DNA of 64,000 bases from Membranipora membranacea (taxonomy: Eukaryota; Bryozoa; Gymnolaemata; Cheilostomatida; Membraniporidae). The notes under the pieces were generated by a model. That model worked only from the letters and a program-made list of their open reading frames with translations, was not told the DNA's origin and made no database searches. The stretch is from positions 3,410,001 to 3,474,000 of the forward strand of contig OU612069.1 of the NCBI GenBank assembly GCA_914767715.1, written 5' to 3'. Position numbers and translations under genes: made by a program. Shown in pieces: positions 1-64,000 of the stretch. Position 1 is the first letter of the stretch. The number at the start of each line of letters is the position of its first letter.

Positions 1-8
1 GAGCTTCT

Positions 9-3000
9 TTATTTTCTAAACATCTATATCGTTTGAATACAAAGTTGATATAATAAAGAACCAAGTTGGATTTCTTCTCCTCTAACCTCGTAAAAAGAAC
101 GTGGATGATGTACGAATATCCTGCAAGTACTATTGTAAGTACGTGGAAACTAATACATAAATATGTAATTTTATATTATGATATTTTTTCTAATTTTAGC
201 TGATAATACTTTACTTTTATAATTTACTTGATGAGATTATTTTCGATTTTCATAATTTAGATTTTTAGTTATCCAAGTATTTGATTTGTACTTCAGATTT
301 TTATTTCATTTCAATGGTTATTCATCCCATTGTCAAGTGATGCTGAGAGGAAACAATAGAAAAATCAACAGACATAATGCAACTTCCCGGCGAGCATTTA
401 GCCAGAATATACCGGTTATTTTATTACTTGTCGCGCTACCTTTTGATTAAATCCAATATTTTATAACTGCAGTCATATTTATCCTCATTACCCATAATTA
501 TATTTTAATATTGAAATTTAGACGATCATTTTTACTTTCAGAGTACGGGCAACCACATTTTCGCAACTCAACCACATGTTTAGGCCGAACTTTGCAAAAT
601 CACACATAATCAAGTTAATGATTGCTTAGGTGGATTCAGAAGTGGTCCATAAAGTTATTAGGCTGAGCCCACCAGACTTTTGCCCCTCTCCTGACGGCCC
701 CCCGTCGAGGGAAAGTCAGAGAACAATGCAGGATTTGCTGGAGTTGTCTGCTCATGGGTGTTATAAGTTAATCAAGGGGAGCACTAAAACTGCAATATCT
801 ATTGATATCTATTCATGCCACCTACTATTGCTCCAGGTATGAGAGTTTTCCAGTCAGACTCTGGGAAAAGTAGCCTCATGTTTGGGAAATACCCATGAGC
901 AGAGATATTCACTGCCAAGTAGTGAAGAAAATGTCAGCCAGAATTTCTTTCATTTTGAATAAGGGCGATCTTTCATGACATTGACAAAAGGTCATATAAT
1001 GTGTATTATTGGACCCTAGGCTATATGAAGTAAGATTAATGTGGAAGTAATGAGAGGAAAAATCCAAGCAAATCCTGCAAAGTGCGTAGACTATAAAGTT
1101 ATGAGTGCTATCTATTACACATTATACAATTTCACCATTACACATTACACAAAATAGAACCAAAATTTAACTTGTGTCAAAACAATCAAAGCGATAATTA
1201 TAGTATTAATATTTGAATTAGACATATATAATATAACAAACACAAGAAGTGTGCAGGTTGGGACCTTACACTCCTGTAATTAATACTAAAGTTACGGGAG
1301 TGTGCGTTATTCATCCCTCACACTATAGCTACATCACTACTTTAAGGTCACACTAAAAGTTTTGTTTGCTTGCTGGTAGTTGAACCAGGGTCTCTTTGGA
1401 AGTATCCAGTATATGTATACTTATATCAAACTGTACTGAGACGGAAACGCAGTTAAGACACATTGGCTTAAAAAGACACTTACAACTTTTATACATTGTT
1501 TCTTACCTCTTGGCCATGTGAAAAGAACTCTTAGGGTTAGGGTCTCTGCATCAAGCAAGACTTTAATCTGTTGAAGATCTCTCTGAGGTTTGGAGGCAGA
1601 CTTCAATATTTTTGTCAGTGCTGACATCAGTGTGTTAATGTCGATATCCAATAACTTACACATGAGAACGTCCACATTTGGATCTGAAATGAACCAAGTA
1701 AACTCAATCTGGAAAAAGGATAATCCAAAAGACGATAATCGCAAGATCCTTTGTGAACCGATTTCATAAGAAAGCTAGTCCCATTTTGCAGATCAATTTC
1801 TAGAAGATATTATATATTTTGAACCTTTTATATAAGCCAAGCGACCTTGGGTGGGGCTTCTTGAACTTGCAAGGTAACAGAGGTTTGAGATATAAGTGGT
1901 CTTAAAACGTCAAAATCCAGCATGTTACGGTTCCACATCTCAAAAATTTGATATTGCTATGCGGTACTTTTATAAAAGTTAGCAATGCGATGGACCGCAT
2001 TGGATAACATAATTTTGGGTATTTCATTGCAATGAGTCTAAATTTTGAGTTGCCCCCTCTCCCCGTCACAACAATCAATATTATGTCCAGTATAAGAAAT
2101 GTCTCACTTCACATACCTTGCTGTGATAAGCCGTCTACTTCTCGAGCCAACAAAATATCTGTAATTGTATAAATATGATTTGCAAGGATAGACAACCAAA
2201 TTCAACCTGACAACGCCTTAAATTTGAAATCAAAAATCAAAATGAAATCATTCAATTAACTTTTGAGATACTTTTTATTTGCAAGTGTTGCACATCACGA
2301 TTTAATTTCTATACGTAATGTCAATAAGGGACAACATGCACTGAGCTGAGCCAAATCAGAGGGAGGTTCAACTGCTGTAGTTGATAACCTAGAAATAGTT
2401 AACTAATATTCATGTGAATATTAGAAGCTTGGCTTGCATATTTCCACACCCTGTAGCTGGGTTGTTCCGTTTTGCTCACATTAAAAGTAGGTACTTTTCC
2501 AAATTGAGGCATGTTGTATCAAACTTGATCTTATCTATACAAGGGTTATAGCTGATTTGTCACTTTTGAGGTCAAACGAATTTCAAAATCAGATCTAAAT
2601 TGTAGTTTTGTCGAGACCTATTGCTGATAGCCTGATATCGTTGCAAATTCAAACAGTGGCCATTTGATTTAAGATGTAAGATGTAAGATGTATGTATGTT
2701 GAAATTTCATAGGAAATAATTTACATTGGCACTTGTTTCCTCCATAGTAGGCTGAAATTGAAGCAGAGAAAGTGAGAACTCACTTGGTGCCAAGCCAGAA
2801 TCGGGTCTTAGTCGTGATACCATACTGTCTATCTGTTGCACAGCTTCTGCATTCTCTCCCCCGCTAGATCGTAATCTCTGTACGATTCCAGGAGCGCTAT
2901 CATAAGGTGAGTCTAGAGGAATAAGTAAGCTAATTGTGAGATAATCACAACGTAAGTGTAAGTCTTTGTTGTGGAGACAGTTTCAGCATTAGAATACAGG

Positions 3001-5240
3001 TGTAATGCTGGGCTGGGACCCATGCTTCTCAAGCGGGGCCCTACACCCTTGCCCGCCAAAGTTTTGGCTACTCTTTATATCAAAGAGGCAGAGAGGGATC
3101 TTTTTACTGAATGTGCGATGTGTTTACCAAGCCTATTGCCGGAACATGTTGAAGTGGTTTTCTGATGTTCTGATATTTTGGAGAATGATGCATGTACTGT
3201 GATCGAAAGTTTGTCACATCCTGAGACAAGACATTTTTTGCTACATTACGAAGAAAGCTCTAATAATAATGACTAATAAGCCCGGATGCATATCCAAGTT
3301 ATTAAGCTTACCATGATTATTGGGAGAAGAATGAGCTACTGTTACAGCTCTCATTGGTGTTTCACTACCTTAAGAAGAAATCAATCATTATAAATCACGT
3401 AAGTATTTCCTACCAATACATGAGTTAGCATTCCCGGTAGCACATCGTATCTCATCGGACTGTCAGCAATACAGCTTTACAGTTACAATAGGGAAAGGGG
3501 AGGCAGTTAACAATAGGCCTGTCGCTATTGTAAACAGCTTACAATATGGTCAGTGTCCCAGGGTAGTTTTCACAGGGGGAGGCGGACAGTTTACAATACT
3601 ACACCGGTAGCCTTCAACTGGCTGTATCCATAGTTTCTCATTGTGAGAAGTGTATTTTTGTGTAGGGAGGGATAAATCGACTGATGAAATTTTATTAGGT
3701 TGACCAATCACGCCAAATGCTGTGCTTCTGAGACTTCCTTCATGTTGGAATAGACACACATCACATGCGACTTTGTTTGACTGTTCCGACATAAGTCAAA
3801 TGCATACAAATCCCAAATGATTACACTCACTATTGTTTTGCGGTTGTAGATTAAATTCATCAAGAGTCCTGCCTATGCTGAGTCCATCTGTGTCATCTGC
3901 AATAGTCAGACAAATTTTATACCAATATGCTTTGGTATTGGTTATATACGCACTGAAAACTGAAACTCAATTCAATAGCCAGCTGTGTCTCGAAGATCTG
4001 CAACCAGAATCTTTTGTAAGTTTAAAATTTTTATTCTTCATTATAGATTTTGACAGTGCAAAACTACGCAGTTTAACTGGATATTGACAGAAGATATCCT
4101 GCTCATGGTTGATTTAGATGGGGAAGGGGTAGACCAAATTTAATCCATATGCATGCATTCTGGGTCACTCCTGATCCACTGGTCACGCTGCAGCGGAAGG
4201 GAGCAACAGGAATGCAGGCAATTGGATTAAACTTGTTCTAGGGGAAGGGGTACGAAGCCTCTATCTTGTACATAATTTACTGGCAGACTGTTTACAAAGG
4301 CCTACAAATTATAATACTGTACACAGGACTACCGCGCCCGATGCATCTTTATTATTAGCTTTTATTAGTTATGGAGAAATTGATCAAAAGTACTAGAAGT
4401 TTGTAAAAGACTTGTGTAGAAGAGTCAACTACATAATTACTTGTACTAACCTCACACATGACAATTACTTTTTGACACTACACATAATCTCTGATTTTGT
4501 CAGGGTAAATATCTTGTATACTCTCAGCAGAAATAGAAGCTCGACTCTTAATGCTTAATTTTGAGGAATTGTAACGATCAAAATAATTTGTTGAAGTGAC
4601 AGTCCTACTAGGCCATGTTTGGCAGCCTGAAAAGTCATTAGGGCATATGAAATAAAACAGACTGTGAACCTAATTGCAGTAAAACTGCTGCCAAGTCTGA
4701 AAATTGGGATCATAGTGGATCATAGTGATTTATTGCCTCCCCTGACCACTATGATCCTCTATGATCCTTGTTAAAATAAACTAAAAATACTGATTGCTAT
4801 GTCCACAATTTTTCATTTTTTATTTTTTTTTGCCCTATGAAACTCACAATATTTGATTTACTGGGGTATTATATCCACTTTTCTAATAGGACTGACCCTT
4901 TAATACTTATACCGGTGTTTCTTTCCATCCAGTTAGGTTTGGGGTAACTCCAAATTAAGGTGACTATTGCAACAACCTAAGCGCTTACTTCCAACAGTTT
5001 AGTTTTTCTGATAACATATTCTCTATATGGAGCGGAACTCCGGCTTCTAGCGCTAAATTAAAACTCAGCTTATGAACAAGGTCATGTAAAAAAAGGTATG
5101 AAATAATTGCTCGCAAGATTTTCGGTATAGAATAAGTACCGGATTGTCAGATTAAAGAAAAGACATTAAAATAACATACCCAAATGCTGACCACCAACTG
5201 CTCCTTGTTCCTCATAGTTTTCATTTTCTGTGTCCGCCAT
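9..5240 (-). CDS. Gene A: eight-exon gene of unknown function sharing its first-exon peptide with gene B and the ETS gene
   Basis: Hand-built model, exons in transcript order: 5180-5240, 3831-3896, 3312-3368, 2784-2912, 2117-2158, 1507-1683, 87-120, 9-15. All introns are GT-AG and phases agree at every junction (mostly phase 1), giving about 190 residues. Exon 1 starts MADTENENYEEQGAVGGQ, closely like the start of gene B. The middle is Ser/Pro-rich and polar. Exon 6 encodes a helical-looking block beginning DPNVDVLMCKLLDID, the only part that looks like a folded domain; I do not recognise it. The last two small exons end YIIHVLFTRK and are weakly supported; the same motif recurs near 53.2 kb. 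The stop overlaps an AATAAA at the window edge, so the 3' end may lie outside. No function is proposed. Confidence 0.6.
4130..4240. mobile_element. MULE-like hairpin MITE with 10-bp target duplication
   Basis: Imperfect palindrome with ends TAGACCAAAT and AACTTGTTCTA, flanked on both sides by GGGGAAGGGG (4120-4129 and 4241-4250). The stem holds the motif TGCATTC and its complement. It lies in gene A intron 1. Same family as 5510-5615, 56950-57030 and 63542-63674. Confidence 0.75.
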
Positions 5241-5509
5241 TTTCCTGCCTTATACACTCTACCATAGGAATGAGCTCAGCTAAAAGCACATTTTATACAA
5301 TGTTGTAGTGCTTCAAATACCCTCATATCAATCTAATATCTAATTTCGGAAGGGATAAAAGGAGCAAGGATGAGAGTGACCTCCCCCTGCCGGATCACAT
5401 ACATGCATGTTTCTTAATGAGATACTGCTAGGCAACCACTTCCTTTCAATCAAAGATAAGACACCCAGTATTAAATGTATTTTTGTCACATTTTACCAAT
5501 GGATTGATG

Positions 5510-5615
5510 TTACTGTCTTGAGTCCATTTGCCTGCATTCATAGTTGCTCCTGATCTACTGATGACCAGTGAAAGGGAGCAGCTGGAATTCAGGCAACTGG
5601 ATTAAAGTTGATCTA
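5510..5615. mobile_element. Diverged copy of the MULE-like hairpin MITE
   Basis: Self-complementary block with TTTGCCTGCATTC at the left and CAGGCAACTGGATTAAAG at the right, matching the 4130 and 63542 elements. Its ends are eroded and I see no clear target duplication. It sits just upstream of gene A exon 1. Confidence 0.55.
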
Positions 5616-5692
5616 CAGTGACATATAATAGTTAATGGTTATTAAGTACTCGCCTTGATATTCGGGACCCATGTAAAAAAACGCAAAATGAT

Positions 5693-5945
5693 TATGAGAT
5701 GCACAATCAATCACTTGTCATGATAAGACAAATCCATAAGGTTTGTGTTAGTTTGAAGAGAGGTTATTATGTTGAAATTGGGCGGTTGCCAGTTTTTGTT
5801 AGTCATGGTAATAGGTCAGGGTTACCAGAGTTTTTCCTTATTCTCTTTACATCATCTGATCTCACAGTGGGATTCCTAAAAGAGAGAACCTTTGGCTGCC
5901 ATCTGTTTAGGTTGGTGACCAGGCAATTAGCTAGGTTTTGCCTGG
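5693..5945. repeat. Interspersed repeat, copy 1 of 2 (about 255 bp)
   Basis: Long near-identical match to 7189-7447, starting GAGATGCACAATCAATCACT in both copies and running through GGTGACCAGGCAATTAGCTAGG. It has short ORFs on the plus strand but no recognised protein. Family unknown. Confidence 0.7.
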
Positions 5946-6710
5946 ATTATTGTTATAGCTATTGTAGTGTCTTCCCATATTTGCAGGGGCGTATATTCTA
6001 AAAAATTTCACTCACTGACTTTTTAGAGATGAGCATAACGATCGGGCGCAGGCCGTAGGCGTGGCGGGGAGGGTGTGGGAGGGGCCTCCCACCACGGAAA
6101 TTTTTGCATATCGGTAGCAAAATAGTGCAAGCAGAGAGGTATTTCAATAGCTCACTGAGCTGTTGGGTACTTTCAGAAAACAACTCAATAGCAGTAGAAG
6201 ATTACGGTAAAAATGCTCCAGTTATAAATCACCCATTTTAAAAAAATCCGACCTTGACGGGATTTGAACCCACAACAATCTGATAAAACATGATTACAAA
6301 GCAGCAATCTACACACTGCGCTATTCAGCCACTCACAGATATCCGAGGGCCGTGAGTGGTAATATACGCCACTGCATATTTGGTATCATATTGAAGGTCT
6401 CGGTCTAATGAACATCACATGGCAACCTTTTGAATAGCCTATGGATACAGTTGAAAACATTAAGCATTACTAAAACAAAAATTTTCTCAACCTTTTCTCG
6501 AACACTAAGGTTGTCCCCTCGCCCTTATCGCCCTTCAATATATAATGAAAAAGAGGAGACAGCCTTATTGGTTGATAAAAGTTGAGAAAAATATTCAGTT
6601 CTTCTGTGTGCAAAGGCTATTCGAAATGTGGCCATGGTGCTCCTAATTAGACTGAGACCTTCAATATGATACCAAATACGGGGAGGCGCTACCATAGCTA
6701 TTGATAGATT
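5946..6710. mobile_element. Palindromic TIR element carrying a nested hAT-like insertion in its left arm
   Basis: The right end (about 6660-6710) contains GACCTTCAATATGATACCAA and GGGGAGGCGCTACCATAGCT. Its complement appears at the left end on both sides of the 5984-6374 insertion. A related element is at about 35680-36002. No coding capacity is seen. Outer boundaries are approximate. Confidence 0.6.
5984..6374. mobile_element. hAT-like MITE with 8-bp target duplication and internal tRNA-like sequence
   Basis: Ends CAGGGGCGTATATT and AATATACGCCACTG are inverted repeats with one mismatch. Both sides are flanked by CATATTTG (5976-5983 and 6375-6382). 8-bp duplications with CAG...CTG ends are typical of hAT transposons. 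Inside, on the minus strand, is a tRNA-like stretch (about 6250-6335) with an A-box-like TGGCTGAATAGCGCAGTG and a B-box-like GGTTCAAATCC. A second, longer copy is at 50887-51954. No transposase ORF. Confidence 0.8.
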
Positions 6711-6745
6711 TATAGATATTCACTATGTTTCCTTGCTACGAATGA

Positions 6746-6979
6746 TTATTCGCATCTTATATCGAAAGGATTTTTGCTGTCATGTGTGGTTTGGCTTGTT
6801 ATGTAATCATAACAGTAACACAATACACAATCGGATCCGGTTTGTGAAGGTGAATGACCAGCAATGCGTACGAAGTTGAAGAGCATAATTGTTTCCATGC
6901 TTCGAATTGGGGCTAAAATTGCATCAATGCGCATTCCTACGGAGCTATCCCACCAACAAATGCCTCCAATAGTCATCAT
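6746..6979 (-). other. Weak ORF of uncertain status
   Basis: A 77-codon minus-strand ORF with a possible splice acceptor just upstream (about 6989). The sequence is not low-complexity and is Cys-rich near its end (DCVLCYCYDY), so it could be a terminal exon of an unseen gene. I find no partner exon in matching phase and no recognisable family. Confidence 0.15.
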
Positions 6980-7188
6980 GAAGGAGTTCTAAAACACTTG
7001 TGGAGTAAAGTTACCATGCAAATAGAAATTAAAGATATTCTTAACAAAAATTATTACCTACATAGAACTAACCAGCAAGCCACAAGCATATGTTCCCATC
7101 CCTTATGATTAGTACTGTTCTGTTTTACTCACCCTAACTAGAAGTCACCACAGCTCCCTCACTGGTTAAACTGGTTTCCTTTGTTATG

Positions 7189-7447
7189 AGATGCACAATC
7201 AATCACTTGTCATGATAAGACAAATTGATCAGGTTTGTGGTGGTTTTGTGTTAGTTTGAAGAGAGTTTATTATGTTGAAATTGGGCAGTTGCCAGTTTTT
7301 ATTGGTCATGGTAATAGGTCAGGGTTACCACCGTTTTCCCTTATTCTCCTTACTGCATCTGATCTCACAGCGGGATTCCCAAAAGTTAGAACCTTGGGTG
7401 TTTTCACTGTAAGTTGGTGACCAGGCAATTAGCTAGGTGTTGCGCGG
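7189..7447. repeat. Interspersed repeat, copy 2 of 2
   Basis: Near-identical to 5693-5945, starting GAGATGCACAATCAATCACT. It carries a short insertion early on (extra GGTTTGTGGTG) and several substitutions. Confidence 0.7.
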
Positions 7448-7783
7448 ATAGATGGATATTAACTTTATTCCCACCATTAAATGCCTGCAAAGGCAAATAT
7501 AATCCTGGATGGCCATTGCTCAAAAAACCATTGTTCAAAATTGTAATAAGGTTGTCTAAAATTTCTAGGGGGGGAGGCAATTTGAGCGCCTAAAGGATAC
7601 ACAGAGGCTTGGATTTTAATGAAAATTAGTTGAATAACATCATGTTACATAAGAGCAGTCAGGTCCTAACTAAGCGCCAATGGCAGCTGATATTTTGCAA
7701 GGTATCAAGACAAGCTTTAGTTTCAACATTTATTTACCACATTGAAATAACGGCCAGCCACAAGCCTATGCTCCCAAAGGACC

Positions 7784-7929
7784 TAGTCAAGGGGCCTTTG
7801 CCTGCGTTTAGGATTTTGTGGCGCTCCACTATCAAACACCCAATGTTAGGGTTAATTCCTTGACTGGGGGTGGGTGTTTGATAGTGGAGCGCCACAAAAT
7901 CCCAAACGCAGGCAACGGCCCCTTGACTA
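7784..7929. mobile_element. MULE-like palindromic MITE with perfect 9-bp target duplication
   Basis: Arms of about 60 bp are nearly perfect inverted repeats with ends TAGTCAAGGGG and CCCCTTGACTA. The flanks are CAAAGGACC at 7775-7783 and at 7930-7938. A 9-bp duplication is characteristic of Mutator-like elements. It is inserted in a locally duplicated segment whose partner at about 7070-7130 lacks it. Confidence 0.85.
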
Positions 7930-7973
7930 CAAAGGACCATCCCTCACAATTAGTATTTCTCTGTTTTACTCAC

Positions 7974-8033
7974 CCTGACTAGAAGGCACACCCTCCTCTC
8001 TGCTAGTCTCCAGATAACCTATATCTCCACAGC
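7974..8033 (-). other. Candidate coding exon, with a decayed duplicate at about 7134-7170
   Basis: On the minus strand there is a CAG acceptor, an open phase-1 exon (CGDIGYLETSREEGVPSSQ) and a GTGAGT donor. A related segment at about 7134-7170 has the same donor (GTGAGTAAAAC) but a stop replaces Gln. No compatible first or last exon was found, so this may be a remnant. A minus-strand ATG at about 8303 with a GC-richer context is not in matching phase. Confidence 0.25.
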
Positions 8034-8698
8034 CTGAATCTATCTAAATTGGAGAAACAATAACAATTCATGATTTTGAAATATTTTGTGCCTAAATGGA
8101 GCCCTGGGGCTTGCAATGAGTCAAAGAAATATTTAGGGGGATCTCTTAGAACTCAGTTCCCACTAAATTCTGTGCTTAAAACAGTGTGAAAATGTTTATT
8201 TCTGACCAGATTTCAATCAGATTATCAATCATGCTATTACAGATCTATATATTTCTGCATAAATTCCCTGCGGCTGCATTGCGGCCATTTCGGCTGCGGT
8301 CGACCCAGAGAGAAGAGTTCTTTCAAAGAGAAAAAAACGTCTTCTTAGACCACTGGAAGGCAATGCCACAATTGTTGTGCTGTAGAGGTAGACTATGTCA
8401 CAAGGCTCTCCTGCAGGCACAATGGAGACGAATGTATGCCTCAACAGTTTGCATGTGTGTGAGAGACGGATTGGCCCGTGTACATAGCACAGTTTGGTTG
8501 GGTTGCTTCGAGTCTACTCTTCCTTGAGTAAGTAGGAAAACTATTTTATACCCAAGGTGGTAGGTGTGGTCATTCTCCCTGGTGTGGTGCACTCTCCACT
8601 TCTTTCAAGAGTTATAATGTTACTAAATATGATGGGAATATATGCAGTATTATGATTACAGATTATATAATTATTCTTATGGGCCTCTATTATAAAAG

Positions 8699-9193
8699 AC
8701 AGTTTTCTTAGCTCTTATTTATGCCTCAATTCGAAGTTGTCCTCTCTCAAGTTTGGTACTTTTAACCCACGTCGCATAGGAGAAACCTGCTGAAAGAGGG
8801 TTATATTGAAAACCGCTAATGTTAGGATAAAAATGATTTTTGATTCAGAGTCAGCACTATTGAAGACCCTTTCCGAATCGTTGGGGGCTTGAATGTTGAT
8901 AAATCTTAATTTTAGTGACGAAACTCATGAAAGATTCTGCCAAATTGTCCGCAAAACAGGCGGAAAATGCTAAAATTGACTATCCAAATACTGAAATTAT
9001 TTCCCAAACTATGTCTATATGAGTTTTCAATGTCGCAGATTCTGAATCAAATACAATTTTCATCCTATTATAAGCGGTGTTCAAGATAACCCTCTTTTCA
9101 GCACAATTTTCCTATGCGGCGTGGGTTAAAAGTATCAAACTGGAGAGAGGACAACTCCAAATTGAGGCTTAAATCAGAGCTCAGAAAACTGTC
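8699..9193. mobile_element. Long-TIR MITE, copy 1
   Basis: Ends GACAGTTTTCTTAGCTCT and AGAGCTCAGAAAACTGTC are inverted repeats extending about 150 bp inwards (AACCCACGTCGCATAGG against CCTATGCGGCGTGGGTT). It matches 46073-46584 over its length. Non-coding. Confidence 0.8.
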
Positions 9194-9350
9194 TATTATT
9201 CAAATCACAAGAGGGTTACTATACTCATTAATTTCAATATACATGTCACGACATGTTGGATATGATTTATGAATTATGCTGGTAAATCAGAGGTTTCAGA
9301 ATGCCACCAACAAGGACATAAACAAATGAATCGGGAACTGTGTATACGAG

Positions 9351-12300
9351 TCCGTGTCAAAATGCCATGGCCAAAATGACATTGGGACAAAATGCCAGTG
9401 ACATAATGCCATGGCCATTTAATATTTATTTCAACAGTCAGCGCAATTCAGTCAGTGAATGATCACATTTTAATTTGACTCTTTAGCTGATGCTTGTCTG
9501 GTTGACACAAGGCACCTGACTATTCAATATATGCAGTCGGTGACTGTGCACGTCTACACGGTACCCGGCCATAATGCCATGGTCAAAATGCCGTTGGGAC
9601 AAAATGCCGTTGCCATAATGCCAGTGCCATAATGCCATGGCCATAATGCCATAGGTCATAACACCACTGCACAATATACCAATGCCAAAATACCAGTTGT
9701 ATAAAACGCCAGTTGTGTCAAGATACCAGTGGATATAAAGCCAGATTGGACATAATACCATTTGGGACAACATACCATTTCCCAAAATACAATTGCCATA
9801 ATGCCAAAATATGTAACCAAAGGAGATCAAGCCACACTGTATTCTTATTGTGTTAGTTGTATTTATACAGCTGCGAGTTGCTTGTTGAGAGTAGGAGGTG
9901 GCTCAGCTGCTTAGAGCCGTCCCCTTCACTGTGCAAGTCATAAAGTTTCTTCGTTCACTTTCAATGATATCTGGGGTTTGTTGGGATCCACAAAGTGAGA
10001 GCTAGTGACTTGTAACAAATATTTCCCAACTATTCTTTAGAATAATATGACAATAACTTTGGATTATTACCAACTTTTTTTTTAAAGCCAAGTCTTAACT
10101 CATCGCTGCCCTAGGGACTCATGCTTACTAATGACATTGATAAGACTACGATGATTGAACATAGAGCAGGTTAACTCTGTATTTATTAGTTGTATAGAAT
10201 GTTACAGTTACAACTAACAGGAAGGAAAAAATCTGTACACCCAAAATGAACTTTCACGGTTAGGCCATGGCCAGCATATTCAGCAAAGTCATTTTATAGG
10301 GGTTTGTGACTCACAGGACGTACACAACTTGAATTTCATGTTGTAAATTTAGTATAAATGATGATGGATATGGATAAGTTTTTAACATCTCTTCCGACCA
10401 TATACACAATCAACAAAATTTGTTTTCCTACTCGAGGGTATGACAGCCAGTTTACAGAGCCGTTTCATCAAAATGTGGTGTTACTATGAAAGGCTTTTGT
10501 TTCTCTTAAATAGTTATGCGACAAAACTTCTTTTGATTCCATTTAAAAAGAATGTTGAGAATTTTTTATGTTCAATACAAAAATTTACTGGTTTAATTAT
10601 AAAATATAAATGATATATATATCATAAACCCCCAAAGTTGCCTTCCACCTGTAATGGACTGCATGAAATACACAGGACACAAAATTACGTCCTATTTACT
10701 ATGGAAAATCTAACAATAATCATTCAGAAAACACAAGCATCTAAGCTGTGTAATACACAGCAAAGAACTTGTGTGTGCTGCGCTCGCTGTCTACCGGCAC
10801 CTTTGGGCTCTTTGGCGGCTTTTTGGGAGATTTAGCTCCCCTTGAATTGACTTATTATTGGTGACATCAACATTGATTTGAATCCAGAAAACTATTTGGA
10901 CTTAGCTTCAAAAGACAATAGCAAGTTGAGTTAAAGCCAATATTTTTAAATTCTTATTTGATCCCCAACCAGAATTTGTGAAACCAAAGTATGTTTTTTA
11001 TATTATCTCATTATTGTTAAGAAATACAAATCCGAACATAAAAATGTGCACCTTAGATTTTGTCATTTCATATCAACAATTCCTTACGGATGAATGCAAC
11101 AAAAACAAATTAATGTGTCATTATAAGAAATTATACAATAACAAAATTGTTACAGAAATATCTGACACCAACTTTCATTGGAGAACTAAGCTCATGCATT
11201 GATAATGCCAACAACAAAATTAGTGCCAGAAAGCATCAACGTCCATACTATCAAGAAACCTTGGATGACTAAGCAGTATTATTTACACTCACCAAAGAGT
11301 GTACTAAGCTTCACAAAATAAGCAAATTGCAAGCATTCAATGGTTAGTTACAAACACCATAGAGGAAATTTAGAAATCATTGTAACAATCTGCATAAACA
11401 TCGCAAGAAAAGAACATTACAAAGCTCTGTATGGTAGGTGTTGTGGGATTACCAATAAAAGATTTACCATGAGTTTCGTAACAAGAAAATACCAGCTGTG
11501 TAAATTCATCTAGACCATGATGGTGATCAGAGCATTTCCGTAGCTGATAAATTTAATAATTTTTTTCATCAATGTTGGTAATAATCTGGCCGAAAGTCTT
11601 TGAATCAACGCAACTATACTTTCTAAATATTTTCCTAAAATTTATATACTCTTGTTGCAACTGAATTCTCTTATACTGAAGCTGAGGCCACTGTCAATCT
11701 GAAAGTCATTGAATATATCAACATGCAAGCGCTAAACGATAATAGTTAATCCCTGGCACCACTTATAACCTACTTAGCCAACCTGATGGTAAAAACCTTG
11801 ATTCTCTGAAGTGTTTGAAAATTGCTTGAGTAAAGCTGATTTTTGACAAGGAAGATGACAGTAGACGTAATAATTACAGGCCCATTTCAATTTTAAATTC
11901 AAAATCAAAGTTTCAGGAAAACTCCTCTCCACACAAATGAGAGAGTATTCGGGGTGAAAAGAATGACTCATTTAGCATTAGATGGACGCGCAGAACAACT
12001 GGTACATTCATACTCAATTCAAAATATTTTAAATATGACAAACCATGAATACAAAGCCTGATCCAACAAACTTGAATTTATCAAAACCAATGACAAGCGA
12101 GGAGAGAGGTCCTTGTTAAGCAATTGCATAGGCTTGTTCAAAAAGTTCATACCGGGAGTTTGAGCAGGGCCAGAGTGCAATCATGCTAGCCTTCATGACG
12201 CCGGTGATAGCATCAGACAAAACCAGTCAAAACCCTCCAAGCCAAGTTATAAAGTCGGGGAAATTTAAAGAGTCAATTAATTTGCCATAACCCACAGAGT

Positions 12301-12929
12301 TGGCGACTTGGCGGTGCAATATTTGGCTGCAATTTCTGCAACACACACTAGCCTTCAGTACAATGGGGCCCAACAAACCCAAGAGAAAAAATTCAAATGT
12401 AGAAAATTCGAGACTTGAACAGTGAAGGAGATGGCTCTAACCAGCTGAACCACCTCCTACTCTGATCGAGCAACCCGCAGCTGTAATGTGACTAACAAAA
12501 CAAATACAATGTGGCTTGATCTCCTTTGGTTACATATTTTGGCATTTTGGCAATGGTATTTTGGGATATGGTATGTTGTCCCAAATGGTATTATGTCCAA
12601 TCTGGCTTTATATCCACTGGTGTTTTGACACAACTAACGTTTTGTACAACTGATATTTTGGCATTGGTATATTGTGCAGTGGTGTTATGACCTATGGCAT
12701 TATGGCCATGGCATTATGGCACTGGCATTATGGCAATGGCATTTTGTCCCAATGGCATTTTGACCATGGCATTATGGCCGGGTACCGTGTATACGTGCAC
12801 AGTCACCGACTGCATATATTGAATAGTCAGGTGCCTTGTGTCAACCAGACAAGTATCAGCTAAGGAGTCAAATTAAAATGTGATCATTCACTGACTGAAT
12901 TGCGCTGACTGTTGAAATAAATATTAAAT
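9351..12929. mobile_element. Foldback-type element: two inverted arms of ATGCC-type minisatellite enclosing a dead LINE
   Basis: The left arm (about 9413-9942) and right arm (about 12418-12929) are inverted copies over roughly 510 bases. Each has (outer to inner) a unique block containing GTCAGCGCAATTCAGTCAGT, an array of degenerate 13-15-base units built on ATGCCATGGCCATA, and a tRNA-like segment (GTGGCTCAGCTGCTTAGAG on the left, complement on the right). Extra array units lie outside the left arm at 9351-9412. The 2.5-kb interior contains LINE remnants and no intact transposase. The long ORFs over the arms are repeat artefacts. Confidence 0.75.
10850..11960 (+). pseudogene. Degenerate non-LTR retrotransposon (endonuclease end to RT start)
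   Basis: Fragments of one ORF2-like protein appear in order, broken by many stops and frameshifts. There is a GDINIDLNPENY-like end of an endonuclease domain at about 10860. A linker KPWMTKQYYLHSPK follows at about 11257. DKFNNFFHQ is at about 11546, and DDSRRNNYRPISILNSKSKF, matching the start of the reverse-transcriptase domain (NYRPISIL), is at about 11855-11915. The order fits Jockey/CR1/L2-type LINEs. It cannot be functional. Confidence 0.7.
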
Positions 12930-15914
12930 GAAAAGCAAAGAAAAGAAAATTACGTATATATATATATATAAGTGATTGGTAGCTTACTGCGGTTCCTATA
13001 AAATCTGACCTGAACTTTTCCTTATCTTTTATTTCCTTGTGCAATAATATCCCTTCTTGATCGATCTTTGTGAATGTTTGCTTAGGTAGTCCTATTTCGT
13101 AGCTGTATGTTCGGATGATAATTATACATATGAGAAATTATACTTCTGTCAAAATAATATCGGTTTCACAAGACTATCAGAAAGCAGCTTAGACTGCCAA
13201 AATACTTCTACTCTTTGTGACGTTTAAAATGGTACTGTTCTCTCGTCAGTTGAAATTCAACTGCCTCAAAAATGTACTACAGCCTATATATATCGCTGTA
13301 TTAGTGTCATCTTGATGGCATGACAAAACTTTGGCAGGCAGTTGACTTTTGATGATGTAGGTTGAGTTTGATATAGTGTCATTGCAATGTGCAGTTGTTA
13401 GCTTGACGGACATGTGATACAGCTTTGCCTGGCAGTTCAAGTTTCACTTTGATGATATTGATTGAGCTTGGTATAATGTCATTGGAGGAGTATGTAGGAA
13501 TTTGTAGTTGCAGTTCTCTGGTAGAATTATTAGATGTGCTAGCAGTGGTAGAGTAATGTACAGAATCCAGTAGTGATAAGAGACTTTTTCAAGTTGCGTG
13601 AGAAGCCTACCTAGGAAAGATTATTCAATATTCATTATTAGTCATTGAATTGTACTGTTGCATCTAGATGCCAGATCATGTGACATGTCATAGCAATCGA
13701 GGACGATTGCAACTAAGGGAGTGCAGATGTCGCATACACAGCAACAAACAGGATAATTTCTATATCAACAACAGTACACTCAAACCTCGACTTGAGGACA
13801 CGCAGTTACCAGCCAGTGCATATCACCTCGAATCGGGGACAGGCAAATATATGCAAATATATGCAAATCTAAATTCTATTTTTAATACCGGTGCCACCCT
13901 AACGCCAGAATCGTGACAACCATGACAATGCAGTAAAGGTGGCGCCAACAGAGACAAATCAGAATTAGCATAATGTCTGACGTACACCAACCCATTCTTG
14001 CGGCCATCATCTTACAGAGCTTGTGAGCACAGATCTCAGTAGCGGAGAGTTAATGTGGTGACTCCATAACCCGGAATCCCACAGTACTATTGTATTGAGT
14101 TCAGTGTTATTAGTATTGAAAGTAGTGGAATAAGACAAGGCACTGTGTTGTGAACGAGTTTAGATGAATGTGGTTACGCGTAATGTGAATCCTAGTAGAG
14201 ATTGTGAGTATGAGGAATTTTATGTATTACATTTGCTAGTTGCCTTCTCGTGTACAAGAGAATACAACTACAAAGTATCACAAATATGTTAAACAGTATG
14301 AATGAGAAGCCCTAGTTCATACATGAATGAACATGGATGATTAGGGAGAGTGAGTGAGGTATTAATAGCAAGTAAAGAGCTTAGCTCAGGAACTCTTGAT
14401 CCACCGAGAGAGCTGAGCACAACAAAAATTTGAATTGGAGCTGAAATATGTGGCAGTAGGACCCAGATATCTAGCCACATATTCAGTATTAGATAATATT
14501 ATAAAACCACCAGAAAATAACAACAAAAACGGCAACAAACAACAACAAACAACAACAAACAACAACAAACAACAACAAACAACAACAAACAACAACAAAC
14601 AACAACAACATGATTGCGTGATTGTGCTTGCGAGTTAATATCTTGTTCTATTTATATTTGTATATGTTTTCTATCATGACGTTGTCTCTCACCCATGTTT
14701 TTGTCTATCTCTAGGTTCGATATCACCGTAACAGGACAGGTCGATCAGGATTAAATTACTTTGATGGTTGTCGATTCAGAGGTAGAATAGTGTAATTCGG
14801 TGAGTTGTATATTTATATAAATTGAGCATCTGCCATTAACCAGTTGTTAGTGTACACCCCAAAGTGCACCATTTCAAGTGTTTGAACTGCTTGTAAATTT
14901 TTGTCTTATCTTGTAAGCAAAGGCATCATCGCAGTGGAATAATGATCTGATGGGGGGGGGGAGCTTTGCTCAATGCCTGTTTTGCCATTTTCAATGACTG
15001 AGTATTGAGTATTACCTTATTATATTAGACAAAAGGAGTAAGAAGGTGCAAACTGACGATGATTATGTATATTATAGAGTTACTTCCTCTTAAACAATTA
15101 GAAAACCTAGTGTGTCTTGGTTTTTCCGCTTTTTGTTTACATGAAGGGTCCAATCAAATGGCAATGTTGAGATATCCCAGGAACTCCACTTAGGATTGAG
15201 TAGACCTCCAGTTCCCTCAGTCTATTTATGAATCAAACTAATAACATGGCAGCTCCCATGAACATTCAGAAAATTCAGAATGTACTGATAAATTGTCAAA
15301 TATGACGTGAGTATGAATCTTGTTCACACAGTATTTTATATCATTGAAAAGAAATTGTGGTGTTGAACAATGCTGATAACTGTAATACGTAGTTGAATGT
15401 TAATACCATACATGACAAGTTGGTAGACCCAGAAATCAGGAGGTCTCTGCGGACAAACTATCAAACCCGGAATACCACTCCGCGTCCCGCAGTGCGGGTG
15501 CAATTCAGCCCTAGTTTGTGATATTTCTAAGCCAAAACTTGAGCTTTCATATTATGAATTGCGTCATTTTTACATGATTTTACATAGAAGCAGTAATGGT
15601 AATGAGCAATTACATAGGTATATGCACTGTTGAGGTAGGAAAACTTAGTTTTTCTTGCAAAAAGATGCTTAAAAAATGTTCTGGGTAAAGGAAGCTGAAA
15701 AAAGGGAGGAAAAAGGGAGATGGGGAGAGGGTGGAAAAAGACCCTAAAAACTGGGAGCCTCCCTACCAAAAAGGGAGACTTGTCAGGTATGGTTAATACA
15801 AGGTGGTCTAACTTAGCCCAGCTAAGATTTCTATCTAATCAGTATGCAAGAAAGAAGGTTTAGTTCCATCAGAAATAAGGCTGAGTGTTCACAAATAATT
15901 ACCAGATATATTAT
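12930..15914. other. Intergenic stretch without a convincing gene
   Basis: Contains a short TA run (about 12955-12970), an imperfect tandem repeat of about 100 bases at 13334-13486 (unit containing TTTGATGAT and GTCATTG), an A/C-rich microsatellite at 14519-14610 and a purine-rich patch near 15660-15790. An ATG at 15246 (MAAPMNIQ) resembles the start of human ZRSR2 but runs into a stop. No supported coding exon. Confidence 0.5.
14519..14610. repeat. (CAACAAA)n-type microsatellite
   Basis: About nine near-perfect units of ten bases built from AACAACAAAC. Any ORF here only encodes Asn/Gln/Thr runs. Confidence 0.95.
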
Positions 15915-17593
15915 GTAGGATCTGTGCAAAGTAGGTCTATCCGTCAGTCAGGTCAGGGTGGTCTCTCTTCTCCGCCGTATATCCGTCCAAGTACGTCATG
16001 CGTTATGTCCTAGGCTTGTCTAGATAATTGAAAGCTAAGAATAGCTTTTGGTAATAATGAGGAGTAACTCAGGTTATTGTCAAAGTTGAGAGCTATGGTT
16101 TGTCTAATTACTTAATTACTGCCAATGGTGTGTTAACGTATCTCAGTTGCCTCAACATAATAGTTTGGAGGTTTCAAACTTCAATTTTTATGTTTAAGCC
16201 CAGTGTTAAAGAGTTCCAAGTCTTTTATCGTATAGATCCTAGGAGGCTATGCCTCTGCCCAGTGTAAGATGCTGCCTAGCATCTTTACATAGAATAGCCA
16301 GGGTAGCCACCACCTTCGATTGTTGTATGAGAAAACCATAATGGCTTTGATGAGTGTGCGGAGTAAAACCATATCCAGTTGCAGAACCATGGCAGATGTG
16401 AGCAATAGTGTATGATGATGATGTATGTGAAATAGTGTTTGTTCCGTATGTTAGACGCAATCTCTGGTGGTTGGTTACATGTCCTGAGATACAATGCAAT
16501 AGAAGAGACCAGAGTGGGAACACATAGTTGGATGTCAGTAGTTTCCGATAATGAACCGTCCATTAAATATGCAGCAGGTTGGTTCACATTCTGTGTAGAT
16601 ATCAGATTGGCAGCAGCTACATCATGATTTGAATAAGCAGAACAAAACATATCTGGATGCAAAGTTGTTTCAACAGCAGTACTCAATACAGGTGCCATAG
16701 CAATGGCATACACAGCCACAGCAGTACCAAAGTTAACAGCAGGTCTCGTAGCAACGAGCAGTGTTTCAGATTCAATAGCCTTAGCAAAGGCCTCAGATTC
16801 ATCAACAGTGTGAACAGTTTCTCCAATTGACATACAGGTATTTACAGGATTTACTGATACAGTTTCACATATCTCAGCTCCATGATGAACCATTACAGGC
16901 AATGGAGTATGATAATAGACAGAGACATAAGAGAACGAGAATTTTTCTTCAAAGCGTTGAAGGTAAAATTTACAACCTCGTACATGAGCTTCACTCTGAG
17001 CATAGAATTGTAGTCCAAGTTGATGGTTGTAATCAAACATATCTATTGCCTTCTGTAATGTCAGGGTATTGCATTCGTACTCTTCAAAGATCCTGGACAT
17101 AATTGACAACTCTGCATGGTTATCCCATATCTGATGCTTTACGCAGAACCTCAGTGCTTTATCAAGTCCACTTTGTACATCTGGATCAGCAGGGAGCAGC
17201 TGCCTCTGCCAAGTGAAGAGATTATCCATCAGTTTACAGAAAGTTTCACCTGGGTAATGTTCCTTGTATGGTAAATCCATAACAGCTGGATCCAGTTAGT
17301 CTCCGTTGATCGACAGATTATCGGCCCACCCGAGGACGCCAAACTGTGATACGTGGTTGATCTGTGCACAGTAGGTCTATCCGTAAGTCAGGGTCGTCTC
17401 TCTTCTCAGCCCCGTCATATCTCTGTCCAAGTTAGTATGTCATGCGTTATGTCCTAGGCTTGTCTAGATAATTACTTGAAAGCTAAGAAAAGCTTTCGGT
17501 AATTATGAAGTGCGACTCAGGTCATTGTCAAAGTTGAGAGCTATGGTTTGTCTAATTACTTAATTACCGCCAATGGTGTGTAAACGTATCTCA
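15915..17593 (-). mobile_element. Short non-autonomous LTR retroelement (minus-strand orientation)
   Basis: Two direct repeats, 15915-16145 and 17345-17593, share long blocks such as GTCATGCGTTATGTCCTAGG, differ by substitutions and small indels, and read TGAGATACGT at their start on the minus strand. Next to the 5' LTR, reading on the minus strand from about 17342, is TGGCGTCCTCGGGTGGGC, in the position of a primer-binding site (it begins TGG, complementary to a tRNA CCA end). The interior of about 1.2 kb holds one ORF (16285-17280) and no reverse transcriptase, protease or integrase. Clear target duplications were not found. It lies just upstream of the first ZRSR2 exon I can see, and may lie in that gene's first intron. 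Confidence 0.75.
16285..17280 (-). CDS. Orphan ORF of the LTR element (331 aa), position of gag
   Basis: Starts about 60 bases after the primer-binding-site-like sequence, where gag would begin. Residues 1-130 look like a compact helical domain rich in Trp, Phe, Gln and Leu (MDLPYKEHYPGETFCKLMDN onwards). From about residue 150 the sequence becomes Ala/Thr/Val-rich, and the C-terminal part has no domain character. No zinc knuckle, protease motif or RT motif is present. I do not recognise the N-terminal domain; it may be a diverged capsid or a captured host sequence. The ORF is intact, although the LTRs have diverged noticeably. Confidence 0.5.
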   Translation of the reverse strand: MDLPYKEHYPGETFCKLMDNLFTWQRQLLPADPDVQSGLDKALRFCVKHQIWDNHAELSIMSRIFEEYECNTLTLQKAIDMFDYNHQLGLQFYAQSEAHVRGCKFYLQRFEEKFSFSYVSVYYHTPLPVMVHHGAEICETVSVNPVNTCMSIGETVHTVDESEAFAKAIESETLLVATRPAVNFGTAVAVYAIAMAPVLSTAVETTLHPDMFCSAYSNHDVAAANLISTQNVNQPAAYLMDGSLSETTDIQLCVPTLVSSIALYLRTCNQPPEIASNIRNKHYFTYIIIIHYCSHLPWFCNWIWFYSAHSSKPLWFSHTTIEGGGYPGYSM

Positions 17594-18123
17594 ATAACTC
17601 AGCTTTGCCTTATTTCTGATCTAGGTAGCCTCATAGGTGTATTTCAAAGTAGAATTTGTCTTGTTCTCTTTGTAGTACTAGCCAGTAGAGTAGCAAGTCT
17701 GTCATCAAAAAAATTAAACAGTATTTCAATGCATTGGCCTGTTTCTTTGTGCATATTCAAGAACGTTGATAGTGCAATAATAACACATTTGCTATTTGCT
17801 ACTTGATACATTAAAGGAATGCAAACTGCAGGTAGGAAATTATGGCTCAAAATTAGGTCGAGGAAATTTAGCACTAACTAAATGACCCCAGTTGAGTTGA
17901 ACTTCCCATTATTTTATCAGGTAGGCCTTATGTTATTTAGAATCAACGGTTGAAACTCACACAAAATTACATGTCAAAAATGTTTTAGGCTATCCGCAAG
18001 TATGCCAAACTGTGTTATCTATAAATTGGCCTTGGCAGCTAATATGAATTCTGAACTTGGTCATAATAAAATGAAGCATCAAACAGCACTTTGAATAACT
18101 AATATCAAATTTCTACTTTGTAG

Positions 18124-21100
18124 GTATAAAGAATGGAAGAAATTTAAAACAAAAGAGAGGAGGAAATTAAAGAGACAGTTGGCTGCGCGGCTGGTGTCAC
18201 TTAAACAAACTCAGCTCGATCCTCCGGAAACAAATGAAACATAACGAGGTCTGATATAGCGACAGCTCAATAAATGTGCTTGCTCAGTGTTTTTTATATA
18301 TATTATGCCTAGCTACATTTGATCATCATGAGTAGTTATCCAATACACATGGTCTGGTTGATTGAATCAGAGGGTCTTATCACATTTCGCAATCATGTTT
18401 CCTTCACCACTAGGTGCATGTGCAGCATGTTCGGACGGGATTTATTTTGGCCATTGTGTTTAGATTAAACTAAAGTTCCAAACAAAATTTTAATCACACC
18501 CTCACTAGAAAAATGAGCTAGCTTTCAAAGAAGATATGTAAGTGGGACATTTGACCATCTTTGTGGCACTCTTGCTACGGTGATGAGAGACTCGTATCTC
18601 AGAAACGAGCCTCGATAATTATGTGAATATACTGCTGATGTAACTGAATACAATAAGAAAATAAGGGAAAATCAAGTGACCAATTGGAAAATATCAAAGA
18701 GACCTGTATGCGAACTGTAAATGGTTAGATACCAAGCAGGACAGTTATTGGCCGTATTATCATCAACCATATTTTATGTCTGAGCAGTCAGACTCACCTT
18801 CTTGATAGTCTGAAGCATACCTGTATGGTTATTAGAATGCTTTGTTACTCCTAGCCATAAGAGCTCTCATTCTATCGTTCTGCATGCATGCAGTTTGCTT
18901 GAAGGGTTTTGCACGCACAAATTTTTCTATCATTTCAACATTGAACATCCCTTAATTATGATGAACAGAACCGGAGAATACAGAAGAATATGAGGACGTG
19001 AAGGAGGAGGAGGAGGAGAGTAAGAGAGATAGAAGCCATGAGCTTTGGTTACAGAGAGAGCGAGAGGCACAGGCTGCCTGGAAAGCTAAACAATCCTACT
19101 ATAAACATGTGCAACAACAGAAACTACTAGAAGAGGTGGGTTTTATCACATAATCACAGAACTACAGAAAAAGGTTAGTTTTATATGTAATAGCATCACT
19201 GCAAAACAACTACGAGAGATGGGTTCTATATGTAATTATATAAGTTCACTAGTTCTTTACGGAAATGTCAAGTAGGGATTCTACAATTATTGTTAACACA
19301 TTATTCTGTCATATTCGTACATCTGTATTGATGCGCATACTAAAACACTTTTATTTATGTTGTGAAACTGATAAGATAAGAGCAACAACTGTTTTTTTGT
19401 AAATAATTGCTACTGATTCCTCTTTTACAAGAAATAACCATTGGTTCAAGTTCAGATAACTTTCAGTAGCATTCTGGATTGGATTTTTGTCGGGGTCTAC
19501 AACTATGATCTGTATTCCTGATATCAAAGTGCTGAATGTTTGACATATAGATTTTTAAGTTATACTAAGTTTATTTTATATGACCATATAAAATGAAGTT
19601 TTTCATTTTGCTAGTGAAGGATAAGGGAAGCCTTTCAGGCCAGTCCAGGTCAAGGTTGGAGGCAGCATCAAGACTAGGAAATTTTTTTATAGACAGAAAT
19701 TCTATATTATACTTGATATATTACATTATTATCTGCTCCTTTTTCCTTTTTACCTTACAGCAAAAGATAAGGGAAGAATGGGAGGCAGAGCAGGCTAAAC
19801 AGAAGGAGGTGGAGGAGAAGGAAGCCCAGGAGGCTGAGGAATTAAAACGGCAACAGGTTAAAATTAGCCAACTAACGATACACAAGATCGTATGGTTATG
19901 GTCCAGGAGTAACAGTGACAAATATCCTTGCCTTGCATTTTGAAAACCATCACTTTGAGAATGCAACTAAACAAGTCAGGAATTTACACTTAGAGTTGAA
20001 AAAAATTCATGGCCCTACATATCATGTAAAAAATCCTTAACATTGTATCACGGCACACATTGGAAAGAAGTGGGATCGCTATCTCTCACCAGCCCAGATG
20101 TGATCTACAAAAGGATGTATCCTCTAACTACACTTGAGAGTTGTCCCATATTTGAACCTGTTGTTCAAAGATAGGACAACTCCCCATTAAAATTTTATTT
20201 CAAAATTCATGTTTAGTCTTTCACAGGCCTGGAGCACTCACTGGCTGACTGTGACACATCATAAATTGATATTTGAGCCAAAATGCCTTTCTGTTAAAGT
20301 TGTTTGACTCACAGTTTTGCTTGTAATGCTTAGCCCCCTCCCTTCCATATGTACATTATATGGTATCATTAATCTGAGTTGATTTTGTTGTTCGTTTTCT
20401 TAAATTTTGTTTGACTAGACATGTAGATTTGTAGGAAGAGAAGCTACAGGATATTATGAGCGGTCAAAGAGACGGTGTCAAGGTTAGTTTACAAGCTGTT
20501 CTAATGGTTGTAACCTCAGTCATGTCATAGATTTACAGAGTAAATTCCGTTTACAAGCTTGACAGTTTTACATGCCTATATTGCTCCTGAACCAGAAACA
20601 AAACAAAAACTTCAGCAATTCTCCAGATATTACTTATTGACCTATAAATTTGGATATACGTATTTTTAAAAGTGCTAAACATTTGATATTTTTATGAATT
20701 CCCCACTGGAATAGTTGTGAAAGATGTGCTGTGCTCTTTGATTCTGAGTATAGTTGTTTTATTATGTTATAATTTTTAAGATTGTATTTTTGTATTACAG
20801 GGACCAACTCATAACCCGGAGCCCCCAAAACCGATCACTCCTCAGAACACAAACGCAGAGCTTTGTGGATTCTACAGAAAAGTTGGTGCTTGTCGATTCG
20901 GAGACAGGTAAGCGAAAAGAGCACTTGATTGAGAAGTTATTATTAAATATGACTGTAGTGACTTATTTGTTGCAAATATTCGTCCTATTTAAACTATTAC
21001 AACAGAATGGACCAAGACAGACACGTACACAATAAAACTGTTTCCGCTTTGTCTCCAAGTTTGTGTAATCACAAATATAATCTTGCATCTAGAATCTATC

Positions 21101-24100
21101 ATGCCTTTTTTTGGTGCGATTTGTGGAAACTTTTCATGGTTTACTTCTATTGTAATGGAAAATGATAACTGCTAAATGTATCACTATATAAAAATTATAT
21201 ATGTAAGATATATAATATATCATTTATATATTTATCACATCAGGTGCTCCAGAGTACACATCAGACCAGTGATAAGTAAAACTTTACTGATAATAGGAAT
21301 GTATAATCACCCTAGTCTAGATAATCTATACGGAGGTGGTAAAGATTCAGGTTAGTAAGTCTGAGGTCACATGACCTTAATATGTCTATAATGTGGTCAC
21401 ATGACCTTAATTTGAGCTGGTAAAGACTAATATATGGAGAGCTCACCTCCTACAGCAGCACGTGTAGTGACTGGGATTTGAATCAGCAACCCTCAGATTG
21501 TCTAGCTCGAATCCCAACCACTACGCTATCCTGTCTGTGGGTTTATTGAGGTCACATGACCTTAAATACTTTGTTTGAGGCTGCTCTTTTGTATCGCGTC
21601 TTATTCTCCATATTTTTTTCTATCATGTGGGCGATTTTCAGCTTTTCAGCTCAGAGGAAGTTATGGCCTCTAAAACATCCAGGGTGATTGCCTTCAATCG
21701 GCATTGGGAATAACCGGATGTTTCCCCTGGGGTACGTCACAACCATAGACATGTGTTTTGTCTATGGTCATACTTATTATGAGTTAATACACCAATAATC
21801 ACACAGATAAGATGATGATCAAAATTCAGACCTGGGTGGGAATCGAATACGGGTCCACATATCTATAGGCAACGACGCTACCATCGCGCCACTTTGACCA
21901 ACTAGGTGATCCTGTAGACAATATAACTCAGTGTTAGCAGCGTTGCCTGCAAAGCCATTTGGACCTGGGTACAGATCTGAACATTTTGATCATCAACATA
22001 TTCATTAGTGTATCGTAATAAGTATGATGGTTGTGACGTACCATAGGGATTGCCGGCTGATTCTTACTGCCGATAAATTGCCGTCACCTTGGAAGTTTGA
22101 GAGGCCATAACTTCCCCAATATTTGGATTCTAAAGCTGGAATTCACTCATATGATAGAATAAAATATGGAGAATAAGATGTGATACAAAAGAGCAGCCTC
22201 AAACTAAGTCTTTAATATGTGTGTATAATGGGGTTATGACCTAAATATGAGCTGGTAAAGATCCAGGCAAGTTTTTGACAGTAGGGGGCGTGCAGTGCAC
22301 CGCCTTCATTTGTGTATGTCCAATCTCCAATAGAGTTGACCTCATCAATTGTGTTGTTTAGCTCTACAATGGTCAGTAGTCCTTGTCTATTCTCTGTGAA
22401 ATGGAATTTTTCTAAACGGTCATTGATGGAATAACACTAGTTGTGGTCTCAAAATTCCGACTCATCAACTGGCATCTTCAAGTTGACACCTGTAAGCTCA
22501 GTGTGGTGCTCATGATGCACTGTTGTTTCCTAATACACCTGTCTGTCAACTGTGAGAATATATTCCAATAAATATGATCCAGTCGAGGTTCTTCCTTGGT
22601 GGTCTTTCAATTAGAAAAAGGTAAATATCGCAATCTGATCGCTCACTCAGTGAGTGAGCGATTCTTTCTAGGCTCTCGCTTTCAAATAAACTATATACAT
22701 TTACATATACATTCTGAGTGAGCGATTTGGGAGCAAATTTGTCGAATTGAAAGACCAAGTTACTGATCATTTTGAGCGATGTGATAGTGATCCCCCCAGG
22801 GTTACTTCAGCTATTGTTGGTGTGATTGTTTTACTCTCTTTTCACACAGACATATCCCTGGAGTATGAGGAGGCTGACTTTTACGAGCACTTCAGAGAGT
22901 TCTATACGGACACCCTGCCTGAGTTTGAGGCAGCGGGTCAGGTAGTGCAGTTCAAAGTCAGCTGTAACTATGAACAACATCTCAGAGGCAATGTATATGT
23001 ACAATATACAAAGTAAGTCAACTTCAATAACTCATCTTATATGTATGTATGTATGTATGTATGTGTGTGTATAAATATACAATACACCAAGTAAGCCAGA
23101 TCTGGTGTAGATGTGCTCGAATTGTGTTTGTATTGATTGATACTATCCTGCCTGTGTTTCAATCGTAATAAGGAAACCTCTGTAATTTACCCTTCATGTT
23201 GCCAATGAGGCCAATTGTCAGCCGAAATACTTAATTCTCATCAATAATCTGACATCAGACCTGATTAAATTGGCGATTGGAATGAGTCTTTTGAAAGCGG
23301 TTTTCCCCGGCTATTTGAGATGAAATTTGAGAATCCAATTCCTCCGATGGTAATAAATATGTTATACGATTGGTTTTTCTTGGGTAGTTTATTCAATGAT
23401 ATGAAACATGTATAATGCACACTTCAGTTCGCCCAATTCTGTTACTGACTATTTTTCCATCCTGTAAGAGGGGGGGAGGGGTAACGACCACTTCGAAATC
23501 CATATAGCCCTACAATGTTGAAGGCAAAAATATCTTTAAATAGTTGCTTTGAGACCTCTGTCATAACTTAAATAATACTTTGATGATACAATTATTGATG
23601 AATAATCTCATATGGGCTTTAAACTTCTCATATTGTGATGTAGCTTACCGATGTTGTTTCTGTTGTTACAGCGAAAACGAGGCTTACCATGCCTATCAGC
23701 TGTTTAATGGTAGATGGTACAGCGGCAGACAGATACAGTGTTCATTTACTAGTGTGGATAAATGGAAGCCTGCAATATGTGGTGAGGAGATTGAAGGCCC
23801 AACTGGCTCAATTTGGATTTTGTAACATTTTATCGTCAAACACGATTAGAGCCCAAAAGCGGCTTCAAATGCGAATGTTTGCACATCAGAGTATGATAGA
23901 TCACCTTCTCCGCTTGTCAAAATTTACCACCTTGTGGGATCATTTGGAGGTAACACGGGGTAACCACAATTACCTCAAAAGTGCCGAGAGTTGCAAGACT
24001 CTCATGTTTCATCAAAAACCTTCTGTCAGGGAGGAACCATCTGCCTCTAAGCATGAATCTGTTGGTAATTTAAGATGCACAACAGTAGTTTAAGCGCTCA

Positions 24101-26479
24101 ATATGTGCCTGGACAGCAGGTAGTAGCACTTCATTATCAACCACTTCTTAAAAAAATTGGTTGATGATAAAATGCTACCACCGGCTATCCAGGCACAGTT
24201 TGAGCGCTTAAAGTAGCATGTCAGAAAAAAAATTGACTCTGTTCAACCATGTCTGCTTTAAGATGTTGGCCTGAGGTGTCCCTGAATATCATTTCTCATC
24301 TTCTTACATTTAACTAAAACAAGTATGGTCTAATTTACCTTTATTTGGAGTTGCTCCTCTTATCAGCAGCAACCCGGAGCGGAGACAAAATTGATAAAAC
24401 TTTATTCTGGCATACCTTGCCATTTAAGCTAACCACGATTATATATAGCTTATAATATTAAATCTTTGATATTATATGACGATATAATAACTTTAATATA
24501 TTATAACATGTAATGAAATGTATTTATTTTATTTACCAGGTATGTTCCATCAGAAGAGATGCCCTAAAGGTCGTAACTGTAACTTTCTTCATGTATTCAG
24601 AAATCCTGATAGTAGATTTAATTTGGCGGATAGAGATATGCTACCTCAAAATAACATCAACAGAGATCATCGAGACAGCAATACAAGGTGAGTCTGTCTG
24701 TGAGTCTGTGTGACAGGTTGTTACCCAACCTGTTGTATTTGAGGGACGGCTATAATAGGAGCTATCACATGAAAAAATACACTGCTGTTTACTTGGACCT
24801 TTCTTGAAGTGATCACCCCCCCCCTCCCAACTTCAAGTCTGACTTGAACCCTTGTATCAGTAACATGATCCCTTCATCCTTTAAACTATGGAAATAATCG
24901 GAGATGATTTTTAGACAAACTGCTATTCACTACTCAGCTTGTAAGAAAATGGGTAAACATGCCCAAAGTTTAGCAAAATATTGATTGATATCCTGAAAAC
25001 TATGCCGATCAGGATTCAGGATGTCTGTTCTCTCACTAAATGGTCCCAACTAAATGTGCGCATTGGTTATTATTGGTTACAGCTGGTTGAGTTTTACAAT
25101 AAGGGGGTTTGCCCCATACTCCCTGGTACAACTCGCCTGGGAGGGTGGACTAACCGGAGCATTAATCATTTTGCCAAAATACATTAAAAGTTGTCTTATT
25201 AAAATCAGGGAGGGGGCAACTCCCAATCCGTCTCATGTGTTTTTCTTGGCGTTTTAATATTTTTGGCAGGTTCCGATATATATAGCAATACGAACAACCA
25301 ATTGGTGCAGCCCTGAACTCATCATATTTTACATACATTTAAGGTTACTGTTCCATTGAATATGTCAATGTCTTACTCTTCTAGGCGATCTTCTTCTAGT
25401 AGGAGTGAGAGAGACAAACATAGCCCTAGTGAGCGACTCAACAAATCACGCAGGTCAGAGCGGAGATACAGAAATGGATGGGGAAGTGATGAAGATGATG
25501 AAAATTATTCTCGGTCTAACAGCAGAGAGTCATCAAGGTATCTAATATTTCTTAGGGAGAATTTGTTTTGAGTGAAAATTAGGTACCCACTGATCCTCCA
25601 AAAACAGCCGCCAACCTCAGAAGTCAAAAATAAGCTAGCACATGAATATTGAAGTGTCTTCAAAAGCTTTTTGCCTTTTGTGGAGTTTGTAAGACCCTTT
25701 TTCATGCACAAAACTTTGCATACAACTTAGTACAGCACATTGTTAAGTTTTCAAACACCAAATGGTAGTTGTCATTCATCGCTAATGATTCCAAATCAAT
25801 GGACTCCAGACTTCCTTCAACTTCCTTGCTCATCATAAAGCATTTCAGGGGACTGGTGGGTTTCAGTTTTGTGTTGGATGACTTCAGCACATCTTTATAA
25901 CTTTTATAAATCTGTGATTTTAGGAGCAAGTCGAGAAGTGAGTCACGTCATAGAGATAAAGAGAGGAACCACAGAACTACATCATATAGAGAACACAACC
26001 ATAGACATCGTACTTCACATCGAGATAAATACTCCGATTATGATGATGAGTATAGCAGATCTAGAAGTAGAGGTAGGTCAAGGTCTAATAGAAGTAGGTC
26101 AAGATCACCGGAATATAAGGCGAGCAGGCGCGTACGAGACAGGGACAAAGCTACGAGTGAAGGCTGTAACCCAAAAACATTAAATGACACAAAAACGGAC
26201 AGAAAGTTATCAAAGAAAAAGAGGCACAGATCCAGAGAAAAAAGATCCAACTCTAAGAGTCCTTCAGCGGAGTTATCAGACACTCAGAGCACTGGCACTG
26301 AGATGTCAGTAAATGGTTACATGACACCTGAAGGTGGTGTGACAGCTGAAGGTAATGTGACAGCTGACAATAGTGTGACACCTGACAGTAGTGTGACACC
26401 TGAAAGTAGTGTAGATTGGAGATATTGTAGAACACCTAGTGACTGTCACGGTGACAGCCCTGAACAGGTGGACTCTTGA
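18124..26479 (+). CDS. ZRSR2: ZRSR2, U2AF35-related splicing factor (zinc finger-UHM-zinc finger-RS)
   Basis: Exons: 18124-18248, 18969-19135, 19761-19856, 20435-20482, 20801-20907, 21244-21350, 22850-23012, 23672-23781, 24540-24687, 25385-25537, 25924-26479. Phases agree from 18969 onwards. The family recognises the 3' splice site, notably of U12-type introns. Visible in order: Lys/Glu-rich coiled region ([18 protein letters not shown]); first CCCH zinc finger ([18 protein letters not shown]-x8-C-x5-C-x3-H); U2AF-homology RRM ending [13 protein letters not shown]; second finger [19 protein letters not shown] (x7, x5, x3); then an RS-rich tail ([22 protein letters not shown]-type) and a short Thr/Val/Glu repeat before the stop. 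Two problems: the ATG exon was not found, and the only phase-compatible donor of the first listed exon follows an in-frame TAA at 18242-18244. Confidence 0.9.
21574..22203. mobile_element. TIR element in ZRSR2 intron with central tRNA-like segment, copy 1
   Basis: Ends TTTGAGGCTGCTCTTTTGTA and its complement at 22180-22203. Inverted similarity continues inwards (AAGTTATGGCCTCT and complement). The centre (about 21830-21900) has GGTGGGAATCGAATACGGG followed by ACGACGCTACCATCGCGCCA, which resembles a degenerate tRNA read from the minus strand. A shorter copy is at 48863-49244. Confidence 0.75.
24089..24212. mobile_element. Palindromic MITE in ZRSR2 intron
   Basis: Ends TTTAAGCGCTCAA and TTGAGCGCTTAAA. 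The arms share GTGCCTGGA and TATCAACCA with their complements. Flanking GTAG may be a short duplication. Non-coding. Confidence 0.7.
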
Positions 26480-27218
26480 AAATAAGTTTTTTGTTCTGTA
26501 AAGATTTTTCATTTTGGTATATATTTCATACTTGTTAAGTATAAATTTTGAACTGTTTATATGCGGCACATGTATTTAGCAAATACAAAGAAGAACAGAA
26601 GAATACACTATAGTTTGTTAGGAAGCCGAAGTGAAATAGAAAAATGAAACTAGAATTACCCCTTACCCTTGTTTGAGGTAAAATATATCTTTAACATGAT
26701 ATCTGGTAAGACAGAGTAGAACCGCAACTAAAACTAAATATACGATATAGGATAAAGGATAAAGGATTGTTACTGTGCTATAACTCACTGAACCACAAAA
26801 CTCATTTTGTCAGCCCTAGAGAAATCAAAATGAATCAATTAAGTGTTCTGGATTATTGGACAACAAATCCTGCGCCAATAAGTATTTAAAATAACTGTAG
26901 CAAACAAAATTTTCTGAATCCCTTGCTGCCAGAAAGAAGTAATAATGGTAGTAATATGCAAACACCATGTACAATAATACGGACAAGTTTCACACTAATT
27001 TTGAACTTGACCACATTGGGGAGGAACGATATGTAGATACCAGCAAGGGGTTCTCCTTGATACCGGGTAATAGGGACAATTGTTCTGCTAAACAACAATA
27101 TTGTAGAGTAAGCTGTGGCTATAAAGCTTAAAGACAGTGATTATCATTTATCAATTAAAATCACTTTTTTGAACATTGATTCTAAATGGATGCATATAAG
27201 GGGCTAAGATTCGATTAC
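26480..27218. other. Intergenic stretch between convergent ZRSR2 and ankyrin-caspase fragment
   Basis: ZRSR2 3' UTR and spacer. No coding exon, RNA gene or clear repeat is seen. AT-rich with no long ORF on either strand. Confidence 0.5.
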
Positions 27219-28913
27219 TTAGCTCTGTGGCTTAGGACCTGGTGGTAGGACCAACGGTTCTTTCATAGTACTTCTGATTTCTGGTGTCTGGTGTGGGTCA
27301 ATCTGCCGAGTTTTAACGACGACTCTACTGGCTCTAAAAGGTTTAGTTTATCTCAAAAAGTTGGCAAATTAATCTTGTTTGAAAACTTACTAGAGATTCG
27401 GTAGGAAGTAAGCTCTCTCTAGCTGATGTAATAGGCTGTTGATTGATATTTCTGAGTTGTTCGTACCGCTCAATATCCCCTTGTGTCCATGTGACATGCT
27501 TAGTATCAGAGGTGCCATTGTGTGCTGAGCAGTTTTGGATTGGCCAGACAACAATTTGACTAGTTCGTCGGTGTGAGACCAGCCTATTGTAATGACTCCG
27601 TAGCCAATTTGTTGCAGCTTACGCTCAAAATTCTGAGCTTCATCTTGAACTCCTTGTCTGTTTGCACAGTTGTAGAGTATAAACCCACTGGGGCTCGCTC
27701 TGTCCTGACAGATTGGTCTCTTCTGTACATGTGGCAACTGGCAAATGATGACCTTTCCTGTAATCGAAAAACCAATATGTACAAATTTTCTCAATGATTA
27801 ATCATGTACTCTCAATATTTTTTTGTTGTTTTGGAATTTGAACAATCCTAGAAAGTATGTTGATAAACTGTTTAAATTGTTTTGACACGCTTGCAACAAA
27901 GCGGTGACTTGTAAATTCCAAATCATTATGAACTTAAACAGCTACAGGCGCTGCCCAGGAAGCTTATGAGTTTTAAGAACAACACCTCTCTCAAATCATA
28001 ATTCTAGGGATATGGCCCTAATCGAAACTTATCTATTTTATGATATTATTTATATAATGGAATCTTATAAATGTAGCATTGGTATGATAATCGCATATAG
28101 GCAGTTTTCTTGGTACAAATTTTAGCATATTTATGGAGGTAAAACTTGACAAAATGGATCTGCAGGTTTGCTAACTGTATATCATAACTCTTCAGATTTG
28201 GCATCTGCATCATTGAGAAAGGACAAGGTTTTCCAAATCATTGTGGGTTTAAAAGTTGATTAGTGTCAATATAAGTGATGCAAAATGCAATCCAATGTTA
28301 TGTTTCTGAAAGATCATCAACAAACGACCAGAAATTACTTTAAATGAGGTGTCCGAATACTAAAATTATTTCCCAAACCACAAATTCTCAATGGTGAAGA
28401 TGCTGAATGGCATAATCTTTCGATCGTTTATAAGATGAGCCCATTTCAGTTCATGTGCTAAAGGGTAACTTAATAGAAAATTGCGGCAAATTTGAGCCAA
28501 GAAAACTGTCTATTACTCAGAAAGGATCAATCAGTAAGTAGGCTCATAGAAACACAGTGGAGTATGGACAACATGTACAGTACAGTACCACTCCGGGTAG
28601 ATTTACATTTACCTTTGGCTTTCTGCACAAAAGGCCTTCGGTATTCAGACATGCATTCATTGTGATTTTTCCACTGTAGCCATGAAAAATCAGTGTGTTC
28701 TGATTCATGCTTTGCTGCGTGATGAAGAGGAGTTTTTCCATATTTGAATGAAGTGTTATTAGCTTGAATGCTTCTCTGTTTCATCTGTAGCAGCTTGTGA
28801 CGCTTTTCCTGACTGTCCACTGAGTTGAGGATGACCAGCAGACGTTCCGGTGATTCTTGCTGTGCTGCCAGATGAACAGGTGTTCTTTTGTTTTTGTCCT
28901 CCATTAGAAGCAG
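27219..28913 (-). CDS. Ankyrin-repeat plus half caspase-like domain, 5'-truncated gene fragment
   Basis: Exons: 28613-28913, 27391-27757, 27219-27327; phases agree (0/1, 1/2, 2/stop), about 258 residues. The first exon encodes ankyrin-type helices NKRTPVHLAA and YGKTPLHHAA. The second encodes a caspase p20-like fold: GFILYNCANRQG strand, QDEAQNFERKLQQIGYGV helix-strand, then SMSHGHKG with the catalytic-His SHG motif. The protein leaves the family just before the strand that should carry the catalytic Cys (Q-A-C-R-G) and ends in a Pro-rich tail of 35 residues. The 5' end is open: the first exon has an acceptor (28914-28925), and the broken ZRSR2 copy begins immediately beyond it. It could be a pseudo-caspase or a dead fragment. 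An ATG at 28902 could serve as a new start. Confidence 0.55.
28098..28512. mobile_element. Diverged long-TIR MITE in an intron of the ankyrin-caspase fragment
   Basis: Ends TAGGCAGTTTTCTTGG and CCAAGAAAACTGTCTA are inverted repeats related to the 8699 and 46073 elements. The interior shares only scattered similarity (ATTATTTCCCAAAC). Subfamily member. Confidence 0.6.
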
Positions 28914-28925
28914 CTGAGAACGATG

Positions 28926-30760
28926 ATTTAATATGGCGGATAGAGATATACTACCTCAAAGTAACCTTGGCGGAGATCATCGAGTCACAGATATTAGGTC
29001 AGTCTGTTTGTACTTGTGACACACTGCACCTCAGATGGCCAGGTTGAAGGGATGTTTATGATATGGATCCCATTATAGGCTTGCACAGGAACAGATTCAT
29101 CTGAGTGTGGCAATGGCACAGTCAATCAGTTGACCGGTGAAACCAAAACTCACAGCACAATCACCGGGTAGTGTGTAGCCTGTGCAAATTGCAAATGCTG
29201 GTAATTAGCCTGGTAACCGGTAACAGTGGCTAAGTAACATACAGTGAAAGAGTCATTCTTGACCAGAAATTAAGGAGTTATCTTCTTAATATCAGGGAGC
29301 AGACGATCCCCTGTAACTGTCTTGAATTGTTTGTCAATCTAAACAGTTAGTTTGGGTCCCTGATGTAAGAAAGTGTAGTATTATTATCCGGTATTATTGT
29401 CTGATATAATCCGCACTGTTCATCGATTCACAAACTCTGCATATTTGAGCTACTTTATTGTACACGCACTACAAGCTAACTGACTATCTAGATAAAGTTG
29501 ATAATGGGCAAAAACAGCATAAATGCAAACCACAAGATAATTGCTTTGACAGCTGCAAGGTAAACAACTTTGTATAACAATAATAAGCATATGAGCGACA
29601 TGATGATTCATGACATAAAAGCACTACAGACTACAGAAAGGTAATGATGACTTCTGGTAGATTATAAAACAAGTTTGTTCCCTCTGTAGTGGCAGCTCTG
29701 TGGAGGGATATAGCAAATTTTGGGTACCGTGGCAACTTGATACCTGACTTCTGCAATAGCACCCCGCCACCACAGAAAGAACAAACTTGTGCTAGGAGGA
29801 CCAAATTCATTAGCTAATCCAGTCAATAATTTTCAAACACAGTAACAAGGAGATTTATAAAGGAGATTATCAAACTTTCCAAACCATATATCAATCTTTA
29901 TCCTTTTAGACATTCATCATGAGCTTGAAGGAGTGAGAGACCCAGATATAGTCCGAGTTATCAAGTCAGCAGTATCAGCAGGTCAGAATGGAGGTATATG
30001 ATTAGATGACCAAGAGATGAAGATATCATTATTCTCAGGCTAACAACAGAAAGTCAACAATATCAAAATATTAAGCCTGGATCATATCTCATCTTATATA
30101 TTTATGGAAGAATTATACATTTAGTTCCTACTACTATGTTAGAAGTTTTGTGTATAACTTTCTTTCTCTCCGACCCCCAACACAGCATGGTTTCCCTATA
30201 GCTTATCTCAGATCTTACCAAATCAAGACTACTAGCAGTTGTTTCCTAACATTATGATATCAGGACGTTGTCAGGAAACTTACTGCTTGCAGTTTTGTGC
30301 CTTACGACTTCAGCGCATTTCTATCGCATTTTCAAATCTGTGATTTTAGGAGCAAGTCGAGAAGTGAGTCACGTCATAGAGATAAAGAGAGGAACCACAG
30401 AACTACATCAGATAGAGAACACAACCATAGACATCGTACTTCACATGGAGATAAATACTCCGATTATGATGATGAGTATAGCAGATCTAGAAGTAGAGGT
30501 AGGTCAAGGTCTACTAGAAGTAGGTCAAAGCCTACTTAAAGTAGGTCGACATCACCGGAAAACTGCCGACAACTAAGAGACACTTTGGATAAATTTGATA
30601 AATTCTTCTAAAGCGCACAAAGTCTTAGTGAAGGCTACAGGTCAAAATCGTAAGACAAACAAAAGCAGATAAGGAGTTATTTTTAGAAAAAGTGGCACAA
30701 AAGAAACACTCAAAACTGAACTCAGGAGAGAAATAATGCTCTCAAACTTAGACTTTCATC
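28926..30760 (+). pseudogene. ZRSR2: Broken duplicate of ZRSR2 exons 9-11
   Basis: Three blocks in the same order and strand as the intact gene. 28926-28999 matches the 3' half of exon 9 including its donor region (ADRDILPQ against ADRDMLPQ). About 29930-30066 is a decayed exon 10 with TTATTCTCAGGCTAACAACA. 30355-30535 is nearly identical to exon 11 from its acceptor (TTAGGAGCAAGTCGAGAAGT). An in-frame stop follows in AGTAGGTCAAAGCCTACTTAA, and decayed exon 11 sequence continues to about 30760. The first two zinc-finger/UHM exons are absent. The right part is much less diverged than the left, which suggests gene conversion or a recent event there. Confidence 0.85.
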
Positions 30761-31450
30761 AGAGAAGAAGGAGCTTAGATTTGAGATCTGTTGACCAACA
30801 AATATCTGTCAGGGTTTGGCTGTGAACAAATCTAGTACAAAATGCTGATTATGCATTGTTGAGACTTTGTTCCAATGTTAATATTGGGGAACATGAAATG
30901 TTTGATTTCGTTAGTTGTTTATACAAAAAAGTAAAATTACATATGTATTTGAATAAAATGACTGATAATAAATTGATTAAGTTAACAACAACCAAGCAGG
31001 AAAAATTGAATAACTCCTGTGTTTAAAAATTAAATGAAGGAAGATATCCAAAGAAAAGAAAACGAAGAGACACAAGGCCAAAGGTGCGTCTTGGATGAAT
31101 CATGCTCCATTTCTTCATCAGAGCGTTGACACCAAATTTCCACTATATTTTGAAATCACATCATATGGTAATAAATTCGATCAATAAAAAAATACTCATC
31201 AACATTTTATAAATTCATTAAATCCACTGACAGCTAGTCAACATAAATCGAAATCGCTATTCAGTTGGCGACAAATTTGCAGACAACGTCAATTAATAGT
31301 CTAACACAAGGTCAATGATAACATATGCTGAAACAGATTCTTATGCGTGGTCAGACCCACTATTATTCATACTTGTTTTGACGCTCAAAATGTATCTAAG
31401 CTACTGAAATAATTTCAATGTCAGTGTGACTGGATCTCTGGTATGAAAAC

Positions 31451-34400
31451 TTAAGAATCTGGACACAGCTCAGTGGGCCCATTATATACCGACAGTGGAT
31501 CTACAACATGTGAGTAGGTGTTTTCTATAGCTGCTAGTGATTGACTCAGTATCGTGGCTATGTATGTGTCATCTGACGGTGGGCCCAACCTTCCAATTAA
31601 CATCCCAAGAGCATAGAGCTTGTCATCGCCTGTGTCCCTCATATACACAACGGAACCACTGTCACCTCCAGTAAATGGTTTTCTAGTATTTTAAAAGAGA
31701 ACGTGAACATTCAAATATCCACAATGTGCAATACTGACCGAGCCGAATATTGTACTTGGTTTGTGAAATGTCAGCAAAAAGACCACAATACATTATGGTT
31801 ATACCAAGCGAAATGTTTTTGATGAACTACCGACACCAAGGATTTTACACACCAAATTTAACAACATACAGAATTACATTGGTAAGTACAGGCGCAAAAG
31901 TTTAGTGATTCCATGAAGCCTACTCTTGTATCATTCCACATAATTTTTTCCAAATATGCATTGGCTTGATATAGGATGTACTGAGTGCTGACAGATTGGT
32001 GTTGTCAGTTCCATACACCAATCCAGCTAGAATTATTATTGGCCAAGAGAGACCGTGACAATATATTATTGCCCTCACTAGCTCGATGCTTCATAAATAT
32101 TTATGATAAAGAAATGATTTTCCAGAGATGGCGCAATCAGCTATGGTGGTTGCAATTCACTGACAGGCAATCAGTGTCACAGGAGTTGTTGGTTCAAGTC
32201 CTATCTGGGAAGCATTCTTGATTGATTTTCCCAGCACCCATCGCCCGCGAGTGAATCTACATTCTGATTGGGAAACTCTTTTTTTATAGATAATAAACCT
32301 AGACAGGTCACTGTACAGAGCAATACCATTGAGGCACTTAGTTGTGTTGATATAACGATGACGTCAAATTTGTGGTTACTTATGGCCATCATTGATTTGA
32401 AGCTCGCAGTCCAGGTGTTGCGTATATAATTTGATTCTGAGTTTGAAACTTGCAATAGATTCAGTAGCTGGCAGTGATCAATTTGATGGTATTCTTTTAT
32501 TTTATTGCAAAAAAGCTATACTCAGTATCCTGTCTAGGTTTATTACTACACTCTACTCACTCCGGAATGAAGTATAGTGCAAGACCTCTCTTCATACCAC
32601 CTTCTCTCCTAGTAACATCCCTCCTATCTGGCACAACTTTTCCTCTTATGCCATTTGCAATCACTTCACAACCGACCAGTGATAGAAGACGCTTGGCATC
32701 CACGGGGAGAATTGCAAGTGGAACTGCTCTCTTACAACTCTTTTGGATCTTGGTTAAGTCCTCGGCTTCTAGGGGGAGTAGAGCTATGTCTGTACAATAC
32801 CTGGATCTTGTCTGTGAGCTGTAATGTCTGTATGAGAGCAAAGGAACTCCTGTACAGGAAAATTTCTCGCTGTTGGGTGGAGCTAAGCTGATTGAGTACC
32901 GGTCAATATTGCGCTGGAAGTCACACTGTAGGCCGTTGGCAGGGAAGCTCATTTCTCGTTCATTGCTAGTTAGAAGAAGGTGAGCAGCTGTGACTGCAAA
33001 TATTGCTTGTCTCTTAGAGCCAGGCTTCTTATTTGTTCCAGCTAAAATAAGCTCGCAGGTGCCCCTTGCTTGTTCACTCCAAATCCCAGGATGATTGTAT
33101 GAACTGAGCAGAACCGTATATGAAGATGTTCCGATTTGTGGGGCCTCCCGTCGAGCTTCGGTCGCTTGATAGACACCTGGGGTCCTGTGAATATCAGTAA
33201 AATTGTTGGAAGAACATAAAAAGTGTTAAGTTGCACTGTATTTCGTTCATACTGAAATTCCTATACATGTAGTAATACTACTGGTAATAAATTTAAAGTA
33301 ATTACCTCAAATTTTCATATAAACAGTAAACATGTTTGCATGGGTCAGATTTGGTCAATTTACAGTTTGCCCTTATCATATTTTCGTATTCGAAAAAGAA
33401 AAACTATTCACACTGCTTCTAAGACCATGAAGGACAAAAATGTCAGGGAATTTCGGGAAGAAGCAAATCTTTTTCCAAATAGCCTAGTTGAAATGTGTGA
33501 ATGCGTAATGAAGCGACATATTTGGATCCCTTTTGCCATCATAAAATTGATCGGCAGACGTACATACTCATAAATTAGTGATTCACAGTGCACCGAACTT
33601 ACCAGGTTGTTAGCTGATGTGCATGGTATTGTTCTGTGTATTGTTCTCTAAGATTCCTCGTTGGATTAACACGAAGCTAAAAAAAAAGTATACAAAATAA
33701 AAGACAAGTTGAATCAAACAAGGCTGGCGTATCCCATAAAAAAGATTCAATCAACAATTCACAACACTTTAACCCATCCCATGGGACAGTTTAGCTAAAC
33801 CTGCTATTTTTCTTCATTTGGTTTCTGCATACACTAAAGATTTGAAATCGGACTTTAATTTACAACTAAAACAATAGTGCTGCGGTATGGTCATGCAGTC
33901 GGGGACTAGGGTAAATTTCTGTAGTCAACAATTTTGTCTAATTGGAAGCATTTGAGACAAAGTTATCTCGATCATCTAGATTGTAAGTAATGTTCAATTC
34001 AACTATTTTGATTTTCCGTACATATATTTACAGTCTGTTAGTCTCTGTCTACTCATGAAGACATAATATGGTGTTTAAAACCAATCAAAACACGAAACAT
34101 TATCATCCTTACTCCCCTAACCTAGTTTTTTTGGCATATAATGGAAAACATCCGTCCAGGATGATATTGTCTGCCAAATAAAATAGTGTATATATATATA
34201 GTATGCCTACTACAAGCAGTTTTAATACATATTTCTTTCATCTACTTGCCTTTGTTAGTGAGAACTTGTACTTCAGTGTACTCATGAGAACAGGGACTTG
34301 TGTTGGTTCAACTCGCTCAATTTCCCACCTCACCCTCATGAAGAGCTCATGGAAATCCTGAGTATCCCTGGCCTCTTTGAGTGCTTTTGCGAAAATTGGG

Positions 34401-37400
34401 ATCATAACATTCCTTGCAGCAAGCCCATCCATAAGAGTTGCTGCCATAATCAGCATGTCAGGACCACGTGGCTCGATGCTACCTGCAAAATCCCTACCCC
34501 TGCCTTGAATCACATGGTGGCCTTCTGGTATTTCTTTGCGGCAAAGTTGAGTTATGAGAAGCTTTGGCGTATCCATTAGTATGCGAGTGTTCATTTGTCG
34601 CACTACATCCTGCAGTGGCAGGAGACCATCAGTGCAGAGAAATGCATTAGAATAACCATGTCCAATTATGAAGCAAATCAAAGATTTACCTTCGATGGAA
34701 CATTCACTAATGGCTTGCATCACCTCAGCCTTGGACGGATTTTTCACAACGGTAATTTTTGTAGAGAACATCTGCATGACTTTGTTCAGTTCTCTAAGTT
34801 CGGTTTTGGCATGAGGTCTGTCCTTATCTGTGTAGATGCAAAGGACTTCTGGCTGCGCATTCATCTTGTAAAATCCCGGCTTTGCTGTAGAGGTGTACTC
34901 CTGTGGCTGTGACACTATAAAAGGAAATGAAGACAAAACTGGTGATTTTAACATACATTGTTTATCTGATGATATAGCATTGAACGGAAAATAATTTGCA
35001 TAGTAACAAACTTGGAAAGAACCTTTTTTTTGTTATAGTTGAAACTATAATCACTCAAAAAAAGGGCTATTACCTGAATCAATCACACTTTTACATCTTC
35101 TGTCCGTATCTGCAAGCGAATCTGTTTTGATGTTTCCATTCAGATGTGGATATACTTGTTTTGCAGGACTCAGAATACTCTCTGCATTCTTTATCTGATC
35201 ATCGAACTCATTGTTGTCCAAGTTCCTCTCTGCGTGATACAAAATCTGACAGATAATTGTGATAATATTCACCCGTGTCCAACTTTTACGGCACCGACCA
35301 GATCATCCCATCGAAGAAAGACACCACATCTGGCACATAATATCGTTCATCTACTCATAAAAAACTATAAACATTAAGCCACTGCCTTGTCAAGCTCAAA
35401 ACCAGTGAAAAGGATTCCTTTGTCGTTGAAAAAAAACAAGCAATACCGATGGATTGACTCTCACCTTCCCCATTAACACTGGAAGTTGTGTTAACGTTGT
35501 CTCCTGCAGTGTTTGGAGGTGATAGATCATGATTATCTGAACCAGCTGATGTTTGGTCCTCATGCTCACTCTTTGATTCATCTTCTTCTTCCCTGTCTCT
35601 GTCCTGATCTTCTCTATCATTGCCTCCAGGAGAGATGGCTGTCAAATATAATAATGATGTCTCAGTATGGAATTATAACCTTGAAGCTTTAGAAGCGCCT
35701 CCCCATATTTGGTCTCTTATTGAAGGTCTCAGTCTAAAAAAGAGCACTGTGTCAACCTTTTGAATAGATTTGAACACAGTTGAAACCATAAGCTGTACTG
35801 GAATGAAAATTCTTCTTAACTGTTCTCAACCATTGAAGCTGTCCCCTCTTTATATTATATATTCATTTAATGCTCACAATTTAGATCATGGTCTCCTAAT
35901 GTAAGGGAAAACTTTTTTCAAAGATGTGATTATTTTGTGCTTCGCATATTTTTTACCCCACCAAGTATCACAAACTTAAAAGCGCTACTATAGCTTCAAA
36001 GATCATGATTGCTAGGAACGAAAATACACAGGTTATCAATTTCAGTTTGCAATTAACCCCAATAAAAGAATGGGAAGGTTGTTCATTCATGGACCAGATA
36101 TACTCAATTACTCACCATGACGTTCACAACAGAGCTTACAGTCCATGGCAACACATGGTAAGAGTGCCAGTCTTGATTGATTAACCATGCTAAAATCACC
36201 AGCTGGGTAGTCCTGTTCAATGTATTCTACTCGAAACGCTTCCATTTCTGTAATGACAAAGGTAAAGTAAAACTCTGGTCGCTGTTTTATTTTTTTTCCC
36301 TCCTCTGCTCTTCCACAATCTCACGTATTTTATTATAACAATCTGCTTTAGTGTATATATTTTTACACTTTTTACACTACTTTATGGACAGTTTACACCC
36401 AGAACAAAAATCATAGTGTTTTTTTAATACTCATGACAAATATATGAAATCAATCAAAACCCTTCTTTTTCATATTTATACCCTTATTTTGCATTTATTA
36501 CCCTTATACCCATCGTTCGAAACTATTTGGAGTCAGAGGTCTGCTATGCTCTAGTTTCTCATTCAGGTGCCATTACCATTTACTGCTCATTAAATTTATG
36601 TCAAGGGCTAGACAGTGGCAAATTTTTCAAACCTACTGTCCATCCAATAGCTCTTTGAACATACAGCACTTGGAATATAAAGAGGCTGCACTACAATATT
36701 ATGGATTCATGTAGTGTGCGATCAATATTCCTACATTCTTATGTGGTTTTATATAATTTGAGCAATAAGAAAGGCCTATCAGTTGAAGTACTGTTTAATG
36801 ATGGAGTGTAATTCAGATCCAGCATTGATTGTAGACACTTGGTAGTCTATCTACAGGGATTTACTTGTGCGGGGAGTAATAATATGGACCAAAAATCTTT
36901 TTATGAGACTTACTTTTACCAATTTGCTATGCTCAAAATTGAATCTTAAAAACTTATGAGATCACAATAATTACACGGAGCATAGCATGTCTTGTCAAGA
37001 CAGGCTACATTGAGCCATATTTAATAGCGTAAATCATGAGGATTAATGATCTATTGATTTATAATTCACTAGAAAATCAATCTTTGCAGTGCACCTGCTG
37101 TGGCACACATTGTGACCATGTCATTTAACTATAAACTGAACTCAAAATTATTGTATTCCTACACTTTTTCATATTTAATTTTCTCTTAAAAAAAGAAAAT
37201 AAGATAACAAAAATCCATTAGCAAAGTCAAATATAGTTGAGGAATGTATAGCTATAATGATTTTCAAAAATAATAACTATTTACTGAGAAAAACTCCTAA
37301 ATGTAAATCAGTCATTATTGATTGATAGGGCATTGTTTATGAGAGTCCTACGTATGACATCATATTCTTGCCTATAAATGTAAACAAATTGTTATGATGT

Positions 37401-40400
37401 ATTTGGCGCCAAATTGGACCACATGTACATAATCAGAATTGGGTGATCTATCAACCTGGATAGGGATGGGAGAAAGTGAATCTGACCCGTACCCCTCTTT
37501 AATAGATGACTTGTTTGAAATGAGAGGAACTTTCTTACAATTCTAAATCAACACTGGCTGAGGGAGGCATTGATGGAAGACTAAATCAACAGTGAAGTTT
37601 AGGCGGGCAAACTTAAAATAACAATCTTAGAAAATCTAGCATTTAAAAAGAACGAACCCTGGGGAAGAAGATGAAGCTGCAATGTCACATTGTCATTGGT
37701 TCGGCTGTAGCCTACACAGCGCTGATATAGCCCAGCTGTGAAAATTACTGATAGATCATCTACTAATGTGCAACATAATGTGTTGCGTATCATGTCCTCT
37801 GATGCTGAATGACGCCATTCCTTTTCACTGATATCAAGCTGAACCTCGAGAATCCCTAAGTATTAGACATATAATATAAGACATCGATCAAGTGGAAAAA
37901 TTGTGTGGTGATGATACCAATCACCAGTATTAAGTGTACCGTCGGTTGTTTAAAGGGCCGTTAGGTCGTTTAAAGGGCAACCGGGATTTCGCAGCAATGT
38001 ATAAATGGGTAGTAAAGAATGTGCTATGCAGCATCAGCTTTGTGCATGACACAATGCAAAACTCAAAGTAGTTGCTGACTCTGAGCTGAGTTATACTTCA
38101 ATTTAGGAGAGGTTCAAAGGCATCGCTGTAATAATGATAGAGCACAGGTTAAATATAACATGAACAGGGAACTGCTCTGTGTGGTTCCCTATTAGTTTAG
38201 TTTGAGCAGCATTTTAGTATATACCTGATGGATGAAATGTTTAAGAAGAATTCTTACTAAATAATCATCCGATTTATATTTGGTCTTTTTCTCTATGCAT
38301 AAGGTGCAATCTGATCACAATCGATGGAACTTGTTTGAAACCCTGATTGCCCTTTAAGTATGCAAAAGGTACATGAATATTACCATAACCATATATCACA
38401 TATGCATGAGTCTTATCAGTACAACAAACTTTTCATTTTAACTTACTGTAGTCGTTCAGAATGGGCCGCAAATCATCGGCAACTGAGGAGGTGAAGAAGT
38501 CTCCTTTGATGAGATGAAGATCCTCTGTAAAAATGAAAAAACAATTTTTTGCAATTTTGTTTCACACTTGACTACACTCTGAGCTTGAATCAATATGTCC
38601 ACACCACTGTTTGATCATTGGCATCGGTATGATGCCCTCTAGGGAATTCCAATCCTAGATCATTCTGGAGAAGCAAAGTAGTCTTGCCCTCCTCTCTGCT
38701 GCTACTATCTTGCCACACAGAACTTGGTGCAGCACATTGTCTTTAGGAACGGGGTGTTTGCAAGTGTGGTAGCTGTGCAGGGCTTATGAAGATGTTTCTA
38801 TGTTTGTATGGCAGAGTATCAAATGCCTAATCAAAGCTCATTAGCTGGACAAAGATAATTAAAGCTTTATTTTGTTCAAGTCCACCGATAAACAATCAAG
38901 TCCTACCTCGGCGCAGTCTATATATGTATGTATGTAAGTATGTATGTATCCTAGCTGTCTCTCTCAGCTCAACCTTTTCTGTGATGTTGAACACAAATGG
39001 TTTCTTCCGTAGTGACTCCTCAAGAAAACCACTTACGACCTTGATTACTAATTTGATGATGACATGAACAGACTCTAAAATACATTTTAACGAGTACAGC
39101 ATGTGTAGAATATATTGCAGGGTGCTGGCTTATGCAGCACAAAATCATTATTCGGTTTTGATCCAATAATTTTGCTTTCACCCTCGCAAACATATAGAGA
39201 GTCTGTTTACTTACCTGGATTCGCGACACTATCATAATCTAGAAGTTGCAGCGAGTATATCTCAGCTAGAAAATAAAGAAAAAGCTGTAGAAGGGACGTG
39301 CATATGCTGAAACAAGCGGAAACACCATTTATGATTAAAAAAAAAGATTTCAATCAGCAAACAAAGTTCCACTAATGGCCCAATCTGAAATGAATGGACA
39401 TGTTGCTTCAAATAAATTCTAATGTACTCACATTCATTGCGAACATCATCCAGTGCCTCACTTTCAAGTGGCTCTGCTGTGGCGTTCACACTGGTCACAT
39501 CACTCCTAGACCCCTGGTCTGATTCTGGAAAGAAAGCCTTAGTTTGATTTTAAAAACACACAGAACAGTCTAAGGCTGCCTGGTTGCTCAAACAAAAAGC
39601 AGGCTCTCAAAGTTGTAGAGAGTTCAAAGTTTTTGAGAGCCGCTTGGAAATATTTGCTACGGTACATTAGAGGGTGGCTCAGTTGGATAGAGCGCCGTCC
39701 CTTCAGCTTCAAGTTTATCACTTGCCGGAGGGCGCTTCACCACCCTCCCACCTCATATCATGCGCTTTTTCCTAGCTCTAAAAGAAGAACATGGATGTCA
39801 ATGTGTCGTAATGATCTTACCTGTACTAAATACATCTGCATTAAGGCTGGCAACTATGTATCCTTGTTCTTCAATCGAAGCTTGCATGCTGCAATGGTCT
39901 GAAAAGTAAAGGATGATTAAAGATGGCAGACAAAATATTGATGAATTTCGACAAGTGTTAGTATGCTACAATTTTATAGAGCATTAACTGCTGATGTACT
40001 TCATCCTGCCTCAATTTTGTGTCAGTTAGTCAAAGTGCTTAAACAGCAGCAAGTAGGTGTTTGTGGCGTTACATTATCAATCAAATTCATTTCTTGGATG
40101 TTGTTCGATAATCTCACGTATGAAGTCCTTGATAATGTTATACCAAAAAGCTGCACATGCATTTGTTCAGGCGAGTAGACTTCAGGGCCGTAGTTTATAA
40201 TATATGGCAGGGGAGGCAAGAGTCTGAGGCCGGTCTAAAACATTGCTAGGAGGGGTTCTGCAACCTCCCAAAGCGATCTACGGTATATAAATGGCAAAAC
40301 GAAATCCCAAAGGAGTTTTTAATGACATGAATTATTTAATCAATTTGTTTTTAGGCAACCTTAATTAGCTTTCTAGGGGAGGCAGTGCCTCCCTGCCTCC

Positions 40401-42446
40401 CCTAAACTAAAACTCCGGGCCTGGACTCAGTTCAAGTGGGATTAGAAGTGACGCTAGAAGGTCCGCTATCAAACTAATTTGTAATTGTAATTTCGGCAGG
40501 AGTACATGGCCACCCATCAACTCCTACCAAAAGTTATTTCTGCTATACCAATTTAGGATATTTATTATCTCAGGGTGATGTTGACAATATGTTGTAACCA
40601 ACGTACCAATTGGAAGTTCGTGTGGACTCTCGTCAGATATAGGAAGGCTAAAAAATAATTACAAACTATTAATTATGAATAAGGAATTATGACCTGTGTT
40701 TACAAAAGCTTGTGTATATGACTTACAGACAAAGAAGATATCATAGCGCGTATTTGGATGAATTAAAGTTTTGTTTGGGGTGGTGGTCGATAAATGAATA
40801 TCACTACCAACGATCTGGGCACTCTAACTACATTTACATACTACAGTTCTTAGATATTTATCATCAGATATTATATTATAACAATATTTTTAATAGAGAG
40901 AGAGAGACCTAATGACATTACTTGGTATTCATATAAACTATTCTGCATGTGTGCTTCGTATCACATGATTTTATACCATCCGACATTATTATTGCTCAAA
41001 CTGTGCAGACTGTATTTTTGGATTAACTGAAAGACACAGCTAGTATTCAGATCCATTGATTATCGAGATAAGTTAGCATTGATATGAATTTATGAATCAG
41101 TCGTAAAATACACAGCCTGGCTACTTGTGGATAAATTATTTCGTCAGTATATAAAAAGCTGACAGCTTTTACGTTATGCATTGATCGGCATCCCAGTAGC
41201 AACCTTCAGAAACTCTATCTGTCAATTACAGTCAGGAATGTGTAGCTAAATTTGCAATAATAATAATTATTATTTACCGAAAGACAACCAACTCACCTAG
41301 AACTCAGCGGCGCACAGTCATAGCGGAACAAGTCTTCTACAACGTAATTCGAAGCATGATTCATTATGTCAAATTGGAGCAATAAAAATGAGAGCTGACC
41401 TTACAAATTTTATAAAGGACTTGGTGCTGTCATGATAGAAGGCAACACTGCTCTGACTTGAACTTTGGCATGAAGGATGATCATCAAGAAATTTGACCGT
41501 AAGATCACATGTAACAACTTTGTTGCAAGCATTTGGTATTATCACAGAGTAAGGATATATATCTTTACTCTGTGATATTATGCTACAAGTTTTGTTATGA
41601 GCTGATACTCCGATTTAGAGGAGACAATTCCCATTTCAAAGCTTAGTTAGCACAGGGAGGGTATCCCACCCTCCCTGGTTGGCATTACACAACATCTGGA
41701 TAGGGGGGGGGGGGGTTAAAACTCGCACTAAGACCTACAGCTTAAATGGTGACAGAGAAACTAGGTATCAGGCTCAATATCTGGTTAGAACTTCTTCCTT
41801 CTATTGCTGGCCAGTTTTAAAGGACAATGTCTTGAAGAAAGTATGTTATTATCAAGTTATACATGCGGTTGGATGAATAGTTTTAATGCTGGGAATATAT
41901 TTCAATTCGACAGTAAATTTGCCGAAACATTTGATGCCTCACCATTGCTACTGATCCGGGTCGATGATCTTCTTCTTCGATTTCGACCACCCGCTCCTAC
42001 AAGTGTGTACAAGATTATATGACTTGATCATGACATGGTGTAAAAAGGTTTCACTGGCATGAACTGATTAAACCTATGATGTTCCAGCATGAAAGAGAGC
42101 AACATTTTGTAGGCATATTTTAATGAGATAGAATGCTTTCATTGATTCAGGGATTAAATAACTTACCCTTGTTAGCGGCTGGTTGTCTTCGTCTAGCCCC
42201 TCCATGGTAACTTGACTGTCTAGAACTGTGACCCTCAGCTACAATTAGTATAAATAATTTCAACTCTGACCCTAGATGACAGTGATGCTATCTCTCTGAT
42301 CTGATCACTTCCCACCTATGTTTCACATGCACATGGTAAAATAATTGAACTGTCCGATATAAGAAAGAAAATGAGCCATGCTTACGTCTTTGTCCTCCAA
42401 CAGCGCCATACTGTTCAAGATCCTCGTCACTAGACATGTTAGACAT
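31451..42446 (-). CDS. Gene B: caspase-like plus trypsin-like dual protease (940 aa, 17 exons)
   Basis: Exons: 42386-42446, 42167-42238, 41943-41996, 41297-41336, 40607-40647, 39821-39898, 39432-39524, 39215-39265, 38447-38524, 37658-37855, 36116-36247, 35465-35638, 35074-35229, 34250-34914, 33603-33676, 32561-33184, 31451-31682. All 16 junctions keep frame; one intron is GC-AG (donor 34242-34249). Residues 1-20 are the shared start (SSDEDLEQYGAVGGQ). Next comes an Arg-rich, NLS-like stretch (GGRNRRRRSS), then an acidic middle region with an unrecognised block (about 190-255) and a Cys cluster (CKLCCERH, about 300). The caspase-like domain is about 420-631 with His495 in GHG and Cys534 in TQLCRK. 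The trypsin-like domain is about 675-915 with His724 in VTAAH, Asp788 in TDIALLPL and Ser872 in GGDSGSVVY. Both catalytic sets are complete and the protein has no signal peptide or membrane segment. The ATG exon has an acceptor at 42537, so non-coding 5' exons exist upstream. Confidence 0.85.
32115..32215 (+). repeat. tRNA-derived SINE-like segment in gene B intron
   Basis: An A-box-like GAGATGGCGCAATCAGC is followed about 60 bases later by a B-box-like GGTTCAAGTCC. It does not fold into a full tRNA. A fragment rather than a gene. Confidence 0.35.
35680..36002. mobile_element. Palindromic TIR element in gene B intron
   Basis: Ends CTTGAAGCTTTAGAAGCGCC and AAGCGCTACTATAGCTTCAAAG are inverted repeats. 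The left part (ATATTTGGTCTCTTATTGAA) matches the element at 5946-6710. Non-coding. Confidence 0.6.
40183..40423. mobile_element. MITE in gene B intron
   Basis: Ends CAGGGCCGTAGTTTA and TAAACTAAAACTCCGGGCCTG, with GCAGGGGAGGC and GCCTCCCCT inside them in inverted orientation. The target duplication is not clear. Confidence 0.6.
41540..41577. repeat. 38-base hairpin made of two transposon ends
   Basis: TATCACAGAGTAAGGATATA followed by its near-complement TATCTTTACTCTGTGATA. The stem equals the ends of the element at 58645-59717, so this looks like an extreme internal deletion of that family. It lies in gene B intron 3. Confidence 0.7.
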
Positions 42447-45299
42447 TAACGTCAAAAACTTCTTGTGACAGTTTATATACTTCAGCTTTTCGAGGATTAG
42501 TTATGTAGCTGTTTGCATAACCAGATTTTTCCTCGTCTGCAAAAGAAAAACACTAAAAAAAGTTTGACATCTGTGGCATTGTACATAGGTGGAGGGGTAA
42601 GGGGTTACAGCATTGCTTGGTTCAGTGTATTTTTGCCGCTTTGAAAAAACGAAATACTCATGGACACATGATGAGGCTTAGGGAGGGAGGGAGGGAGGGA
42701 GGGAGGGAGGGCTCAAGGAGTTTTGAAAAATGTCCCTGTGAGAATGTTGATATAGAGCACTACGCAATTAATATTATGACCGTTATTCATTGCCTTTTTT
42801 CAGCAGTATTCCTATAGAGGAGGGATAGTAACTGCAGGCTCAGTCTCCGAGTGTAAGCTGTGCAGCTGATGCCCCTAGATTAGAAAAGTTATTTGGATTA
42901 AAAATAATTGTCAATCATTAGTGGTTAGTCTCATTGCTATCTTGTCTTCTCCATTATCAAAATGCTTCCGACATAGCCAGAGAGTTGTTGAAAGCACTCT
43001 TACAAGAGGTAAAAGCAGGACTTGTTCCACTATAATAGAATTGATTATTATTTAATCAATTTTATTACAGCTCGAAGCATTTACCTACTATAAGGTTTTA
43101 TTGAGCACCCCCTACCTAACTAAGGAACGGTGTCTCTTTGGGAATTCCAGCGGACTTCCCATCCAAGGGGAAATCCTGAGCCATTCCACTAATCAAATGG
43201 TTTATTATCTCATGATGACTTTTATATCACACGGCATTTAGGCTATCTTCTGTTTGCTGATTTTGACTTTTCCTTATTTGGAATTGGTTATGGGGTGCTG
43301 GGGCTGGGAAAAAGTCAAGAATCTCTCCAAAGGAAACGAGAACCATACCTATATATGGTTGGTGGCAATGGTACAAAGTGATTGCATCATCTCACCAACC
43401 GCCACGATAAATGCAGGAAACTCACTTATTCATGCTTGTAGGTACAGTACATATTAAGTACAAATAACAGTACTCTGCAAAAACTAGGCATACACCTTGC
43501 AGCAACCTATTAGTGTACACTCCTATGCTATCACATGTTGATTTGTGGAATTACATAATACGTTTAGAAATACTAATCTACTATAATCACACAGTTCAAT
43601 TTCAGGATGGAGACAAATAAAATCAACACTCTACGGGTGAAAGCACTTGTTCCACTGAAAGAAAATTGATTATCAATAATCAATGTAAAATCCTGTTCAC
43701 AGTAGCGCTCAACTGTGTACAAGGTTTACATTAATGGGGAGTGGCTGTGGTTTGATGGTTAGAGCATGGGCATTTCAATAGAGATGTCGGGTGGGTAGGG
43801 TATGGGCCTTTCAATCTAGATGACATGTGTTCAATTTGTTCGGTGTTGTCAGGAAGGGCATCTGCCCTCAAATACTGATACAGATTAAAATCCGAGTAGA
43901 ATCAAGGTTTCTCACAAGCTATCACAGGGTCGCGCTTTTGCTTATTAACAACACTTAGATAACCAAAATGACTGAAACCAGAATCCGGGTGGAAGAGGGA
44001 TTATAACGTTACGTTGGTGGTACACTGTACAACATTTCGATAGAGCTAGCAGAGACTCATGTTGGGTCTATACTTGTAGAATCATCCAAAAGTTTTGTGG
44101 CTAGTGGAGAGGGCGATAGGAACCGATTCACTCATGATGTTGACTTGTGATGATTAAAAGTTGGTTAAAATCAGAGGGTCTCACCACATCCAAAAGCATG
44201 GGCAGTGATATATCAGTTGCCTAAAGAACAAGGCTGCAATTACTGAGCAATATTATAGGCAGCACACCTGGAGGCCAAACAAGTCCCATCAGTCAATGGA
44301 CTGCTGCAGTACCCAAAACCATTACATCAAACCATAGGCCTATATTTATCAAAAGAAAGTAGAGTAGTAGTTAGTAGACGTACTTACGATAAAGTAATCA
44401 GTGTGGAGCCAATGAACTCCCTCTTCAGGGAGTTCATTGGACTGGTGGAGCATGTACCAAAACTTTTTAGGTTTACAAAAACTGTCTGAGATAGAGCTTA
44501 AAAAGATTGTCTGTCTACTTACTGGTACTCCTTGCTTGATTGACTGAAAGAAGAACTATGTTTGGATATCACAGTAAACACGTACGGAAGTTGATCTGTT
44601 AACTATTGAAATGATCAGTAATGGCGGACTTACCCTTGTCTTTTTGTTTTTATTTTCTAAATGTTAACTCTCTTTTTCGCGGGTCACACTACCGAGCAGC
44701 GCCCACAGAAACTCCAAAACCCTGATTACGCACTAATAGACTGATTATTATATCCTTTATGCCAGCTATTCCGGCGAATAGGATCAATTGGGAAGTAAGT
44801 AAGTAAGTAAGTAATCTTAATCACTGACGTCACTAAGCCTCAGTTTTAGAACTGTCATAAATGGTGGGCTATCTCTGATTCCCGCAAGTATCAAGTATCA
44901 ATTTTGCACCCTGGCAATCCTGGAAATTCCATCGGAAATTCCACATAAAGGAAAACCCAGGCTTGTGGAGCACAAATCTTATAACATCGAGGTCGACATT
45001 GAGATCTATTTCTATGGTCTATAAACTACTACTGATAACAAAATTGTTTTATTCTCATCACAATGCAAAGATTAGAGCATTTGATGTTCACTAAGGCCAA
45101 TTTTGTGTGCTTCCTTCCAACTTGTATCGTTGCTTTCTCCGACGTTGATAGATAAAAGATGACTCTAAAACAATATCCGATAGAAAATTATAATATAATC
45201 ATTGCATTGGAGAAATCAGTTTGATCACGAAGTGAACCTGAAACTAGCTTGTAGTACAATGTAATTTATAAACTGCACCCCCACCCTCCCGAAAAAAAC
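42447..45299. other. Upstream region of gene B: 5' UTR exons and repeats, no further coding exon seen
   Basis: Minus-strand candidates for non-coding exons: 42447-42536 (UTR part of the first coding exon), a 21-base exon near 44525-44545 (ends GGAGTACCA before GTAAG) and a donor near 44650 (GACAAGG before GTAAGT). The GGAGTACCAGTAAG segment also occurs upstream of the ETS gene ATG. Repeats: a GGGA run at 42680-42711, a tRNA-like SINE fragment near 43735-43830 (GGTTTGATGGTTAGAGCATGG), a 14-bp perfect hairpin at about 44409-44440 (CCAATGAACTCCCT and complement), and GTAA units at 44796-44813. Confidence 0.45.
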
Positions 45300-45493
45300 G
45301 ATGACGGGGGCGGATCTAGGTTATAGTATTTTTATAGATAGATGGAGGGGACAATTCTTTACTCATTTATTGCCACAAGAGATGGTAAACTTTCATCTTT
45401 GCTCTGCCAAGACTGCAGCCTGTCTTGAAAAAATAAATTCGTATCATACTGAAATCATCACAGAACTGTGTATGAAAACATCTTTCCTCCTAG

Positions 45494-45650
45494 GTCAGGC
45501 TTAAATTCTTTTTCATCTCACCCCATAGGTTGGTGGTCTGGTCAGCTCGACTCATGATCCAACCACCAGACAATGCTTGGAATGTACTTCTCCACAAGCA
45601 AAAGCCTCAGAATAGACTTCCACAGATGCATTACGCCTGAGCACAGATTG
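45494..45650 (-). pseudogene. Dead copy of the ETS-domain exon
   Basis: Reads MHLWKSILRLLL then EKYIPSIVWWLDHES on the minus strand, parallel to IHLWEFILRLLL and IRWLDREKG in the intact copy, then hits an in-frame stop and frameshifts. The donor is also altered. It lies in unit 1 of the tandem duplication. Confidence 0.8.
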
Positions 45651-46072
45651 AAACAATAATTATTGCTATATCTCCAACCTGTTAGTCACATGACGCTAGC
45701 CAGTGGTTAAAGTCTGAGGGTATGCAGGTGTACCCAGTACCCCACCAGCTTCTTGCGGAGGGAGGACTTACCAAGTCATGGTAACCCACAACAATTTATA
45801 CACACCGTATTTTGCAACATATTTATCACCAGTTTAATTCTAAAAATTGGTTCACCGGTGTGTCGTGGGTTACTTATATGGTGAAGATTTTTTAACAAAT
45901 AGGGATCTCAGCCTCCCCCCTCCTTGAATTACCACAAACGCAATTAATCTAACTTGTCAGAACACTTCGTAAACTCTGGCTATCTTTGACACCCACAATT
46001 AAGTAAGGAACCCTGCAATCAGGAACTTCAACGGAATTATAAGTTGGTTTGCAGGGTCAAATTCATTTCCTA

Positions 46073-46584
46073 TAGACAGTTTTCTGAGCTCTTATTTATG
46101 CTTCAATTCAGAGTTGTCCTCTCTCCAGTTTGGTACTCTTAACCCACGCCGCATAGGAAAAACCTGCTGAAAGAGGGTTATCTTGAAAACCGCATGTGTT
46201 TGGATAAAAATGAGTTTTGATTCAGAGTCTGCACCATTGAAAACCCTGTGAGACAGAGTTTCCAAATCATTGGAGGCTTGAATGTTGATGAATCTTAATT
46301 TTAGGGACGAAACTCATGAAAAATTCTGCCAAATGGTCCGCAAAAAAGGCAGAAAATATTATAAATGACTATCCAAATACTAAAATTATTTCCCAAACTA
46401 TGTCCATATTAGTTTTCAATGTCGCAGATTCTGAATCAAAAATCATTTTTATCATATTATAAGCGGTTATCTAGAGAACCCTCTTTTCAGCATGTTTTTC
46501 CTATGCGGCGTGGGTTAAAAGTACCAAACTGGAGAGAGGACAACTCCGAATTGAGGCCTAAATCAGAGCTCAGAAAACTGTCTA
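46073..46584. mobile_element. Long-TIR MITE, copy 2
   Basis: Full-length relative of 8699-9193 with ends TAGACAGTTTTCTGAGCTC and GAGCTCAGAAAACTGTCTA. It is inserted in tandem-duplication unit 1; unit 2 keeps the empty site (CATTTCC followed by GATTAAGAT), so the insertion postdates the duplication. Confidence 0.85.
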
Positions 46585-46925
46585 TTAACGAGAACTGTTG
46601 ATTAAGATTGATCTGTTTTATTCATTTAACAAAGAGCACAAACACCATTGAATTTCACAATCTTGCCAGCTTATTAGTAGGAGTCTTCTGTGCTAAACTT
46701 AACTAAATGTCACTCTCCCCTATTTTGCATCTCTGCTTGCCTCTAAACTTTGGCTTATAACTTCAAGGCAACAGGCAAAACTGTAGATGGAATAGGTAAG
46801 GAACGTAAACAACTCAGTATATAGGTTTATTTGGTCCAGGTGATCGGATTGAGGTTGAATATGTCCAAAACCAAGATATTACCTTTGCAGCATGTTGCAA
46901 GTTTTGCTTCTATGTTTTATGAAAA

Positions 46926-48084
46926 TTACAAGGAAAGGGTAGAAAACACCAGAGACAAGATCACAGCTAAAATTTATTACTTTATTGTGTAACCCACATC
47001 TGATTAGTGGCCTCAAATTTTGGATACATGCTGCCGAGTCTCAATTTATATAAATAGGACGGTTCCAGAGAAGTGACTGTGATTTATTTTTAGGTAAAAC
47101 TTGGTGATCATATGACTTCACATTTTTGCAAGCATTACTTTTTGACTTTTCGAAAATCTGCTGGTCAAATTTCTGAGATGCAGACAAGGCATTTTTTCTG
47201 CACTAGAAACAAATCAAAATGGAAACAGGTTTTACCATAAATAGGCAAGGAGAGAGGTCTTTGTTGAGTAGGCTTCATAAACAAGAACCTACTACTAGAA
47301 GGCTTTTTTTCTATGTGGTCATCCACTGATCTAGTCCCTCACAATCCATGCAGAGGAAATTTATAGCAGAGTCATTCATTTTCATATAAAAATACACTGC
47401 AAAATCTCGAGAAAAGTGTATGTGTGTATGTGAACTACAGCGAACTGCATATTTTGATTCGTTGCCAATATTAAATGGATCTGGGATAAATATTTTGGTA
47501 TTACACGCCGATAGCAGGAAAAAATATAAAATTACGATTCTGACCTGTTTTAACTTAACTTTCTTCATTAGCATCCTTTATATTAAAGCCTGTATGTGAT
47601 AGGCGGGCTCTTCCACAAGTCCCTTCAATATTACATCTCTTACCCGCCTTTACTTGAGCTTCTATTGAGTTTTATTATAGAAATAGTGGAATAATATAAT
47701 GTAGGAGCAATATTATTTAGAATGAAAATAAATATATATTTATGCTGTCAAAATTCCGCCCAACGCATTGAGCTGCTAAACCAAAGTTAAAATTATACAT
47801 CTGTCGGTAATGCTACCTTCAATTTGCCCCGATCAACGTGTAACAGTAAAGAAAAAACCCACATTCTTGTCTTTTAAAAATTTATCGTCCCAAAACCAAC
47901 AATTAATTACCAACACAACCGTCAGATATAACTATATTAACTAATTTACCAGTGTTCTTATATACTATAATATAGTTATTTATTGTACGTTACAAGGTCT
48001 GTTCACTAGTTTCCCAAGGTTCTGAGTAAGCGTACGTACAACATACACCAAGATGTATGATGGGTTGGGTTTTTCCCCATAGAT
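46926..48084. other. Spacer between duplication unit 1 and the ETS gene stop
   Basis: No coding exon was recognised on either strand. The minus-strand ORF at 47311-47574 has no splice context and reads like noise. The ETS gene 3' UTR probably occupies the right part. Confidence 0.4.
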
Positions 48085-50070
48085 TCAGAGTTGCCATCCT
48101 GTTGCCTTATCTCCAAACGTGTACGCATGTCTTCTGCCTTCAATTTTGTGGAAGATGTCTCTTTTACAGTAATATCTGAAATAGAATTGTAATCATCGGA
48201 AAATACATTATATTTTGATCAGATCATATACCTGAAAATCATTCCACTTTCAATACAATATGATTTACAAGTTGCCCCCTCCCAGACAAGCCTCAGTAAC
48301 CTCCTTAATAAAGCAAGGATTTCAAGAAATTCTTGAAATCCTTGAATAAAGTAATTTTAAGTAGTGGAACAAAGGCTTCTACATCGGGATGCAGAATCTA
48401 CGGTTGCCCTTCAAAGTATCGTGATAAACTTTTTATAGATAGATGGAGGGGACAATTCTTTCCTCAGAGTTGGCAAGCTTCTCTTTTTCTCTGCCAAGCA
48501 AACAACCAAAGCTTGTCACGACAGGATGCCAGTCAGGGCCAAAAGAAAAGCATTTATATTATACTGAATGTGAGCTTGATGACAAAGTCATCACAGAACT
48601 GTGTATGAAAACATCTTACCTTATAGCCCCCAACACTTTTGCACTGGTCACTCTTGGGTCGTTTTTCAACTCACTCCATAGCTTAGCAATGTGCTCACGA
48701 CTTACAATTTTGAATTCACCTTTCTCACGATCTAACCATCGGATGACGCTTGGATTGAATTTCTTCTCAAGTAAAAGTCTCAGAATAAACTCCCACAGAT
48801 GAATTCCACCTGAACGCAGATTCAAACACTATAGCTTCACTTTAGTAGACTTTAAAACTTAGTTTGAGGCTGCTATTTTGTATCACATCTTATTCTATCA
48901 TGGAAGCGATTTCCCGCTTTAAAACCCAAATATTGAGGAAGTTATGGCCTCTCAAACTTTCAAGGTGACGGCAGTCTATCGGCATTAAGAATCAGCGGAC
49001 AATCCCAGTGTGACATCACAACCGTCAAACTCATTATGATATACTAATAAATAGGATGATGATCAAAATGTTCAGGGATGTAGAGGGTCTCGAACCCAGT
49101 CCCAATGCCAATTGAAGGTGATCACCCTAAAAGTTTGAGAAGCCATAATTTTCTCAATATTTGGATGCTAAAGCTGGAAATCGCTCACATGATAGTATAA
49201 AATATAGAGAATAAGATGTGATACAAAATAGCAGCAGCCTCAAACTAATCAGGAAAGGGTGAACCCTCGTAGCTTTTAAGTAACAAAATTATATCTCCAA
49301 CCTGTCAGTCTCATGCCACTAGCCAGTGGTAAAAGTCTGGGGGTACACAGGGGTGTGCAGTACCCTCACCAGTTTATTGGGGGAGGACTCACCAAGTCAT
49401 GGTACCCCCACACCAATTTCTATAATCTGTATTTTGCGACACACTTGTCGCCAGTTTCATTCTTAAAAATTGTTGACAGGTGTGTCATGGTGAAAGTTTT
49501 CTAACAAAAAGGGATCTCAAGCATTGTGCCCACAGCAGAGAAAATGGAAGTACTATTATGTCCTCGCATCAGCCGTGGACTTCATGGTGCCAGTGAGACC
49601 TTACCTCTGTTTGCTGCATGTCTTCTTTGCCTTGCTTGTCGAGGGGTTACAGGCGCTACTCCTTGTTGCAATGCTAAAAAGTAGAAATGGTCACATTGAC
49701 AATGTAAAAACTAGAGCTTTACGGTACCGGATGGACAAAATCTATCTGTAGTTGTTTCACCTACAAAACCAGGCTGTATCAACTGGTTATTACATATTTA
49801 AGCCCAGCAAGAAGTAACAACCATAACATAATGTTTCAGTTGAATGAAAAATTTATGGCTAACGCTTCAGTGTTTGTTGCACCACATTTAACTTTGGAGT
49901 CTGAGATGAATTATGGCCAAGTAGTCGATTAAGGCGATTCATTAAGTTTTTCCTGATACTCTTGTGTCCTCACAACAAAAAGATACTTCATACCCCCAAC
50001 TTTCAACAGGAAGCTTACCTCTCTGTCTTTCTACAGCACCAAGGCGTTCCGGAACATCATCATTAGACAT
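48085..50070 (-). CDS. Mini ETS-domain protein (110 aa)
   Basis: Exons: 50019-50070, 48620-48809, 48085-48175; phases agree and all introns are GT-AG. The product is a short leader MSNDDVPERLGAVERQR followed at once by an ETS winged-helix DNA-binding domain (about residues 19-110) and the stop, with no activation or pointed domain. Family marks: LWEFILRLL, NPSVIRWLDREKGEFKIV, HIAKLWSELKN and IRYYCKRDIFHKI then AYTFGDKATGW. The tryptophan triad is kept. In the recognition helix the family's first invariant Arg (R in S-R-A-L-R-Y-Y) is Gly (KVLGAIRYYCK), while the second is kept. The leader resembles the starts of gene B and gene A. Additional unseen exons cannot be excluded, but none is needed. 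A donor at about 50704 (CCTGGGCAG before GTAATA) may end a 5' UTR exon. Confidence 0.75.
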
Positions 50071-50725
50071 GCTAGTTGTCTTACTGGTACTCCTTCTTCA
50101 CTTCAGCAGGTATTGTCAACGATATACTAGAGTGGTTGGGACCAGGGCAGATTTGAACCCCAGTACATTGATCACTGCAACTTTAAAATGAATGACGGTG
50201 TCGACCAAACCTTGATTTATCACCAACGCAATAAATATAAACTGTTAGAACACTTGAAAAGCTCGGGCTATCTTTGATTCCCACAATTAAGTAAGGAACC
50301 CCTGCAATCAGGAACTTCAACTGAATAATAAATTTTATATTATGAACTTTTATTAACCACAGATCAATGCATGATCAATTGGATTGCAGTGTCAATTCAT
50401 TTCCTCATACCAAGGACTATTGATTAAGATCGATTTGTTATTTTTCAGTGACAAAGAGCACAAACACCATCGAATTTTACAAACGTTAGCTTCTACTAGT
50501 ATATTTTTTCTATGAACTGATTAATGAGAGCCCTACCCCCAATCTTTCATCTCTGCTTGTCACGAAACTTTTGCTAGTTATTTCAAGGCAACAGGCAGAA
50601 CTGTAGACGGAAAAAGTAAGGGACCTAAACAACACTGTATGCAGGTTAATTTGGTCCAGGTTCATCTGATTGAGGCTGAATATATCCATAAAGAAATTAT
50701 TACCTGCCCAGGCACGTAGCATCAG
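48380..50725. repeat. Tandem segmental duplication, unit 2 (intact ETS locus)
   Basis: Partner of 45300-46925. It contains the ETS-domain exon and first coding exon of the ETS gene. It also has a short perfect hairpin just left of it (CAAGGATTTCAAGAA and complement, 48316-48346). Confidence 0.8.
48863..49244. mobile_element. TIR element with tRNA-like segment, copy 2, in ETS gene intron 1
   Basis: Ends TTTGAGGCTGCTATTTTGTA and complement; internal AAGTTATGGCCTCTCAAAC and its inverted partner. A degenerate B-box-like GTCTCGAACCCAGTC is at about 49088. Shorter than copy 1 at 21574-22203. Confidence 0.75.
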
Positions 50726-50886
50726 TTATGAGGTACAGTTTGACACAATACAACCCTTAAAGTTCATAGGATGTCTACATTTCTCACAGCAGGGAGAATG
50801 CTCACAGTTAAGATGAGGGTGAAAATAAGACAAACAGCATTCAGTTCAATAAAACACCATTGATTCATCATCAAAGTAGTTGTGGC

Positions 50887-51954
50887 CAGGGGCGTATATT
50901 CTAAAATTTTTCACTCACTGACTTTTTAGAGATGAGCATAATGATCGGGCACAGCCCGATCCACACGCCGTAGGCGTGGCGGGGAGGGTGTGGGAGGAAA
51001 TTTTTGCATATCGGTAGCAAAATAGTGCAAGCAGAGTGGTATTTCAATAGCTCACTGAGCTGTTGGGTATTTTCAGAAAACAACTCAATAGCAGTAGAAG
51101 ATTACGGTAAAAATGCTCCAGTTATAAAGCACCCATTTGAAAAAAACTGACCTGGATGGTATTCGAACCCACAACAGTCTGATTAACAATGTTTATAGAG
51201 CAGACGCTCTACACACTGAGCTATTCAGCCACTCACAGTGATATACTCAGTCACATTTTAACAGGACGACACTCAGGTCCAGGCTGGTCTAGCTACAGAT
51301 TGAATAGGTCACCACATCGATCGGCGGCCTGAGAGCAAAAGGAAGTTCATTTGGCATGCAGCCTAATAGGTAGGATGGTTGGCAATGAAATAATCTTGGT
51401 TGACATAGCAAATGAAATTTGGAGCCTATTTGAGACCACAATTCCCAAAGATTAAATTCAAGTTGTTATTGGAAATACATGACAAGTTTCTATAAACCAT
51501 TGCGCTGCGTCCATCCCACACCAAACTTGTGCATTGTGATTTTATGTTACTAAACCCAACGAGTTGAGCACAGCCCCAACGATTCCCAATGATTATGTAC
51601 TTCTGTCGCTGTAGATTTCATTGAGCGACATGTCAAAGATAGCAATCAAATGAAATGTCAGAGAAAAACAAGGCACACCTGTTAATTATTCATAAAAAGT
51701 ATCTGGAAAAACATTCAGGTTTAAGTGTCTTGTGCTTTTGAACTTGATCTTTCTTACATCTGCTGCTACTGGCATTGGACACCCATCTTATGTGTTATCG
51801 CTATTTTTAACTCAATATGTGGAAGTTGGTATTCAAATTGATGGCAGATCTTGAATGATTACCATTCCTAATGGGGCGACATGAATATGATACTCTAAGG
51901 TTGAGTGATCAATAACGGTTGTAACAGTACGCTCAGTGCTAATATACGCCACTG
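50887..51954. mobile_element. hAT-like element, longer copy (1.07 kb)
   Basis: Same ends as 5984-6374 (CAGGGGCGTATATT; AATATACGCCACTG). The first 350 bases match that copy, including the tRNA-like segment (about 51150-51235, TTCGAACCCACAACAGTCTG). The remaining 700 bases are extra sequence with no transposase motif. No matching 8-bp flanks are visible. Confidence 0.7.
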
Positions 51955-52241
51955 CATAGGAATATCCTTGCTAATTTGACTCATAGCATATAAACATCCT
52001 TACCTACTTGTAAAGATACAGGCAGCTGATTTTGTAAAATAATTGGTAGCAGTGTTGCGGTATTCTAGCAAAAGTCTCAAACATAAACCATCATGAAACA
52101 AAGGTAAGAAATTGGATCGATGGTTGGGGAACGTATTTGATAGCCTCAGTTCTCCACTTTTGCTACACTCATTCATTACATAAATTCCATTAGTGGGATA
52201 ATGACAATTTGGAATTTGGAAAGCTAAAAGGCAACAGGTAC
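51955..52241. other. Short spacer, nothing recognised
   Basis: Lies between the hAT-like element and the perfect palindrome. No ORF or repeat seen. Confidence 0.4.
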
Positions 52242-52360
52242 ATGTAGGGTTGGGGTGGGAAATTGTGTTCTGAAATATCTATATGTCATAAGCCCTATAG
52301 GCTATAGGGCTTATGACATATAGATATTTCAGAACACAATTTCCCACCCCAACCCTACAT
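52242..52360. repeat. Perfect palindrome: 58-bp arms, 3-base loop
   Basis: Arm 52242-52299 (ATGTAGGGTTGGGGTGGGAA onwards) is matched base for base by the complement of 52303-52360; the loop is GGC. TAC sits on both sides. It may be a very young hairpin MITE, a cruciform or an RNA hairpin source. Confidence 0.95.
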
Positions 52361-52610
52361 TACTCCAGGTATTGATCACAAAAGATTAGGTCTAGAAACC
52401 CACAAAGTCAGGGCATCAGTGTGTTCAAATCAACCACGTCTGAGATGAAAATAGCTTGGCTGTCTGGTAACATACCTAAAAATAGAACTAATTGAGTTTT
52501 TCTGTAAAATATAAAACAGATGAAAACCTCACCAAGGAAACGACCCTGGCTGCTAAGTATGTACAAACAGCGGCCTTCAAATAATCCAAACTCTCAAGGG
52601 TGTAGGCCCT

Positions 52611-52745
52611 AGCTGATCCCACTGATCCAACTGGTCCCACTGATCCCACTGATCCCACTGATCACACTGATCCCACTGATCCAACTGACCCCACTGACCA
52701 CACTGACACCACTGACTGATCCCACTGATACCACTGATCCCACTC
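52611..52745. repeat. 10-bp minisatellite (CCACTGATCC)n
   Basis: About 13 degenerate units of CCACTGATCC with variants (ACTGACCC, ACACTGATCC). A tRNA-like SINE fragment (minus-strand GTGGCTCAACTGGTTAGAG) follows at about 52935-53000. Confidence 0.9.
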
Positions 52746-53159
52746 TGCCTGAATTTATGATTTATAATGTTGGTTAAAATCGCAAGGCTTAGTCACATAC
52801 TCATTCGAATAATGGGACACGATATAGGGTGTACCTTAAGAGCGCGGCCGCAATGTTTGCGCCAATTGGCTTTCAGTTCGTAGGCAGGTCGGACCACACC
52901 TGGCGATCCAACAAGTCCCAATAGTCTGTGGACTGCAGGGATTCGAAAACAAGGCCTTCAACACTTTCAACACTCTAACCAGTTGAGCCACCACCTACTC
53001 CTATTTGAATAACTTTAATCTGATTAATTGATTTTTATGACGGATTTGATGAATCATGGTATCAGTGCGAGAAGGGAAGGAATAATATGAATGCGCTGGA
53101 AGTCCAAGGCCAGTGAGTTGTTTTTGGAAGTAAGCTGAAGTAAGCCGACTATAATGTTT

Positions 53160-53423
53160 TGAGGAGCTTCTTTATTTTCTGAAACATCTATATCTGTACA
53201 TACGGCTGAATTACAAATAAATGTGGTAAATAAATAACATTATACCACTGTTGGAATTATTTTCCCCTGACCTCGTAAATAGAACCTGGATGATGTACGC
53301 ATCTGGTACATATCCTCTAATTGGACCCAGCATAGAGTGACGCCTCAAGCATAATAGTATGTAATCAGGAAACAAAGCTGATGGAGTTCTGTTATGAGCC
53401 GCTGCAGCGCACAAATGGATCAA
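53160..53423 (-). pseudogene. Fragment resembling the 3' end of gene A
   Basis: 53160-53305 matches 1-125 on the same strand: the exon motif YIIQVLFTR (YIIHVLFTR in gene A), a donor, then AGAAAATAAAGAAGCTC. An ORF extends the exon upstream to about 53420 (begins IHLCAAAAHNRTPSALFPDY). No other gene A exons were found nearby, so it is a stray paralogous exon or fragment. Confidence 0.4.
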
Positions 53424-54436
53424 TTGAAATCACTAACAATACTGATTCCGCCTTGATGACTTGAGCGCAGAGGTGGTCAAGATATTGCTGTTTGCTAAGA
53501 AACAGAAAATTGGGCTGCCCCTAAAGAGGGACGCAAGGTGCCCTAATCCTCATACTGAGAATGTGATACATTCTAGAAAACTAGAATGCATCCTAGAGGT
53601 GAGGCCATAGAGGACCTCCTAATCATAAGTGTGCAGCAAGCTGCCAAAACTGAACTGGCACTAATCGGCCATTGGCAGTGACACTTTGATCTTAGCCAAT
53701 AGGCCGAGAAGCGATCAAGATATTGCACCATCTCACAATGTGGTCCCATACTGTCATGAACTGGTGGTAAATAGACATGTAACAAATTTTTGTGCCCAAA
53801 ATATCACACTGTGCTTAGGCTACATACAGACCATAGTCTTGGTGTAAAGTTCGGTTTTGATTATTCCTTTATAATGCGTTGTATCAAACAGACCTATCGT
53901 AAACAACTCCTGAGGACTTTATAGTTGATTAAAACTTGCTGACAAGTTGTGCAAAGAAGAAAAAGGAAGAGACAACTGCAACCTGTTCTGATCGAACATA
54001 GAAAGCGAATAGGTTACATATTGACGATCTGTTTATTGCCCAAGCAAATTAACAATCTTTATAGCTGGGAAAAAAGTTCATCCAATAATAATTATTATTT
54101 CAGTATCTCAGAACAAACAATAATGAAAATATGATATATATACATAACAATGTTAAGCTGTCTTAAAGGCACAAAAGTGTTTATCACGGCATGGAAGGAT
54201 TGTGATATGGTTCAATGTATGATCATCTGGGAACTTTATCGAAGTTACTCAAGCAAAATAAAAGAATGAGTCAGGTATATTTGAAAATAGTGGCAATGAA
54301 ACGAGGCACCACTTGTAAATTTGTGTCTTGTTATTAAAAGATTAGAGCAATATCACAGCGGAAAGTCATATACGGTTCTTTATGTTGAGTACAGCAGTAA
54401 AAGTCAGCCTCAGTCATGGCAATTATATTATTTCAA
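53424..54436. other. Intergenic or 3' UTR of the MYND gene, no other gene seen
   Basis: Downstream of the MYND stop codon (54437-54439) on its strand. Contains short ORFs without splice context and no recognised repeat. Confidence 0.4.
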
Positions 54437-57400
54437 CTATTCAAAGCTATAGTTGTCGATATAGCCGACATAAGGCATCATGGTTGGGTCTGAGCGTCCT
54501 CCGGGTAAGCTGTGTGATCTTCTGTTACCATGAGCCAAATTAGGGTGACTGTTACTCAAAAACTTCCTCGGCCCCTGTAGGAAAAAAAGTTGTCTGTGAC
54601 ATAGAGAAAGTGGCATGTTGGAATTACACAAAGGAGTTGTCCGCTTTATATCAAAGAGGGGACAACTAATTATCAATTTTGGTGCAGGCTGGGAGCAGGG
54701 AGTTTAGGACAAGTTATTCATTTATATAATTCGAATCAATATAGTTGAGCAGTGTGATATTAATTTGTATATAACAATACTTCATTCATCTCAAACAACT
54801 TGGACTTTCATGTTATCACATTGAAAAAGGAATCAGACAAGATTCAACGGATATATATGAGCTGTATAAACAAATATAATCCCTGTTGCAAAAACAGATG
54901 AGGCCATCAAGCTATCAAACATAACTCTGGTAAACAGGGTGTGAGTTGTATCTAAATAGGAATTAAGGCCCTCACCAACCTTAATCCAGAGCCTCACTGG
55001 CCTTAGGCTAAGTTATAGCCATTCAACTTACCAGAGCTCTGTCTGTGGGCCTTCTAAGCATATTGTAAGACTTTTCCATCTTAGCAGCCCTCTTCGGATC
55101 GATGTTCTTCAGGTGGGCGTGGCCTCCTCTGCCGCCATACTTAGCAGGCGCAGACTTAGCATTACTTGTGGCTCTGGACGGATTCTTAGAACCTGAAATA
55201 TGATATATAGAAAGGTCATATGACTGATTCTTTACAGCAACTGGGCAACAGTGTACATCAATTATAATATTAAGCATGTTCACTAGTAGTTTGGGACGAA
55301 AGCAATAGATGTTCTTTTTATTCAGGGAGATATTCATGTCTATGGACTGGATGTATATAAAGGCCATGTTCTTATAAAATGGATAGGGACAAGCCGACAA
55401 GACCAAGGGTACGTGCATGAACAATGATGTTGATCTTGTAAAAAGATCTTGTACACATCTGCAGGTTGTGTTGCATTCACCATTATCCGTTAGCATTAGC
55501 TTAGGTTGCTGGTTGTAAAATTTGTATCGATAATGGATAAAACTAACAACAACTCGGGCAAATCACTTCTTCTGGACTGACTAAATTCTTCAGCATGCAA
55601 TGAGGGTAACAGATATACTAGGTACAAATCTCATCAACGAATCCTTACAATATTATATGTGGGAAGAGATGCTACAACATTGTACAATTAAACATGATAG
55701 AGATTGGCCTTCCAACATCTAATCTACATGATGATATGAACGTGCCAAGAATCAAACGAGCAAATTGCTGCATTTTGATAGCAACTGCTTTCCAGGCAAA
55801 GATTTAAAGGAGACATTTGTTACAGTTTATGTGTTTGAAAGAGCTTCTCATCTGTTAGACAAACATTATGATATTTTCAACTAGAGATTAATCATCTTTA
55901 GTTCCCTTGACCAGGTCTCTGCAAGTGGCTCGCAAAGATTGAAAGCTTATAATGGATTTATCTGGCTAGATTAGGTTGGATCTATTTGATTGCCTTCTGT
56001 CTGTGGACTGCTTACCCTTCAGTTCACCAACCAGGACTCAGGGCTAGTGGAGGGAGGATAACTAGATCTATGGAGCGCCAAAACCAGACCAAGTCGAGAG
56101 TAACTGATCTCCTTAGAGAAGTTGACGTTGTCTCCGCTTACCTTGCATGCGTACACATTCATCTTTATGGCGGGCGTTCCAGGCTTTAACTTTGCAGTTC
56201 TTGCTACAGAAATATACTTCCTTACATCTAGTACAGGCCGTAAGTCGGACGTTCACCGAGCGCCCGCACTCATAGCAGTATTTGAACAAAGGTCTCCTGC
56301 AAATATCAGAGGGTATTGAGTTATTTTCAGTTAATCAGAACACAAACCATCTTATTTAATAATGAATATTGTTATTACCACGGAAAGCAAGAGAAGATTC
56401 AGATGAGGGGGTTGTGAGTGTCAAAGTTAAATGATGATGGATGTATGACAATAACTAGAAATCAAAAAGAACAGGATAAAGATAGAGAATTCAAAGGAAA
56501 AAAATGAGGGCCAGAGTGATTTGGATAGATTACAGGTTAGATACAGGCGAAAATACCATATGTTAGTAATAGGCTGGTTACCCTACATAAGTAAAGTATA
56601 TGCAGGAGGATATCTTTTGCCTTTTCGTGCAGACATGAATTAGTGGAAGTTTTGGCAAGCTTTCATTTACTCAACAACATTACATTACCAACAAAAATCG
56701 GTGTGGTAGCTAAATTAAACTGTAGCTAATGTTTACTCCTCTAGGCTATATGATCCTGAGTCAGAGATGTAAGATAGAGAATAGAGAGAGATAGAGAGAT
56801 CACCTGACCACATCTTTAGCGTGCTCATTTAGGATGGTGGTGAAATTCCTGTTCTGCATATGATTAGGACCGATGGTCGCTACACCGAGGTGCTGCTCTC
56901 TGTCAAATCGATGATAGATTATAAATGTGAGATGATTATGTGAAGAGCCAGTTTACCTGCATTCAGAATCGCTGATCAGCCGTACTGGAAGGGAAGCAAT
57001 GCGGGCAAACTGGATCAACCTTGATCTAGTGAGCAAGAGAGGATTGTGAGTGTGAGATGATATGAATCGTAGAAGGAAGGATTTAGGCTGCTGAGTGTAA
57101 AAGGGCAATTGCTACGTAGGACTGCCGCATTTCCTAACTTTGGCTTAGTTTGGGACGTGGGTGTGGGGTGGGGTGGGGATGGAAGGATGGAAGCTCACAA
57201 TGTTTTAATATAAAGTTATCAGCTTATGAGAAACAATGTGAGCTTCCATCCTTACCAAATCCACCCCACACCAAGCCCAAAGATGGTAATGTGGCTGTCC
57301 TACGGATTGCTATGTGGTTATTCAACCTCTTGACAAATATGTCAGATTTTTTGAGAGTTGGGCAAAAATAAGTACGAGAAATGAGAAGGCTAATCCCTTG

Positions 57401-60400
57401 AGTAAGGAGGGATAGTAATATTACATGACCATATGCTTTTAATAAATAAAATTAAGTAGAGAATTTTCCAACTCACAAATTGTAACTTGATGATAATTAC
57501 CCAATAATTACCCAATTTCAGTAGTCATAACCACAAGCATGTGCAAATAATAAAGCTTTGTTATCAATATAGCCCTTGAATAGTGGTCGGTGAATGAAAG
57601 ATGTTTTGATGGCTGTAGTATAATAGTTAATCCCATATTTTGATTGATTTTGGGAGGTTTCCCCTGTGTACCCCACAAGCTGTTGCCCCAATTCAATTGA
57701 TAAACTGTTTTAGAGAAGGCGTGCACCTAACAGCCAGATTTATTTTCCTCTCTAGCTTGTTCTACAAAGACATACATCGATTTGGTATATCTTGTCCAGT
57801 AAATCGTATAAAACTGGCATACCATCCTGCAAAAACTATAATCAGACTAAATACTATATTATCTCCTACTACTAAGGGCTTAACACTCTCTGGTTAAACG
57901 CTAAAAGGTATGTTTTAACTCTACTGTTTATTTTGCTGTTTAATATTTTCTTACTGATAACTTTTTTTAACTGTCATCAGATTTAATATTTATCTAATGT
58001 ACACTTAAATTTTTGAGCTATCAATTTTGAATCCAAAACTTTTTTTACCACTTTTATTGCGCCAAATTTTTTATATTTATAAACATTTTAGTGACAGAAG
58101 TTTAATATAGAGTACAGACAACCTTTACAATATCTCTGTGATATAAGCTAATACGCCAGGGAGCCATTATATATGGTGTAGACTGGAGAAGAGGTTGGAC
58201 AAAATTGAACACGCGGGGTCTGGGATCTGTCTTCAGCTGATAATGATGGCTGGTTTATCGTACAGAGCCAAGAGCTCGATGCATTGCCAAGGGCATCAAC
58301 AACAATACCAGCGTAACAGCTTGGTGCTATTGAAGGGGGCATATCCTAGCTGTTCGGAATTCAAAAGATCATGGTCATTTAAGTCACAAGTGAAGAAAGT
58401 AAGAATGTGAAGACACAATTTCATGTCAACCTGAAGAAATGAAGACTAAATATTTAACCGAAATATCTACATTTCAAGACTGAAGAACAGCATGAAATTT
58501 GAAGATCAAATTTGAAGATTGTATTACTAAGTGCCAAGACCGAAAAATCAACTGAGGGCGTTCATATTCCTGTCGAAAGACGGCCTTGCTACATGATGGG
58601 AAAAACCAGACGTGATTAGTATAAAGAAGATATTTTTATAATAATATCACAGAGTAAGGACATACAGAGGGGACAGTTCAATGATAGTTATAGTGCCTGC
58701 GGTTTTTGATTCACTGGGGGAAAATTGTGCACAGCTGGATGCCAAAAACTCATTATCTCTATATGTTATAATGGCATTTTTCTTGCAGACATCCCTACCT
58801 TTGATGGGCCATAATTCATTCTGTATTTATCCTAAAGACTGATTTCCAACTTTGCTGGAATGTCCAAGCTTCAAGCTATACACCATATTGTTGTCATTTT
58901 TTGCTAGGATTCATAGGCTAAGAGTAATCCAGGTTTTGAAATGAGTTTTGTCATATAAATTTACATGTGACAATTGGCTGGTCATCAAAATTAGGAAATG
59001 TCCGTGCATTGACCTAAGCCCTATGTAAATCTATATGATAAAACTCATTTTAAAAACCTGGATTACTCATAGCCTATGTATCCTAGCAAAAAATGACAAT
59101 AATATGGTGTATAGCTGAAGATTGGACATTTCAGAAAAGTTAGAAATCAGTCTTTAGGATAAATACAGAATGAATTATGACCTATCAAAGGTGGCTATGT
59201 CTGCATGACAAAACTCCACTGTAACTTATATATATTCTGAAATTGGCAGGTAGCCAGATTGATGAATTTCCCATTCTGCGCATGCTCAGCTCTGGGCATG
59301 AGCTGATCTCTGCAAAATTGAGCCTCGGAATTCCGAAGCCATCTGATTGGCTACCTGCTCTGGTGACATACTTCCCAAAGCGTGCGGATTTGTTATCAAT
59401 AGTTATCCTCTCTTGTCATTATTAGCTGATTTTGATTGACAGTTTATGCAGGGGATATCCCATTTCCCCTTTCCAAAGTTGCAATCAGAACCCAAACTAA
59501 ACTCATTGTTCTTGCACATGCGCAAATTCAAGTCACGCATGATGCATACTTAGCCTTACGACACCTGCTTTGTGGTAATGATACCCTAGTTTATCAGTGA
59601 TCTACATGCCCAGTCAGATCACGAGAGTCAGTATGTGAATTTCCCCCAGTGGATAAAAACCGCAGGCACTATAACGATCATTGAAGTGTCCCCTCTGCTT
59701 ATCCTTACTCTGTGATAATATGTTGCATAAAAATATCTTCCTTATAATATTCATGTCTGGTTTTCCACATCCTCAGACCTGGCCTCGTGGCCTAATGGAT
59801 AAGGCGTCTGACTTCGAATCAGAAGATTGTGGGTTCGAGTCCCATCGGGGTCATTGTTTCTCATTTTTAGGGGAAAAAGAAAACATTGCATGTCATTCAC
59901 AGTTATGCATTTATTGTTGTTGACATATCTCATGTCTCACACAGGGCCTCTATTTCAAATTACGTATTTGTGACAATTTAAGATGCTCGCTTGCTTCCTT
60001 CCAACTCAGCTAACGACATAAAACATAGACTACAGACCTAGAAATCAGCTGGGATAAAATTTGGTGGCCAAAACAACATATATTGACAAGGAATTGAAGT
60101 GCACCAGCTCCATCATGTTTGTTGATCATGCCAGCCAAAGCCAACTAAAACCGTAATCTATCTAGTCACTTAAAACCTATCATTTACAAGCAACAGAAAT
60201 TTCCTCGATTCCACACAACTGGTTATCTATAGACTGTTGTTGCTTACTGGTAAATTTCTTGTTGTTTGGGTATTACTCTCAATCAAATTGATTTTCGCAA
60301 AAGAGGTCATAGCGGAGCTCGAACCCGCGACCTTCTGCGTGTAAAGCAGACGTGATAACCGCTACACCATACGACCCTTGATGAATAGCGGGGAAATTTA

Positions 60401-62826
60401 TATTGATATGGTTCCTTAGCATAACTGGCAGTTCGCTCAGCTGATTGGTCATTCCATGCTAAGCAATAAGATGAAGTTGAGTGCATTACATGGGTTTCCT
60501 TCATCACTTTATCATAATATCCACATCGATAGACACAAGTCATAAACGAGCATATATAATGGTCAGAAAGTGATATGCCAATAGAATCTGATGTTGCAGA
60601 GTAACAATGTATACAACTCTGTGTTTCCTGGTATAAACTTTGAACATACTGATGACTGATTGAACGCATCTGCCTAAACATCTACCCCATCTGACATCGG
60701 CTGCAATAATTCAGGTCAAATTATCGTTACGAGTTGTCTTACTTACCTAACTGATGGCGTGAGGTGTGTGCTGTCCTTAACCCTCTCGGACACCTCAAAT
60801 TTAACCCTTCCTTCACCAGCAGTGCGCCCCTCTGTGTCAGCTGTCTGCTTTGGTATCCTTGCCCCTGACCCGGTATACATGAAGCGTGCTGATGGACTGC
60901 GGGCTAAAAACCGACAACATTAAACCATATTCAAAATTTTCCCATAATGCAACATTGACATTGAATGCGCTAAAAGATCACCTCAAGACATAATACTATC
61001 ACCATAGTATTAACTTTAACGATATAAATAAAATCAATCGATCCATTACGGGGATTTCCCAACAATTGCATCGTGGAGAAAATCATACTGATTGAGATTT
61101 CAGCGTGTTAAGCGCTTTGATTATGGTGCTGATGCTGTATTGAAAAGTCATACTGACTCTCGTGATCTGACTGGGCATGTAGATCACTGATAAACTAGGC
61201 TATAGTTACCACAAAGTAGATGTCGTAAGGCTAAGTATAAATCATGTGTGACTTTAAATTGCGCATGTGCAAGAACAATGAGTTTAGTCTAGGTTCTGAA
61301 AGAAAATTTGGTCAGGGAGAATGGGATAGCCCCTGCATGAACTGCCAATCAAAATCAGCTAATAGTGACAAGAGAGAATAACTATCAATATCAATTCCGC
61401 ACGCATTGAAGAGCATACCACCAGAGCAGGTAGCCTATCAGATGGCTTCGGAATTCCGAGACTCAATTTTGCAGAGATCAGCTCATGCCCAGAGCTGAGC
61501 ATGCGCAGAATGTTGAAAAGTAACTTGCACACACATAGTCTGAGCTATCCAAGCTCCTGCCCTTGTCCAGGGGAGACAATGCGCAGGCAATATGTCTTAT
61601 CCTGCCTCCGACATTCTATACTACTTTGGATTTCAAGATGAAGTATTTCAAGATAACATCTAATCTCTTGTATAAGAATAATAAAATAACCAATGGGCCG
61701 GGTTGGTATGCTGTCAGATAATTCAAAGATATGTAATTTGTGACGACTTAGACCTCTTATTAAACTCAGTAAAACTCAAGAACGGTTGCCATGGGCTTTG
61801 ATGATGTTTAGCCATAGACTTAGAGTTTAGCTTAGCTAGTGGAGAGGGAGCAACTCAAAATACAGGCAAATATATCAAACTTGATCCTTAGCTCAACCCT
61901 CCCTGGCTCAACATGTCCATATTCGTAGATGTATAATATAACTGGACACTATAATTATCTCATATCTACTTTCATTGGATAATGAAGCCATCAACTTTTT
62001 TTTATGAAATACAGAACATCTGATTAGGCGCTCACATAGATCAATTTTTTTACAACTTCATACTCAAAGCAAAACAAAAATGTTTTTGTTAAAACATTAT
62101 TGAGCAAAAAAATGCTGTCGAAATTGAATTTTCAAGTTTTAGTTACAAATCACAAAATCACGAATCAGGCTTATACTGTGTTTTGATGGGGATTACAAAT
62201 TAAACAGAACATAATTAGCTCTGTGGTACCAGCATGTGTCAGCATTCATGTGTCACTCGCCACCCAGATGCCCCGCTGTCGGACCGAAAGCTACGAAGTA
62301 CTTTTTTTTATAAATACTCTAATTTTTAATATAATTTTTAGTAACCATTTCTATCGTTTTATATTTTACTGCTGTGTATTTTACTGACTAACTCTTTTTT
62401 TCTAGTGGAATTCACTCCGGTACATCGCACTGTTGATTTTCGAAGGAACAAAAATACAAACAACAACAACAACATTTAAACCAAGCCTGATTAATCAATA
62501 CTGACCACCGTTCTCACACACATCGCACACAAAACTGCCTCTAAATAAATCTACTTCATAATAATTAACATTTTGAACAGATATATAGCTCAATATTTGA
62601 TAGACAATTTTCAAACTAAAAATCGTTACCGAAAATTAAAAAGTAGCTATTTTTAGCCGTTTATATTGATGCACTCACACTGTAAGCCGGCAGCCACCTC
62701 ATTCTCTATCCTTGTTCTCTCCCGCTCGATGCACTTCTGTCTCACCACGTCTCCCATGTGTCCGAGTAATCGTCTCCTCGCGTTATAAGTCTCCCTCTCT
62801 GCGTAAGATAGGGCGTGGTACGGCAT
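54437..62826 (-). CDS. MYND-type zinc-finger protein (284 aa, six exons)
   Basis: Exons: 62679-62826, 60747-60903, 56804-56899, 56142-56296, 55032-55192, 54437-54574; all GT-AG, all phases agree. The N-terminus [20 protein letters not shown] is a charged helical segment. Next comes a polar linker, then [20 protein letters not shown] leading into the zinc finger. The finger has Cys141, 144, 155, 158, 164, 168, His177 and Cys181, the full C-x2-C-x10-C-x2-C-x5-C-x3-C-x8-H-x3-C MYND pattern. The C-terminus is basic ([20 protein letters not shown]) and ends [14 protein letters not shown] fingers bind Pro-rich peptides in other proteins. I do not recognise the orthologue. An acceptor just upstream of the ATG (about 62835) implies an upstream non-coding exon. 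The 3.8-kb third-to-second exon intron carries two tRNA genes. Confidence 0.85.
56950..57030. mobile_element. Diverged short copy of the MULE-like hairpin MITE
   Basis: CCTGCATTCAGAATCGCTGA and GGGAAGCAATGCGGGCAAACT then GGATCAACCTTGATCTAGTG resemble the 4130 and 63542 elements. Left end missing. Confidence 0.4.
57139..57285. mobile_element. Palindromic MITE
   Basis: CTTTGGCTTAGTTTGGG at the left, and arms sharing GGTGTGGGGTGG and GGATGGAAGCTCACA with their complements (TGTGAGCTTCCATCC, CCACCCCACACC). In a MYND gene intron. Confidence 0.7.
58645..59717. mobile_element. Long inverted-repeat element with a nested MITE
   Basis: Ends TATCACAGAGTAAGGA and TCCTTACTCTGTGATA. Long inverted similarity inside: GTGCCTGCGGTTTT against AAAACCGCAGGCAC, and the inner palindrome 58900-59110 with TTTTTTGCTAGGAT and GTAATCCAGGTTTT. 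The nested block 59265-59637 interrupts the right arm. No transposase ORF. In a MYND gene intron. Confidence 0.75.
59265..59637. repeat. Nested repeat, copy 1 (inverse copy at 61145-61512)
   Basis: Matches 61145-61512 on the opposite strand: CATTCTGCGCATGCTCAGCT at its left and GATCACGAGAGTCAGTATG at its right. Confidence 0.85.
59781..59853 (+). tRNA. tRNA-Arg (anticodon TCG)
   Basis: 73 bases. Acceptor stem GGCCTCG pairs with CGGGGTC (two wobbles). The D arm contains CTAATGGATAA. Anticodon stem TCTGA/TCAGA encloses CTTCGAA, anticodon TCG. T arm GTGGG-TTCGAGT-CCCAT; discriminator A. No intron. Confidence 0.95.
60304..60376 (-). tRNA. tRNA-Val (anticodon TAC)
   Basis: 73 bases on the minus strand. 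Acceptor GGTCGTA pairs with TATGACC. Anticodon stem TCTGC/GCAGA encloses TTTACAC, anticodon TAC. T arm GCGGG-TTCGAGC-TCCGC. A and B boxes are intact (GTGTAGCGG, GGTTCGAGC). No intron. Confidence 0.95.
61145..61512. repeat. Repeat, copy 2 (inverted relative to 59265-59637)
   Basis: TCATACTGACTCTCGTGATC at the left and AGCTGAGCATGCGCAGAATG at the right. Not embedded in the TATCACAGAG element here, so it moves independently. Confidence 0.85.
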
Positions 62827-63541
62827 GTGCGCTATTCTACGGTCCTACATGTACACCACAAAGGTCAAGGGTCAAGGGTAAATAATAAATGTTGATTGGT
62901 GGCACACTGGCATTGAGACTACATTATCAACATGTGTATCTCTGATCGTTAGAGTCAATGTAGTATGAGTACCTCACATGTTACTGCCCCGAATTGATGA
63001 AATTTGCCACGGGTCTTCACACCAAATTCCATGTGATGGTACTCATGCTAAGTGAATTAATTCTCTCTCTATTGCTCAGAGATATACATGCACTAGTATA
63101 TCCCGCCATCAGTGCGAATTTTAGGGGTGTGTACCAGTCTAAATTAAATGGGTCCCTGTATTTAGAGGTTGTGTTGCGAATCTGCTGTGTCTGCTTTAAA
63201 CCTGGTGCTTCCAGATTGGGGAGTATCAGATTGCTTGCAGATTCATCAACCATATAAATTGAAACTAGGCAGCTTTAAAGTGACTACAACTGTGATGTGA
63301 TGTTGTGGTCTATCATAGCCTCGATCAAGTTGCAGGCTCTGTTTGTATGGTATGTGAAGTGGTCAGAATCTTGATCAACAAAACCGAGTGGTGAGGGGGT
63401 CTGCAACTACGGAAAAAAAGTGCTTATTATGTTTATATTTGTCTCAAGCTCAACCTGCAAGACACCAATTGATGATCATTCAAAGTGGGACGGTTTTTTC
63501 AGTGGATAAATGATAGCATATTATGCACGCTAGATGTTGCC
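62827..63541. other. Upstream of the MYND gene, no gene seen
   Basis: Presumed promoter and 5' UTR region of the minus-strand MYND gene. Short ORFs on both strands at about 63000-63255 have no splice context. No promoter motif can be assigned with confidence. Confidence 0.4.
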
Positions 63542-63674
63542 TAGATCAAGTTGGATCCAATTGCCTGCATTCCAGTTGCTCCTTCTCCACTGGTCACATC
63601 GCAGGCTGCGGCGTGACCAGTGGAGGGGGAGCATCTCCAACACAAATGCAGGCAAATGAACTAAACTTGTTCTA
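63542..63674. mobile_element. MULE-like hairpin MITE with perfect 9-bp target duplication
   Basis: Ends TAGATCAAGTT and AACTTGTTCTA, flanked by GATGTTGCC at 63533-63541 and 63675-63683. The arms share TTGCCTGCATT and CCACTGGTCAC with complements. Best-preserved member of the family at 4130, 5510 and 56950. Confidence 0.85.
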
Positions 63675-64000
63675 GATGTTGCCTAACATTCATGCAAGTT
63701 TGTGATATTGTAAATTGATATGGTTGGCATGCTTGTATTGAAAAAATTACCCTTGTCTAGAAATTCAGCGTGTAGGATACGCTCTGAATGGTATTTACCA
63801 GTCATAGCTGTGTATTTCATGTAATTTCTATTCTAAAAATATGAGGCAGTAATGATTTTATATTAACCGAAGGACAAAAAATTCGCCTTTCGCCTGTGTG
63901 TGAAATAGCGTAAATTTAGCCTAGCTAACAATTTGGCGTCAGCTAACAATGAGTCATTTCCGAGCTAGCTAAACTAATCTCTAGCTAACATTTACTCCCC

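Follow-up and report, generated by a model that had tools for sequence, protein, structure and literature searches.

A predicted gene of the bryozoan Membranipora membranacea that probably encodes an animal-type caspase and a serine protease in one frame

The window analyzed here is a stretch of 64,000 nt from Membranipora membranacea contig OU612069.1 (GCA_914767715.1), and all coordinates are positions within it. On its minus strand, running from 42446 to 31451, we rebuilt a predicted gene of 16 exons whose open frame encodes 930 residues (Table 1); a preliminary description of the same DNA had counted 17 exons. Along this frame the motifs IIGHG (His485), TQLCRK (Cys524), VTAAH (His714), CTDIALLPL (Asp778) and GGDSGSVVY (Ser862) follow one another, so that the continuous frame with five catalytic residues at the spacing first reported was recovered, with each residue number 10 lower. 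Since this offset is exactly 10 throughout, the frame from the caspase onward is identical in both models and the discrepancy lies upstream of the caspase, probably at exon 11 (35329-35295). This short exon, followed by a 49-nt intron, was placed by inference to restore the frame. Not every splice site is canonical, as the intron between the caspase and the protease begins with GC (34249).

Table 1. Predicted exons and other features of the gene (window coordinates; a slash marks a splice border or a cleavage point).
Feature	Position	Strand	Basis or remark
Exon 1, start ATG, residues 1-20	42386..42446	-	frame and gtaagc donor
Exon 2, Arg-rich	42167..42238	-	tgtag/ acceptor, /gtaagt donor
Exon 3, putative NLS-like stretch GGRNRRRRSSTR	41943..41996	-	splice-site inspection
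Exon 4	39821..39898	-	
Exon 5	39432..39524	-	
Exon 6	39215..39265	-	
Exon 7	38447..38524	-	
Exon 8, N-terminal region	37658..37855	-	donor gttcgt deviates from consensus
Exon 9	36116..36247	-	
Exon 10, acidic low-complexity linker	35465..35638	-	
Exon 11, 35 nt	35295..35329	-	restores the frame, low confidence
Exon 12, candidate Asp sites KTD384/S, LAD388/T, VID398/S	35074..35245	-	
Exon 13, caspase with His485 and Cys524, single exon for p20 and p10	34250..34914	-	PF00656
GC-AG intron between caspase and protease, GCAAGT donor	33677..34249	-	
Alternative GT donor AGG/GTGAGG within exon 13	34334	-	in frame with exons 14-16
Possible alternative exon, TISSWTDVFHYMPKKLG then stop; protein ends after caspase	34113..34170	-	acceptor score, translation
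Exon 14, linker of ~24 residues, phase 0 to phase 2	33603..33676	-	tttttttttag/ acceptor, /gtaagt donor
Exon 15, protease His714 and Asp778	32561..33184	-	kept in paralogues
Exon 16, protease Ser862 (GGDSGSVVY) and stop	31451..31682	-	paralogues: separate second exon, about the same place

The assignment of the domain in exon 13 to the caspases is solid. The PF00656 (Peptidase C14) profile matched residues 429-617 with E 8.6e-15, over profile positions 16-232 of 233 and thus across p20 and p10, and in a PDB search caspase-7 and caspase-3 were the best matches to the exon. His485 (IIGHG), Cys524 (QLCRK), a Gln two residues before the Cys and the ARN of p10 are kept, the last being common to three paralogues; the Gln and the p10 Arg would fit cleavage after Asp. 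The catalytic His and Cys and the preceding Gln are in common with the animal caspases-3 and -7, as is the p10 Arg, a correspondence judged by eye; they differ in that p10 of caspases-3/-7 has YSWR where LAAR stands here, and in that the chain of the present gene runs on beyond p10. When the caspase exon was compared with the protein database (67 candidates), one relative was found in all, P0001, which is 99 percent identical and has the caspase catalytic residues intact. It is an unspliced reading that crosses the upstream intron border and terminates at KASR.

The C-terminal domain is, by its sequence, a serine protease of a family expanded in this genome. When the residues of the domain were shuffled 200,000 times, no shuffle matched the motif set of His, Asp and Ser in that order and in AAH, DIA and GDSG contexts, and 15 further protease loci were found in the genome at E<=0.001, with places within ~2 kb grouped. 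Together with the window these gave 16 sequences to align; in the 12 that were aligned the protease His and Asp are each present in all 12, and the Ser motif reads GDSGS in 10 and GHSGS in 2, a count that is not independent because G[DHE]SGS was the condition for entry. L043, L044, L032 and L036 were left out on this condition and L046 was shortened by the trimming rule. Outside the alignment, L044 reads GDCGS and L036 GNSGQ, no GxSG was seen in L043 or L032, and around the His L043 reads VPAH and L044 FPAH, with T[SA]xH in the other copies. In the paralogues, too, the Ser region is carried by a second exon of its own, in roughly the position of exon 16.

The domain had been described as a complete trypsin-like protease, a description that goes too far, as it has neither an IVGG-type activation end nor a Cys beside the His, and a Pro occupies the position of Arg/Lys specificity, which in chymotrypsin numbering would correspond to Asp189 of trypsin. 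No significant match to it was obtained in Pfam, NCBIfam, PADLOC or PDB, and no Pfam family, PF00089 and PF13365 included, appeared even at E<=10. Against the trypsin profile the single sequence did not rise above 30 shuffles; the family profile scored 25.65, where the maximum of 100 column shuffles was 18.31, and the match was confined to the GDSG segment. Riboflavin synthase was rejected as an identity, its matches being at chance level (NCBIfam E 0.16, PDB E 1.1), and both the serine protease chain 4om9_A of the PDB (E 1.7) and the single match of a plasmid tblastn search with the protease (E 4) were taken as chance. The predicted structure of exon 15 alone, made without an alignment, had a mean pLDDT of 32.5, too low for use in a fold comparison. 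Relatives of the protease in other species were absent at E<=10 among 1941 candidates, as were relatives of the whole protein at E<=0.001 among the best 8000 candidates by common words.

Whether the two domains belong to one gene depends on the join between exons 13 and 14. The predicted donor is of the rare GC type (AAG/GCAAGT) and has the top score of the 473 GC sites on the same strand between 31 and 43 kb. If the intron were retained, the protein would continue with Ala-Ser-Arg and end at a stop (34238-34240) that falls inside the intron's first 12 nt. A first path scan, run from 34330 with score limits, a self-chosen GC penalty and a site profile built from 13 introns of the present gene model, gave one in-frame path, unique solely within those limits and that range; a wider in-frame scan gave eight donors that join via exon 14 (including 34334), plus five that join 33184 directly. 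Every one of these joins except 34250 would remove the end of the caspase, 34334 dropping its last 28 residues. In the caspase paralogue L048 the homologous codon reads AAG/GTATGA, and from there a frame of 283 residues, counted from stop to stop, continues in phase 0; L049 carries the same GT donor and, because the two are 99 percent identical, they count as one observation. The position of the intron is thus, by sequence comparison, common to the gene and to one pair of caspase paralogues. In a third close paralogue, L050, the frame runs through the homologous codon, where no splice border is seen, and a GT follows just a few codons further on.

The same region could also be read as two adjacent genes on one strand, one for a caspase whose end is KASR or the 34170 exon, the other for a protease with an undetected first exon of its own, which we consider rather unlikely. 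This arrangement would account for the stop directly after the final caspase strand, for an ATTAAA at 34226, 12 nt past that stop, and for the way in which acceptor 34170, at 13.6 the top score in 34200-33000 (the acceptor used, 33676, scores 7.8), runs into a stop; the missing border in L050 and nine other protease loci with no caspase found nearby point the same way. However, exons 14 and 15 hold no Met ahead of the protease His, and the six phase-0 candidate first exons in the intron (five ATGs) all have donors that depart widely from consensus. Joins leading into the protease in frame are available, and the near-identical pair L048/L049 has its GT donor at the same codon with the frame continuing, so that a single gene is the better reading, and a caspase-serine protease fusion in one gene is probable on the sequence.

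The fusion appears to stand alone in this genome. By tblastn, no caspase was found in 10-kb stretches around nine other protease loci, and the next nearest caspase-protease pair is 89.5 kb apart, a distance obtained from 61 hand-entered caspase places out of 240 listed, all C9 places included. No second pair was seen across these nine flanked loci and 61 places; as the caspase listing scored 140 of 515 candidates, caspases near a protease might have escaped notice.

GC donors make up <1 percent of donors, are otherwise closer to consensus and show an enrichment among genes that undergo alternative splicing, as outlined in PMC2490688. The donor of the join matches consensus at its remaining positions and is immediately followed by a stop, and L048/L049 have GT instead of GC at this codon; together with that enrichment, this would suit a GC donor that is leaky by design and yields a caspase-only form, through the retained intron or the 34170 exon, beside a two-protease form. 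The evidence for this is indirect and we judge it quite unlikely; neutral fixation of GC donors is also possible (PMC2490688). An improbable extension is that the leaky donor picks the caspase alone versus the caspase with its protease tail, splicing then setting which death or defence programme one activated receptor would run. The view of the fusion as a by-product, recent or in decay, its chain made with one domain inactive and serving as a scaffold, is very unlikely: the fusion is seen once in the genome, has no relative found in other species and coexists with protease copies of altered Ser motif (L044 and L036), but the five catalytic residues are all intact here, which decay would not preserve, and P0001 retains those of the caspase.

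The N-terminal region, including exon 8, gave no match in a Pfam search, which also returned no TRADD-N or Death-like domain there, and when it was searched in its own genome every match came from the gene itself. A likeness by eye of residues 163-262 to an NCOA6-type TRADD-N was rejected, as 192 of 1000 shuffles reach it in a comparison with an NCOA6 fragment, and Pfam gave no match. The Arg-rich stretch reported near the N-terminus is present (GGRNRRRRSSTR). The first 40 hydropathy windows contain no hydrophobic stretch, and the protein-wide maximum over 19 residues, 1.41, lies within the caspase; an intracellular product is plausible.

Taking these observations together, the leading reading, which in our judgement has an even chance of being right, is one intracellular chain of ~930 residues in which an unassigned N-terminal part, including an acidic linker, precedes an animal-type caspase with intact catalytic residues, and a serine protease of the expanded family forms the C-terminus; its transcript, activity, order of activation and location are what we infer. 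The N-terminal region would gather copies together and proximity would activate the caspase, which would then cut itself after Asp residues on its N-terminal side (KTD384, LAD388, VID398) and release a tethered two-protease effector. The earlier proposal that the caspase cuts the linker and so frees the protease was rejected: caspases cleave mainly after Asp, and of the 82 residues 622-703, which span the linker and the start of the protease, none is Asp and 6 are Glu, so that the caspase should not cut between the two proteases. With a linker that is not a caspase substrate, the serine protease would work while attached, or under control via the caspase dimer.

The two domain types had been presented as normally separate effectors, which is not fully right in view of published bacterial trypsin-caspase fusions (PMC6426788) and of AHG49600.1, a fusion that we found in Rhizobium plasmids (L001:2390-4957) with a caspase gene on one side and a serpin gene on the other. 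The alphaproteobacterial proteins join a trypsin with full triad to a pseudo-orthocaspase with a QC dyad (His replaced by Gln) and a DUF4384, as described in PMC6426788; in AHG49600.1, PF00089 matches with E 1.9e-54, the N-terminus is signal-like and a motif scan found no standard caspase dyad motif. Like the gene described here, they place a serine protease and a caspase-family domain in a single polypeptide. However, their order is PF00089, PF00656, DUF4384, whereas the Membranipora order is reversed, with neither PF00089 nor DUF4384; the bacterial partner is a classical PF00089 trypsin, whereas the Membranipora protease matches no trypsin model, and the Membranipora caspase, of the animal type, has both His and Cys where the bacterial one has Gln for His (PMC6426788).

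Among invertebrates, Amphimedon has proteins that combine Death-like and TRADD-N domains with C-termini that vary, a caspase in some (PMC8195603), and in which an N-terminal module has likewise been shuffled with effectors in a lineage-specific way; those N-terminal domains were not found in the Membranipora gene, and a trypsin-like C-terminus is absent from the Amphimedon domains named in section 10 of that paper. Coral caspase-X also couples, within a single chain, an animal caspase to another domain of protease fold, but its partner is an inactive caspase domain that may modulate the caspase, as summarized in PMC4715348, and the Membranipora partner is a serine protease. No example of an animal caspase-serine protease fusion came up in searches of open-licence PMC papers. 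The C-terminal domain flags an expanded protease family undetected by Pfam models, and other invertebrates could be surveyed for it. If the gene is transcribed as one chain, an animal caspase and a serine protease with a complete set of catalytic residues would be physically joined, a parallel to the bacterial trypsin-caspase proteins through which protease coupling as a recurring cell-death solution would become testable.

The rebuilt gene model lies in G000:C5:3410001-3474000 of the M. membranacea assembly (339,339,785 bases, 18 contigs) and runs on the minus strand from 42446 to 31451, with 16 exons predicted to encode 930 residues. The caspase catalytic residues are His485 and Cys524, and those of the serine protease are His714, Asp778 and Ser862. 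In the preliminary description all five carried numbers exactly ten higher, so the two models agree from the caspase onward and the frame proposed there is upheld. Two places in the model are weak: the 35-nt exon 11, which precedes an intron of 49 nt, and the exon 8 donor, gttcgt.

A profile search matched residues 429-617 to PF00656 (E 8.6e-15) over nearly the full profile, and the best solved relatives in a PDB sequence search were caspase-7 and caspase-3. The genome contains at least 145 caspase-family matches (140 of 515 candidates scored); a related expansion is described for Amphimedon (PMC8195603). The nearest paralogues among the matches listed are two copies on contig C10 (39% identical) and one on C7 (33%), which share with the window caspase the p10 motif GL[AS]ARNVMIP. 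L009 (G000:C4:18270899-18271708), the best PF00656 match among those listed for the genome, reads FDSSTGS at the expected position of the catalytic-Cys motif and may be a pseudo-caspase.

Taken singly, the protease domain matched nothing significantly in Pfam, NCBIfam, PADLOC or PDB, and 1941 candidates contained no homologue at E<=10. Its score against a trypsin profile, in which bovine trypsin and eight plasmid proteins were combined, did not exceed those of 30 shuffles. Within its own genome, 35 matches were obtained at E<=10 (35 of 35 candidates scored), two of them the window itself. When places within about 2 kb were merged, 15 other loci remained at E<=0.001; contig C9 carries 13 of these. 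Sixteen copies (these loci and the window) were tried and alignment was restricted to the 12 that carry G[DHE]SGS; both His and Asp are kept in every one. The Ser motif (GDSGS in ten, GHSGS in two) was the entry condition and is not independent evidence. L019 and L020 read GHSGS. Outside the alignment, L036 reads GNSGQ, and no GxSG was seen in L043 or L032; at L044:6863-7099, also on C9, GDCGS puts Cys in place of Ser, perhaps marking a cysteine-protease version of the family. Where both exons of a paralogue matched, its Ser motif likewise falls in a second exon of its own, similarly placed. The family profile scored 25.65 against the trypsin profile, with 100 column-shuffled controls at or below 18.31 and the match limited to the GDSG segment, and the ordered motif set was reproduced by none of 200,000 residue shuffles. 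The protease has no IVGG-type activation end, and Pro occupies the position that, in chymotrypsin numbering, gives trypsin its Arg/Lys preference. Serine-protease-like genes are partly clustered at about 1.7-21 Mb of C9 (L019, L021-L036); no Pfam model detected the C9 copies scanned. This expanded, predicted intracellular family is a more solid by-product than the single-chain reading.

The caspase exon ends at 34250 in AAG/GCAAGT, and the protein ends KASR if the intron is kept. Several observations favour one chain. Of the 473 GC sites found on the same strand from 31 to 43 kb, this donor has the highest score. The path from 34250 to 33676 and from 33603 to 33184 stays in frame and is the only such path within the score limits set for 34330-34100. 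Exons 14 and 15 have no Met upstream of the protease His, and all six of the phase-0 first exons listed inside the intron have donors that depart strongly from consensus. In the caspase paralogue L048, the exon stops at the homologous Lys codon (AAG/GTATGA, then an in-frame stop), and the next exon continues in phase 0, its stop-to-stop frame being 283 residues long. The donor is the same in L049; as the two loci are 99% identical over 3591 bases, they count as one observation. Being independent of the window, this evidence puts an intron border, rather than the end of the protein, at the codon after p10 in these caspases. The two genes lie about 21 kb apart at G000:C10:2.60-2.64 Mb (L048, L049, L059-L062), and the 283-residue frame, seen in L059, is of no recognised type.

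Other points weigh against one chain or this join: the third caspase paralogue, L050, reads past the homologous codon, its candidate GT donor lying no nearer than a few codons further on; acceptor 34170 outscores 33676 and leads to a stop; and ATTAAA stands 12 nt past the KASR stop. A wider check gave eight in-frame donors via exon 14, one being the canonical-looking AGG/GTGAGG at 34334, as well as five joins straight to 33184. Such alternatives would still fuse both proteases but would remove the caspase end (28 residues for 34334). The database protein P0001 has the KASR ending that unchanged GCAAGT would give; being unspliced (genomic or pre-mRNA), it does not decide the join. We consider a single-chain caspase and serine protease probable for this gene; as the main explanation overall, the predicted one-chain, two-protease gene is given an even chance, marked down slightly for paralogue evidence that counts only once and for the existence of alternative in-frame joins. 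That the chain is made with one domain inactive, serving as a scaffold, draws on the changed Ser motifs of other protease copies and seems improbable.

A tblastn search with the caspase detected none near nine other protease loci, each searched over a 10-kb stretch; a tenth (L041) is itself a caspase locus. When 25 protease places were compared with 61 caspase places, only the window had the two close together, the next nearest pair being 89.5 kb apart; from these lower-bound lists, it appears as the only such pair seen in the genome.

Caspases cut mainly after Asp. The earlier proposal of linker cleavage that frees the serine protease fares poorly with the caspase as the cutting enzyme, since residues 622-703 (linker and first protease part) contain no Asp (chance 0.0024 at the protein's own Asp frequency), making release by cutting there unlikely. 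N-terminal to the caspase, Asp precedes small residues at KTD384/S, LAD388/T and VID398/S. With candidate sites here and none at 622-703, processing would be expected to cut off the N-terminal region, so that a fragment with both proteases is left. Pfam recognises no domain in the N-terminal region, for which a search of the same genome (10 candidates) gave nine matches, all within the gene itself.

Elsewhere in the window, on the minus strand at 27390-28917, an ankyrin-repeat exon (Ank_4, E 4e-06) precedes a fragment resembling caspase p20, whose PF00656 match (E 0.00036) falls below the cut-off. The His region is present in the fragment and no Cys region was seen, perhaps because this is a pseudogene or because an exon is missing from the gene. 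Pieces of an Arg-Ser-rich coding exon and of the DNA around it recur in the same order at a distance of about 4.3-4.4 kb, a partial tandem duplication.

Repeats and tRNA genes in the window
Feature	Coordinates	Match	Arrangement
Repeat pair	25845-26102 and 30271-30528	91%	
Repeat pair	24615-24701 and 28925-29011	82%	
364-nt inverted repeat	59272-59635 and 61149-61512	90%	
tRNA genes	59781-59853 (+), 60304-60376 (-)		opposite strands, between inverted-repeat arms

Among the open-licence papers searched, no animal caspase-serine protease fusion was found. Published alphaproteobacterial proteins place a trypsin-like domain, complete in its triad, N-terminal to a p20 of the caspase family that has a QC dyad, with DUF4384 after it (PMC6426788). 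Rhizobium plasmids show the same order: AHG49600.1 has PF00089 at 38-291, PF00656 at 402-644 and DUF4384 at 710-801. The QC dyad is a feature of the published proteins, to which AHG49600.1 is likened by domain order. At least 80% of AHG49600.1 is covered in 88 of 221 matching records of a plasmid collection. Its gene is flanked by a caspase gene before and a serpin gene after, in an operon-like row (L001:777-5762, plasmid CP007069.1) suggestive of two proteases accompanied by an inhibitor of their own. Since bacterial trypsin-caspase fusions are published, the joining of two such proteases is not new to life.
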